A stretch of 64,000 nucleotides of DNA from assembly GCA_024867545.1 (NCBI GenBank), contig JANFNE010000013.1, positions 372,001-436,000 on the forward strand, read 5' to 3'. This document shows positions 1 through 64,000 of the stretch, piece by piece. The translations under genes and the position numbers were made by a program. The notes below the pieces were generated by a model. The model did no database searches, was not told where the DNA came from, and saw nothing but the letters and a program-made list of their open reading frames with translations. How positions within the stretch are numbered: the stretch's first letter is position 1; each line of letters starts with the position of its first letter. This DNA comes from Phytopythium helicoides. Lineage: Eukaryota > Oomycota > Peronosporomycetes > Pythiales > Pythiaceae.

Positions 1-180
1 TTATGATGTTGATTGTAAGCCTCCCGGGAAAGGTCACTGAGGTTTTTTCTCGCCTTTCATTGACGTGGCGGCCAAGATGAATGGCGGGGACGTCAGAGTT
101 TCCCCGGTCCGCAATATGTGGGCCATTCCGTGGATGCTGCCGCCCACCTGCCCTACATATTGCAGGCCAACGCGCTCTCG

Positions 181-2019
181 ATGGGCAAGCGTCGACGCCA
201 AGGCGGCGGCGGCGGAGCTCCAGCTGGCGCTGGTGGCGGCGGCCTCGTCGTGGTGAACCCGGCGCTGCTGCAGTCGGCTGCATCCGCGCACCAGCCCAAG
301 CCCAAGCCCAAACCCCAAGCGAAGCCCAAGCCCAAGCTCAAGGCGCAGGCAGATAAGCAGGGCAAGAGCAAGAGGCGCAAGACCGAAGATGCGCTCGCGG
401 AGGCTCCGCAGGAGGCCGAGGCCCGCGTGCTGGGCGTCAAGAGCAAGCTCGAGCTTCTGGCGGGCGTCTACTGGCTGCTGCTGACGCGCGCGCAGCGCCG
501 CAACTGCGTCGTGGTGCTGCCGAACCAGGCGGTCGCGGCGCTGCCCGGGGTGCCGCAGCTCGCGGCCGTGTTCAAACACCTGGGCTTCCAGGGCGTGGCG
601 CTGCACGGCAAGATGACGGGCGGCCAGCGCAAGGCAAATGTGGAGCGGCTCTCGACTGGCGCTGGTGGATCCGAAGCGGCTACGCAAGTCGTGTTGGTGA
701 CCAACGAGCAATTAGCAGCATCGGCGGGCTGCAAGACAGCCGACGTTGTATTTGTCGCGCTGTCTAGAGACAGCAAGAACGTTTCTCAGCTCAGCACCAG
801 GTTCGCTTCGGTGTATTTTGTCGATGGACCGAGCTCGACGGCTGGTGACCCGTACACTCCTGAGCTTGGAAATGCTTCTATCCAGCAACTCCAAGCCAGA
901 CTGAAGCTCGCGCGCCAAATTGCCGACATTTCGCAGCGGGTTGCTCAAACGACAGCTTCGGATGCAGACGACAAGTGGGCGAACAAAATGGCTAAGGGTG
1001 CTGACCTTGGCGAGAGCGATGATGATGACTCGAAGCGCAAGCAGAAGAAGAAGAAGAAACTGTCGCCCGACGAGCAGCGGCTGCAAGCACTCAGTGAGAA
1101 GCTGTATGTTCTTCTAGCAAAGCCTGTCGCAACTGGAACCACGCCAAGCAAGCCTTCTGCAGGAGAAAGTGGTGCAGATGCCCAGAACCGGAAGGAGAAA
1201 CTGCAGTTGCTTGGACTGGTGACCTTGAGTGCGTCAGTTGGCACATCCATGAGCGAGGAGCGCACGTCTGCGCAAACGCAGTGGATGGATCAAGCGCCAG
1301 CAAGCCAGTTTGGTGGGCCGTGGTCTGGATCGATTCGCCACGGTGCTTCTAAGGACGACATCTCGCTTCGCGTTCGCAAGCAATACTGCTCGTGCCAGGG
1401 TTCAAAGGACCCTACCCACTTCATGGCCAAATGGCGACCGAACAAACAACCTGCCGACGTCGACAAGTGGGGTGGGCCGTACGGAAAGGTCTGCGGCCAC
1501 AATGAAGTCGTCATGCAGTCGCTACGGCCATTCTTCCCTCAGGAAGTGCTCAACTCCAAGGTGTGCAGCAAGCTCTATCCTGCGCCAGGCAACCAGGGCT
1601 TTGATGGTTGTCTAGAACATTTGCGCCTCGCTTGTGCAGCGTCTCGATCGCCTATGACGGTCTGGGATAGCGAGTTTTTCATTCACATCTCGTCGCTCGG
1701 CCGAGTGACGTGGACAAAGAAGAATAGGCTACTTTCTCTATCGCTTGCAAGCCTGCAATGCCTCGTGCCTAGTCTTCGTGAATGGACTCTCGCCAGCGGC
1801 GGCCGCATCACTCCGAACGCCGTTTTGCTGGCGATCCAGCTTTGCTGCCGCCTCGGAACGGGTCAGAACCGCAGTGAAAAGTTGTCAGGCGATGTCAAAG
1901 TCGCAAAGCGTATCGTAACCTTTTTGTTAGGCGGCTCGGCGCGGCTGTGGAAGCAGATAGGAGCTATCGAAGCTCCGTTGGAGTGCCAGACTGTGTACGA
2001 GGCAGTCGATGAGCAGTAG
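181..2019 (+). CDS. DEAD-box helicase C-lobe-like protein (MAK5/DDX24-like tail)
   Basis: A 612-residue single-exon reading frame. The ATG at 181 (MGKRRRQGG...) is preferred over an in-frame codon at 118 because the protein then begins with a basic Gly-rich head. A Lys/Pro-rich low-complexity stretch follows (about residues 40-80). Next comes a segment resembling motifs IV-V of the second RecA lobe of DEAD-box helicases: VVVLPNQ, then LHGKMTGGQRK, then VVLVTNE. The part after it (RQIADISQRV..., DDKWANKMAK, acidic DDDDSKRKQKKKKK) is like the tail of the nucleolar helicase MAK5/DDX24. No Walker A or DEAD box is visible, so this is not a complete helicase. The C-terminal 250 residues (CSCQGSKD..., KVCGHNEV) are unrecognised. 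A nuclear or nucleolar role is inference from the lysine-rich composition. Confidence 0.7.
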   Translation: MGKRRRQGGGGGAPAGAGGGGLVVVNPALLQSAASAHQPKPKPKPQAKPKPKLKAQADKQGKSKRRKTEDALAEAPQEAEARVLGVKSKLELLAGVYWLLLTRAQRRNCVVVLPNQAVAALPGVPQLAAVFKHLGFQGVALHGKMTGGQRKANVERLSTGAGGSEAATQVVLVTNEQLAASAGCKTADVVFVALSRDSKNVSQLSTRFASVYFVDGPSSTAGDPYTPELGNASIQQLQARLKLARQIADISQRVAQTTASDADDKWANKMAKGADLGESDDDDSKRKQKKKKKLSPDEQRLQALSEKLYVLLAKPVATGTTPSKPSAGESGADAQNRKEKLQLLGLVTLSASVGTSMSEERTSAQTQWMDQAPASQFGGPWSGSIRHGASKDDISLRVRKQYCSCQGSKDPTHFMAKWRPNKQPADVDKWGGPYGKVCGHNEVVMQSLRPFFPQEVLNSKVCSKLYPAPGNQGFDGCLEHLRLACAASRSPMTVWDSEFFIHISSLGRVTWTKKNRLLSLSLASLQCLVPSLREWTLASGGRITPNAVLLAIQLCCRLGTGQNRSEKLSGDVKVAKRIVTFLLGGSARLWKQIGAIEAPLECQTVYEAVDEQ

Positions 2020-2088
2020 ACTGCATGAGTATATTACGGTGCTTGCAGTCTGGTGATCAATTCAGGGTCAAAAGCGGTCGGTATGGAG

Positions 2089-2973
2089 CTATAAGGGATG
2101 TCTAACACTGCCATTCGGCACTAACGGAGTCATGTCCTGCTTGAGCACTCGCTTCTTTCCGACAGAAGCATCAGGTGACGTTGGCGAGCGGTTGTTTGCG
2201 TCGCCCGGAGCGGCAGGTCCATGCAGCTCGTCCCCCTTGTCGCTGATTACCGTGCCGTTTGCGTGGCTGGGCGACACTTGTGCGACCTTTGTCTTTTGCA
2301 GCACGAGCGCCTCCTGCTCAGGGTCGAACACTAGCCAGTCGTCGGGGCGCTCGATCGTGCGGTTCGCATGCTGCTGCTTGACCTCGAGCAGCTTCTCAAG
2401 CGCGCGCTGCATCTGCTGCTCGTTGACTGGCGGCGCCGGGGCGAGGTCCTCGTCGTCGTCACTGAGCGCGCCGCCAGTGTCTTCCCCGTCCGTCAGCAGG
2501 TCCGGCACGCCAGGCTCCGAGTACAGGAACGGCAGGCTGCAGAGTCCACCATCACAATCAGGTCAGCGCCTCACCAATCCCCGCTCCACCACAGCCTCCG
2601 TTGCCACGTACTAGTTGGGCAAGTGCACGAAGAGCAGGTCGACGAGCCACCGGCCGGAGAAGAAGGCGTGCAGGAAGAGCCAGGCGTTCTCAACGAGCCC
2701 CACGCGCAGCGCCAAGAAGCTGAGCGCGTAGGCGGCCAGCAGCGCCGGCGTGGACACTGGCGCGCGCACGATGGGCAGGCGCGTGTGGTGCAGCAGCAGC
2801 TCCTCGCGCAGCGTCTCGCCGAACGCAAACTCCGGGTAGAGCTCGCAGACGCTCGCGGCGCGCGCGTACGCGTCCCCACACAGGTTGACGACCATGGCCA
2901 CGCCCGCCGCCAGGTACACGACGGTCCACGGCGTGCGCCGCGCCTGGTCCAGGTCCAGCCACGACGCCACCAT
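2089..2973 (-). CDS. Small membrane protein, two exons, unknown function
   Basis: Exons 2973-2612 and 2536-2089 give 269 residues. The intron (2611-2537, GTACGTGG...CTCTGCAG) joins codon TA|C and keeps the frame open. The N-terminal half carries three hydrophobic segments: WTVVYLAAGVAMVVNLCG, ALLAAYALSFLALRVGLV, and a third around FLHAFFSGRWLVDLLFV. The second exon is soluble and acidic (SDDDEDLAP) with a short helical stretch (QQMQRALEKLLEVKQQH), consistent with a cytosolic tail. I do not recognise the family. Confidence 0.7.
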
Positions 2974-3785
2974 GGCGCGGCGACACGACAGTTGCAGTGC
3001 TTGGCGCTGGGCTCGGCTGCAGTTTTACCCCACGTGGCGAATGGTGTTTCGATTCAGAGAGCCGTAGGGATCGCCACATTTTATACATGCGTGAAAATGG
3101 CAGCACGAACAGCGCTTGCTTCTACATGATTTTTGCTTCAAACAGTCGTAATAACGAATAGCCTTGTACAACATATACTGCAGAAGCAATGTCGTTCCAG
3201 AAAATGAAGAACGACCTTCTAGGAACCTTCGGAAGACATTTCAGTAGCTGCTGAAGTTGAAGTGGTTGCCACGGACGGATGCATCATGCAGTTCAATTGT
3301 GTGACTCAATGGATCGCTACCGTGTGCGCAATAGGTACACTCGACACCAGCGTCTAGTTACAATCGGATTATCTTGAAGCTCCCACGCCAAGCAGCCCCG
3401 GACGTTGGTGTTTTACGTGTGCAAGCAGATGATTCTTCTTCGAGCTGTGGGATTGGTGGCGACTTGAAGCATCAGGCACTTTGGGGAGAACCTCTTGGCT
3501 CATGAAGCATTGGAGTGTTATTTGTACAAGCGGCGAGATGATACAGCGCGGGTCGACGGGCAGCGCGAGTGCGGCGCAGTACGTGGATATCCCGAGTGTT
3601 CGCAACGCACAGGCTGTGGGTGGCAAAAAGAGAGATAGTCTGTGTTCTTTCGTATGTAGTTTTGTTCACCTGTGCAGCTTGTACGTCGAGGCTGATTCAA
3701 AATGGCTCGCACATCACTCAGGTAAAGCAGTTCGGCAGACTATAAAAACCTCAACATGTCTGTTGTGTGAGTTTTTTTTCCAACA
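2974..3785. other. Intergenic, no gene seen
   Basis: Only short frames without family character on either strand. This should hold the promoter of the minus-strand membrane-protein gene. Confidence 0.5.
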
Positions 3786-3979
3786 GCCAAAAGCCATTCA
3801 AACGCCATCCAAAAGCCATTCAAAACCCCAGCCAAAGCCAGCCAAAAGACAGCCAAAAGCCATCCAAAAGCCATTCAAACGCCAGCCAAAAGACAGCCAA
3901 ACGCCAACCAAATGCCATTCAAACGCCATCCAAAAGCCAGGCTTTTGAAACATAAGCCATCAAAAGCCATCCGGCTTTT
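3786..3979. repeat. Degenerate short-unit tandem repeat (AAAAGCCAtcC) ending in two hairpins
   Basis: About 190 bp built from 9-nt units close to AAAAGCCAT/GC, often paired as 18-mers such as CCAAAAGCCATTCAAACG. At its right end the unit appears as two inverted repeats: AAAAGCC-A-GGCTTTT (3932-3946) and AAAAGCC-atcc-GGCTTTT (3962-3979). The reading frames across it are repeat by-products, not genes. Confidence 0.9.
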
Positions 3980-4142
3980 GACATGAAGGGTGGATTCCTG
4001 ATCATCGGGCGGCGGCTTTGCATCTATGACGGGCGACGATGGGTAATCGATGAGCGGGTGAGTCGTGACTTCGACCACGGCGCTGCGAGGACCAGTGGTT
4101 GCATATGTGGCAGCATGACTGTGTTGTGAACCGACCCAAAGA

Positions 4143-5000
4143 GTCTAATGAACCAGGAGGAAGCGGATCGTCGACGTCGTCTGTTGCCGGCAAGATCGCG
4201 GATCTTCCGTGAGCGGCAGCGGCGCGTCTATCTCTCTGTCGAGTGGTGCGTCGTCGAGTGGCGCGGACGGCAGCGTGAGCACCCTGAGTGGCGCTAGCGA
4301 GTTGGCGACAAGCGGTGCGGTGGTTCTGGCGGCGTGCTGAGCGTGTCTGGCGGCTCTGGCGGCCTGTCTGGAGGAAACGTGATTTTCTCTGGCGGCGCGA
4401 GCTTTGCGTCTGTCGGCACTGGCGGGTCTTTGTCGGTGTCCGATGGCGCTGGATCGGTCGGCGGCGACGAGAGTGGGTCAGGCGGTACAAGATCTTTGAC
4501 TGCCGGCGCCTCGGTGCGTGTATCGAGTGGCTCGAGCTCGACGACGAGCGGCGATGTGTTGGTGTCAAGCGCCACTGGCGCGATCTCCGGCGCGGTGACG
4601 CTGTCGAGTGGGTCAGCGAGCAGCGCCTCTGCCGGCGACATTGTCGTGTCGGTGGGATCGTCCATTGCGGACGGTAGTCGCGTGGCTGTGTCTGACGGCT
4701 CGAGCTCGACGGGAGCTGCCGGAGAAGTCTTGATCTCTGGCGGCGCGAGCTCTGCGAGCACGACGTCGGCGAGTATGGTTGCCGGAGGTGTGCAGCTCGT
4801 GGGTGGTTCTTCAGCTGGGAGCCACGCGGGCGGCGTCATCAGCTTGGAGGAAGCATGATGGCTTTGTTTGTAGTGAGCAGAACGAATTGTCATCTGTGGC
4901 GGCGTGTTGCGAAAGTGGCAGGAGCGGCGACGGCATGCCTAGACAGCAGAAGCAGTGAAGCGTCCGGAACGATTACATCTTGGGCGGCATGACAATGACC
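4143..5000 (+). pseudogene. Relic of a Gly/Ser-rich repeat protein gene
   Basis: Translation in shifting plus-strand frames gives repeats of the form SGxSSxxGxxGxVxxSSG, for example SSTSSVAGKI (about 4163), GASISLSSGASSSGADG (about 4217), then SGSASSASAGDIVVSVGSS (about 4606). A stop after AGKIADLP and frame changes near 4210 and 4340 break it. No start codon or signal peptide is attached. Such alternating V/I and G/S repeats suggest stacked beta-strands of a surface or wall protein; that is inference. A clearly related relic lies at 58254-59000. Confidence 0.6.
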
Positions 5001-6467
<1,467 letters not shown>

Positions 6468-6934
6468 GCGTCGTCCCCATGCGTCCCTACATTCCGGCGC
6501 GACGCCTCTGCGGTCGCTTGCGTGCTGCTAGTTCGGCGCGCAATGAATCAGTCTTTGTCTGAATGCAGTCGGAATCTATTATTTGAAAAACCAACTCGTG
6601 TCTCTCTGCTTCGTTTCATGATTGCCATCGTTAGCACCAAAATGCGCGTGCTTCCCTTACATTCTGCAGCCATGATGGCGATGCCATTTCCCATGCAGAC
6701 CATTAGAGATGGGGATGAGTCATCGCATCGACACCTCGACGGCGAATGGCTCCATAACGTGCCCATGGATCGCGAGCCAGGCTGACGCATGAGGGCGGAG
6801 AGCGTCGCGCCAAAGGCTCCGACGCTTGGAGCGAAGCGTCGCCTTGCAGTCTGGCGCCCCAGTTCTTCCGCAAGCATTACTGTAGCACCAGCAGCTTTAC
6901 CATCCAGCGTTAACAGGAGCGGCGCGCCTAGAGC
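6468..6934. other. Calmodulin 3' region and promoter of the dynein light chain gene
   Basis: No gene seen. Frames here are antisense shadows of the following gene or short. Confidence 0.5.
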
Positions 6935-7342
6935 ATGGCGAACGCGGCTCCGAACGAGATCGAGGAGGCCATCAAGGCGGTCAAGAGCAAGCCCGGGTTC
7001 TCGTCGTACATCCTGATGAACAACGACGGCATCGTGGTCAAGTTCGAGAACCTCGAGTACCGCGAGGCCGTCATGCACGCGTACCACGTGCTGAGCCTGT
7101 ACGCGCGCACCAAGAAGCACCTGCAGAAGCTCTTCCCGGACCCGAGCGACAGCGAGATGGAGTGCCTGCGCCTGCGCACCAAGCTGCACGAGATGATCAT
7201 CACGCAGCACCTGCGCTTCACGCTCGTCGTGCTGCAAAAGTCCGAGTCTGCCGATGGCGACGCGCTCGGCCGCGCCGACGACCCCGCGGCGGGTGGCGCG
7301 CCGCCCAAGGAGGACGACAAGAACCCGGCCGCCGCCACCTAG
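6935..7342 (+). CDS. Dynein light chain, roadblock/LC7 type
   Basis: A 135-residue intronless frame, MANAAPNEIEEAIKAVKSKP. The roadblock/LC7 core spans residues 1-105: I..AI..VKSKPGFSSYILMN, DGIVVKFENLEYREAVMHAY, then LRLRTKLHEMIITQ and a FTLVVLQ strand. The family is normally about 96-105 residues; here a 30-residue Ala/Pro/Asp-rich tail is added. It acts as a homodimeric light chain of cytoplasmic or axonemal dynein intermediate chains. Oomycete zoospores are flagellate, so an axonemal role is possible. Confidence 0.93.
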   Translation: MANAAPNEIEEAIKAVKSKPGFSSYILMNNDGIVVKFENLEYREAVMHAYHVLSLYARTKKHLQKLFPDPSDSEMECLRLRTKLHEMIITQHLRFTLVVLQKSESADGDALGRADDPAAGGAPPKEDDKNPAAAT

Positions 7343-7428
7343 GCGCCATGTCGAACTCGTACTGAAATATATATAGAGGCGTGTTTCCCTTCAATCGCCT
7401 GTCTCGCCATTTCCGCTCTTGCTCGCTC

Positions 7429-10400
7429 ATGCGCTCGCCTGCTGGCGCCGCTGGCCGCGCGCCGCCGAGCCCCGCGCGGGTCCTGGACCCTGACCGACTC
7501 GAGTCGCCTGCGAGCCAAGACGGCGAGCGCGCGCTCTTCTCGCGCCATGTGCTGTCGGTGCAGGACGGCCGGCGCGCGGCGGCTGCAGCCACCAGCAGCG
7601 CACCGCCGCTTAGCTTCACCAAGGCGAACGGCAGTCCACGCGCCGCCGTCCCGCTCATTCCGCTTCGAGGTGGCGGTGGCCCGGCTGCGGGCGACGCCAA
7701 GGCCCGCTCGTCGCCGAGAAACGCGCATGCTATCATCCGCCCGCCGTCGCCTGTGGGGGCTGTGCCGGCTGACTCGGTGGTCACCATGGCGCTGATCGGG
7801 CTCGCCTCGACTGCCACTGCTGAGGTACCGACCGCCACCTGGGAGATCTATCCTGCACGCGACGGACGTGGAGAAGATCACCTCGTGGCTCTCGTCGCTG
7901 GCGAGAGAGTCGAGGCAGTACGCATCCTACGCGCTGTACTGCGACATGCTCTTCCGAGAGAGCAGCGTGCTCACGCGAGGCAAGCCTGTGCCCAACCGAC
8001 TGCAGACTGCCATTGCCTTCCACTGTCTGTGCCGTGCTACTAGCGTTTTTTCCCGACACGAAGAGATTCTGCATCGCATCTGCCGGTACGTGACACGATA
8101 TGGAAAACGAATACCCGGATCAAACTGAGGCAGTGCGATTTGATCAGCGACCTCGGAGCTGCCATCTACCTAAACCACGATGACAAGCTTATTGATGAAC
8201 GAGAGATTGACGCGTTGGATTTCTTTACAAGGCTCACGTCATACTACGACCACTACAGCATGCTCCAACAACAAAAAGAGGACCTACAGCATGGCAAGGG
8301 ACTATGCGCGGCATTGATTCGCGCTGAACTGACACAATTCTAATCTTTTTGAGCTGTCTGGATTTTTCTTCAGAGATGTTGCGTCAAAAGCAAGAGTACC
8401 AGGAGCGGATAGAGAGTGAGCGCGCGCGAAACGAGCAGCTCCGAGATCTTGAAAAACGGCTGCAGATCAAAGGCCTCGACAAAATCACACATCGAAACAC
8501 TTTGGCAGAGGACTTGCGTGGAAAGCTCAGCGGGGTTCTTCAAAAGTTCCATTTCATTGACGACATCGACAAACAGGATGTTATTCTGGGTGTTATTAGC
8601 GCACTGAAAGCGACTCTAAGCGCGGAGACACTTCTCGTTATCACGGACGAAATGAATCCGTTCGAGAAGGATAAGCTGCTCCGTGGACTTTTCCAGGATG
8701 AAATCAGCAGCCTCACTCAGTACGTTATAGTTTGAGTAAGCAACTCCCTTTCAGCACTAATATACTCTTTGACATGGCTGGTCTGTAGTAAAATCGAGTC
8801 CCAAGTTGCCATTAGCTCGAGCGCGCAGCAAAATGTCATTCTTGAGCGATCGGCCACGCGAATTACACGCTTTCAGTCGCTGATTACAATGGCTCTCAAG
8901 GGCCAACAAGGAAAAGATAACCCGTCCATTCCGATTGTCGGAGTGGATGACGATTTATCTGACCAAGACCGCAAAGTTCTGGAAGCCGTCGATGACGCGA
9001 TGGACGAGCTTGAACGAACACGCGCGACGGTAGCCGACCTCACGGCGAAACTGAATGAAGCTGAGCAGCTTGCAAACTTGCTTCGAATTAAAAACAATGA
9101 TATTGTGAAGGAGGCGACGGACACACGAGTACTGCTAGAGCAGCAAATTGAAGAGTTGAAACTCCAGCTTGAGCTTGCAAATCCTCCTCGAGAAGAGAGA
9201 GAGATGCAGACGGATGGAAACGCTAGAGTTGATGGTGCAGGCGGTGAAGGAGACGAGGGCGATGATGAATTTGGCTCAGCTAGCACTTCGTCTGAAAGTG
9301 GATCAGCAAAGGGACGTCGACGACGAGGCCTTCAGTCTGTGAATGAGGATGACGATGGCTTGATCTGCAAGAACCGTCCAAAAAACAAGTTCGGGTTTGG
9401 TATTGCTAGCATTATCGACCAAGCAAAAATTCCGTCATCTACTATCCGCAAGATCCTCATGAAACGGAAACCCCTAACTATCAGTGAATTGCACTCCATC
9501 ATTGTTGGATACTATCAGGCAAAAATGTACCAGGATGCACAAGACGATCTTTCAGGAAACCGCGCGCTAACCTTGCGCAGTTTATCATGGAGATGTATGT
9601 GCTTCACTACGGCCTCAAGGATCTTGCAATCAGTCAGCTTGTTTTTCTTGATGCTGCCATCCGAAAAAATGCACGAGTATGTATATTATGCTTTCACGAA
9701 TGCGGTGGTTCATTCCAATTGTACCTGATGATTGCTCTTGTTGCAATGATCATCACAGGAAAGTGCTCGGGTCCGCATTTTTGGGCTGCTCACCGGGTCG
9801 CTTGACCCAGAATCCCACGCGTGCTCTGTTCAGGGTATTGATTTCTTTTTGTTGCTCGTTGTCATCCTGTTCAATGGTGCGTTCTGTACAAATCAATCAT
9901 GAAGGAAGACTCAGCTGACTCGTGCTCTTTCTAGCTGGTGTTTATAAGAAAGGGCGAAAACAAGCAGAAGCAATCGCCAAGAACCTCAAAGAGTCATTCG
10001 GGGATGGTATTTTCATGAGTCCAAAATCTCTGACAGTCAAGTACGAGCTTGTGTGCCAGGTGATTGATCTAGCCTTTTCGTATATAACTGACGCATCGAG
10101 CGGATCAAGTACACTAGAGCTACTCAAAGAAGATATTCGTTCGACATGTGCTACCATGGCAACAACAGTTACATCCGCAACAGCTCCAGCCTCAGCAGGG
10201 GGAGGAAATACCTCAGCTCTGGCAGCTACAGTTGCTGCCGCTACAACATCACTGGATATTGATCTTGTACTGGAGAAAATCATGAACTACTGGTTCGTAC
10301 TCTACGAGCAGCAGATCCAAGACATCCACGCAATGTTTGTACTCGTCGACGCAAATGGGGATGGCACGCTCGATTTTAACGAGTTTTGCGATGTGGTCAA

Positions 10401-10593
10401 TGTTTTGGAGCCCGATATGGACCGTCGAGATGCACTTGCGCTTTACAATCGCGCAGCTGGTGACGATCACGTCATTGACAAAGACGAGTTTGTTCAACTT
10501 ATGCTGGCTCACCAGCGTGGTGTCATCTTACGTGAGCTGTACAGTCGTGAGTCGACTGCTAAGAAAATGAGTATGGCAGTCTTAAGCTCTGCT

Positions 10594-10627
<34 letters not shown>

Positions 10628-11094
10628 AGCAACAGCGAAAGAGTATGCCTCCTCAAAGTAAAGCAATGACAGTGGCTCAAATGGATAAGGACGGCTCGTA
10701 TGCATCACTTGCTGCTGCTATGATAGGTGTTGTACCACCGACACGGTCGATTGAGAGTACTAGCACCGAGTCTGTCGAAAGGGAACCAGCAGAAGAACAA
10801 GATGCAACAAGTTCTGACGAGGGCGAGAGCGACGAGGTGTTACCTGTGCAAGATAACATTTCCTTCCAGACGCTCTCGCGGTTATCGGTGTGGGCAACTG
10901 AAGCCAAGGGGAAGCTGCAGAGCCTGCGGATTCCCATGCCTTCCCCAGTGAAGGCAAAGAAGAGTGTACTGCTAGACATTGCAGAACGCGATTTGAGTGA
11001 AGAGGTAGATGGTGGTGGTTTCAAAGAAGATGTCGACGAGCTGTTGCGGCGAGCACTTTCCAAGGCCAATATTGATTTGGAGGAACTGTTCTAA
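7429..11094 (+). CDS. Multi-exon LisH-region/EF-hand protein with polyQ, conserved in oomycetes (inferred)
   Basis: My model has seven exons: 7429-7824, 7874-8085, 8130-8293, 8374-8719, 8789-9676, 9759-9876, 9935-11094. The first intron is the least certain because its acceptor is GTGGAG. The third intron (8294-8373) starts with GC. The exons sum to 3284 nt; one missing base near 9561, in the CC of GGAAACCGCGCG, makes exactly 1095 codons. Features in order: disordered Pro-rich head; helical DVEKITSWLSSLARES; coiled coils (MLRQKQEYQERIESE and MDELERTRATVADL); a LisH-like helix pair (TISELHSIIVGYYQAKMYQD) running into NLAQFIMEMYVLHYGLKDLA; an EF-hand (DANGDGTLDFNE); a 14-Gln tract; an acidic tail. 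A ciliary or cytoskeletal role is a guess. Confidence 0.7.
10594..10635 (+). repeat. CAG/CAA tract encoding 14 glutamines
   Basis: Mixed CAG and CAA codons inside the last exon of the EF-hand protein. The interruption by CAA suggests selection on the glutamines rather than pure microsatellite slippage. Confidence 0.9.
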
Positions 11095-11466
11095 TTCGCA
11101 GCAAAGTAGTTGACACAAAGAAAGCGTGATGTTTCCACAAAAGTTATGGGTGCTCATTGGTAACGATGACAATTACTAAAAGGATGACAACCGTCAATTG
11201 GCGTCGTCTTATCATACGCAAGCTGATACGTCACCTGATATCTCGTCTTCAGCACCGCCAATCAGACTAAAAATCCATAGATGTGTCTTTCTGTTTGGCA
11301 GCAATGAACATGAACTGACGTGCAAACTGAGGAGCCGCGTGGGCTATGTATTGAAGCGTCGCGGTGAATGTGGGAAATAGTCTGAAATGAAGCGCATGTA
11401 CACCATTGGCGCAGATTCCGATTCACCTCGAGCTCGCCAAGCACCCCTTCAAGAGCGCGCTTCATC

Positions 11467-12060
11467 ATGCAGCTTACATCTTTATTGCTTCTGGGCGTTC
11501 TTGGTTCATACACGATAGCTTCAACTGTCCTTCAAGTTGCTGAGGCGGCATCAGCGACGTTCAAGAATCAATGTCCCTTTACCGTCAATGTGTACGACAA
11601 CCAAGCAACGTGTAACCTCACGCAAGGTTCAATGGATTCCCCGGTTTACGGGTGCAATCAGACCATAGCGCCGATTGCGATGTTTCGTCACGGCTCGGAT
11701 CCTAAAGCGACACGTAAGTATTACCTCCGATTTACTTGTGTGTGCTTGGCTAAACCATGCAATGCAGTGGCAGAGTTTTCTATCAAAGACGGCAACTCCT
11801 GGTACGACTTGAGCGTCATCCCACCAGGCTCCAGCGAGGCATGCACAAGCTATGATGAGTGCTCGAGGGCCACTAATGCCTCCGGTTTCAACATCGGGCT
11901 CATGATCTACCCAACCAAACACCGAGACAACAGCGGACGTTGTCGCCAGATCATGTGCCAGGAGGAGCGCTGTTCGGACGCCTACAACTTCCCGAGGGAC
12001 GATAACAAGACTTTCACGTGTCCCGATGACGAGCACTTCGAGGTTATCTTCTGTCCTTAG
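11467..12060 (+). CDS. Small secreted thaumatin-like protein
   Basis: Signal peptide MQLTSLLLLGVLGSYTIAS, then a thaumatin-family body: ATFKNQCPFTVNVY near the start and the C-terminal signature CSDAYNFPRDD...TFTCPDDEHFEVIFCP. The uninterrupted frame codes for 197 residues, but 11714-11767 is a 54-nt intron with a strong GTAAGT donor, CTAAAC branch point and TGCAG acceptor. Its removal joins ...KAT to LAEFSIKDG, the family's usual ATLAEF strand, leaving 179 residues. That is close to the small (S-type) thaumatin-like proteins. It is likely apoplastic. Glucan binding or enzyme inhibition is known for relatives but not shown here. Confidence 0.85.
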   Translation: MQLTSLLLLGVLGSYTIASTVLQVAEAASATFKNQCPFTVNVYDNQATCNLTQGSMDSPVYGCNQTIAPIAMFRHGSDPKATRKYYLRFTCVCLAKPCNAVAEFSIKDGNSWYDLSVIPPGSSEACTSYDECSRATNASGFNIGLMIYPTKHRDNSGRCRQIMCQEERCSDAYNFPRDDNKTFTCPDDEHFEVIFCP

Positions 12061-12174
12061 GCTAAGGTCTCGGCCCACCATTCTGTCCCGGTGCAGGTTT
12101 TGCCGTCAACACTCAGTACACGAAAGTTTTTTTTTTTCTTCGAATGACATCATAGCTCATCTCACAGCAACGAG

Positions 12175-12233
12175 TGTCCGGACTAATCGCGGTTTGGTAT
12201 CACGTGTGTGGTCTTGCTCTTTGACGTGGCTCG
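12175..12233 (+). promoter_or_regulatory. Promoter module shared with the gene at 14639 (copy 1)
   Basis: Contains GGTATCACGTGTGTGGTC followed by TGACGTGG, that is, an E-box-like CACGTG and a CRE-like TGACGTGG. A close copy is at 14442-14500. It lies about 140 nt upstream of the MBOAT start, with TCATTCG initiator-like sequences between (about 12315-12330). Confidence 0.5.
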
Positions 12234-12375
12234 AGGCTTCGACGATCACTGGTTGTGATTGATGCTTGTGCGAAGTGCCTGGTATCAGTCCTTCGGATTT
12301 CACGCGACGTACTTTCATTCGACTTCTTCATTCGCCGAGCTCACTTGGGATCAGTCGAACCCGCAGCCGTCAACC

Positions 12376-13996
12376 ATGGACTTGATGGACCACGCGGTTC
12401 GCGTCGTGGCACAGTTGCAGCCGTACGCAGAGCTCGCAACACCGCTGCGTTTCGAGTCACTGCATGCGCAGGTGGACGGGCTCTCGTCGTCTCTTGGGCT
12501 TGCAAGCGACCAGCTACGTTATGTGTTATGTTTGTTTGCAGCGTACCCGCTAGCGCTGCTCTACACTTTGCTACCGTCGGCCACACTAAAGCACCTGATG
12601 GACGTTGTTCTCGGCGTGTCAATGGCACAGTTCGTGCTTGGAGCGCAATGGGTGCACTCGTTGCTATCAGCTCTCTCGACGTACTTGCTAGTGCGCTTCG
12701 GGCCGGCCAAGTATGCACCCTACCTCGTTTTCGCATTCAACATGCTCTACATGTCGGCTTCACACATTTACCGCCTCTACGTCGACTACATGGGCTGGAC
12801 GCTCGACTTCACTGGTCCTCAGATGCTGCTCGTCATCAAGCTGACCAGCTTCGCCTACAACTACTTCGACGGCGTTGTCGACAAGACATACACTATGAAG
12901 CGTTCGAAACTCTCGCCCGGGCGTCTGCGCGTGTACGAGGCCCGCCAGAAGCTCGCACTGAGTAAGTTGCCATCCTTGCTCGAATTCTTCGGCTATGTCT
13001 ACAGCTTCTCTACCTTCTTCGCTGGCCCCGCATTCGAGATCCGAGAGTACCTCGATGTAACGTCGGGTGCCAAATTTCTCTTCCAGGGCAAGTCTCGTCG
13101 CCCATCAAGTTCTTTTGGCGCCTTCTCCAAGCTAATTACTGGGGCTTCAATCATGGCTGCGTTCGCCGTTTACTCTCCGCAGTATCCTATCGTCAACGTG
13201 TATGGCCCAGCTGTGGCTGCTCTGCCGCTACTAGTTCAGCTCAGGACTATCTGGATCACGCTCTTGTTCTGCAAGGCCAAGTACTACGCAGCATGGAAGA
13301 TTTCCGAGGGTGCGACTGTGCTGTGCGGCTTTGGCTTCGAGGGCTTCACCACTGACGGCAAAGCCAAGGGATGGAATGGTGTCAGCAACATGGACATCCT
13401 CGGCTTCGAGCTTGCTCAGAGCTTCCGCGATTCTTCGCGCGCCTGGAACAAAGGTACCCAGACTTGGCTGGAGCGCTACGTGTACACGCGCACAGGCAAC
13501 TCGCTCGTAGCCACGTACTTCGTCTCGGCTTTCTGGCATGGGTTCTACCCCGGCTACTACATCTTTTTCATGAGCAGTGCGTACTGCAGCGTGATACTAC
13601 TGCTTCGACTTTCAGGTCTAATGTGTGTGCGCGTTTGTGTTGGATAGTTCCGCTTGCCACGTCAGTGAATCGCCTCGCGTACAAGCGCATCCGTCCGCTC
13701 TTCTTGGAGAAGGACGGCTCATCCGGTTTCAAGAAGAAGGTGTACGACTTGCTCAGCTTCGTCTTCGCGCATCTTGGTATGCACTATTTTGTCATGCCGT
13801 TCCTGGTACGTGTTCATGCAATCGGCACCATTGTACGCAATTTGAGCTGACCAAAACGACTCGGTAGGTCATGTCATGGGAAGACTCGATTGCCTCTCTA
13901 CGCAACGTTCACTTCGCGGGTCACATTGTGTGCTCCGTCTTGTACGTGGTGTTCTCGCTCGTCCCGGAGCCAAAGCTCCGCAACAAGGCTCAGTAA
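12376..13996 (+). CDS. Membrane-bound O-acyltransferase, lysophospholipid acyltransferase type
   Basis: Exons 12376-13576, 13648-13805, 13868-13996 give 495 residues. Both introns have good borders (GTGCGT...GGATAG and GTACGT...CGGTAG) and restore family sequence, for example FFMS|IPLATSVNRLAYKRIRP. Many hydrophobic segments span the length. The MBOAT catalytic histidine is visible in FVSAFWHGFYPGYYIFF, and the upstream conserved region is seen in FAYNYFDGVV and WNGVSNMD. The arrangement matches LPCAT/LPEAT (MBOAT5-like) enzymes of the ER that reacylate lysophospholipids with acyl-CoA. The ATG at 12376 is in ACCATGG context, downstream of initiator-like TCATTCG sequences. Confidence 0.88.
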
Positions 13997-14441
13997 GCAC
14001 AGTCAGCGATGGTAGGTAGTCACCAGTGCTGTAAAGATGGGTCTTCGAAACGACTAGCATCCAAAGAGAGCTTCGCATGAGGAATAGAGTCACTTGCGAC
14101 AGCCGGAGGTTCAATCACAGATGGCAACACCGACCTGGGCATCGCCCCACCTCTCGTCCATGAGCTATCAACATGATGAGTGATAGAGCGCCACCAACAC
14201 GTCAGGCTCAGGATCTATTCAATCCATTGCCAGGATAGTAGCGGACAGCATCGCTAGCAAGCTCGCCGCTGCGACGTCCAGAACATTCCGAAAAGCAGTA
14301 CCGGTAGCAAGCCCAAAGCATCTCCTGAATCGGATTCCCAATGACGAGCACTTGCAGTTTAGCGCACCGGCGGCGTCAACACACAGCGAGTTTACTGGCC
14401 AAAGCGCATGACATCATTGCTGTACTTCACGGCAACGTCAG
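13997..14441. other. Intergenic, no gene seen
   Basis: Short frames without family character. No repeat recognised. Confidence 0.45.
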
Positions 14442-14500
14442 TGCCACGACTAATCCCGCTCGGGTATCACGTGTGTGGTCATGCTGAGTGACGTGGATCG
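14442..14500 (+). promoter_or_regulatory. Promoter module shared with the MBOAT gene (copy 2)
   Basis: Same order as copy 1: GACTAATC, then GGTATCACGTGTGTGGTC, then TGACGTGG. Located about 140 nt upstream of the next gene's probable ATG. Confidence 0.5.
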
Positions 14501-14638
14501 TAAACAAATGTATGCCACCACAGTTATGATTGCTTGGATCACGTCGAAAGCGTTGGGTTTGGACGTGACTCAGCTGCCCGGTCGTCCTTCTCACCAACCA
14601 TTCCGAAATCAGTCACCCTTCAAACACTTTGGACGAGA

Positions 14639-15484
14639 ATGAAGAGCGAATACGGGTTGTCGACGCTCGGGCGACCTATCGTGATCGCCGAGGTCGGGGA
14701 CGCGCCAATCATCCGCCAAGTCTTCGTGGTAATTTCTCTGCTTCTCGGCGCCTGGGTCCTCCTGCACGTCAACCGGTCCGTAGCCATCCGAAACTTGCGC
14801 GGTGCGGGTAGTCTCTCCGTCGCGAGCTTTGCGGTGCTGGTGACGTACAACGTGCACCAGGTGATCCACATCGCACATTTCTCCGACAACGTCGCGCGGC
14901 CTGTGGAGTACTATGAGCCGAAGTGGCTGTACGACCAGTACCTGCTGTCCACGATGGAGATTACCTTCTACTTCAACGTGGTCGTGAGCATCTTTGGCGC
15001 CCGTGTCGCTGTCGCGCTGTTTCATGAACTTGCTTCGCTCGTTTCGACGGTCGACCAAGCTGGAGGTGATACCAGTGACGTCAAAAGCCTGCTTTCCGTC
15101 AACGGCCAACGCGTTCCTGGCGTCGCTCCGACTCGTTCGCTGGTCAACAAGTTGTTGCTCTACACTTCGAGCGCGGCGATGACCGTCATGCACTACCGAG
15201 TGGAATCGTACAAGCTGTACTCTGCCTTCACGACGTTTACGATCGCTGGTGAGGGGCTTGCTGGAGTTGCGTTGGCACTGGCACTGTGGCGCTTGAAGAC
15301 GCTTCTTCCTCCAGCAACGAAGCAGTCTGGTGCCTCCGATGAGCCATCCCCTGACGTCGCCTCTACTGCGCCGTCTTCGAAGACGTTCCCTTCATCGCCA
15401 GAGGACGGAGATGCTGCAGTCAAGAAGAGCGAGGTGAAGTCGCCGAATCGATCGGCTCGCCGTCGCTCGCCCGCGAGAGCTTGA
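14639..15484 (+). CDS. Multi-pass membrane protein of unknown function
   Basis: About 281 residues from the first ATG (MKSEYGLSTLGRPIVIAEVG). The frame is open 35 codons further upstream without an ATG, so an upstream exon is possible. Roughly four membrane segments: VFVVISLLLGAWVLLHV, SVASFAVLVTYNVHQVIHI, ITFYFNVVVSIFGARVAVAL, and LAGVALALALW. The C-terminal 70 residues are Ser/Pro-rich and end in a basic RSARRRSPARA tail, probably cytosolic. It has no family signature that I recognise. It follows a promoter module also found before the MBOAT gene, which hints at co-regulation. Confidence 0.65.
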   Translation: MKSEYGLSTLGRPIVIAEVGDAPIIRQVFVVISLLLGAWVLLHVNRSVAIRNLRGAGSLSVASFAVLVTYNVHQVIHIAHFSDNVARPVEYYEPKWLYDQYLLSTMEITFYFNVVVSIFGARVAVALFHELASLVSTVDQAGGDTSDVKSLLSVNGQRVPGVAPTRSLVNKLLLYTSSAAMTVMHYRVESYKLYSAFTTFTIAGEGLAGVALALALWRLKTLLPPATKQSGASDEPSPDVASTAPSSKTFPSSPEDGDAAVKKSEVKSPNRSARRRSPARA

Positions 15485-15578
15485 TACTGTAGTTCGGCAG
15501 TTGCGAGTCTAGCGAAGCACAGGAACCAACACGTTCATTAAGCGCAGCACAGGTTCAACACGTTCTGGCTCATGCTTG

Positions 15579-15591
15579 TCATTTCCGTTCT
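15579..15591 (+). promoter_or_regulatory. Initiator-like element upstream of the PIF1-type gene
   Basis: TCATTTCCGTTCT, about 75 nt before the ATG at 15655. It resembles the oomycete initiator. Confidence 0.45.
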
Positions 15592-15654
15592 GAGTCTGCG
15601 AGGAGCTACACAACGCCATAGTGAGCGCCAGTCAACCGTTGTCGACGGTCTCGG

Positions 15655-17520
15655 ATGCCGCTGCAACTCCTGTGCGGCGTGATCCTGCTGAATGGCGACG
15701 CTCCCGCGCGCTCTGGGGGCGTCTTCGCGCTCTCGGCGCACCCCAAGCAGCTCGTGGTCGAGCTGAAGGCTGAGGTAAAGCGCAAGAAGCCCAACGACCT
15801 GCGTGGCGTGGCTCTCGAGTCGCTGCAGCTCTTCCTGGCGGTGGAGGGCGACGACGACCAGTGGCTATCGGACGAGCACGAAGTCGTGCTTGCGCTCGAG
15901 CAACGAGGCTCCCAAGTTCCCGATGAGGTGCTGGGGATGCTCGGGCGAGGAGCGCTGAATGACGATGACGCCCTGGAGACATATCTGTTGGAAAGCGGGC
16001 TGCCTCCCCCAGAGGCTGAGCAGCTTCATCTGCTGGTGGTCATATCTGCCTCGGAGGCGCCTGCTGCTATTACAAAGAAGCGGAGAGTCGAGAGAGGAGA
16101 GCATGACCGAGAGAGCAACTCCGGACAGAAAGGTGACCAAGAAGAGAATGAGGAGAAGAAAGTCGTGGGTGCCGCCCGACATCGAGCTTTCAGCCGAGCA
16201 GAGCGAATTCGTGCGGCTCGCGGTCGAGGAGCGACGCAACTTGCTGCTCGTTGCACCTGCTGGATACGGCAAGTCCGCTGTCATTCATACCGTCATCCGA
16301 CAGATGCAGAAAAAGCTGCCGACCCTATTTGATCAGGAAGTGTGCGGGCTGTGTGCGCCAACAGGCAAGGCTGCCTCGCTTATCACGGCCGCACGCTGCA
16401 CTCTTTCTTGGGCATAGGTATGGGCCGCGGCAGCGTGAGCGATTGGGTAGATCGCGTGCGACCCGGAACGTACATAGCGTTGTGTGGCGTGCAGGTGATG
16501 ATCATCGACGAGATTTCCATGGTGAGCGCGCAGTTCCTAGACCGCATCTCCGAATACCTGCAACATATCCGTAAAAATCCGGAGCCGTTCGGCGGCGTGC
16601 AAATGATCCTTGTTGGTGATCTGTGCCAGCTGCCACCAGTTGTCGGTGCATACATGTTTCGATCGCGCGAGCTTGTGCGCGGTCGATTTTTGACGTTCCA
16701 GTTCACCAAGTGTTTCCGCCAAAATGACCCAAATTTCATCAACATGCTTAGCGAGATCCGCTTTGCGAAGTGCTCGGAGAGCACAATGTCAACCCTGCGA
16801 AAGTGCACTGGCATTGATCCGGCGTACGCGAACGGTATGGCACCAATGCACATCGTGTCGACCAACAAGGAGGTAGACGCCATTAATGAGCGCGCGCTAC
16901 GGGTGATCACAGCCGATAGCAAGACGGAAATCATCCGATACGACGTTTGCGTGTCACCGCTCGCCAACCCGAAGAAAGCAGAGGCGTATCAGATTGCGGA
17001 AGGCATTCCGGACTTTGTTCGTCTTGCTGTTGGCTGTCAAATTGTTGTGACGCAAAATATCGGTGGAGGGCTTGTCAATGGAACACAAGGTCGCGTCATT
17101 TACGCTGATCAGCGGGAAGTCAAGATTGAGCTTTTGGATAAGTCTGAGGGGACCATCGAGTTCTACCCGTACAAAGACCCCGAAGAGCCCGATGTGTTTA
17201 AAGCACAGACGCTCTTTACTTTTATGCCGGTTCGACTCGGGTACGCGTCGACGGTGCACAAGGCTCAGGGTATGACACTCCAATTACTCGAAGTCGATCT
17301 CAAGCGCGTCTTCGCTCACGGACAATTGTACACTGCGATATCACGAGTCACTGATCTGCGCGGACTTGTTGTCAGGAACTTGAACGAAAGGGCTTTCATC
17401 TGTAGCGACGCGGTACGAGAGTTCTACGCCAAGTTGACTGAGTGCAACGAAAGAAAGACTCCCAGTAGCGCACCTCAGTTTGCTGAGTGCATTGACCTCA
17501 CTGCTGGGGACGACGATTGA
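15655..17520 (+). CDS. Crinkler-like header fused to a PIF1-type SF1 helicase
   Basis: The N-terminal 130 residues resemble the ubiquitin-like header of crinkler (CRN) proteins: MPLQLLCGVIL, VELKAEVKRKKPNDLRG, LQLFLAVEGDDDQWL (compare LQLFLAK), and AEQLHLLVVI (compare HVLVVV). A basic/acidic linker leads to a PIF1-family helicase. Its motifs are Walker A in LLLVAPAGYGKSAV, motif Ia in APTGKAASL, motif II in MIIDEISMV, motif III in VGDLCQLPPV, then TVHKAQGMTL and YTAISRV. The tail ECIDLTAGDDD looks like a SUMO-interacting motif. Two compensating frame changes, near 16160 and 16393, leave 621 residues overall. No signal peptide is present. A host-targeted role is unproven; a nuclear DNA-repair or transposon-linked helicase is the alternative. 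Confidence 0.75.
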
Positions 17521-17620
17521 TTCGAGATGGTGATGTTTGAAAGTGATTTATGACCAAGGCGTGTGATTTGACATCAGCAACATGTAGGCTATCGAAGAAA
17601 TATGCATTTGATTTCGTTGT

Positions 17621-20600
17621 CTATTTGCGAGCCTTGGTCACTTGTTCGACCTTCATGAGTTCGCGCTCGAGTTCCAGGTCTCGCACAGTGATTGTGAATT
17701 TGGGTTTCTTACCATCGTTGTTCGGGGTGGTCTGGACGTTATTGATCATCTCCTCTACCGCCTCGACGGTGGCGTCTGCTGGAACGGACTGTCCGCACAC
17801 TTGCAGTACAGCTTGGCCGAGACGGATGAGTCCTGTTTTTTCCGCAGGGCCTGCCGAGGAGATGAACGCTCGGACGAACGCGGCTTCTTCCTTCCAGTTG
17901 CCGAAAAGGATTCCGAGCGGGGGTCCTGGGAACTCAATCTCTTTCGTCGGCACTCTCCGGAGACAATCGTCTGTGTTTTCGCCGGGAGTGGTAGTGCTCT
18001 TGTCTTCGTCCCCCACGGTAGGAGACGCCAAGGATCTCGCTCGAGGCAGCGGTCTCGCTTTCAGATACGGTGAGCTCCTCGTCTTTTGTGCTCCGATCAG
18101 TCTCCAGTTCGGCGCGAAGATGCCAACTCCCTTGCTCTTCTGGAGATCCAAGCGAATCGCCATGTAGTCGTCTTGAGATACGAATGTGGCCTTTCATGGC
18201 GGTCTTTTCGTTGGCCTACATCGCGCAGTTGATCCATGATAGCTGCGAACCCCTTGACATGCGGAGAAGTAATGGGTTGTCCATTGACTCGCACAAGAAC
18301 GTCGCCCTTGCTCACCGTGTGCGTTCGCTGTGCAAATGAGGGCACGCGCTCAAACGCCGAAATAACGACATACTTGCGGTCGCCCAAGGGCACGAACTTC
18401 GTCGTCTGATCCAGCATACGACGCAGCTTCCTCCATCTCAATCATTGGTGGCCAAGAGCGAAGCTTGATGACACCATCGGGACTCGATGCAAAATGCATC
18501 GTTAATGGTCGCTTCTTGGTCTCGCGCAAGATGCTGAGCACCTCAGCTAACTTCATGAACCGCACATCGATATCATTTATCTTGGTGACGAGTTGCCCGA
18601 TCTGGATTTTGCCACTTAGCTCACCAGGGCACTTCTTGCCGTCGGTCTCCGTAAAGCCCCACAACAATCACTCCACATGGGGCTAATGGGCGAGCGCGTA
18701 GACGAAGGCCAAGTGGCCCCTCCGCACGGAACACAAAGGATGATGTCTCGGGTCGCGGGACAACACGCTGCTGGCGGTTCTTGGCGACATCCTCTGGAAT
18801 CAAAGTGAATCGGATCGTGAAGGGCTCTGGAAGTGTCTCCAGCAGCTTCTTTACCTCGCCGAGCGTCAACTTGCTGCACGATAATCCATTAATCGCGATC
18901 ACGCTGCTACCAACCGGCACCCGCATCAAATCCGCAGCAAACCCGTCGTCTCCGGTGCTACTGCTACTAATGCGCTCCATGTCCACAATCTTGGAGACCA
19001 CCACGTACTTGTTGAGCACACCCTTGGAGAACACAAATGGTACGTTTTGTCGATCCGCGAATGCAATGTCAAGCTCTTGCACCTGGATTTCAACCTCCTT
19101 TGCACCACGCCAAGGACTCGCAGGTGGCAGGTCATCAACACGAATATCGAGAAGCTGGAATACAAGGGGCCAATACTGGTCCATCTGTTTGTTCAGCGTC
19201 GTCAATAGTCGGATCATGTGTCCAAGAAGTTTGCTCTCCATCGTCTTCGCCAGGTACTCTCGAATGAGCTCCGCAAAGACTGAAGCAAGCAGATTGTAGA
19301 CGGCGCTGAACCAGCTACCTTGCACAGTCAGCTTGAGCTCTTCGCGGATTTCAATCTCCATTGAATTGAGCACCAAAATTGGTTTGACTTCACCGGTCTC
19401 CGCGTTGACAACGGCCTTCTCGGCTTTAAAGCCCAGAGAGATAACCCCACCTGTGAGAACTGCGTCTGCTACGCCTCCACCATGCAGGTACGGGAAGTAC
19501 TTCTGCACAAAGTTCCACTGAAACCCGTTGAGTAGGGCCGTCAAGTGTGTCGCGCGCACTGTGAATAACTCTTCATCGGCCACCGTACCCATGCGAACTT
19601 TGACGCATTCCTTTTTGACTCGAAAGTTAGATAGATCCAAGCTGGAAAGTGAATACTCGACCCCATCTTCGATACCTGAGATCGTGTCAATCTTGATTGT
19701 CGGTAGTACCGACATAAAGAAGTCGAGGCAATTGTCCTTGACCTTGTCAACAAAGTTCTGCCGCTTCTCCTTGTCGCTAGTCAATGTGTTTCCCCACGCG
19801 GCAATCTTGTCAAAGTCCACGTCTGCAATAGCTTTCGTCACATTCCCACAGAATGCATCGGGATCTTCTACCGACTTCGCAAGCTCCTTTGCCTTTCGCA
19901 AAAGGGCCTGACCTTGTTGTGTTTGCTGGATGCGAAGCCAATATTTCTCGGTCGACTGCAGCAGGAGCCCAGCTTTTCCCGACACTTGCGGAAGTAACTC
20001 TTCGGCTTTTGCAACGAGAGTACTTGGGTCAAGTTTTGCTATCGAGGATACTCCCAGCTTCGCACTTGCCTTCTTTTCCAACTCTAATATGGTTTCTTGA
20101 GCCCGGATCAGCTCGCTCTCGTGTTGCTGTAGCTTCTCCAAAATGTCAGAGGGCAGCGAGGGATCGCTAATGGAGTCCTTAAGCGCATTGATCCGTGGAG
20201 CCTGTGCATTGATGCGCTCGTCAAAAGCTTGGAGTACTTGAGACAACACAAGCTTCTGCTCAGCTGGACCAGAAGGTGTGGAGCTCCCACTTCCATTAGA
20301 TGTAGCCCCCAGTTTTTCCTTCACTGCTGCTAGCTCAGCTGATGCCTTCTCACGTAGAGTTGCCTTCAATTCCTTGACCTCGTCGCTACTCTTGAGCTGA
20401 CTCAACACCTTTGCTGCCTGGGCAAAGAATGCTGACGAATCCTTTCCGTCAAGAACATCATTCTCTAGTGTTTCCTTGGCCGTTAGCCCCATTTGCTTTA
20501 GCTTTGTAAGCTCTCGTCCAGCAGCTGTCCGTAGGCGAGAGCCGGCGTCGGCGAGCGAAGGGTCTAGCAGGGAGGACAGCGCCTCCGAGTACTGTCCACC

Positions 20601-21628
20601 GTACTCGGCGTTTGTGGAGATAAACGATATCGTGTCTGCGTGCTGCTCACAGAACGCTTGCAGCTGGCGGTACGTCCGTTCGGCTCTCAAGTGGAGTACT
20701 TCTGCGTCCTCTCGAGTGATGCGACCTTGAAACTCGTCAAAGATTTGGTCGGCGGAGAGCGGCTTCGGGATTCTGTCGAGCAAGCGGAGGTCCACGCAAG
20801 TCACATCTCGCGCCTGGAAATACCCGACCCCACTGAAGTCGAGGCGGACGATGTACGAGTCGTCCTCATGCCTGCGGTTTGACGCCACCGCGACCAACCA
20901 GTAAGTCGTTGATTCGATGTAACCGCCACCCAACCACTCATAGTCTACCTGTAGGCGTCGATCGTTCCAAGCCCAAAGCTCGTGCGCACGCGAGATCCCT
21001 CGGCAACTCGCAGCGCAGCAATCTGTTGGCCATGGCGTCTGTAAGTGTAGCCCACCAAAAGATCCCCCCACCGCAGCTCAGCAAGCACTTACTTGCAGCT
21101 TCTCGACCGCGCTCTCACTGCTTTCACCGTCGATCGCGACCTCGTACAGCTGCTCTCGGACACTGCATTCACGCAAACACACGAGCAACGTTGAGCCCCG
21201 AGCGTCGGTCCCGCTCAAAGCCCTCGAGGACGCACTGGAAGTTGGCAACGCGACCCACGCGCGCGAATGCCTGGCCGAAGCGCACGCGCGCGCCCCTGGG
21301 TAGCTCTCCGCACTCGAGCATGCGCAGCTGCGGCACGACCTGCCCCCGCTGCTGGCCCACCGCGCGTCAGCTCGAAACACGAGGCCACCAGCGCGCAAAG
21401 AGCGAGACGCACCCGCGCGTACAGCGTGGCGCCCATGTCGAGCCGCACGACCACCGTCGGCTGGCCGTCACCGCGCTCCAACACGCGCCCAGCGCCGAAC
21501 GGAGTGGTCACGGCGTCGCCCGGGGAGTAGCGCACGGCGCCCGCGAACAGCGGCCGGCACCTCCATCGTCGCCAGCTCGCGTCCTTTCTCGAGGTGCCGG
21601 CAGCTGGAATCGAGGACTCAGTACCCAT
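17621..21628 (-). CDS. Large multidomain protein: SH3-like modules, coiled coil, putative lipid-transfer fold, PDZ-like repeats
   Basis: Exons about 21628-21413, 21348-21093, 21038-20949 and 20871-17621. Exon 1 and the exon 3/4 junction each encode a module of the type GxxVxTPFGxGxV...(I/V)VRLD: DAVTTPFGAGRVLERG and GSRVRTSFGLGTIDAYR. A long helical region follows (KASAELAAVKEKLGATS, ERINAQAPRINALKD). The central region around VEYSLSSLDLSNFRVKKECVKV and GGGVADAVLTGGVISLGFKA recalls BPI/TULIP lipid-binding folds, with low certainty. The C-terminal third carries PDZ-like repeats (VGSSVIAINGLSCSKLTLGEV; IGQLVTKINDIDVRFMKLAEV; KGDVLVRVNGQPITSP). The frame breaks in a G run at about 18663 and several more times in 17950-18440, so the tail is poorly determined. 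Confidence 0.65.
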
Positions 21629-21681
21629 GTTCTTAACGGATTGCGGGGGTTTTCATTGGCTAAAAAGGAGATCTACGGCTG

Positions 21682-23830
21682 TTAGAGGGATTTGCACGCG
21701 TCGCAGGAGGCGTCATTCATCGGCGCTGCTTGGTGAGGAACGCGTCCAGCGGCCCGCCCTTCTTCCTGCCTGCGGACGACGCCGAGCTGCCCGCTGTTGC
21801 TCATGCTCTCGGCTCTATCTGCGCGGCTCAGCTCCAGCGCGAAGTGGAAGTCCTCGTGCTCCCCGCGCGGCTCCGAGACTCGCCTGCCGCACTTTTCGCA
21901 CAGGAACCCAGCTGTTGCTGCGGCATCGCCATCATCACAAGTTGAAGTTGCTGGCTCGATCGTCTCCTCTACATCTTGATGATCGCTTCCCGCAGCCATG
22001 GCTGCTTCGTTGTCTCCACTCCCACTGGCCTGCGTGAAGAAGGACGAGATCTTGCGCCTCTTTGCAGGTGCTGGCTTGGTAGTTGATGGAGCCCGCACTC
22101 CGCACCGGAGACAAGAGCTTCAGCTGAGACTCGATCGCTTCAGCTTTGCTTGTCGGATCGTCCGTCGCAGCCTTCGTGAAGAAACTCGAAATGCTCGACA
22201 CGCTGCGCGAGTCGAGCGACATAAAGTCCTTGGCGCTCATCATCATGTACGACAGCGGGAAGATCGATTCCAGGTTCGGTCGAATAGCGTTCATGGTTGC
22301 CGTGTACAGCTCGTCAACCGTCGTGTCTTGCGCAATAGAAAGCATCCGCGTCCTAGGCTTTTCGTTATCGCGGCCGTATCGGACCACTAGCTGCCTAGGA
22401 AACCGCCTGTTCTCAATACGCTCGTCTTCGCACCGCAAAATGATCTCCTCTGCGATGATGCGAGCCCAGTACTCGAGTTGCTCCATCCGCTTCAGCGCGG
22501 CCCCCGAGCGATTATCAAACTGCTTCACTGAGCTAAATGCTTTCACCTCGATTTTCTTGTTGATAGGGTCTCCGCCGTCGTCACCCGAGCAGATACGATG
22601 GACAAAGGCGGCAGTTTCTCGACCAAGATGTTTCGCTAGATCATCAATGCCGCATCTCTCGATGAGTGAGCCAGCCGTCAGCTTCATTTTCGTTTCTGGT
22701 GTTGGAGCACCGTTGGTCTCGCTATTTTCTTGGACTGGCATTGCTGGGGTAGAGAGTGGAGGCGCCAGGCTTTGGTAAATCTCCTCGAGCTGTTGGCCAA
22801 GTTTTCCGCCGAGGCCGCGGACTTTGCGGAGAGGGTAGCATTGCATGAGTTTGGAAACAAACCGCTCAGCAATAATCTGGAGGCAGCATTGCGTCAGATA
22901 TGGCTTGCATTCCAAAACCAACTAGCTAAATTCAACAAGTTGCTGGTACCGTTTGGCCGTCGGGTTTGTTGAGTGGGGATGCCAGCTTCGAGAGCAGCTT
23001 GTTGCTTGCGATGCCAGTCGAGCACGTATACCCGAGTTGCGTGAAGATTGCCGCTCGGATCTCCCTCGAAATGATCGCACCAACGCACAACAGCTTTTCG
23101 TCCTCGGTGAGAGGGAATGCGGTCATCGAGTCGCCTTCGACTTCTTTTCCGATCCCTTCCATCGCGGATATGCCAAACACCTTGGTGTCCTTGTTGGCCT
23201 CGTCTTGGCAAAAGTCCGACTGCACATCAGTCTGGACAATGCGCACACAGCAAAGTGAGCAGTAGCATTGGAAACAAAGAATTGGCAGCCGCACCATCTC
23301 GGCGAGTCGCTTGACCGCCAGGTCGGTGATGTCCAAGAAGGCTTCGTCAATGCTCGCCTTCTCGATCGCGGACGTGAACGTCGCTAGGATGGCGAAAATC
23401 TCGCGGCTGGCGACTCTGTACCTCCGCAGAATGGCCTTTTGGTGCGTGCGGTCGAACGCCTCGCCCGGCCGGCGGTTCTCGCCCAGCGTGTCCACATGCG
23501 GCTGCTCTCCACGTCGCCGCGTCAGCACCTCAGTCCAAGCCCAAGCGGCCTGGCAACACGCACCAGGTGGATGTCTGGGCACTTTTTCCTGGCGTCCGAG
23601 ATGAAGTCGCCTGCGCCAGAGGTGAGCGCGGCCCTCGCCACCCGAAAGCTGCGACGCGCGCACCTCGCGAGACGCCGAACCCTGCGCGCGACGTAGTTGA
23701 CGGCCAACAGACTGCCCCACTGCTGCACGGCGACGGGCGCGTGCGCTGGCAGCCCCAGGCGCCGCTGCTCCACCTGCGCGTAGAAGCAGTCGAGGTCCAA
23801 GTGCGCCACGACGCGGCGGTGGTTGCCCAT
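21682..23830 (-). CDS. POLH: DNA polymerase eta (Y-family translesion polymerase)
   Basis: Exons 23830-23664, 23610-23564, 23501-23295, 23219-22950, 22876-21682. Their total, minus two single extra G bases (in the GGG runs near 23680 and 22093), is exactly 628 codons. The start is MGNHRRVVAHLDLDCFYAQV (catalytic Asp residues), then PVAVQQWGSLLAVNY; the palm acidic pair is in ASIDEAFLDIT; then RAAIFTQLGYTCSTGIASNK and LNKPDGQT. The helix-hairpin-helix VRGLGGKLG follows, then the little-finger region. The C-terminus has a UBZ-like zinc finger (CEKCGRRV...HEDFH) and a PIP-box-like KISSFFTQ. It bypasses UV lesions at stalled PCNA/ubiquitin-PCNA. The intron at 23294-23220 is 75 nt and frame-neutral. 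Confidence 0.92.
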
Positions 23831-24635
23831 GATGGCGTTTTGGTGGGGCGGCAACTGCAACAAATGTGGGGCGGGCCAGAGGGTGGGGCGGACCAGCGAT
23901 CGATCCACAAAGAGGTGTGGGGCGGACCACGACGCACCGGCGATGCGCAGAGTCTGGCGTCATGTCGCAGCAAGTGTATCCTTGCAGAAACGATGCGAAT
24001 TGATCGGTGTGGGCCACACAGGTGTGGATCAAGTTGAAGTGGTCCTCCTGAGCGGGGCGACGTGTGTACGTGTGCAGCCAGTGACAAGGGCTCTTCGTTA
24101 TCAGGTGCCGCCTTGCTGCACTAATCGACTTCACGGCACGATGTTCAGCTGGAGGTGACACTGCAAAGAGCCAACGACGACGCCGTCTTGATTTGGCTCG
24201 ATACCTCCTCCTCAAGAACTGTCGGTCCAGCTGAACGGCTCACGCGTGAGCTTGTGATCGCTTGCACCGACGCAGGAGAGCGCGGCTGCTCCACTCATCC
24301 CTCGCTAACTGCTCGAGTCGTGCGGTTATTAGTACATACACCCGCGCGGTGCAGGTCTGCTGCTTCCGCGGAGCAGACGCGCATCATTTGGGATCCGCGA
24401 CTGCGAGGCCAGGCGCGCCTCCGATTAGCCAGTGAATCCTTTCGTCGAGCCTCGATGGACTCACTGTACATCACCTGTCGCAATCCTTTTGCTCGCTCCA
24501 TAGCGAGTCCCTGGTGTTTTTCGGCGTGGGCCGGGCTCGCAGTGATTATGCTCGGGCAGGAGCCGTGGCACCAGTTTCAAGCGCGCCTCTGTACCGGAGC
24601 CGGGCGTCCACGCTCAGGACCTCCGACTCCGATGG
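23831..24635. other. Divergent promoter region between POLH and the first NPC1-like gene
   Basis: No gene recognised. Near 23870-23935 the words GTGGGGCGGACCA and GTGGGGCGGGCCAG recur three times. Confidence 0.5.
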
Positions 24636-27600
24636 ATGGCCTCGCTCACGGCTCTGGTGGCTTCGCTCACTTTGCAATTCGCGCCTCGAGGCCTTCCACT
24701 CGGACCCATGCGGACATCGCAGCTCTGGGTCGCGGTCGCGGTTGCACCGCTCGTGCTGGCAGGCGTCCAGCAGCAGCTCCGGGTCGTCCTCCGTCTCCAG
24801 CGCGGTGCCATGGACGCTCGCAGGACAATGCGACCAACCTTGGCGCTGCTCAAGTCGAACCTGACCATGTGCAAGTACTCCAAGGTCGAGGAGTGCATCC
24901 AAGACCCGCAGACCGTCGCCGAGCTCGGCGAGTACATCCGCGCGCCGGGCTACTGCGCTGCGCTCGACTCGTCGTACGTCAACATCACGACCAACAACGC
25001 GGCTCTGCCAAACCGATACAACCCCATCTCGGTCGAGGAGGCCTACAGCCAAGGCTTCAGCAACAAGTTCTCCGAGTGGTCGTCCGACAACCAGGAGCAG
25101 TTCTACGTCGACTGCCCGCTGCTCTACAATGAGACCATCGCGCTTGGTGACGACATGCTGTGTTGTACCGAGACCCAGTACGAGACGCTGTCGACCCAGG
25201 TGCGCATGATCCCTGGACTCTGCACGGCGTGCAAGGTGAACCTGCGCAACATTTTCTGTCAGTTCGCGTGCAACCCCAACAACAGTATGTTCCTCGATAT
25301 TGACGAGGTTCGCATCATGGACGGAGACGACAACCACGAGGGTGAAGTGTTCCCTGCTGTCGAGGAGCTCACTTACTACGTCGGCGACGACTGGATCCGC
25401 GACATCTATGATTTTTGTGAAGATGATAGCTCCTTCTCGTTGCTGTGTAACCCGAACGAGGACTGCACAGACGGATTCGGCCTCATGGAGTACATGGGCG
25501 AGTACAAGTTCAACTCGATCGGATCTCCCGAGCAGATCAACGTGACGACGATGGACAAGTTCACGGAGACTGAGCAAGAAGAGATGTTCTGCCACTGCGA
25601 CGGCAACACGACCGGGTGCATTTCGCCCATGAACCTCCGCATGGAGTCGTGTGTCGACGTCTGTGGCTCGCTTTGTGCGGTCAGCTCGAGCGACACCCGA
25701 ACGTACACGGACGCTTGCTACGGTGCGGAGACTGCATCGACGAGTGGCTCGGCTGCCTCGGGTTCGGCGGGCTACACCATGTGGGACGAACTGGAAGACT
25801 ACCTCGCCGAGAACTTGACCGAGTCGGACTTTTCGGCGCTCAACTACTTCCTTGTCATCTTTGGCTGCGTTGCGGCCGTGTTATTGATCGTTGGATTCTC
25901 GTTTGCCATTATGCAAGACAAGAAGGCACGCAACAACGTTGTAGATCAGCGGTCGGCCAACGAGAACGCTGGTCCGTACACGCCGGCGTCGACTCCTGCA
26001 ACTGGTGCTGCCAGCGGCGTCGAATCTACACGCCTAAGCTTCCTTGACGATCTCATGACTCGAAAGATGAAGAGTTGGGCTGTTTTTGTGTCGACTGGTA
26101 AGCATCCGTACTACACAATTGGTGCTGTGCTTGTTGTCGCGATTGCCTGCTCGGTTGGACTGTACCGCACTGAGGTCGAGACTGACCCAGTGAAGCTGTG
26201 GGTATCCGAGTCGAGTCTGACGTACCGGCAGAAAGAGCACTATGGCGACTTGTTCATGCCGTTCTACCGGTCTGAGGAGCTTCTCCTTGTTCCGAAGGAT
26301 GGCGGCAGCATCTACCGCGTCGAGATTCTGAAGGAGGCGATTCGTATTCAGACCGAGATTGCCAACATCGTGTACACAGGTTCAGATGGCACCAATGTGA
26401 CCCTGGATGACATTTGCTGGAAGGCGACGGGCACTGACTGCACCGGTCAACGCCATCACGCAGTACTTCCAGAACAACATGGAGCACTTCGAGACGTACG
26501 AGCGCTACGGTCTCGCGCTGGAGCACTTCAGTAACTGTCTGTACTCGCCCACTACGTCCGATGTGAGTCTCTGTACGACACTGAAGAACGCGCTTGCCGA
26601 CAACGACACGATCCCCTCCACGATGAACGACTGTCCATGTCTCGCAGCATTCGGCTCGCCGATGAACCTGTACAACACGTACCTCGGTGGTTTCCCGGAT
26701 GGCGCGGACTCCAATTACACTCTTTACCTCGAGTCGAAGGCGCTTGTTTCGACTGCCCTGGTCTACAACTATGAAGACTCTGCGGAAAACCAACCCGCTA
26801 TTCACTGGGAGCGCCAATTCATTGATCTGCTGAAGGAAGAAGCGGCATCCAATACAATCTTTGATCTGTACTTTGAAGCCGAGATCTCTGTGCAGGATGA
26901 AGTTGACAAGGAATCGCACAACGGCATGGGACCTGTTGCGATCAGTTACTGTGTCATGCTTGTCTACATCTCGCTCGGTATCAACCGCTGGAAGCTGAAC
27001 AAGGACTTCTTCCTTACTTCGAAGGTGCTTGTTGGCTTCTTTGGGGTGATTTGTATCATCTTCGCTGTCGCGAGTACGGTCGGTATATACATGTGGGCAA
27101 AGGTCAAACTGCAGCTGATTGTGATGGAAGTCGTTCCGTTCCTGACGCTTGCGATTGGTGTTGACAACATCTTCCTTCTCGTCAGCGCTATGACAAAGAA
27201 GGAGGCCGAGCTGCGAAAGACCCAGCCCCAACTTTTCATCGGCATTCAGGATGATGAAAAGATCGCTGCCGAAGTCTCTACGATCTTGGTATCGGAGGCT
27301 GTGTCGTACATTGGCCCCAGTATCTTCATGGCGTCGACGGCCGAGTCGATTGCGTTCGTCTACGGTGCCATTTCATCGATGCCTGTCGTTATTTGGTTCG
27401 CTGCGATGGCGTGTTGTGCTGTGGCGATCAACTTCTGCTACATGATGACGCTCTTTTTGTCGATCATTACGCTGGACAAACGTCGTGAGCTGAGCGGCAA
27501 ATACGACTTTATCTTCCGCCGTCCGTCTTCTTCGATGAAGGCCGCTTCAGAAACTCAAATTCCTGGTGAAACTCCAGCCGGTGAGCGTGCGTCGGAGCCG

Positions 27601-28989
27601 CTTGTGCGTGCGCAGGTCAAGACGCCAGCCAACGACGGATCGGTGACTCCTACAACGACTGAGAGGAGTCGGGCGTGAACTCTTTCCTAGCCCACGCGGT
27701 TGACCGCTTTATCGATGCGTATGCGGCGTTCCTGTCGCTCAAGATTGTGAAGCTCATTGTGCTGCTCATTTTCCTTGCCTGGACGCTTGTGTCGATCTAC
27801 TCCATCGAGTTTATGCAGCGTGGTCTCCCTCAAGCACAAGCCATGCCGTCAAACTCGTACATGATCGACTTTTTCAATGCTATCGACAAGTACCTTGCGA
27901 CAGGTGCGCCTGTGTACTTCGTGGTTGAGGCTGGCTATGGCAACAATCCTGAGAAATGGGAAGTCGACGATGAGAGCGTGTACTCCATCTTCTGTAAGTC
28001 CAAGAACGTGTGTGGCGAATACGCACTGCCCAAGCTCATCAATGGTCTCGCCAACGACGTCGATACCTCGATTTCACATGTGAGTCGCGGCACGACGTAC
28101 TCTTGGATGGACGACTTCTGGGGATTCGTCAACCCCGACAGCGACTGCTGCCGCGTTGACAACAACGGTGCCTACCTCCCACTTGACGACTCCAACACGA
28201 CCTACACGGATCTTCGAAACTCCGAGTACCCGACGTGCTTGTCGGCTTCGACGACCGTGCCGCCTGTCCCGGAGGACATGTACATGTCGCTCTTCAGCAT
28301 GTTCGCGACGGCCAGTGCCGGTAACCTGTGCTCGTACGGTGGTGGCTCCATCTACCGTGGTCAGTTCAGCGTCGACGATGAGCCGATTCCGATTGTGAAT
28401 GATTCTACTCCTGCGGTTGTCCTCAACAGTACTGGCTACGGAAGCGAGATCACGGCGTGGTCGTACATGGTGACGTGCACAGCCAACCCGACGCAGCAGC
28501 ACTACATCGACGCCTACGCTCAGCATCTTCGTGCTGCTGAGTGGATGGCCGAGAAGACGGGTGTGGACATCTGGGTGTACTCGCTGACGTACGTGTACTT
28601 CAACCAGTACTTGACGATCCGCAGTGATTCGTTTGAGCTGGTCGGTCTGGCACTGATCACGATTCTGGTGGTGACGGCTCTGTTCCTGGGCAACATCTTC
28701 TACGCGCTGGTGATCGCACTTGCTGCGGCGAACGTCGTGGTTCAAGTCGCAGGTCTGCTCTACCCCAACGATATTATGCTCAACGGTCTGTCGATGGTGA
28801 ACCTCGTGATTGCAGCCGGTATCTCGGTCGAGTTCTGCGGTCATTACACTCGAATGTTCGCCAAGGCTCGCGGCACGGGAGACGAGCGTGCGAAGGAGGC
28901 TCTCCGCCGCGTCCTCGTGTCCGTCTTCTTCGGCATCACCATTACCAAGGTGCTCGGTCTCAGTATGCTGACGCTGGCTGACTCGCGCG
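24636..28989 (+). pseudogene. NPC1-like sterol transporter, 3'-truncated paralogue
   Basis: Closely similar to the intact neighbour at 31117-35775. It has the Cys-rich N-terminal domain (NLTMCKYSKVEECIQDP, PGLCTACKVNLRNIFC), lumenal and sterol-sensing regions (SYCVMLVYISLGINRWKL, VVPFLTLAIGVDNIFLLV), and the second transmembrane half. The frame changes several times. Two extra bases are clear against the paralogue: a G near 24848 and a C near 26440. Other shifts lie near 24830 and 27665. Similarity to the paralogue stops at 28989, just after SMLTLADSR. The last membrane helices are absent and replaced in frame by Fanzor-derived sequence. It may still be transcribed; if the single-base shifts are sequence errors, it would encode a truncated NPC1 with a foreign tail. 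Confidence 0.8.
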
Positions 28990-29560
28990 AGCTGCTGGAA
29001 ACGTACACACGATATGTTATTCCACGTATGGAAAACCTGCTAGGATTTTCACGGGCGAAGGGATTCCGCAACCTGCGTTTTGGTCGGTACATCTTTGCGC
29101 AGAAGAAGCTACATGAACTCTGCCGGAGACTGACCCAGCAAGCAGGCAGGCGAACGGTGGTTGGATTTGGAGATTGGAGCAATACCGATTACTCTGGACT
29201 CATCAAGAAGTGCCCCGCGGGGCCGGTCAAGAGACTCGAGCACACATTGAGAAACTACTGTCATGTACAACCAATTGATGAGTTTCGCACCAGCAAGCTT
29301 CACCCACGTTGCCACCGGCAGCTAGAGTCTCCGCCTTTGCAAGGTCAAGAACAGCAAGGACAAGGAATGGCGGACGTGCAAGGTTTATAGTGTGCTCCAT
29401 TGTCGATCCAATGGCTGTTTTGGTACTACTGTGAACCGCGACGTCAACGCCTCGAAGAACATGCTGATGCTTCTCCTCAACATGCTCCATGGTCAACCAA
29501 GACCTAACGTTTTTGCCGAGCGCCAACTTAAAACATCAGGGGCCACAAAGTGTCTGCAGG
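28990..29560 (+). pseudogene. Fanzor (eukaryotic TnpB-like) nuclease relic, C-terminal part
   Basis: Directly abutting the NPC1-like sequence. The readable protein holds the C-terminal half of a Fanzor. First comes VVGFGDWSNTDYSG, then a cpaGPVKR-type segment (KCPAGPVKRLEHTLRN), then IDEFRTSKLHPRC, which carries the relocated RuvC glutamate and a damaged first zinc-finger cysteine pair. After a frame change near 29330 come VYSVLHCRSNGC and TVNRDVNASKNML (RuvC-III Asp), then GQPRPNVF as in Fanzor C-termini. The RuvC-I region and the N-terminal half are missing. Its sequence differs from the intact Fanzor at 37410-39539, so it belongs to another subfamily. Confidence 0.8.
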
Positions 29561-31116
29561 TGCGCTCAGCGTTGCCCGCAGATAGCACTGTATACTCAGG
29601 CATTGTTGCATTTTCACTGGGTTCCATTCCCAGTCATCGTCTTTTATCGTAAGATGCCGCGCTTACCACGGCCATACCCGCGAGCCGAAGGCGAGTGCTA
29701 GCAATTGATTCACACTTGGTTTTCAAGGTTCAAAATCCTGTTGTCTGTTCTTGTGTACATAACTACTCCTTACTCAACAGTTTGTTGCAGTGGTTTCAAC
29801 CACTTGCAGTCGAGATGCAGGTAGTTGTTGTCGGGCCCCACCGAATTATCGATGTGCGTTTGCAGTTGAGGGCGAACAGCACTGCGACGCAGCAATTTCG
29901 TTCGCGTAAAGTTCAGACCTTCTTGCGGTCGTTTGTCAACGCCTGCACCCCCTGGCGCTGTCCTGCTGGTCGCTCCCCATCACCAGCTCCAGTCGCCTCC
30001 GTCGACTCGCGAAATGGACGCCACACGAACGACTGGCCAGGATTCGATATGTTCGCGTACCGTAGGGTACCCGTGACTCGACTTGAAGTGATCCGCGTCA
30101 TGTGATGCGCAGCTCCATCGCGACTCATCAAGATCCGCGGCAGCTGGCCCGCGCCACTCTCGCTTTCAGTATGGTGCGCTCGTCCCGCCTACGCGCCTTG
30201 ACCGGGCGTTTGTATCGCCCGCTGCTTCAGGCAGACGCAGCGACATGGACGCTCCGAGTGTATCCTGGCGCGTCTTCGTTGAGCGTCTGCGGCGCGGATA
30301 CCGTCCCACTGTCGGTCAGCCCCGGAGCGAGTCCCGCGTGCCCAATTGCACCGAGCGGCGAGTCCCTCGTGGCGGCGTGGTGGAGAATGGAGGCCACCTC
30401 GTCGCCTTCATGGCGTGCATCATCATGTTCATCGGTGTTGATGACGCCTCGAGCGGGTTGCTCTCGTGTATTTCTTTCTTCTTGATCACGCGAGTGGAGA
30501 ATGGAGGAGCAGGCTGGCAGCCTGCATGGCACCCTGAATCCTTGCAGGAACCCTCGGTGAGGTCCATCGCTGCACGTTCCAGGCCGTCAACTTTCGCGCG
30601 GGTAATCGGTGCTTGCCGCACGTCGGCATGTCGCTAGGCTTGCGTGGTTAATCGCTTGGTGCCGGACGTGCGGCACCGAGGGATTAAGCTATACAAAGGC
30701 CCCATATGCCAAGGCTCGCACAAGAGCGCCCGCTCAATTAACTTGCTTGAGCTGCTCTGACCTGCTAGATCTGCTTGATCTGCTCGAGCCTGCCCATGCA
30801 GACAGCGAGCGACTCGCTGCTGGCCAGTCGAGCGCAGAGGCGCAGCTTCAGCCCCGTGACACTGCGGCTTTGGCGCTGCAACTGCTCCCGCAGACCAATC
30901 ACCAGCCCGGCGACTGCTCGCTTGAGCCCCGCGCCCATCCCCCCCAGACGTCTCGAGGAGCTCTGTAGCAACTTAATCCGCGCCGACCAGCTGTTTTTCG
31001 CCTTAGTAAAGTTGCGCCAAGCGCTTCCCAACAGTAAAATGGAACACCAAGCCACCTCGCCAAGCCGGTGACTCGGCACTTTGCCTTTGGCGCCGCCGCC
31101 CCCACGAGACAGGCGC
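29561..31116. other. Intergenic between the NPC1 paralogues, no secure gene
   Basis: A 104-residue plus-strand stretch starting MVRSSRLRALTGRLYRPLLQ (from about 30171) could be a first exon with a mitochondrial-type presequence but has no recognised domain. The word GTGGAGAATGGAG occurs twice (about 30388 and 30495). The missing 3' end of the first NPC1 copy is not found here. Confidence 0.4.
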
Positions 31117-34100
31117 ATGTGGGTCTTCGCCGCCGTCTGCGCCGCCATCTGCACGCCCTGCGTGCGTGAGGCGCTCGAGCGCGCGTTCGCCGAGCTCTCG
31201 GTCGTCTTCGTCAACTGGCTGCCGCTCGTCGCGGCCGCCGTGGCCGCCGTCTTCGTGCTGGCGCTGGCGCTGGCGCTGCGTAAGCCCTCGGGCTCTTCCT
31301 CTTCTTCCTGCTCCTCCTCTCCAAGCGCGACTACCGTGGCCATGGCCAAGCGCGCGACCTCGCAGGCTCACAAGGCGTGGAACGCGTGCATGCTCGCGGC
31401 CATGGTGCTCCCCGTGGGCGTGTCGGTGGCTGCCAGCGGATCCAGCAGCGGCACCGTCTCGAACGTGCCCTGGTCGCTCTCCAGCAACGCCACGCTGCTC
31501 GCAGAGCTCGAGGACAACCTCACCATGTGCAAGTACTCCAAGGTCAAGGAGTGCATCCAAGACCCCATGACGATCGAGGCACTCGGCACGGCATACCGCT
31601 CGCCAGGATACTGCCTCGCGCTCGACTCGGCGTACGTCAACGTCACGTCCTCGGCCTACGCCATCCCCAACCGGTACAACCCGACCTCGGTCGCAGATGC
31701 CTACACGCAGGGCTTCAGCAACAAGTTCTCCGAGTGGTCCGCCGAGAACCAGGAGCAGTTCCAGGTCGACTGCCCCATCTTCTACAACGAATCCATCGCT
31801 CAGGGTGTCGACCTGCTCTGCTGCACAGAGTCCCAGTACGAGGGTCTCTCGACTCAGGTGCGCATGATCCCCGGACTCTGCTCGTCCTGCAAGGAGAACC
31901 TGCGCAACATTTTCTGCCAGTTCACGTGCAACCCCAACAACAGTATGTTCCTTGAGGTCGACGAGGTGCGCATCATGCCTGGTGACGACGACCACCCGGA
32001 CGATGTGTTCCCCGCTATTGAGGAGCTCACGTACTATGTTAGCAACGACTGGATCCGCGACATCTACGACTTCTGCGAGGACGACAGCTCCTTCTCGTTG
32101 CTCTGTAACCCGAACCAGGACTGCACGGACGGCTACGGTCTGATGGAGTTCATGGGCGCGTACAAGTTTAACACGGTTGGCTCGCCCCTCCAGATCAACG
32201 TGACGACGATGGACAAGTTCACGGAGGCTGAGCAAGAAGAGATGTTCTGTCACTGTGATGGAAACATCACGAACTGTATTTCTCCTATGGACTCCCGGCT
32301 TGAATCCTGCGCGGGTGTGTGCGGTTCTCTCTGTTCTGTCAGCGTGGGTGATACCCGTACATACACGGAGTCGTGCTTCGGTGCGGTGACTGAGGCTGCG
32401 AGTGGCTCTGATGCCTCAGGATCGGTTGGTGGATCAATATGGGACGAATTGAACGACTTCCTGGCCTCGAACCTGACGGAGTCGGACTTCACGCCCTTGA
32501 ACTACTTCCTGGTGATCTTTGGTGTCGTCGTCGCGGTCCTTCTCATCGCTGGCTTCGCCTTCGCCATGCTGCGCCAGAAGAAGTACAACTCGGTGGAGCA
32601 GCGCTCCGCAAACGAGCCTGTGGGGCCGTACACGCCGGTGGCAACTCCTGCTGTCGTCACCGCACCGTCTGCTAACCGCCTGAGTTTCTTGGATGACCTC
32701 ATGACTCGTGAGATGAAGCGTTGGGCGGTGTTAATCTCGTCGGGCAAGGGACCCAAGTTCACGATCCCGATCGTGCTTGTTATCGTGATTGCCTGCTCGG
32801 TTGGACTGTACCGCACTGAAGTCGAGACGGACCCAGTGAAGCTGTGGGTCTCTACGTCAAGTTTGACGTACCGCCAGAAGGAGCACTACGGCCAGCTCTT
32901 CATGCCATTCTACCGCGCAGAGCAGGTGCTCTTGGTCCCCAAGGACGGTGGTGACATTTACCGCTCCAACATTATCAAGGAGGCGATTCGCATCCAGACG
33001 GACATGGCAAATGTTGTTTACACGGGCGAAGATGGCACCAATGTGACCCTGGATGACATTTGCTGGAAGGCGACGGGCACTGACTGCACGGTCAACTCTA
33101 TTACACAGTACTTCCAGAACAACATGGAGCACTTCGAGACGTACGAGCGCTACGGTCTCGCGCTGGAGCACTTCAGTAACTGTCTGTACTCGCCCACTAC
33201 GTCCGACGTCGACATCTGCAGCACACTGTCGAACGCCCTGCAGGATAACGACAGCATTCCGTCTACCATGTCGGACTGCCCGTGCCTGTCTGCATTTGGC
33301 TCGCCGATGAACTTGTACAACACATACCTCGGTGGTTTCCCGGATGGTGCAGAGACCAACTACACGCTGTTCCTTCAGTCCAAGGCTTTCGTGTCCTCAA
33401 CGCTGGTGTATAACTACGAAGATAAGGCTGACAACCAGCCCGCGATCAACTGGGAGCGCGAGCTGCTTGACCTTCTCAAGGAAGAGGCTGCGACGAATGA
33501 GTTGTTTGATATCTACTTCCAGGCTGAGACTTCTGTCCAGGATGAGGTTGACCGCGAATCTCACAATGGTATGGGTCCGGTTGCGTTGAGCTACTGTGTG
33601 ATGCTCATCTACATCTCGCTCGGTATCAACCGCTGGAAGCTGAGCAAGGACTTCTTCCTCACCTCGAAGATCCTTGTGGGTTTCTTTGGTGTGATCTGCA
33701 TCATCTTCGCTGTCGCATCGACCATTGGTCTCTACATGTGGGCTGGCGTCAAGCTGCAGCTCATTATCATGGAGGTCGTTCCGTTCCTGACACTTGCGAT
33801 TGGTGTCGACAACATCTTCTTGCTGGTGCATGCGGTTGCGCGCAAGGAGGCGGAGCTGCGGAAGTCGCAGCCTCAGCTGTTCGTGGGTCTTCATCAAGAT
33901 GAGGCTGCGGTGGCTGAGGTGACGAGTACGATCGTGTCGGAGGCTGTGTCGTACATTGGACCCAGTATCTTCATGGCGTCGACAGCTGAGTCGATTGCGT
34001 TCGTGTACGGCTGCATCTCGTCGATGCCTGTCGTCCTGTGGTTTGCTGCGATGGCGTGCTGCGCCGTTGCATTCAACTTTTGCCTTCAGATGACCCTGCT

Positions 34101-35775
34101 GCTATCGATCATCACGCTCGACAAGCGTCGTGAGCTGAGTGGCAAGTACGACATCATTTTCCGCCGCCCTGCGTCTTCCAAGAGCGCGGAGCATGCCATG
34201 GTGGCTGGTGAGACTCCTGCTACTGAGCGCGTGGGCCAGCCGCTTGTTGCTGGTGAGCCGAAGACCCCTGAGGGAATTGTCGAGACAAAGACCGCGAACG
34301 ATGCTGTGGAGCGCTTCTTCGACCGCTTTGTGGATGCGTACGCGTCGTTCCTGTCGCTCAAGATTGTGAAGCTCATTGTGCTGCTCATTTTCCTCGCCTG
34401 GACGCTCGTGTCGGTCTACTCGATTGAGTTCATCAAGCGTGGTCTTCCTCAGGCCGAGGCGATGCCTTCTGACTCGTACATGATCGACTACTTCAATGCT
34501 ATCGACAAGTACCTCGCGACAGGTGCGCCTGTGTACTTCGTGGTTGAGGCTGGCTACGGCAACAACCCGGACAAGTGGGAGGTGAACGACGAAAGTGTTG
34601 AGTCGATCTTCTGCAAGTCGAAGGATATTTGTGGGGAATATGCGCTTCCCAAGATTGTGGACGCGCTTGCGAACGATGTCGACAAGACTGTGTCGCACGT
34701 AAGCCCGGGCACAACGTACTCTTGGATGGACGACTTCTGGGGATTCGTCAACCCCGACAGCGAGTGCTGCCGCGTTGACAACAACGGTGCTTATCTTCCG
34801 ATCAAGACGGGCAATGAGACGTACTCGGACCAGCGATCGAAGTACTCGACGTGCCTGTCGGCTTCGACGACCGTGCCGCCTGTCCCGGAGGACATGTACA
34901 TGTCGCTCTTCAGCATGTTCGCGACGGCCAGTGCCGGTAACCTGTGCTCGTACGGCGGTGGCTCCATCTACCGTGGTCAGTTCAGCATTGACGACGAGCC
35001 TGTGCCTATTGTGACGGACACGACTCCTGCGGTTGTCCTCAACAGCACTGGCTACGGAAACGAGATCACGGCGTGGTCGTACATGGTGACGTGCACGGCC
35101 AACCCGACGCAGCAGCACTACATCGACGCCTACGCTCAGCACCTGCGCGCTGCTGAGTGGATGACGGAGAAGACGGGTGTGGACATCTGGGTGTACTCGC
35201 TGACGTACGTGTACTTCAACCAGTACTTGACGATCCGCAGTGATTCGTTTGAGCTGATTGGCCTAGCGCTCGCGACGATCTTCGTTGTGACGGCTCTGTT
35301 CCTGGGCAACATCTTCTACGCGCTGGTAATCGCGCTCGCAGCTACAAATGTCGTTGTCCAGGTTGCTGGTCTGATGCACCCGAACGACATCCTGATCAAC
35401 GGTCTGTCGATGGTGAACCTCGTGATTGCGGCTGGTATTGCTTGTGAATTCTGCGGCCACTACGTGCGCATGTTCGCCAAGGCTCGCGGCACGGGAGACG
35501 AGCGCGCGAAGGAGGCTCTTCGCCGCGTTCTCGTGTCCGTCTTCTTCGGCATCACCATCACCAAGGTGCTCGGTCTCAGCATGCTGACACTTGCCGACTC
35601 GCGCGTGTTCAAGAAGTACTACTTCCGCATGTACATGTTCGTGGTGATGTGCGGCTTCCTGAACGGCATGGTGCTGCTGCCTGTGGTGCTGAGCACGATC
35701 ATGGACGTGAAGGCGTTCTTCCAGCGCAAGCCGAGCGAGAAGACCGAGGCTGCAGAGGCCACGCATCGCGAGTAA
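31117..35775 (+). CDS. NPC1: NPC1-like intracellular sterol transporter
   Basis: One uninterrupted, intronless frame of 1552 residues from the ATG at 31117. A second candidate ATG at 31342 (MAKRATSQAHKAWNACMLAA) would place a signal peptide directly before the mature protein and give 1477 residues. Order: N-terminal Cys-rich sterol-binding domain (MCKYSKVKECIQDP, PGLCSSCKENLRNIFC, QFTCNPNNS), a first helix (YFLVIFGVVVAVLLIAGFAF), a lumenal domain, the sterol-sensing domain (MEVVPFLTLAIGVDNIFLLV), a second lumenal domain with paired cysteines, and the final five-helix bundle (FGITITKVLGLSMLTLADSR, FVVMCGFLNGMVLLPVVLS). It moves sterols out of late endosomes. Oomycetes that import host sterols may depend on it, which is inference. 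Confidence 0.95.
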   Translation: MWVFAAVCAAICTPCVREALERAFAELSVVFVNWLPLVAAAVAAVFVLALALALRKPSGSSSSSCSSSPSATTVAMAKRATSQAHKAWNACMLAAMVLPVGVSVAASGSSSGTVSNVPWSLSSNATLLAELEDNLTMCKYSKVKECIQDPMTIEALGTAYRSPGYCLALDSAYVNVTSSAYAIPNRYNPTSVADAYTQGFSNKFSEWSAENQEQFQVDCPIFYNESIAQGVDLLCCTESQYEGLSTQVRMIPGLCSSCKENLRNIFCQFTCNPNNSMFLEVDEVRIMPGDDDHPDDVFPAIEELTYYVSNDWIRDIYDFCEDDSSFSLLCNPNQDCTDGYGLMEFMGAYKFNTVGSPLQINVTTMDKFTEAEQEEMFCHCDGNITNCISPMDSRLESCAGVCGSLCSVSVGDTRTYTESCFGAVTEAASGSDASGSVGGSIWDELNDFLASNLTESDFTPLNYFLVIFGVVVAVLLIAGFAFAMLRQKKYNSVEQRSANEPVGPYTPVATPAVVTAPSANRLSFLDDLMTREMKRWAVLISSGKGPKFTIPIVLVIVIACSVGLYRTEVETDPVKLWVSTSSLTYRQKEHYGQLFMPFYRAEQVLLVPKDGGDIYRSNIIKEAIRIQTDMANVVYTGEDGTNVTLDDICWKATGTDCTVNSITQYFQNNMEHFETYERYGLALEHFSNCLYSPTTSDVDICSTLSNALQDNDSIPSTMSDCPCLSAFGSPMNLYNTYLGGFPDGAETNYTLFLQSKAFVSSTLVYNYEDKADNQPAINWERELLDLLKEEAATNELFDIYFQAETSVQDEVDRESHNGMGPVALSYCVMLIYISLGINRWKLSKDFFLTSKILVGFFGVICIIFAVASTIGLYMWAGVKLQLIIMEVVPFLTLAIGVDNIFLLVHAVARKEAELRKSQPQLFVGLHQDEAAVAEVTSTIVSEAVSYIGPSIFMASTAESIAFVYGCISSMPVVLWFAAMACCAVAFNFCLQMTLLLSIITLDKRRELSGKYDIIFRRPASSKSAEHAMVAGETPATERVGQPLVAGEPKTPEGIVETKTANDAVERFFDRFVDAYASFLSLKIVKLIVLLIFLAWTLVSVYSIEFIKRGLPQAEAMPSDSYMIDYFNAIDKYLATGAPVYFVVEAGYGNNPDKWEVNDESVESIFCKSKDICGEYALPKIVDALANDVDKTVSHVSPGTTYSWMDDFWGFVNPDSECCRVDNNGAYLPIKTGNETYSDQRSKYSTCLSASTTVPPVPEDMYMSLFSMFATASAGNLCSYGGGSIYRGQFSIDDEPVPIVTDTTPAVVLNSTGYGNEITAWSYMVTCTANPTQQHYIDAYAQHLRAAEWMTEKTGVDIWVYSLTYVYFNQYLTIRSDSFELIGLALATIFVVTALFLGNIFYALVIALAATNVVVQVAGLMHPNDILINGLSMVNLVIAAGIACEFCGHYVRMFAKARGTGDERAKEALRRVLVSVFFGITITKVLGLSMLTLADSRVFKKYYFRMYMFVVMCGFLNGMVLLPVVLSTIMDVKAFFQRKPSEKTEAAEATHRE

Positions 35776-35904
35776 ACTTCTCTCGCCTTGGTTTGTACGT
35801 GTGGTGATGATGCCTGTGTAGTCTGCCTCTGCTTTTATTTGAATGACACTAGCTTAGTGATGATGGATTTGCTCATGGTGATCTTGAATTGATGTCCGCA
35901 CTTC

Positions 35905-37263
35905 CTACAGCGCGATGGTCTCAACTTCTGGGAACTCGGCCGCGCGCGTCATGAAGCTGTCAGCGAGGAACGCAGCAGAGAGCTGACCGACTGCTTGCAG
36001 CGCATAGTACGGGTCGATAGCCCCTGCAGCCTTCATCCACCGGTTCACGCGAGGCGAGAAGAGCGGGATGTCGGAGAAGTTGTTGTGGCGCGAGCCTCGT
36101 AGCACCACGAGGCGCGATTCGGCGTGCGTGCAGCCTTGTGCGTGGCGCTTGGTGCTGACGAAGTTGTCGTGCCAGCGCCAGAAATGCTCCGAGAGCATGT
36201 GCAGCACAGGTGCTCGCGAGCCGAGGCCGTCGCGAGTGGTGTCGTTGAGGGGCTCCATCCACGCGTCCAGCAGTACGACGCGGCCAATGCGGTCGTCTTC
36301 ATGAGCAGCACTGAGAGCCGTCGCAGCGCCGAACGAGTGGCCGACAGCACTGACGTTGCGAGCGTCCACGCGGCTCAAGACGTCGTCGACCGTGACGTTG
36401 GCGTCGCCGGCGGACTTGTGCTTGGTGCTGTTGACCCTTTCAAGCGCGTCCGAGAGCATCGCCCGCAGCTCCCGCACGCGCTGGAGCAGCTGGGCGTTGC
36501 GGAACCGGAAGCCCGCGCCGTCAATGTTCTCGCGCACCTCTCTCGAGATCTGGTGGTAGTACTCGACGCGGTCGGGCTCGGGCCGGGCGACGCTGGCGGA
36601 TCCATCGCAGTGGTTGAGCACGACCACGACGCTGCCGCTGCTCGCGAGCTGCTGGTTGACGTGCGAGTACATCTCTAGTGAGCCACCGAGTCCGTGGCTG
36701 AAGATGACGAGCGGCCATCCGGCGTCGCTCTCGGGCTCGAGCACGGGCGCTCTCTCCACGGCTGCGAGCTGTCCGTTGCGCATGTTGCCGAAGACCCACG
36801 CGGGCATCCTGGTGAAGACGCTGAGCCCGCGCAGCACGTGCTCGCCGTGGTGCAAGTAGCTCGCGGCCCGGCTGGAGGTCGGCACCGACGGGTAGAAGAC
36901 GCGGCACTCGACGTCTCCGAGCCGCGCCGAGACGCAGCCGAGCGCCTCGAAGCGCCCGTGCAGCTCCGAGAAGTCGGGCCACGGGAACAGCAGCGACGCC
37001 GCCCAGGCGAGCGCCACGCCCGCCACCGCCGCCCACCAGAACGCGCCGCGCCAGTCCGCAGCCGCGAGCGAGAGCGCCAAGGCGGACAGCGAGGCGTAGA
37101 GCGGCGCCATCTGCCGCCGCCAGCGGTGCGCGGCCAGCAGCGCGGCCACCGGCAGCGCCAGCGCCAGCGTCGCGGGGGCGAGAGCGGGGAGCGCGCGGTC
37201 AGCAGCCAGTAGCGCCGAGGCCGCGGCCAGCAGCAGCTGCTCGAGGCGCTGGAGGCGGCGCAT
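35905..37263 (-). CDS. Platelet-activating-factor acetylhydrolase-like alpha/beta hydrolase with membrane anchor
   Basis: A 452-residue intronless frame. The N-terminal 95 residues are hydrophobic with about four short membrane segments (ALAPATLALALPVAALLAAH, ALSALALSLAAADW). The hydrolase follows: oxyanion strand WPLVIFSHGLGGS, nucleophile elbow VSAVGHSFGAAT (Ser), acid VVLLDAWMEPL (Asp), and histidine in VLRGSRHNNFSDIP. These match the PAF-AH/LpPLA2 family, which cleaves short or oxidised sn-2 acyl chains of phospholipids. It faces the NPC1-like gene tail to tail (129 bp). Its start lies 146 bp from the 3' end of the Fanzor gene, which therefore sits in its promoter side. Confidence 0.88.
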   Translation of the reverse strand: MRRLQRLEQLLLAAASALLAADRALPALAPATLALALPVAALLAAHRWRRQMAPLYASLSALALSLAAADWRGAFWWAAVAGVALAWAASLLFPWPDFSELHGRFEALGCVSARLGDVECRVFYPSVPTSSRAASYLHHGEHVLRGLSVFTRMPAWVFGNMRNGQLAAVERAPVLEPESDAGWPLVIFSHGLGGSLEMYSHVNQQLASSGSVVVVLNHCDGSASVARPEPDRVEYYHQISREVRENIDGAGFRFRNAQLLQRVRELRAMLSDALERVNSTKHKSAGDANVTVDDVLSRVDARNVSAVGHSFGAATALSAAHEDDRIGRVVLLDAWMEPLNDTTRDGLGSRAPVLHMLSEHFWRWHDNFVSTKRHAQGCTHAESRLVVLRGSRHNNFSDIPLFSPRVNRWMKAAGAIDPYYALQAVGQLSAAFLADSFMTRAAEFPEVETIAL

Positions 37264-37409
37264 GGCGCGACGAGATGTGCGGCCGAGGAGCTACGAGCAA
37301 GTGCGTGGCGTTGACGTCGACGGATTGTAGTATCCCTGGACTACATACAGACTCAAACTACTGTGTACGCTTAACTCCCTCGCGCACGTCGCGATGTCGC
37401 CGCTGGTGT
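37264..37409 (-). other. Fanzor 3' flank: candidate guide-RNA (omega RNA) scaffold region
   Basis: In TnpB and Fanzor loci the guide RNA is usually encoded at or overlapping the 3' end of the nuclease gene and reads into the element boundary. This 146-bp flank is the corresponding place and also the PAF-AH promoter. An ACTACTGTGTACG word at 37357-37369 may mark the element end. No RNA structure is demonstrated. Confidence 0.3.
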
Positions 37410-39828
37410 TCACGCATGCGTTGCTGCTGTTCCTCGACAGAAAGCTGCTGGTCGTGGATCTCCACGCAGCTTGGCCCTGAGCAGAGTCAGCATGTTGAGC
37501 GCCGCATTGACATCACGATCCCAAAAGAGCGCCCTGCAATCGCTGGCGTGACAGCGCAGGACATTCTTGGTGGTGATCAGCTCCGTCTCGCCGTCGCGAA
37601 ACTGCGGCAGCACTGCATTGCGAAGTGGCTGGTGGCAACTGGAGCACAGTTTGCTCGAGCAAAACTCGTCGATTGTTACCACCCTTGCTCGCTTCTGCAG
37701 CGCATGCCGAAACCCTTTTACTGGTGTGGGGCTGTGGCCGTGGATCCCATCGCGAACACTCCAGTCGCCATACCCGACGATAACCTGTGGGTTTGCAACA
37801 GGAACGACGCGCTTGGCCATTGCGTCCAGGGTCTTGGCCTTCATCCGCTTGACCATGAACCGCTGCTTTCGGAAAGCATGGCTGGCGCAGAACTCGACCA
37901 GGTACGCGACGCTCGCCCAGTAGATGCGAAGGTGCTCCAAGTAGACGTCAAAGTCGGAGCACTTGAACGACGGGAGCCTAGTCAGCACATCGCTGTACTG
38001 ATGGTCGCGCTTTTTTAGATTCTCAAACCAGAACTGCTGCTTCTTCATGCCTGCAAGGTGGCGATACTCACGCGTATGAATCTGCGTGATGTTACTGTGT
38101 GGTTGAACCGCACCCTTGATAGTTGGTAAGACCTCGCCCTCTCGTGCAGCAGTGCACAAGTTGCGCATCCCAGGATCAACTCCGATCAGCATATCAGGCG
38201 CGTAGTTGCTTGGCAGTGATTCCCACTCGTAGTCGACCTCGGCTTCCGCCGCCAGCTTCCGTCGCTTCTTGCCTTTTCTGCGCTCCTTCTTCAGCTCCTC
38301 GATCTTCAGGTCGTGAGTCGACTTTGGACGAGTCAGCAACACAGAGGCAGAGTATCCGTCCGACGTTATCTGGTGAGCAAATAGTCGGCTTGCAATCGGC
38401 GCCTTACTGTCGTGGTCCATGGCGTTAAATTCCGCCTTTGAAATGCCTGCGTCGACTTTCATCGTCTCAAACTTGCTCACAGAGAATAGCTGTCGGAGTA
38501 TGGCTCCTTTCTGCTGAATGGTAACGGAACTACTGAGTGCCCCAGTTCTCGCGCCTTTAGGCATCAGTAGTGTGTTTCGACCGCCGGTCGACTCGAACAC
38601 CCTGGCGCTGAATCCGTGTAGCGTTGTTCTGTTGATGATAATGTGGCTCGGAACGTAACTCGCCGAACATGGCAGCAGAGAGAATGATCGAATGCCTTTT
38701 TTGTTTGGATCCCGGCGCTGCGAGGCTTCGACCTTTTGGAGGATGACGTACAACCTCTTGACGAAGTGCTCTAGATTTCTCTCGATAACAGACTGGTGCG
38801 GCTCGAGCCCGAGCCATCCACGAAGCTCCTGCTCATCCGCTGTGAACTCGCTGTCGCTCGATCGGTAGCACGCAGTCACAAGACGGTTGATCTCACCTCG
38901 GGCGACAGCTGGCTGCTCATCGTTCTGGTGGGGACGAGGTGTCGTGGTCGAGCGCTCTCTGTGGTGTGGCGCATCTTCCATCGCCATCAAAGCAGTCTCA
39001 AGAGCTGGCCTGTCCTCCATCGCCATCAAACGCAACTCTTCTTGGCGCTCTTCGAGCAACAGTCGAGCGTACATCGTCAGTCGCTTCTCGAAGTTCAACA
39101 CGATCATGTTCCTGGTGTTGATCCGCATCTGCTCCGCAAGCCATACCAGCTGTTTGTGGTCGTGTGAAGCTGTAGCTGCCGGCGTGTAGCCCTCAACACG
39201 CACTCGCTCGGCACGGTACAGTCTGGCCGTCTCTCGAAAATCGTTGGTCGCTGAGCTGGTTGCACCGAGTCCCTGAGCTCGAACGGCGTGACAGCACCAG
39301 GAAAAAAACGTCTGATCAAGACGCGGCAGTTCACCTTGAGATTGCAGGCAACGGAGCACGTGCATATTCGCTAGGTGCCACGCCTCCGATGTGATCTGCT
39401 TGAACACGACGCAGGATCGCTGAATCTCGTCTATGAGGTCGGGGTCTTCACACAACTGCTGGAGCCTGCACGTGACGCTCGTGAACGAGTGGTGCTTGTC
39501 CCAGTCCTTTTCCTCGTCGGTCTTCTTGCGCTTGGGCATGACCAGCGATCTCCAACCACCAAGGTCGGAAGAGAGTGAGCTCGCTGAGGTGCTGGATGCG
39601 GCAAAAGCGACTTCGCGAATGAGAGGCAGAGAACGAGGTCGTCGCGAAGAAGCCGTTGGAGCGAAGGTGCGCAATGAGAACGTAACTGTCAGACTGCAGA
39701 GCCATAATGACTCATGGGTGCTATGCCGAGATTGTGACGTAGTTGCTGACATGTGCCTTTGCTGGCATGGTGAAGGTTGAATTGTCTCGTCAAAGTCAAA
39801 CCGCAATGACGTACACACTTCAGTAGTG
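37357..39828. mobile_element. Possible Fanzor-carrying element with short inverted ends
   Basis: ACTACTGTGTACG at 37357-37369 is matched, inverted and with a 5-nt gap, by ACTACTGAAGTGTGTACG read on the minus strand at 39828-39811. The two ends enclose the Fanzor gene with 40 nt on one side and 289 nt on the other. The match is short and no target-site duplication was confirmed. Confidence 0.25.
37410..39539 (-). CDS. Fanzor RNA-guided nuclease (eukaryotic TnpB homologue)
   Basis: The ATG at 39539 gives 709 residues beginning with an SV40-like nuclear signal, MPKRKKTDEEKDW. The frame is open 93 codons further upstream, but that part is not protein-like. A second basic cluster (RRKGKKRRK) precedes the nuclease core. 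RuvC-I is in MLIGVDPGMRNL (Asp near residue 455). GYGDWS (about 589) stands where TnpB has RuvC-II. The relocated catalytic Glu is in TIDEFCSSKLCSSC (about 625). The zinc finger pairs CSSC with CHASDC. RuvC-III is in FWDRDVNAALNML (Asp near 676). The single uninterrupted frame and complete catalytic set indicate a functional or recently active gene. The family cuts DNA guided by a 3'-encoded RNA; activity here is inferred. Confidence 0.9.
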   Translation of the reverse strand: MPKRKKTDEEKDWDKHHSFTSVTCRLQQLCEDPDLIDEIQRSCVVFKQITSEAWHLANMHVLRCLQSQGELPRLDQTFFSWCCHAVRAQGLGATSSATNDFRETARLYRAERVRVEGYTPAATASHDHKQLVWLAEQMRINTRNMIVLNFEKRLTMYARLLLEERQEELRLMAMEDRPALETALMAMEDAPHHRERSTTTPRPHQNDEQPAVARGEINRLVTACYRSSDSEFTADEQELRGWLGLEPHQSVIERNLEHFVKRLYVILQKVEASQRRDPNKKGIRSFSLLPCSASYVPSHIIINRTTLHGFSARVFESTGGRNTLLMPKGARTGALSSSVTIQQKGAILRQLFSVSKFETMKVDAGISKAEFNAMDHDSKAPIASRLFAHQITSDGYSASVLLTRPKSTHDLKIEELKKERRKGKKRRKLAAEAEVDYEWESLPSNYAPDMLIGVDPGMRNLCTAAREGEVLPTIKGAVQPHSNITQIHTREYRHLAGMKKQQFWFENLKKRDHQYSDVLTRLPSFKCSDFDVYLEHLRIYWASVAYLVEFCASHAFRKQRFMVKRMKAKTLDAMAKRVVPVANPQVIVGYGDWSVRDGIHGHSPTPVKGFRHALQKRARVVTIDEFCSSKLCSSCHQPLRNAVLPQFRDGETELITTKNVLRCHASDCRALFWDRDVNAALNMLTLLRAKLRGDPRPAAFCRGTAATHA

Positions 39829-40167
39829 ATCCTTGTTGATGTGCTTGCGCATTGCGATACGAAAAACGGTTGCCACTACTGCAACTCCATGAACAAGGAG
39901 TATGCAGTGCGAACACAGCGGTATTCCATGAACTCGTGGCGGTAGAGGGTTATGATGTCTGTATGTCGGAAGCCATTGACAGGACTTCAATCATCGCTAT
40001 GAGATGCAAATGCAGTTCCTACACTGACCAATTGCAGATCAACATGAGTTTTGCAGATTTGACCAGACGAGTCCGCCGTTGCAGATCGATCGATCACCGA
40101 GTGCAACTGGTTGAAGCGGTGCACAGTCGAGCTTCTAGCAGTGCATCAATCCTCATAACTTTGCTGG

Positions 40168-40491
40168 TCACAGAGCCTCGCGGCCGTGGGGAGCGCCGTA
40201 GTCAACGTATGGACCCGTGAGGACGGCGTCGTCGGCCTCGTCCTTGTGGTTCATGACGCCGATGCGCAAGTGGCCCCAGTTGACCGTCTTGCGGAATGCT
40301 GGCATCTGGTACAGCTCGCGCATATACTGTTCTCATTCATCAAGATGAGCACACAAATCCACGGGCAAGCATATACATACAAATAGTGTCAACGTACGGA
40401 TTGTCTCGGAGGCACTGTGCGACGCGCATGTACTCGCCACGGAGATGGGGAGCTGCGCAGCCTATGGAGCGGAGCGCGGTGACGCACTTTT
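40168..40491 (-). pseudogene. Glutathionyl-hydroquinone reductase (ECM4/YqjG-like) C-terminal fragment
   Basis: Translation of the minus strand gives RVAQCLRDNPYVDT, then, after a probable intron around 40395-40325 (GTATGT...GAACAG), YMRELYQMPAFRKTVNWGHL and a tail TGPYVDYGAPHGREAL followed by a stop at 40170-40168. The order LYQ-P-TVN--H...GP...PHGRE is typical of the C-terminus of omega-like glutathione transferases that reduce glutathionyl-hydroquinones. The frame across the predicted intron is off by one base. The catalytic N-terminal thioredoxin fold is missing: upstream sequence belongs to the secreted repeat gene. Probably a remnant. Confidence 0.55.
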
Positions 40492-40608
40492 GAGGCGAGC
40501 TAGACGTTGATCATGGTGGCACCAAGCAAACAACACGAGTGAACAATGCCAGGGATATCGATTTGGTTTTCACGCGGGGACGAACGAGTGCAACATGACG
40601 AGCGAGTT

Positions 40609-42320
40609 CTACGACTGCGACTGGGTGGAGGGCGGGGATCGATCGAGAGCGTCGTCTGCGCGCAGACGCCGGTCTCGACGCACCGGGAAGCCGGAGCCGA
40701 ACGTGTCGACGAGGTCGTCTGGGCTTGGCGACGATGGCGCAGGCGTTGAAGTCGGCTCTGCAGTCGATGGTGTTGGGGTTGTTGGTGTCGGTGTTGTTGC
40801 CGGCGTTGGTGTCGGTGTATGTGTAGTCGGCGGCGCTGATGTTGAAGGCGTTGGTGTTGGAGTAGGTGTTGGTGTTGGTGTTGGAGCAGGTGTCGGTGCT
40901 GGCGTTGATGTTGGTGCTGGCGTTGGAGCTGGTGTCGAAACTGGTGTTGGCGCTGGCGTTTGCGTCGATAGGGGCACTGTGGAAGGTACTGGCGTTGGAG
41001 TCGGCGTTGCTGAGTGTGATGCAGTAGGAGGTGCATTTGTAGTAGATGCTGGCGTTGGAGCTGGCTGGCTGTCAATCGGGTAGGGCTTGAGGGTCACAGG
41101 CATAGCGTCATCGCTACTATCGCAGTCTAGCTCGCCAAAATCGGAGACTGATGCTGGGGAATTTGTTGTAGTCAACTCAGCCGGAACGGGTGTCCATGGT
41201 CTTTCTGTCGCCACTACGAGATCATCTGGACAAGGCTCCTCCGTTGCCATCACTAGATCGTCCGGACAAGGCTCTTCCGTCGGCATTACGAGTCCATCAG
41301 GGCAAGGTTCCTCCGTTGCCATCACGAGTCCATCAGGACACGGTTCTTCTGTTGCCATCACTAGGTCATCAGGACACGGTTCTTCTGTTGCCATCACTAG
41401 GTCATCAGGACACGGTTCTTCTGTTGCCATCACTAGGCCATCGGGGCACGGTTCCTCTGTTGCTAGCACGAGATCGTCTGGGCAAGGCTCTTCTGTCGCA
41501 ATCTGTAAATCGATACACGGATCCTCTGTTGGCGGTGTCTCGACCCTCAATGGTAGCTCGATACATGGTTCCTCTGTGAAAGCATCGGTAGGTGCAGGCG
41601 TCGGTGAATCCGTCTTCATAGTGGACGTATGATCATGCGGAACTTCCATTGGTGAACCTGATGCTGTGGATGATGACGAATTTGTTGGTGAAGGAACTGG
41701 TGAATGCGCTGGCGAAGGCGTTGGTGTTGGTGTGGTGAATTTGCTGTTCCCGATGATGTTGGTGAATTTGTTGATGCTGTTCCCGAAGTTGTTGGGGAAT
41801 TGGTTGATAAAACTGTTGGCGAAGGTGTTACCGGAATTGCTGACGAATTGGTTGGTGGAGATGTTGGTGACGAAGTTGGAGTTTCGGTCTCATGTTTATC
41901 GTGGTCATCGCACGGAATATCCGCCGTCATTGGGCCAACCGTTGCCGACGATACGCTCACGTCTTCAAACCCAGCAAACATGTTGGACGGGCAGTCAGAC
42001 CTTGCAACACAGCCAAAGACTCCATTCGCATCCTTGATGCAAGAAGAACCGAACGGAAGCGATGGATACGGGCCGGGGCATACACCCTCGCGATCATTTC
42101 CACATGGCTCACCCTGGATGCAGAAGTTTTCACTCCCAACTTGAATCCATGAGTATTCCTTGGTGTCGAGGCAGTTGTCTGCGATGTTTACCGCGAACGG
42201 AACCCCGCACGGACCCAGGTTGCTTGCTCCTTCGACTCTCAATAACCGCAGAGTAGCTGTAGAAGATGCTGCTACACCAGGAGTGGCCACGAGCGCCACC
42301 AAGGCGCTGACGCGAATCAT
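40609..42320 (-). CDS. Secreted mucin-like protein with 12-residue repeats
   Basis: The ATG at 42320 opens a signal peptide (MIRVSALVALVATPGVAAS). A Cys-rich domain follows, about 130 residues, with CGVPFAVNIADNCLD, CIQGEPCGND and CVARSDCPSN. Then come Thr/Ser/Pro stretches, at least eight tandem copies of ATEEPCPDDLVM, and a long PTPTPTP tail. One single-base shift near 41735, inside the ACC/CCA-rich stretch, joins the two halves. It resembles oomycete cyst-coat mucins such as CAR-type acidic repeat proteins in style, not in repeat sequence. It is probably heavily O-glycosylated and attached to the cyst or wall surface. The C-terminal end is uncertain. Confidence 0.7.
41207..41494. repeat. 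Eight tandem 36-bp coding repeats
   Basis: Unit length is exactly 36 nt (12 codons on the minus strand). Units start at 41207, 41243, 41279, 41315, 41351, 41387, 41423 and 41459; a decayed ninth follows. The 41351 and 41387 units are identical, showing recent copy-number change. Confidence 0.9.
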
Positions 42321-42437
42321 CGCCCACGAGAAGCTCCTTGCAGCAGGCGTCGTAGGTTCGATTTGCGGCGGATCCGTTATCGCGTCTCGATGAAGATGTA
42401 GCAATGACTCCAACCGTCGGACGCGTGCAATAAGCAC

Positions 42438-43426
42438 CGAGCCTCATCGGCTGGATACTTCAAGCAAGCGGGGCACAGGAAACGAGTCTGCGATTGTTCA
42501 GTGTTCCGAGCACCTTCAGATCGCCCGGAGGAAACTGATACCATGAGCTCTGCCACGTCAGCCATACACGTACCATGCTCGAAGCCAGCCACAAAGTCAC
42601 GACGAAACGGACATTAGACTTCGCACAACGGCTCGCATTCGCCGAAAGCTGCTCCGTTGTGCGGTCGGTTTCCACAACAAGTCGTGTTTTTCCCATCAAA
42701 CAAGCAGGTCACGAGCTCAGCTCCTGGCATTCACGGACCGCCCGGTGCTGCTCTCCATCCGGATTAAAATCTCATCAGAGCCACTACAAGTGGACCTGCC
42801 GCTGGAGATTCCAGCTGGTGTTGGGCGTGGCAGTCGAGGATCTCCTCGCCCTTCTCTTGGCGTTGAAGAGGGGGATTAAAGCGCACGATTAAGGGATGGA
42901 CGGGCAACTCGAGTCGTGACATTCCCAGATGCGGTTGAACTGGGACCCGAAGGAAGTTTGGTACCTTTATTAGTTCATATTACTTTCAATATCATCAAAG
43001 TAAATCCTGATAACATTATAATTATGACTGGATAATAAATGTCATGGTATCATTTGATGTGATTTTGATAGTTCTAATCCGCACCCCGACGCTCCACCTG
43101 CTTGTGCTCCGACGGCGCTATTTCCAACCAATCCCGCCCCTCCTCTGGGCACTTGTCGCCCTCCGATTGGTCAAAAAGTGCATCTCAACCACCGCTACTG
43201 CCGCTTTTCCAGCAGATTCGATCGGGCATCAAGCGCCTCCAGCTGCGGTCCCATCGCCAGCCTCGGGCCCCGCTCCTCGCTCCTGCGCGCCCCCGCCGCG
43301 GCTCTGCAGCCGTCTCCGACACTCCGCAGCTCCCGCGCTCCCGCCCGCCGGTCTCGCGGCTTCCAGGCGTGCTCTGGAGCCTCAGAAACCGATCGACAGC
43401 CGAGGAGACAGGCGCCGCCCCGGAAG
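42438..43426. other. Intergenic; AT-rich patch and CCAAT boxes, no secure gene
   Basis: Short frames only. 42965-43075 is markedly AT-rich for this window. 43100-43180 holds a pair of CCAAT boxes. Confidence 0.45.
43128..43170 (+). promoter_or_regulatory. Paired CCAAT boxes upstream of the zinc transporter
   Basis: CCAAT at 43128-43132 and the inverted form ATTGG at 43166-43170, about 260-300 nt before the ATG. Confidence 0.4.
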
Positions 43427-45937
43427 ATGAAGACGCTGGCGCCGGCGGCCGCCGCGGCGGCGCTTGCGGCTTCGCTAGTCGCGCTGCGCGCCGCGCTTCG
43501 TGGCTGCTCGAGCGAGTTCCCGGCACTCGCGGTCTCGCTGGCGGCCGCGCTCACGCTGCAGGTGGCGTCGCGCTTGGCGACGGGGCCGCGCTCCCGGTCG
43601 CTCGACGTCGACGCGCTGCTGCGCCACTGGCCCGCGATCGCGCTCAACGCTGCGCGCGTGGTGACGCAGAGCTGGCTGCGCGCGACCGCGCTCATTCATT
43701 TTGGCTTGCTGTTCGCGTTCCTGGTCGACTGCGTTGGTGAGCTGCTGCTCCCGGCGGTGCTCGACTGCTACTACCTTTCGCGCCACAGCGGATCGAACGC
43801 CGCGGCCTCGTCGTGCGCACTCGCGGTTGCGGGATACCTCGTGGTCGCGGGCATCGACGCGTTTGAGTACGGGTCACTGCTGCAGTCGGCGTCCCTGATC
43901 GCGCTCGCGGTCTTCATGAAGCTGCTGGAACAGGGACGCGTTGCTGACGGCAAGCTGCGCGCAGCTGCGCTCTCGTGCCCATTCTTTGCGGAACTTTCGA
44001 TCGTCGTTGCAATTGTGCTGATGGCTCCTGCGTCGTGGCTTGGCCAGTTGACAAGCCGGACGGAAGAGGTGCTAAAGGCTCGAGCGAACGAGGCGATGGA
44101 AGTGAGCGGCGAGTGGTGGCTTCTGTGTGCTGTTATGGTGGCGGTGTGGCAACGTATTGCCCTCTGGATCGATACGCAGCTGAGCATGAAAGGCAATGCC
44201 GCTACTCTTCGAACGCTGACTGGTCTGCTGTGCTCGATTGGTCTGTCGATTATAGACTCTCAGGACGGCTGGGTTTTGAGGGGTTTTGCTGTCTCTGTCG
44301 CGTCCGTGCTCGTGGCATTTGCTGGCAAGAATCAGCTCCAGCGCCACAATGCATCTCAGCACATGTCCGATCTCGATCTCGACCTCGAATTTACAAACAA
44401 TGAAGGTCGGCAAACGAATGTGGACGATGACGAACAGTTTCTGGACACCTACAGAGCAGTGGGCTCAGATTCAACGAGTATGGCGTCGCAGATCTTAGCT
44501 TCGCTATGGGCTCGAGATGATTCGAGGAAAATCCTCATGTTCCTGTCGGTCAACGTCTCGTACATGTTTGTGGAGCTCGCTGTCGGCTTCTGGAGCAACT
44601 CGCTTGGCCTCATTGGTGACGCCGGGCACATGCTGTTTGACAACAGCGCATTGGTGATCGGACTTGTCGCATCGTATATTGGCAAGCTTCCTGCCGACGA
44701 GCAGTTCACGTATGGGTACGGTCGCGTGGAGGTGCTGTCGGGTTTCCTCAACTCAATGCTGCTACTACTGATCTCATTTCACTTGCTGGCGGAGGCTGGG
44801 TCGCGCTTCTTTGACCCGCCTGAGGTGGCAACCGACCACTTACTAGTTACGTCTGTCGTTGGGCTACTCGTCAACATTGTCGGGCTCGTCTGGTTCCACG
44901 ATCACGTACACAGCCATGGGCATGGCAGCGAATGTGGCCACGGCCATTCCCACGGTCATTCCCATGACCATGGCCACAGCCACGGCCATGATCAGAAGCA
45001 TTCAGGAGGAAACTCCAGCTCCAGCAATAGCAACATGTATGGAGTGTATCTTCATGTCCTGGCTGATACCCTGGGCAGTGTCGGCGTCATAATTTCGTCG
45101 CTCCTGATCCAGTTCAAAGACTGGCATATCGCTGACCCGCTTTCGTCGGCAATGATTGCTCTTCTGATTTTCGGAAGTACTCTGCCGCTTCTGAAGGACA
45201 CGTTGCTACAGCTGCTTCAGCGCGTGCCGAAGGAGAAGGAGGGTGATATTTCTGCCGCCTTGCGAGAAGTTCAAGCAACAGTTGAAGGCATTGAGCAAGT
45301 GGAAAAGTGGCATGTGTGGCAGCACGCGCAAGATATGATGGTCGCTTCTCTCCATTTGGTTGTTGCCCCGTCAGCAAATGAGCAAGACGTGATGGAGCGA
45401 TCGAGACAGATTTTCCGTCATCGTGCTAATATCGATGAGTTTCTGACCATCCAAGTTCGGAAACGCAACTCTGTGATGCATTCTCATCCGGTGGCTCCCT
45501 ACCAAGCAGCAAAGATAGTCGGTGGTTATGATTCGCGGCACACTGCTCACAACCATGACCACCATGACCATGATCACAATCACGATCACAGTCACCACCA
45601 CGACCACTCCCACGGAGAGTCCGAATCCCTCATGAGCACCCACGAGAACCCCGTGAGTGAGGATGTGCGATTTGGAAGGCAAGTTCAGGCAGTGCCCCCG
45701 CAGTTCCAACATCTGCATCGATTTGAGCCTCATCAATTCGATTCAAGCTTCCCGTTGTCAGCGTCTCTGCATCCCCAGTTCCAACAACCCCAGTTCCAGC
45801 AAAAGTCGGTGGACTGGTGCTCCTCGAATCCCTCTTCTAGCAATCAACTTCCAGAAATGTCGGCACAGCGACCCACAGTTGCCCAGCCGATGGTTCGCAG
45901 ATTGTACTCTGGAGACGCAGGTCGAAAGCACATGTGA
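43427..45937 (+). CDS. Cation diffusion facilitator zinc transporter, ZnT5/MSC2 type
   Basis: 836 residues from ATG 43427, intronless. A long hydrophobic N-terminal half with about six to eight extra membrane segments precedes the CDF core, as in ZnT5 and yeast MSC2. The core has VNVSYMFVELAVGFWSNSLG, then IGDAGHMLFDNSAL (HxxxD zinc site), YGYGRVEVLSGFLNSM, a His-rich cytosolic loop (repeated HGHSHDHGHSHG), and HVLADTLGSVGVIISSLL (second HxxxD). A cytosolic C-terminal domain follows, with an unusual second His-rich tail (HDHHDHDHNHDHSHHHDHSH). It loads Zn2+ into the early secretory pathway, by analogy with the family. Confidence 0.92.
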   Translation: MKTLAPAAAAAALAASLVALRAALRGCSSEFPALAVSLAAALTLQVASRLATGPRSRSLDVDALLRHWPAIALNAARVVTQSWLRATALIHFGLLFAFLVDCVGELLLPAVLDCYYLSRHSGSNAAASSCALAVAGYLVVAGIDAFEYGSLLQSASLIALAVFMKLLEQGRVADGKLRAAALSCPFFAELSIVVAIVLMAPASWLGQLTSRTEEVLKARANEAMEVSGEWWLLCAVMVAVWQRIALWIDTQLSMKGNAATLRTLTGLLCSIGLSIIDSQDGWVLRGFAVSVASVLVAFAGKNQLQRHNASQHMSDLDLDLEFTNNEGRQTNVDDDEQFLDTYRAVGSDSTSMASQILASLWARDDSRKILMFLSVNVSYMFVELAVGFWSNSLGLIGDAGHMLFDNSALVIGLVASYIGKLPADEQFTYGYGRVEVLSGFLNSMLLLLISFHLLAEAGSRFFDPPEVATDHLLVTSVVGLLVNIVGLVWFHDHVHSHGHGSECGHGHSHGHSHDHGHSHGHDQKHSGGNSSSSNSNMYGVYLHVLADTLGSVGVIISSLLIQFKDWHIADPLSSAMIALLIFGSTLPLLKDTLLQLLQRVPKEKEGDISAALREVQATVEGIEQVEKWHVWQHAQDMMVASLHLVVAPSANEQDVMERSRQIFRHRANIDEFLTIQVRKRNSVMHSHPVAPYQAAKIVGGYDSRHTAHNHDHHDHDHNHDHSHHHDHSHGESESLMSTHENPVSEDVRFGRQVQAVPPQFQHLHRFEPHQFDSSFPLSASLHPQFQQPQFQQKSVDWCSSNPSSSNQLPEMSAQRPTVAQPMVRRLYSGDAGRKHM

Positions 45938-46051
45938 GTAAAATGTAAGCGTGCTAAAGATCCGTAATGGATAGAAGTATTTTTGAAGATGACCTATTCT
46001 AGTCGAGTGTACATTGAGATGCCTGCAGCACCTTCGATTCCGTGAGTGAAG

Positions 46052-49000
46052 ATGGCTAGAGACAGCAAGGGGTTTGTTGGTACCGAGCAGATCAAACTCG
46101 CCTCTGCAGAAGTGGAGCTAAGTCAGCAGCTGCGCAATCGGGGACAACAAACAGTGGTGGTTGATACTCGTGGCGCCAAGAAACTTGATCCTGTGCGCTT
46201 ACCTTCCAAGCTGCGAGAGCGCGTCGAGAAGGCACAGCGCAGAGCGGTAGCTGCCAAAGATGGTGCAACACCTTGTATCGCAGTGCTTGGTAGCTTGCTC
46301 AAAAACTAATGAAATCTGGTAATGTAGGTGTCTCGATCTTTACAGCCTCCGCGGGTGATTCAGTCAGCTCTATGGGCGGATCAGCCTCAATGGCTGACTT
46401 GAGGCCAAGAACTTCAGTTAGCTCTTTGCAGCGAAGTGCTTCAATGTTGAACATCGCCTATCAGCCTCATGACGCACGTGCAGACCAACCGGTTCTCGGG
46501 GCTGTCGACCCTGACAGGGCTGAAGATGCGAATGCAATCAAGACTAAGAGCCATTTGCCCCAGGTAGTCCTACGCCACAAGATGCGAGAGTTCGAGGCTA
46601 AGATGAACGCCTCTAGCGTTCTGGCAGACCCGCTTGAAGCTAGTGGAGGGCTAAATCGACTCTCGATCGAAGATAAAGAGCGTGTCATGGCGCGGATGCA
46701 AGAAAAGATCAGGTCAATAACAGACGAGATCGAGGCAGACTTTATACGTATCAGGCGTGAACTTGATGCGCACGGCGTATTTGATGAAGCTGCCAACTAC
46801 CAGCGTGCCCAGACCATGTGTCTCGTGGAGTTGCAGCGTAGATGTCGACTTGAAAAGATCCGAGACGAGTCGATTGACGAGATCATGGGTGTCAAGAAGA
46901 GCTCCGATGCACGCAGATTGTCATCAGCGTTTTTGTACAGCGCTGCTAGCGTTGCGAGTACAAAGCAGATAGAAAAGAGTCTTACTACGATGCTGCATAG
47001 CCCCCAGAAAGACCACCCCAAGATTAGTAAAATCCAGCAGCATCGACACACCATCAGCCAAGGAAAGAAAAGAGTAGGCGCTCTACCGAAACTTGCACCA
47101 GAATTGCGACCAAATACTGTTGGAATGACAAGTCCTTCCTTCTCAAAGTTCGAAGCAACTTCTAGTGATAGTGTCCATCAAGTTTCGTCAGCAGCTCCGG
47201 TGGCCAGACAAGGACGGAAGCTCGAGAGGGAGTATGTGAACGAATTAGGAGGAGCGCAAGAAGCATCAGATGAGCTGTGGGGACGTCACCAGCATGTTAT
47301 GCACGCTATCCAAGTACTGAGCTCCGGGAAAGATCCCACGAAAGATTTTACGAATAGTGATAGCGGAAGTGCTCGAGCTAGTGGAGACCTCGAGGTGGAG
47401 AGCGATCGCCGGCTCTCGCCAGCTGACGAGTGGCGAGAACGGTCTGTAAGCTATCGCGTTATCGCCCAGCGCACTCTCGATGAACTGTGGGCTCGATCCG
47501 AGCGCAGTCGATGGGATTCAACCGGGCATTTTAGTTCTCCAATTGCATTCAACGGCTCAAATGAGCTTATTAAGCGGCTTGAAATGCAGCAAGCAGCACT
47601 ACTTCGTCCGTTTGAGGGGTCAGGAGTTGAATATGAGAGTAAAGCACGTGAAGAACGAGAGATGAAAGAGGCTGTGGATGAATCACTCTCGACGAAGCGG
47701 CAACGAGCAAGTGAGCAGTACGTGCAGCTCCAGGCACAAATCGTGGAGCGACTTAGTAAATGGAATGCTCAGCCTACTCCATCACTAACAATGAAGCGGC
47801 GGCTACAACGACAGATCCCAACCCCTGTTCTGGAAGATGTCATGATGTCAGGTTCTGGTGCTGACAATGATCAAACCACCAAGGTCTCACCTGCAATTCG
47901 GTTTGTTCCAGTAAGTTTAACCCGATCGTCAAGTTCTGCTTCGGTTTTATTGAATCAAAGTGCTGAAGAAGACAAACAAGTAGACCGACAAGAGTCACCA
48001 TCCGATTGTCCAGAGTCTACTAGGGTCTCTGAGCTCACCCCAAGCATCTCAATGCCGGCACTTGAGCCGACGGAATTTTTGTCGCCTCCATCAAAGTCGA
48101 TTCCAGCATTTGAGCGACCAGGCACTCGACATCGCCTATCACTGTTGGAGCGCCGCCTACTAGCTCGCCAACAACTTGAACACGAAGGAGAAACCTCGAG
48201 TGGGTGGCTGGCTGGTCAGCGAGGATCGATGCGTGCTTCTCGTCGCGGGTTTCGCCGCGAGTCTCGAATCGGTGCACCTTCCCCAGCTACTGATTTCGCT
48301 ACTTTTGGGAGGCACTCTGATGCACGAATGGCTGAGCGCCGATACTCGGCACAGACTTGGATTTGGTTTGCATCTGAAAGCCCTGAAGGCGATCAAGATG
48401 AGTTGGGCAGTAGCGACGACGATGGAGAGCTTGATGAAATGGTGCTGGAAGAAGGCGATGAAGAGGAGGAAGATGAGGAGGAAACAGAGGAAGGGATCAA
48501 CTATGTTGGAGGCGATCGCTTTGCAAGCAGACAGCTAAAACCTCGAAGAAGCGGCTTGGAATCTATTGGTGATGAGGAGTATGAAACTGGTTCGGAGGCT
48601 TCGTACCCTTACACACCACAGTCAGCACGGAGTTCCAACAGCGTCGCTACTACTGCGCTAAGCATTTCAAGCAAGAAGACAGCTCGCAACAGCGGGGACC
48701 GACGTCGTCGTGCGAGTAAACGGCGTGCCCAAAAGACGAACAAGGGCGCCACTCGGCATGCTGTGCTGTCTGGAGATGCTCTAAACTTGCACACGCGACT
48801 TGAAATGATCTGGAAATCCCTCGAGTTTCCGTTCTCGCACAAGTTGCTTATGGTCGAGAAATACGCCGAGGTGGTGGACGATCCAAATGCGTTTGAGAAG
48901 GCTTTAAGTACCTGGGAAGCTTGTGCTTATCCTGTGGTGGTGCGAGAGCGCATGAAACGTTCACTGGTCGAGTTCTCAGAGAAGCATGAACTTAAAGCTG

Positions 49001-49360
49001 ACACTCGACTAGTTGCGGATGAAGTAGCGGCTCTCAATACAGCGATAAAAGAGAGCGGTGGTGGCGCTCGAGGGATTGAGGAAGGCAAGAATTTGCGCTT
49101 GGTTGACCCCAGTGTTGTTTTAGCACTGTCAACCGACAACTACATCAAGTGGGTGAGTAGTCTCGCGAGTTATGTGTCTATGATCTGAACGTTGTAACTC
49201 TTCATCGCTTTGGTAACAGGTTCAGGAATCCATTGGAGAGGCCACTGCGTGGTGTCTGCGCGCCGCCCGCTTGTTGAAGGACGCGACTGGCGACGAGCTA
49301 GAATTCCAAGGACTGGCATACCCGCCGAAAAGTATATCGGGGGCGGTAAAAGATACCTAA
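46052..49360 (+). CDS. Large coiled-coil protein, unknown function
   Basis: Exons 46052-46289, 46346-49152, 49220-49360 total exactly 1062 codons (1061 residues). Intron 1 (GTAGCT...TTTACAG) and intron 2 (GTGAGT...GGTAACAG) both keep the frame. Start MARDSKGFVGTEQIKLASAE. The middle is low-complexity with short helices (EREMKEAVDESLSTKRQRAS) and an acidic block (EEGDEEEEDEEETEEG). The C-terminal 200 residues are helical and better conserved in look (IWKSLEFPFSHKLLMVEKYA), faintly like CCDC87-type ciliary proteins. The last exon may read further: an AAAA run at 49336 could hide a coiled-coil extension (KEEYEHDRANVGVRQEREL). Confidence 0.75.
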
Positions 49361-49488
49361 AGAGGAGTACGAACACGACCGCGCAAATGTGGGGGTGCGC
49401 CAAGAACGTGAACTCGCTAAGTTACGTGGCGCAGTACAAAATCATCGCGAGTTTCAGCGGCATGCTGAAAGGCTGACCGGTAGTGGCT

Positions 49489-51762
49489 TTACTGTTGCCC
49501 ACCGCTGGACGAGCCCGACATGTCGGCATCTTGCTGGTCACCCCAGCGCTGAATAGCGTCCAAGAATGCACCTAGACCTGTGTCATCCCCACCTGTGAGC
49601 AATTCGGATTCCGCTGGCAATTTCAGATTGAGCCACTTACTGTCACCGAACGCGAGCTTGCCAGCACCAGCCGTCGCGTCAAGGCCAAAGTTCGTAAGCA
49701 CTGCGTTAAAGTTGCCTGTTTGGAGTGCGCTGACGAGAGACCCGATACTCTGGCTCAACTGCGGCGAGCGAAGCTGGTCCCAATTCCAATGCGCTCGTTA
49801 ACAGTTGTACAGTCGCCAGCGACTACAGCAGAGCCTTACCGTCGCCTCAAGCTCCGCACGATTTTGGTGACCTTCGGGCAAGGTGCTGAACAAGTCTCTC
49901 CACCGCCACAGGGTCTTGCAGCACGCTCGACAAGTTTTCGGCGCGAAGGAGCTTCGTCAGTGACACTGGCTTTGGCTGCTGCTTGTCGAGAACGCAAACA
50001 GAGCGTGAGATCGTCATTGGTATTTTGCACCCACGAGGACAGTGGGCATACCGCAAGCGCCTGGAATGAGGCCATTGCACGCTGAAGATCGGCTGTAGTG
50101 ATTGCAGGAACTGGAGCAGCGGACGCAGGTGCCACGACTGGAGCTGGAGTCGGGTTCGGATTCGCAACAGGAGCAGGCGTTGCAGTGCTAGCGGGCGCTG
50201 ACGTCGGAGGTGCGGCAGCACTCGGTGTTTCGTCTGTTTGTCAATCACAGAAAACTATCAGCAATTGGCCACAAGAAAGCTCGGCACGGTCCCTAGGCAG
50301 CGCGTCTGCGACTCGCAGCATCTGCTTGTTCATCAGGCAACGGAAAAGCATTTGTGTCAGTAATGGAGATCTGTGGGAAATTGGGCAAAGAAAAGAAGAT
50401 AGCACTCACTCGGACAGCGCGTCGGTGAGGCTTTTGAGGCGGGTGTTCGATTGCGGCAAGGTGACGTGGAATTATCTTTTTGAGCTTTCCTGCTTGGTCC
50501 GAGAGTTATCGACACACTAACAGAGCGCCCCCGCCGATTTCACACCGCCTCGGTGCGCCAATCAACCGCATGCTTACGACGACGCGCTTCCGTCGCCCCG
50601 GCCTGACTCGCTGCCCTGGTCACCGCTGTGTTCATTATCATTGTCGCCGTTACCTCGTGGAGCGTTTGCCTCACGCATGCTCTCCTCGATCGCGAGACGC
50701 AGCATTTCATCTTCATCCATCTCGTCCACTTCCATGCCGCTGATGTCGTGCTCGTGCTGAGTTGAAGCCGTCGTGGCGGCCACAGAGCTACCAGCACCAC
50801 TCTGCGAGGCCTGCGACGACGACACCGCAGAAGTCGCGGGGGATGATACGGCCGACTGACCTCCCGCGGGAAGTCCCATGTTTTGCAGAATGCTCTGGAG
50901 CTCCGACATCTGCACTGACTGGGTACCCGCTCCACCAGCGTTGCGTCCGTGCTCGCCCGCTCCCATCGCGCTATTCCACATCCGCCACATTAGCCTACAA
51001 AATCAAAGACCTCTAAGGGGAAGAACCATACCCAAGCATCTGCACGATGGCGTTGTGGTCGAGCTGGACGTTGTTCATGTTCCCGCGGCTGCCTTCGCTG
51101 CTGCTGCCGCCCGTCTGTGCGTTGTTCATGTAGTCGTTCACCTTCTTGGCGAGCTCCTCGTCACGCGAGCTGTCCTTGTTCTAAAGCAGCGCGTGAGTTT
51201 CCTGTGGGTCTTGGAGAGTCTTCTCCGCAACAGCAAGTTGAATACGCTACCTGCATCCAGAAGAAGAACCGCCGCGACGAGTTCTTGTACTGCAGGATGT
51301 ACACGCGGTCGCCCTCGCGGCCCGTGTCGACCTTGCCGAACGACGCGTCGTCAGGGAAGATGATGAAATCCTGTGCAGGAAGCAGCGTCAGGCCCTTTCC
51401 TCCTCCCGGCAGCTGTGCGTTGGCGGCCGCGCGCACCTCGGGGCTGGCGCCGGTGGTGCGGTCGATCCACTGGAAGTGCAGCAGCTGGTCGTCGCCACGC
51501 GTGAGGCAGATCTTGCCCTTCTTCAGGTCGGGCGAGATGAGGAACTTGCCGTTGGCCGTGGGCTCGACCGTCATCTTGCCGGCGTTGAACGCCACGAGCT
51601 CGTTCTGGCCAAAGGGGGGAGCACAAACGCCCGTATCAGCGCCAATTCGGGGTCTCCAGAACGCCGCGAGCGGCTCAAATCGACCGCGCAGAGCGCACGC
51701 ACCCGCCCCGTGGCGCTCGCGCCGCCGAACACGTTGCCGAACTGCGGGAACAGCGACGCCAT
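49489..51762 (-). CDS. RPN13: Proteasomal ubiquitin receptor RPN13/ADRM1 with an added UIM-like segment
   Basis: Exons about 51762-51703 (MASLFPQFGNVFGG...), 51604-51251, 51180-51032, 50994-50578, 50233-50052, 49978-49840, 49773-49489. Exons 2-3 encode the PRU domain: NELVAFNAGKMTVEP, DDQLLHFQWIDRTTG, FIIFPDDASFGKV, YKNSSRRFFFWMQ, then helix KKVNDYMNN. Exon 4 has VQMSELQSILQNMGLPAG and a ubiquitin-interacting-motif-like helix, EDEMLRLAIEESMREA, ending at a GTAAGC donor. The last exons form the DEUBAD domain (LLRAENLSSVLQDPVAVERL; LRSPQLSQSIGSLVSALQTG) that activates deubiquitinase UCH37. One extra base near 49888 and a phase mismatch between exons 4 and 5 remain. PRU plus UIM plus DEUBAD is unusual. 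Confidence 0.85.
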
Positions 51763-51906
51763 CTCTCGCTCGGCTGGCTGCACCTTCTCCTCTGCTTTGG
51801 TTTCCCTTTTGTCGCGTCGAGAGCGAGATCTTCCGGTTGGAAACCCGCGCTTGAGTGACGGTTTCCCCCCGACCGAGTGCCGGTTTCCCCTCACTTCATC
51901 ATCATC

Positions 51907-52590
51907 ATGACCAATATGGCGGCCAGGCAGGTGCTCAACTACCACGACGTGCAGCTGTACGCGTCGGACGTGGCGCTCTTCTCGGCGCCGTGCTGGCTCA
52001 ACGACAACGCGCTCAACTTCTACCTGCAGTTCTCGCACCGCTCGCTTGGCGCGGCCGACGACGCCGCGCTGTTCGTGGACCCGGCGGTCGTGAGCTGCCT
52101 GCTGTGGCAGTGCGAGGACGACGACGAGCTGCGCGACCTCGCGCGCGGGCTGGAGCTGCGCGACAAGCGCCTGTGCTTCGTGCCCGTGAACGACAGCGCG
52201 TCGCTCGGCGGCGCCAGCTCGCACTGGTCGCTGCTGGTTGTGGACCGCGACGCCGACCGCCTGCAGCACTTCGACTCGAGCGCGGGGCACAATCGAGGAG
52301 CGGCCAGGCGCGTGGCTCGCGCGTTCGAGAAGCTGCTGCGCGTGGCGGGAGACGGGAGAGAGCGAGAGCGAGAGGTTGTGGAAGTCCCCGACGCCCCGCA
52401 GCAGACTAACGGATACGACTGCGGCATGTACGTACTGCTCGTCGCAGAGTATCTCTACCGCGCGCACCTGGGCCTGCCGGTGCCTGCCGCGCTGGGCGAC
52501 TACGTCACTCCCGAGCGAGTTGCGAGCGTGCGGAAGGAGGTACCAGCCATCGTCCAGCGTCTCCAACAGCAGCAAGACCTACAGCGGTAG
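51907..52590 (+). CDS. NEDD8-specific protease, SENP8/DEN1 type (C48 family)
   Basis: 227 residues from ATG 51907 (MTNMAARQVLNYHDVQLYAS), intronless. The Ulp1-type catalytic residues are all visible: His in SSHWSLLVVD, Asp in LQHFDSSAGHN, Gln in PQQTNGYDCGMYVL with the Cys nucleophile. CWLNDNALNFYLQF matches the substrate-binding segment. The size and lack of an N-terminal extension fit SENP8, which processes NEDD8 and deneddylates cullins, better than SUMO proteases (usually longer). It starts 145 bp from the divergent RPN13 start, so the two ubiquitin-system genes probably share a promoter. Confidence 0.9.
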   Translation: MTNMAARQVLNYHDVQLYASDVALFSAPCWLNDNALNFYLQFSHRSLGAADDAALFVDPAVVSCLLWQCEDDDELRDLARGLELRDKRLCFVPVNDSASLGGASSHWSLLVVDRDADRLQHFDSSAGHNRGAARRVARAFEKLLRVAGDGREREREVVEVPDAPQQTNGYDCGMYVLLVAEYLYRAHLGLPVPAALGDYVTPERVASVRKEVPAIVQRLQQQQDLQR

Positions 52591-52850
52591 CACAAAGCGA
52601 AACAAGTCGTCAGTTCCATTCTAGAGCGGACAAGCTGGACAAAAGAATTTGAGAGCCTCAGGGAAAAGGAGGCTCACACCACCAATGTACGCAACAACTA
52701 CGAAGAACCTCACCATCTGTGGCGATGAAAGTTTCATTCCAATGAAAGCAAGTCGTCATCTCTTGTCAGAGACACAAAGAAAAACTGAAAGAACGATTCA
52801 TGGCTGCAGGCCAAATGAAGTTGACGACTCAAAGAGTTGTCTTGGTAGGC
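52591..52850. other. Intergenic, no gene seen
   Basis: Convergent 3' ends of the SENP8-like gene and the minus-strand NTPase gene. Confidence 0.5.
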
Positions 52851-55302
52851 TCAGTCATTGTCGAAGGGTACTGGATCAAGCGCCGCAGTCGTCTCAGCGA
52901 CCGTGTCTTCCGTCAAGAAAGAGGCGTACTCACTCAAACCAAAGCATGCGTCGTCGGATTTGGTACGGTAAGCAATGTCGGACTGAGCTACGGACAACGG
53001 ATCCCACCACCTCAACGCGGCGATCCGCCCCAGGAGGCCAGCCACTCTGGGTGAAATAAACTTCCACGAGTTTGCGCCTTCATCCTTCTTGAGGGCAATT
53101 CCTAGGAGGAATAACGCGAACGTGTCTCCGTCCGAATTAGTTGAGTCAATCATGCACCGCTGAGTCGTCTGACCTTCTTCTCCAGTTTCGTGTAAACTCA
53201 TACAAATACGAACTACGCGTTGCAATGGAAGTTTTGACAACGAGTTGCTCTCGCCGAACACACGATCAAAACATGTTGGAGCGTGCAGGTTGAAGAGAAA
53301 GCTTCAACTTGGATGAAGATGGCAGACGCTTGCTCTCCACAAAAGATTGGTATCACCAAGTCAACATTCGATTCACCCATGGGGAAGAACTGCAGCAGCG
53401 CGACGTCCGAGCAAGAGCCACAGCATCTCCTCGTTTGGCGGTGCTGTAAGCTCGATGAAGTGGCTGAAGCAGAACTTCCACTTGCTCCAGCTACTCATCC
53501 ATGAGTTGAATTGCTCGCACTGAAGAGAAGACACTTCCTTGCCTGTTGCATTCTCGAGGGGAGGGTCCTCACCAACAAGGCTTTTGAGGAGATGATTTAC
53601 TCGAGCAAACTTGTAGCTCAAATCCTCTCACAATGAAACTATTTTCTCTCATTGCGAACTGCTCGTCTATTGCCAGCAGCAAGAAAACTCGTCCAACAAT
53701 CTCTTCAATCTTCGCAACACCAATTAGACCCTGCATCACCAGCGTCTCGAAATGTGGCAGAAGCTGCTCCTCCAATGCATCCCTCGAATACCACGCCTCG
53801 ATTCCACCAAGAGCTAACACATGATCAGAGGGGTAACTGACGATCAGCTCATCTAAAGTTTGATTCACATGGTGGAGTGTCGCCATGCAATTCGCGACGA
53901 GAATCGATGCAGCTCGTCCGTACACGCGTAACCCAAGACGACACAATAGTACGCCGATACCGTGCATGGTATCTCCGCAATACGATCGTCTATCGAAAGC
54001 GTGAACCCCCATCAATAACTTCCGTGACGCAAAAGTGATCAAGCTTTGATCGTACACACTCGTGTACGTCCTGAACGTTTTCCAAAGTGGACGGGCCATC
54101 GACACTAGAGCTTTCGATCTTGCTTCGACAAATGTGGTCTGAACGCTCGCCTTGTAGGTGATTGAACCGCCAGTGGAGCTGGTCGAGAAAATGTCCATGG
54201 TTTCGGTGAGCACAAATGGCCGAAACGAAGCTCTAAGCTGGCGCTGGGTTGAAGAACCTTCTCGAAGAAAGATGCGAGGATTGGTATCGATAACGACTCC
54301 AAAGATGACGCTGCCTGGTTCGATCGCCCGGTTTGCTGCAACGAGCCCCTGGCGAAATATTTCGAGGCAATTACGACCGCATTCGCCTTTTTCCTCAAGC
54401 AGCGAGCGCGTCTCATCGACAACCACAATCAAAGCTTTTAGTCTGTTAGTACTCAGTCTTGTCCTCTTGCGAGAGGGTTCTTGACCTTTTGCACGAAGCA
54501 ATGCTTCCATGGTGTTGAGGTCAGTCGTACCATTATCTGTAAACATTCCGAGCCATTCCGAGCCAATTGACCACCAATGTTCTTGTGCGTACTTGAATGC
54601 TGCGGTGATCTGTTCTGCAGATCTGCTTGTGGTGGAGTTCTCGAGCAGCCAACTGCGCATTTGCGGCGTCGCAGCGGGATACCCCGACGAGTTCGGAATG
54701 GTGCGGGCACAAATGTACAAGACTCGCATATCGACCGGATTCATCGGTGGCGATCCGTTTGTAAATGTAGACATGCCTGTTGCCGTCGCCTTTGCCAGCT
54801 CGTACACCAAGCGGCTCTTGCCAAAACCTGAGGATTGCACGATAGCAATGCACGGTGCGCTAAACGCTTTTGGTTCGTTTCGGTAGGAGAAGCAGCACCG
54901 TGCCAAGTAGTTTCGAAACTCGACGTCTGCATCACCGATGTATGGAGCCTCAAATGCATCGATCACCATCTGTCGCCAAGGCGTGCCGTCTTCAGCCACT
55001 TCGGTGGGTGGTGGATTATATGCGAGTATTGCGCAGACTTCGGTTGCAATCGTCTTGGCAATGGCACAGATAATAGAGTCATCCGCACTGGGGTACACCA
55101 AGGAAACCGCGTTGACAAGAATCTCAGCCTCGATACGCTTTGCTGCCAGAACATTATCTTCGTCAATGGCCAGCTGTTTCTCCCCGATAGCTTGCACTTG
55201 TGCGCTTTGGTCGTCGGGTAGATTTTCGACAAGGCGCTCGTACACGGTCACCGACATTCGATTGATTAGCCCTGTCATCTTTGTGGACGGAGCCGCCTCC
55301 AT
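52851..55302 (-). CDS. P-loop NTPase of the crinkler-associated kind, copy A
   Basis: The ATG at 55302 opens a 577-residue stretch; homology continues in other frames to 52851, about 810 residues in all. Walker A is in IAIVQSSGFGKSRLVYELAK (residues about 155-175) and Walker B in ALIVVVDETRSLLE. Downstream, DTMHGIGVLLCRLGLR and HVLALGGIEAWYSRDALEE align with copy B. Frame changes near 53605 (T run), 53385 (G run) and about 53260 separate the C-terminal part. QSSGxGKSR-type NTPases occur as modules of crinkler and related transposon-derived effectors in oomycetes and fungi. Here there is no crinkler header and no signal peptide, so effector status is open. Confidence 0.65.
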
Positions 55303-55344
55303 CTCCGCTACGTGCTCAAACTAGCGAACTAACGGAGTGGTTAC

Positions 55345-55448
55345 GAAGGAACTGGGATAGGGACGCAAAATTCTCATCAAAGAACTTGCCGATGGCGAAG
55401 GAACTGGGATAGGGACGCAAAATTCTCATCAAAGAACTTGCCGATGGC
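55345..55448. repeat. Perfect tandem duplication of 52 bp in a bidirectional promoter
   Basis: 55345-55396 is repeated without change at 55397-55448. It lies between the divergent NTPase genes. The second copy contains the ATG of copy B. Confidence 0.95.
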
Positions 55449-58065
55449 GCTGCCAGAATCGGATACGCCCAAAACTCCACAAGTGCTGACCAAGTCCTCG
55501 CAAGAACTAAAGATGTCCACACCTTACCCAACAGGACCGAGCTTGATCAGGAGGCTATCAACTGTGCTGTTCACACACCTTGCAAAGAAGGCAAACGGGG
55601 AGGTCCGTGAAGCTCTAGAGAAGAAAGGAGTAATCGATCTGAAAGTCGACGAGGAAGTGCTGATACTCGATGGCCAAGGGTGTTGGAACTGGCTTCTGTG
55701 GGGATGCCTCGAAGCCTACGATGATGACCACTGGAGCTCATTTTCACTCGTTCGCTCTGCTATGGATGACGCCCTTCCGGAACTTCAGAGTATTCTTTCC
55801 GAAGCTGCTCAAAATCTGCCCCAAGACGAAGTTGTGAATCACCTCAAGACAGTTTTTGAGCAACCCTATATTGGAAATGCGCACCTGCAGCTCTCTGAGG
55901 TATTGGATAACTGCTGTCGGGCATATGCTCAAACCCACATAGCTGAACTGTTCAAACCGTACGTCTCTGTCATCCAAAGCTCGGGTTTTGGTAAGAGCCG
56001 ACTCATGTTTGAACTCGCCAAGCACGTGACAATCCGCAACGTGATTCCGGAAGAGTCCTGCTGGCGTATCTATCGACATGCGGATTTTGTATGTGTCTGC
56101 GCGGAGTATCCTCTCGCCTGGGCATCCTGCTGCAACTGGAAGCCTGAAGCGATGGCTGCTTTGTTCAGGATTGAGCATCGTGGACAAATTGGATATTATC
56201 TACAAGTACGCACAACAACACTGGGACTCCGTTGGAGAAGAGTGGCTTGGTCTGTTCTCGGGAGAGGAAAATAAAGTCCTGGAAAATCTCAAGAAGCCGC
56301 AAAAGAAGAACCGGAACCAAATGACGCCGAACCAAGGTCTCGAAAACACACACCGAACTCTTGTTTTGGCTATTGATGATTCACGATCACTTTTCGCGGT
56401 AGATGAGACCGGGGTTAGCTTGTTTCAGAAGCTCTGTAGTGCGGTAAAAACTGCCAACTATCATCTCCGCAGAAGAGGATACCTTGGTGGTGTCTTTGCA
56501 CTCTTTGTGGACTCTCATGTTCAGCTCGGCACGAATGCGCACATCTACAGTTATTCGAGGCACCCGTCCAACACCGATATCATTACCTTGCCTCCTTTCG
56601 TTTTGACTCAAGGGATGGACGCGATGTGCTCTGAAAAGACGAAATCTTTACTCATGCTTAAGGAGATGGTCTGTGATGGCGGCCCCGTCAAGTCATGGAA
56701 TAATCTAGTTCGCATGGGGAGACCGCTGTGGTCTAGCTTCTTCCAGTCTTTGATCAGTGAAGTCACAACTGACGAAGCCAAAGCGCGAGTGATTGGACTG
56801 GCTGCATCAAAGCTCCTGTTGGGGCGTGCGATTGATAAGGCCGACAGCTACAGTGGTGAGACGATGCATGGTGTCGCGGCACTCTTGTGTCGTATTGGGG
56901 TTCGATCACGAGCTCACTCTCCACTAGCACCACGACTGGTAGCAGACTTCATGGCAGTACTGCAATTTGTGAACCACACGCACGACGCGTACCTTTGCGG
57001 ATTCCCATCAGAGCCTGTTTTGGCGCTTGGAGCAGCTCGCGTATGGTATCAGCTCGACCCACCAGCAATCGAGCAGCACTTGCTGCCTGAGTTTGAAAGT
57101 TGGTCACTAGCGGGGTTTTGGACATTGGCAATCTCCATAACGTCGTTGTGAGGATATTCTTGTTGCTAGCTGTCGATGCAGCAAGTCTCAAGATCTCTGC
57201 AATCGGCGATGTTGCCTTTGCCGATTACATCCTTGACGGCACATTCTGCCCTGTGCATGCGTTCTTACAACTTCTTCTTGGGGCTCACGAGGTAATCGAC
57301 CAAGACATGGACGTAGTTGTCTCGCCGGTGAACGATCTCAATGCATACATGAGCGTCTGGGAGAACTGGAAACTGTCATACACTCAATTTGTAGAGCTAC
57401 GAGCTGCACCATCCGAGAAAACGCTGTGGTGGTTGTTGAGTCGCCGGACTGCAGGTATTGTGCGTCGAGGCCAAGAAGCGAATCACCTCTTGCTCCCCAT
57501 GTTTTGTGGCGATGCCGTATCTTTCGTTCTGGTTCGCGTTGTGAAGGAACTGTTGGGTCTTCCACCACAAAACTTTCTAAGTTCGACCCAGGAGATTTTT
57601 GACGGCGATCGTGCCCTTGTCAGTATGCTGCCGCGGCCTTTGATTCAAATTGTGATCACCGTTTACAACAGCTATCTCTGTGCGCCGACTCAATGCGTCG
57701 TGGTCGGCGAAAGTGAGTCCACTTCTCACGCTTTGATTCTTCGAGGAATTTGCGACCAAGCAGAGAGGACGAGCCACTGGTCGTTTCTGTCGGCGGCAGC
57801 GTCAAGTCTACTTTCATGTATTGCTAGAACCAGGTGGCGTAGTATGGTGAACCAAGCGAAGAGCGAGCTGCAGCCGCAAGCAGAAGATTTGCGGAGCGTT
57901 CTTTCGCTGGTTCCAAGTCACGCTAGACCTGCGCGTGCGCTTTTGCTAGGCGCAACCAGAAACAGTGTAGTGGTCGTGGAACGGGTTCTGCTAGCCTGGA
58001 TGGTTACGTGGGCTTGGGCACCAAGGCAGCGAAGTACGAATGTGCTATGGTTGGTTAATGAGTGA
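55444..58065 (+). CDS. P-loop NTPase of the crinkler-associated kind, copy B
   Basis: Divergent paralogue of copy A, starting MALPESDTPKTPQVL inside the tandem repeat. Order: helical N-terminal domain, Walker A in VSVIQSSGFGKSRLMFELAK, then after a frame change near 56070 DMRILYVSARSI and Walker B LVLAIDDSRSLF. Next come GETMHGVAALLCRIGVR and VLALGAARVWYQLDPPAIEQ. After a second change at the GGGGTTTTGG run (about 57112) come VVRIFLLLAVDAA and a C-terminal domain ending near 58065. It has about 870 residues in three overlapping frames. Function is unknown. Relatives are linked to crinkler effectors and mobile elements. The matched preservation of both copies suggests the frame changes may be sequence errors. 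Confidence 0.65.
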
Positions 58066-58253
58066 GTACAGGTGGGCAAAGCCAGATGAGAAATGGACTG
58101 TCAGGCTCGTTCCCGTACGAGGATACCAAAACCTCCTACAAACTATACCTTGTAAATCGGCTCGAGACAGCTAAATGTATGTAACAAGATACATACATAC
58201 AATCAAACACTGCGATAAATAGCTCCAACCGCCGCTTCAACTTCGATGTTGAA

Positions 58254-59000
58254 GTGGAAGTCCGTCGGTGCTGTCCGCGTTGTCCTCGGCCCTGTGTTGG
58301 TGAGCGGGGCATCTCTGCGAGCGGCTCATACGGCAATGTGTCGATGATCGGCGGTGTGGCGTCACCACGCGACTTTGGTGGTGCGGAGCGTGTGTCCGGC
58401 GGTTCTTCGTCAAGTGGCGCTGGCGGTGACGTGAGCTTATCGATCAGCAACTCAAGCAGCGGATTGTCTGGCGCAGGTGCTCGTGTCAAGCGGCTCTAGT
58501 GGCGACATCTGCATCATTTTGGGAAGCAGCATCGGCAGCGACGTGTTGTTGCAACCCGTTGGGCGTGGGTGGCGATGGAATGGTGGATGGCGGGCCGTCG
58601 GTCGGCTCTGTTAGTGGCTTTGTGTCTGTGACGAGTGGCGATGACTTGTCGGTGAGCCGCGGGGTGGTGATCTCGACGCACAGTGCTGCGAGGAGCAGCA
58701 GAAGCAGGAGCAACAATGTGGGCGTGTCGAGCGGGTCCGTGCGTGCAGAGTCCGGATCAACGACGTCATCTATTGCCGGCAAGGTTGAGGATGCGGGCGG
58801 ACCTTCTGCAAGCGGTAGCGACGTGTCTATCTCGCTGTCGAGGAGTGCGTCATCGAGTGACGCTGGCGGCAGCTTGAGCATCCTGAGTGGTGCGAGCGAG
58901 ACAGCGCTTCGCATGATGTAGTACGTGTGAATCGGTGTCGCTCTCTCACTAGCGGCGCGAGCTCTGTGTCTGTCAGCATTGACGAGACAACAGCGGGCAT
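58254..59000 (+). pseudogene. Second relic of the Gly/Ser-rich repeat gene
   Basis: Same repeat grammar as 4143-5000: VSGGSSSSGAGGDVSLSIS (about 58396), ESGSTTSSIAGKVEDAGG (about 58749) and SDVSISLSRSASSSDAGG (about 58819). The AGK segment and its downstream unit are recognisably the same block as AGKI...ASISLSSGASSSGADG at 4180-4250. Frame changes and stops (about 58497 and 58920) break it. No start or signal peptide. Confidence 0.6.
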
Positions 59001-59847
59001 GAATCGAACCGCTACCGACGCTGCCACATGATCGTTTTGAGTAGTGAGTGGACGATTGTCCCCAACGTAACGAGCCCCAGGTGCTCGTTCATATTGTGAT
59101 CAACAAACTAAAGCTAGTTGTCCACTACTGTAGCACTGCACAGGCGAGCCCGCATTCCGTCAGCGGACACTCGCCAGCTTCTAATGTCCGTGGCATCGTA
59201 GCCACCAATCGGCCAGAGATGAATCGTTCATCGGAATTGGGTCCACGGTGGACTCCCGGGTGGGCGGCGGTTGAAGAAGCGAGGAGATGCGGACAAAGAT
59301 CGCTGTTTACGAGCGCTCAACTGCCGCCCACCGAAGTTCGAAACCTGTGACGTCGGTGCCACGCGAACTGCTCGAGACGAGCTGCTCCAATCCAAAGCGC
59401 GTCAATCAATCCACGTCCAAGCAATCAGTCAGTCGTTCATGTGTACGAACTTGTCATGCCCGCGGCTGCATGTGCTCGCCGATCGTGTGTCATCGACGCC
59501 GAGCGGCGGGCGACGTCAGCAGGGCCGCGTCAGCGACGCGTCCCTCCCCTGACGCGTTTCCCGTGGCGCATGACGTCGCACCCAGCACGCGCTCCCCTCT
59601 CGCTCCCGCCTCCCCTTCAAGTATCCGCAATCACCTGGAACGCATCTTTGTATGCAGTCGTGGGGGCGTCCATCAACCTACCCGAGTGGGCAGTCGCGAA
59701 GTCCGCTCGTGACGCGCCGTCCGTCAGGATGCAGGTTGGGGGAGCGTCACCCCCCTCGCGCGCTTGACGAGACTCCGTCATTTGCGCTCCCTCCGGCTCC
59801 TCGCTCGCCACGCCCGCCGCGCGCCGCCCGGTCCCCTTCGGACCTGG
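59001..59847. other. Intergenic, promoter side of the KIX-HRDC gene
   Basis: No family-like frame. 59480-59600 is GC-rich with repeated GACGYGTC/GACGTCG words. Confidence 0.45.
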
Positions 59848-61323
59848 ATGCGTGTGAAGAAGCTGAGCGCGAACCGCCGCCACAAGCCCGGAGAGGACGA
59901 CTCGGCGGCCGCCGACCAGCGCTGGGCCAGCCCCAGCAAGCCGGCCGCCAGCAGCGCCGACAGCGGCGGCAGCAGCCCCACCGACCCCTACAGCGTCCAC
60001 CCCGTGGCGCTGCGCGCGGACCGCCGCGTCGCCCCCGCGCTTCCAGCTCGACCCCGCCGCCTTCATGGCCAAGAACATGGCTCCGCAGCTGCTCGTGCCG
60101 CAGGACGCGCGCGCTGCGTTCGACAAGGGCGGGCCGCTCGCGGACTGGCGCGCGCGCGTCGACACGGCGCTGCGAGAGGCCGTGCACGCCAAGATCGTCG
60201 ACATTCTGCGCGCGCTAAAGCCCAATGCGCCGGAAAAAGGTGCTAGAGCGAGTGCCAGGACTCGCCTACAGGATGGAGGAGTCGCTATTCAGAATGGCAC
60301 AGAGCGAGCACGAGTACAGAGACCTCAACACGCTGCCGCAGCGACTCGCGCTCATCCAGGAGGCCAGCGCCAAGCGCCTGCTGCAGCAGCAGTCCTCGGC
60401 GGCAGGATCGGCAAACGGCGCCCCGGCACCAGTCGCAGCAGCCCCTCGCGCCGCGCTCAGTGAAGACCAGGCCCGCATTGTCTTCCAGTGCCTACAGACG
60501 TGGCGCCAAAAGCTCGTCAACATGTACGGCGTCGCCCCATGGGAGATCCTCCCCAACCAGGCCCTCGCCAAGGTCGCCCTGTACATGCCCAGCACGGAGC
60601 AGGAGCTTGCCGCTTGCGGCGTCGATGACGGACTGGTTGCTCGCTTCGGGCTCGTCGCTGCTGCAGGAGGTGCAGCAGATCTACCAGGTGTGCAGTAACG
60701 CCTCGGCCAAGTATGCCTCTCCTGCTCAAGGATCCTCAAAGGCTTCGGGCCGAAAGGCCGAAGGAGCTAAGCGTCCCGCGACGGACGCCTGCGGGTTCTA
60801 ACAGCAAGCGTCGGAAGGCTGCGTCGACTGGCGAGTTCCCCAATGGCAACAATGCCTCTGCTCGCCTGGCACCGGCGCCTTCGCTCAACTTTGCATCATC
60901 CACTGCCAGTGCGTCAACCACGCCGCTCCTGTCGAGCTCGCAGCTGTTCCGACCCTGCTGGCATCGACAGCCTCCCGACATTGCTGCCGTCTGCGTCCGT
61001 AGGCATCAGCTGCGAGTGCCGCGAGCAAGAAAGCCTTCGGTTCGAACGCCGGTCGGCTGTCTCCTCAAGGTCAGGTGATGCACCCTCCGCTGTTCTCCCG
61101 GATAGATGGCGACCGCCAGGAGCAGAGCCACATGCACCTGCTGGCACAAGGCGCCGGTCAGGTAAGCAAGCAGCAGCAGCAGCAGCAGCAAGAGGCTGCG
61201 AGCATGGAGGCGTACGAAAAGGAGATCCAGACGCTGCGGTGGATGCTACATCAGTCGCAGCAAGAAAAGTCCCAGCTAGAGGCCGAGGTGCAGCACCTGC
61301 GCCAGCAGCTGCACGGCGCGTAG
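59848..61323 (+). CDS. KIX-HRDC-coiled-coil nuclear protein
   Basis: Begins MRVKKLSANRRHKPGEDDS. A KIX-like three-helix domain follows: GPLADWRARVDTALREAVHA, KIVDILRALKPNAPE, then LAYRMEESLFRMAQSEHEYR, as in Mediator subunit 15. Next is an HRDC domain: LQTWRQKLVNMYGVAPWEIL, NQALAKVALYMPSTEQELAA, CGVDDGLVARFG. A Ser/Ala-rich linker, a CAG tract (7 Gln) and a C-terminal leucine-zipper-like coil (EIQTLRWMLHQSQQEKSQLE) end it. The frame slips about six times, each explicable as one extra base, four of them in clear runs (CCCCC 60032, AAAAA 60236, GGG 60648, CCC 60776). Removing six bases gives exactly 490 codons. Probably a transcription or chromatin co-factor. Confidence 0.7.
61157..61189 (+). 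repeat. CAG trinucleotide run
   Basis: AAGCAGCAGCAGCAGCAGCAG run encoding seven glutamines, just before the C-terminal coiled coil. Confidence 0.8.
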
Positions 61324-61835
61324 CTTATTTATACAGTGTAACACTGAGGATCCAACAACTTACTGTCCTGCTCTGTGCAACTCCTGTGTGAGCTTTTACC
61401 TCGTCGGCGGCGACCAGAGGCTTATCTAAACAAATGGAATTGTCTAATAGCTCCTTCACTTCCATCGAGGTGCCGTCACATGAAATGAATCAATCAATCA
61501 AGCTTTGCATTTGCGGGATAGCGCAATGATGGCATCAATGACGACTTTGACGTGTACGATGTAGAGAGGACCGTTATCGAGGTTCCGTGCTGATCGCGTC
61601 AAACGGGTGATGAGACTAGCGTGATTCGCGTCCGTGATCATCACTACGCTTCAGACCACAACATTGCATCTTCATGTAGTGTTTTCATCGAAGTTAATAT
61701 TGTGGCGTTCACAGACGCGCCGCCTAGAACAAGGAACTCGGTTTCCTCGAGAACCTCGTCGAGTCTAATCATGATAATAAACAACCACGAAGGCTTTCCT
61801 GAATGCTGCTCGACCGAGAAATAACAAGTCATGAA
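61324..61835. other. Intergenic between convergent genes, no gene seen
   Basis: Short frames only. Confidence 0.5.
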
Positions 61836-64000
61836 TTACAACTCGCGACGCGAGCTTACGAATGAAAAAGGGTACGCGCCACTACCGTATCTGTCTCGCA
61901 CGGTACATCCAGCTTCAATCGCAGGGTTGTCCGTTGGTGTCGAGCAGAGTGGTGTTCCATACAGGCACAGCCTTATATACACATGATCGAACGCCCAATC
62001 GGGCAACTCGAACACATTCGTGTGCTCCAAACTCAACTTGCCGAAAGTCATGTCGGAACGTATTGTAGCAGGCAGCGACTCTAAGTGGTTGAGAGAGAGG
62101 GTAAATACAAAGTAGAAGGATCTGGGGGAGCGTCAGACAAGTCGTCTGGGAACTTGGTGATTTTGTTGCCCACGAGCGACATCATACTCAGCACGGCCAT
62201 TGCTAACAACTCACGGGGACCTCAGTAAAGCCCGAGTACTGCGAGAAAGACCATCCCGACAAGACTCCGCACAACTGGAAGAGACGCCGGAAGTACTGTC
62301 AAGTTCGTTTTCGAAATCTCAATGTCGAGTAGCTGTTGCTGAAAATGGTGTCTGCAGCACACCTGGCGGCAGCTCCGTCATATTCACTAGAGCCATCGCC
62401 AAATAGACAATATTGGAATGGAAGTCATTTGTCAACGCAGCCATTCCACCAAAGCACTGTTGAAGATCTCGAACGCAAGTAGATTCTCGAACCTCTGGAT
62501 CGAAGATGGAATGACCAGACCCGAACAGTGCACGAAAACGACGCTAGAGACCACAACCGGATCAAGAGTATCAAAGATATCGGGTGGTGGAGAAGTATCG
62601 ACACCTTGGCGGTAGCAGTTATACTTGATGACTGCGCAGCTGAAGCCTGAGGAGAACCAAGAATAGACTGGTTGTGCGCACATGCTGCTGATGGAGTCAC
62701 TACTAGCTTTATTAGTGATCCAAGCTTGACCTGCAGCGTTTGTCAGCATTGCTCGGAAATGAACTACGGTGATTGCGATCGCGATTAGAACGAAACTTGG
62801 CGAAACAGCTTTCTGCAGCAATCGCGAAGAAAAAATGGCTTGTAAGTGAGAACCCGACGAATGCTTTGTTGATGGGATATCATCTGAGATATCTTGTTTG
62901 GATGAAGCTTGATGGATTGGCTCGATTACTTCTCGGGGAGACATACCAGCGCCTACTCGGATGCACACTGCCATGGCTGACATAATTTTCACTCCGTGCT
63001 GGCTGTGTTCTCGCATAACACTCGCAATTACAAGCAAACAAGCGTATAGGCTCACATGGGGGATCAATTTGTAGCAACCACCAATCAAAGACCAAGCAAA
63101 CACTGCTTGACTTTCTCGAATGAGATTTGGAAATTCGATCTCGTTGTAAAGCAGGTCAACGGAGAAATTATCAGCCTCTGCATCATAATACTCAGTAAGG
63201 TACGGCATAATGGTAGCAGTTGGAAGCACCACGCTCAATGCAAAAGTGATAACTCCATCGAGAACGTGACACAGAAGTCTGATAACAATGCGAGGAACGG
63301 CTCGTAGCGAAGCGACATCTGACGCGAAATGAGAGAATTTGTGATTTCGACACAATCTTGGGTACAAAATTGCCACGTAGAGGCAGTTTATGACTACCAA
63401 GACAGCAGACAAGTGATTGATCCACGGGTGCGCAATTCGGGTGCTGGAGATATTGCACTGATAGATTTGCGCCGTAATTACAACAGCTTCACGGAAGATG
63501 AAGACGGATTCGAACCTCGAACTGCGACTGCTAAATAATTCGCTCGCACTCATCAGTAATTGTTGAGAACTCAGTCGTCTGCGAGAACCCTTACTGGCTT
63601 GCTTGTGACTCTTTTTGAGCGACTCGATTTCGAGTGAGGCGGCGAGTTGGTCTGGTCACATAATGATTGAGCTATCTGGAGAACACATCAAAGCTTTCGA
63701 CAGCAGAGACGGCTAGACTTCGAGCGCGGATTGATTCAGCTACGAGGCGAAGCCACTCAAGCGCATGGCAACCTCCGAGAATACCCAATAGAGTCCCAAG
63801 AAGTCTCAAGTGACGATATTCTGCAGGAGCCAACAGATCAGCGTAGTAAGACCAATCAGGTTTATCCAAATACCAGTGCAATCGAGCACTTGCTATAAGA
63901 AAGACTGCACAGGGTGCATGCAGGAGGAATAGCAGCGTCCACAACAAGACGAAAGCTCTACGCTGCATGGAAGTATGTTTATCTTCAGCCTTGAGAGAGA
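61836..64000 (-). pseudogene. Oomycete multi-pass membrane/LRR family gene, decayed, runs off the window
   Basis: Read on the minus strand from the right edge. RRAFVLLWTLLFLLHAPCAV (63960) and the first membrane helices end at a stop after SFDVFSR (63674). Then a 373-residue frame (63553-62432) carries FREAVVITAQIYQC, more helices, and the start of the leucine-rich part (CSGLVIPSSIQRFENLLAFE). Below 62432 the LRR part continues in broken frames (NIVYLAMALVNMTELPPG about 62400; LEHTNVFELPDWAFDHVYIR about 62020). It ends with the typical tail GCTVRDRYGSGAYPF before a stop at 61836. I know this architecture as a large expanded oomycete family of unknown function. Several stops and shifts mark it as degenerate. 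Confidence 0.6.

Follow-up and report, generated by a model that had tools for sequence, protein, structure and literature searches.

A Fanzor1 gene maintained by purifying selection in Phytopythium helicoides, with a candidate guide RNA at its 3' end

Fanzors are the eukaryotic cousins of the CRISPR-like RNA-guided DNA cutters. The 64,000-nucleotide stretch of Phytopythium helicoides DNA analysed here, referred to below as the window, carries a long frame that an initial annotation, made from the letters of the sequence, had assigned to an apparently intact Fanzor nuclease gene. The locus raises the question of whether this gene belongs to a mobile element and may still encode a working RNA-guided nuclease. 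Bao and Jurka are reportedly the authors of a survey of Fanzor1 families in Pythium ultimum, Phytophthora and Albugo.

The uninterrupted frame of 709 codons at 37410..39539 was confirmed and lies on the minus strand, with the ATG at 39539 and the stop codon at 37412-37410 (Table 1). The same frame is open back to an earlier ATG at 39752, which would give a protein of 780 aa. In L003, one of the close copies in the genome, a stop stands directly ahead of MPKRKK (open frame of 713), and therefore ATG 39539, not 39752, is the likely start of the window gene. The residues pointed out in the initial annotation were found in the translation: the N-terminal PKRKK, the RuvC Asp in VDPGMRN (catalytic D455), the relocated Glu with the first pair of zinc cysteines in IDEFCSSKLCSSC (E625, C632, C635), the remaining zinc-finger cysteines C663 and C668, and the RuvC-III Asp in RDVNAALNML (D676). 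The conservation of these positions was determined from 35 aligned sequences, one of them the window protein, with gap rows excluded in each column. The three catalytic columns hold D in 33/34 (D455), E in 30/31 (E625) and D in 29/31 (D676) non-gap rows, so that the sequence contains the D-E-D triad typical of Fanzors, in which the Glu has moved to a position immediately ahead of the zinc ribbon. Cys was found in 31/31, 30/31 and 29/30 non-gap rows at C635, C663 and C668, respectively; the C632 column departs from Cys and has His in 23/31. The first catalytic Asp is part of a DPG motif (D455-P456-G457), a trait of the Fanzor lineage according to the figure 6 legend of PMC10711439. The TDG motif of the WED domain, named in the same paper, occurs in the window protein as the variant SDG (ITSDGY, 393-395), and in the alignment its first position is T in 31/33 non-gap rows, with 27 D and 6 N at the second.

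The assignment of the locus to Fanzor1 is supported by both protein family and fold. The Pfam model Cas12f1-like_TNB matched the window protein with an E value of 1.4e-6, and SpuFz1, the Fanzor1 of Spizellomyces punctatus, was matched in the PDB with E values of 8e-7 (single sequence) and 2e-20 (profile). Together with seven further copies of 91-93% identity in the genome, these values exclude a chance resemblance. The structure model was built from 35 aligned sequences (pLDDT 85.2), and a model from eight sequences (pLDDT 44.7) was set aside. The predicted fold was closest to solved Fanzor1 structures, the chains of which occupied ranks 1-7 in both Foldseek and VIA-align, where VIA-align covered 587 of the 590 chains ranked by Foldseek; in neither ranking was a Fanzor2 the closest solved relative. 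The identity proposed earlier was thus upheld by the sequence searches, by the conservation of the motifs with the displaced Glu and by the model, the fold of which matches Fanzor1, the D-E-D arrangement itself being read from sequence. Best hits outside the TnpB/Fanzor clan were looked for and not found. The identity between the window protein and SpuFz1 (PDB 8gkh, 9ceu-9cez) is 15-18%.

The search of the 49 Mb genome with the window protein gave at least 83 matches. Eight of them, L001-L008 (L001 being the window copy), constitute family A with 91-100% protein identity to the window protein and 90-95% identity among the copies in DNA. Seven of the eight end at codon 709. Five family A genes, L002-L006, are clustered in a stretch of about 35 kb among glutathione-transferase genes (G000:C58:202173-240076). 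The eighth copy, L008 (G000:C47:402002-407056), has lost the last codons and the predicted guide-RNA end, and its frame continues for some 210 codons that match no Pfam model; an interpretation of this tail as a sucrase/ferredoxin-like protein was dropped, there being no Pfam match. The private changes of L008 were 13 synonymous and 12 nonsynonymous.

Table 1. Coordinates of the Fanzor1 gene, its predicted RNA parts and its flanks in the window.
Feature	Position	Strand	Remarks
Predicted guide, 20 nt past the element 3' end	37325..37344	-	13-19/20 positions common with L002, L003, L007
Conserved 65-nt noncoding element end	37345..37409	-	probable 3' portion of the omega RNA scaffold
Further short hairpin ACAG / CUGU, upstream of the element 3' end	37347..37364	-	minimum-energy fold of the window tail
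Stem-loop GUGCGC / GCGUAC	37365..37387	-	loop similar in other families
Fanzor1 coding sequence	37410..39539	-	709 codons and stop; domain, structure-search, alignment and fold evidence
Last 79 codons with reduced synonymous change	37413..37649	-	interpreted as overlapping the guide RNA
5' leader	39540..39806	-	shortest common leader about 200-211 nt (L004, L006); the form of about 267 nt begins TTGCGGTTTGACTTTG
5' flank common to the window copy and L002	39807..40397	-	93.6% identical block, reaching about 858 bp upstream of the ATG
Glutathione S-transferase-like C-terminal piece, 53 aa	40171..40329	-	tblastn 49% identity, E 4e-12

The common 3' end of family A was found 65 nt past the stop codon (...CTGTAT, window 37345) in all seven copies that keep it, the distance in L007 being 63 nt. 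Past this point three copies diverge at once and four stay alike for 20 nt more. The 65-nt end differs by 5.0% over six family A copies and its 40-nt core by 2.2%. The 3' flanks differ among the seven copies, and only paralogous glutathione-transferase stretches recur in them, at other offsets; in L002 the 3' end lies 19 nt ahead of the start ATG of an ankyrin-repeat frame. The 5' boundary varies: common sequence extends to about -200 to -211 in L004 and L006, to about -267 in L003, L007 and L008, to -460 in L005 and to about -860 in L001 and L002, and L003 and L008 are alike over a longer 5' stretch of 426 bp. Since five family A copies sit amid glutathione-transferase genes, the piece of this type on the 5' side of the window copy is taken as host DNA carried along; the query gene of the corresponding tblastn match has glutathione S-transferase domains. 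The 5' flanks pair L001 with L002 and L003 with L008. In the protein tree, L002 groups with L003, L005 and L006 at 99/98 and L001 with L008 at only 83/78, and this disagreement between the coding tree and the flanks suggests gene conversion among the family A copies.

Features of a conventional DNA transposon were searched for at these ends. No significant terminal inverted repeats were detected at the candidate ends of L001 and L003 (at least 33 of 200 shuffles as good), the left ends of which are uncertain, and L007 gave a single 9-nt exact inverted match that is not terminal (8/200 shuffles as good). The ORF lists of the window contained no other long sense frame between the common ends that might encode a mariner transposase, and no target duplication was recognised for family A. 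Inverted repeats noticed by eye directly past the 3' end were rejected, since the stems of 13 copies scored 11.5 on average, not significantly above the 10.3 of 2443 control positions (p 0.07).

The 3' end is a candidate source of the guide RNA. In the seven family A copies that keep it, the synonymous difference (pS) was 0.062 in the last 79 codons and 0.172 elsewhere (permutation p 0.0002), and 3 of 631 contiguous windows were as low, this one being counted. With the four copies of family C, L014 included, the drop was weaker, with p 0.009 for the last 27 codons and no clear drop over 79 (p 0.079). No clear drop was found in family D, where pS was 0.005 in the 30-codon window 601-630 and 0.107 in 631-660. 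The pairing of the stem-loop is kept in family B (GUGGC/GCCAC), family C (GUGCGUG/CACGCAC) and L015 (GUGG/CCAC), and by a hand count over four families three stem pairs change on both sides. Against a guide RNA, neither the tails (z -1.47 to +0.64) nor the 216-nt end (z -0.43) folded, as single sequences, with a stability clearly above that of shuffles, and Rfam gave no match at the gathering threshold in the window interval 36900-40500. From these comparisons, 37345 is read here as the putative end of the guide RNA scaffold and the flank from 37344 downward as the guide.

The locus is probably a Fanzor1 element, that is, a gene of an RNA-guided RuvC nuclease in a short repeated element without a recognised transposase. 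Such an element would be, or would have been, mobile. A transcript of its 3' end would take the fold of the guide RNA scaffold, which would run to 37345, and the next 14-20 nt or so of flanking DNA, from 37344 downward, would serve as the guide. The loaded nuclease would then cut matching sites, chiefly a paralogous site or the allele that lacks the element, and repair from the occupied copy would restore or spread the element.

The copies might have arisen instead through segmental duplication and gene conversion of a domesticated host gene that is no longer mobile, which is regarded as unlikely. Several observations agree with it. The query with the 3' end gave eight matches, seven from family A and a 77% match in L010 of family B, and the query with the 5' end gave nine, one of them a 61-bp piece on C59 and the others the eight copies of family A; an element with the same ends but without the gene was therefore not found with either query. 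The clustering of five copies amid glutathione-transferase genes, the conflict between the 5' flanks and the protein tree, which gene conversion would produce, and the copy L008, in which the 3' end is missing and the frame continues into different sequence, also fit a domesticated gene. However, the common sequence of seven copies stops at one point, or 20 nt later in four of them, in front of different 3' flanks, and duplication alone is disfavoured because it gives no single fixed end.

The 20 nt past the 3' end admit another explanation, in which the common stretch is guide and target at once and L001, L002, L003 and L007 arrived by RNA-guided homing to one target. In these four copies 13-19 of the 20 positions are identical in all six pairs, whereas the next 20 nt are at chance with a mean of 5.5/20 over 21 pairs, and random flank pairs reach 13/20 with P 0.0005. 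The stretch is also more variable than the scaffold ahead of it. Against this, the stretch is absent from L004, L005 and L006, three of the seven copies, and may be the true terminus that was lost there. Families C and D do not share 20 nt past the 3' end in this way. The genome search with the 18-mer past the 3' end (2 mismatches) resulted in eight hits, three of them the copies themselves, versus five for the reversed control, which gives no other genomic site beyond chance, and no empty target site was recognised in it. The native guides in print are mostly under 20 nt: that of SpuFz1 has 14 nt (PMC10432273), and the Fanzor1 structures described in PMC11423790 have heteroduplexes of 9-15 bp and guides of up to 20 nt at most. 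Homing to one target was judged less probable because of these shorter guides and is considered quite improbable. The stricter version, with the 20 nt as the fossil guide of a Fanzor1 that homed repeatedly to one target of about 20 nt by break repair and without a transposase of its own, is a very doubtful one; upstream host DNA would sometimes have been copied along, such as the glutathione-transferase tail in the window. The predicted guide of the window copy is directly testable, and the common 20-nt flank makes the homing of a eukaryotic Fanzor testable by comparison of strains.

With the reading as a Fanzor1 element, the state of the gene can be judged from its codon changes. The dN/dS values were 0.127-0.259 across all 28 family A pairs. 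Among 684 codons, the private single-base changes of the window copy were 11 synonymous and 9 nonsynonymous, compared with about 37 nonsynonymous changes expected under neutrality from the site counts, and this ratio indicates that the constraint outlasted the separation of the window copy. Related families are likewise represented by open copies. L009 and L010 of family B are 63% identical to the window protein and without stops, L011-L013 of family C are 53-54% identical and without stops, L014 of the same family is 52% identical with one stop, and L015 is 51% identical without a stop. The dN/dS of one family B pair was 0.232, and those of three family C pairs, with L014 left out, were 0.133-0.147. 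The genome offers open, selected copies in families A, B and C and in L015. A relic of a Fanzor1, with a preserved frame and a window copy that is no longer expressed or active, would agree with the stops in several copies of the other families (L014, L016, L018, L019, L020, L025). This is considered rather improbable, since none of the eight family A copies has a stop and both their pairwise dN/dS and the private changes of the window copy speak for lasting constraint. As far as the codon comparisons go, the Fanzor1 gene has been maintained by purifying selection, and this selection, together with the conserved RNA-like structure of the 3' end, lends indirect support to the proposal that the locus may encode an active RNA-guided nuclease.

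The protein of family D (G000, L032-L061), a distinct Fanzor1 group, is 659 aa long and shows 25% identity to that of the window across 674 aligned positions. It is represented by at least 40 copies (the best 40 of 132 candidates), 39 of which, besides the query, are 96-98% identical. Thirty copies were fetched and L047, L053 and L059 left out; of the 27 whose frame was examined, 22 were full length. The element is about 2.63 kb long. Both ends were read in 21 copies, two of them with altered 3' ends, and in the remaining 19 the flanks agreed at both ends in 16 (AAT in 12, AAAT in 3, AAC in 1) and disagreed in 3. The flanks, counted by eye, suggest a probable 3-4-bp target duplication of the AAT type, and it is the four copies departing from AAT that are informative here. 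This family has expanded recently, in another part of the tree, and the 3' boundaries in families A, C and D are each set by several copies. The 5' end of the family D element inversely matches a site about 28 nt inside its 3' end (5/200 shuffles as good).

Fanzor1s of oomycetes are already in print; the window gene adds a well-preserved example to them, not a new kind of system. The 2013 paper PMC3627910 describes Fanzor families in Pythium, Phytophthora and Albugo, which are hosts of the same kind carrying proteins of this class; the counts in its table, in the column taken as Fanzor1, are P. ultimum 6, P. sojae 4, P. capsici 2, P. ramorum 1 and Albugo laibachii 2. A model of a Phytophthora cactorum Fanzor is included in PMC10711439 (2023). 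No published description of the family A element was recognised among the matches listed, in titles and abstracts on Fanzor or TnpB in oomycetes. As far as the descriptions in PMC3627910 can be compared, PUl-1 and PUl-4 are of mariner type with TA duplications, one of them with a transposase, whereas family A shows neither. The element MCi-2 of Mucor circinelloides resembles family A in its constant 3' part with the Fanzor gene, its varying 5' regions and the lack of recognisable terminal inverted repeats. However, its 3' regions are 99% identical and two of its subfamilies have 11-12-bp duplications (PMC3627910), while family A is 90-95% identical and no duplication was recognised. The SpuFz1 elements described in PMC10432273 have inverted repeats of about 30 nt and 'ghost' loci without the gene, neither of which was found for family A.

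The oomycete host claimed in the initial annotation agrees with the nearest named relatives, which among the matches listed belong to Nothophytophthora and Globisporangium for the window family and to Phytophthora, Globisporangium and Nothophytophthora for family D. The protein searches scored the best 7,984-7,990 candidates by shared words, and the relatives are thus a lower bound. One relative of family D, P0021 (648 aa, 47% identical), bears the label of a transposase from the MAG of a Thermoplasmata archaeon. A Fanzor2, a TnpB or a bacterial contaminant in place of Fanzor1 is hardly credible: the matches of the NCBIfam TnpB models to the C-terminal part are weak and far under the cut-offs, and P0021 carries its archaeal label, but Fanzor1 came first by a wide margin in the PDB sequence and profile searches, Foldseek and VIA-align, the nearest named relatives of the window protein among the matches listed are oomycete proteins, and the flanking genes are of the NPC1 and PAF acetylhydrolase types, as expected of a eukaryotic host.

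The PAF acetylhydrolase-type gene is the next one on the same strand, with a frame beginning at 37263. The NPC1-type gene has an open frame of 1552 aa (31117-35775) and follows a piece of family D at 28983-29705 on the plus strand, which is 723 bp long, 95% identical, truncated at the 5' side and intact at the 3' end. This piece lies in frame (ORF 27813-29390) with the end of an NPC1-like frame, for which the Pfam matches are below threshold. The interval 53569-57151 contains three frames, overlapping or adjacent and on both strands, with no Pfam match at threshold; two of them contain a P-loop-like SGFGKSR motif, and they presumably resemble the ATPase part of Crinkler-type proteins. In the frame at 40609-41649 a TEEPCPDDLVMA-like unit is repeated, and a long stretch is rich in proline and threonine.
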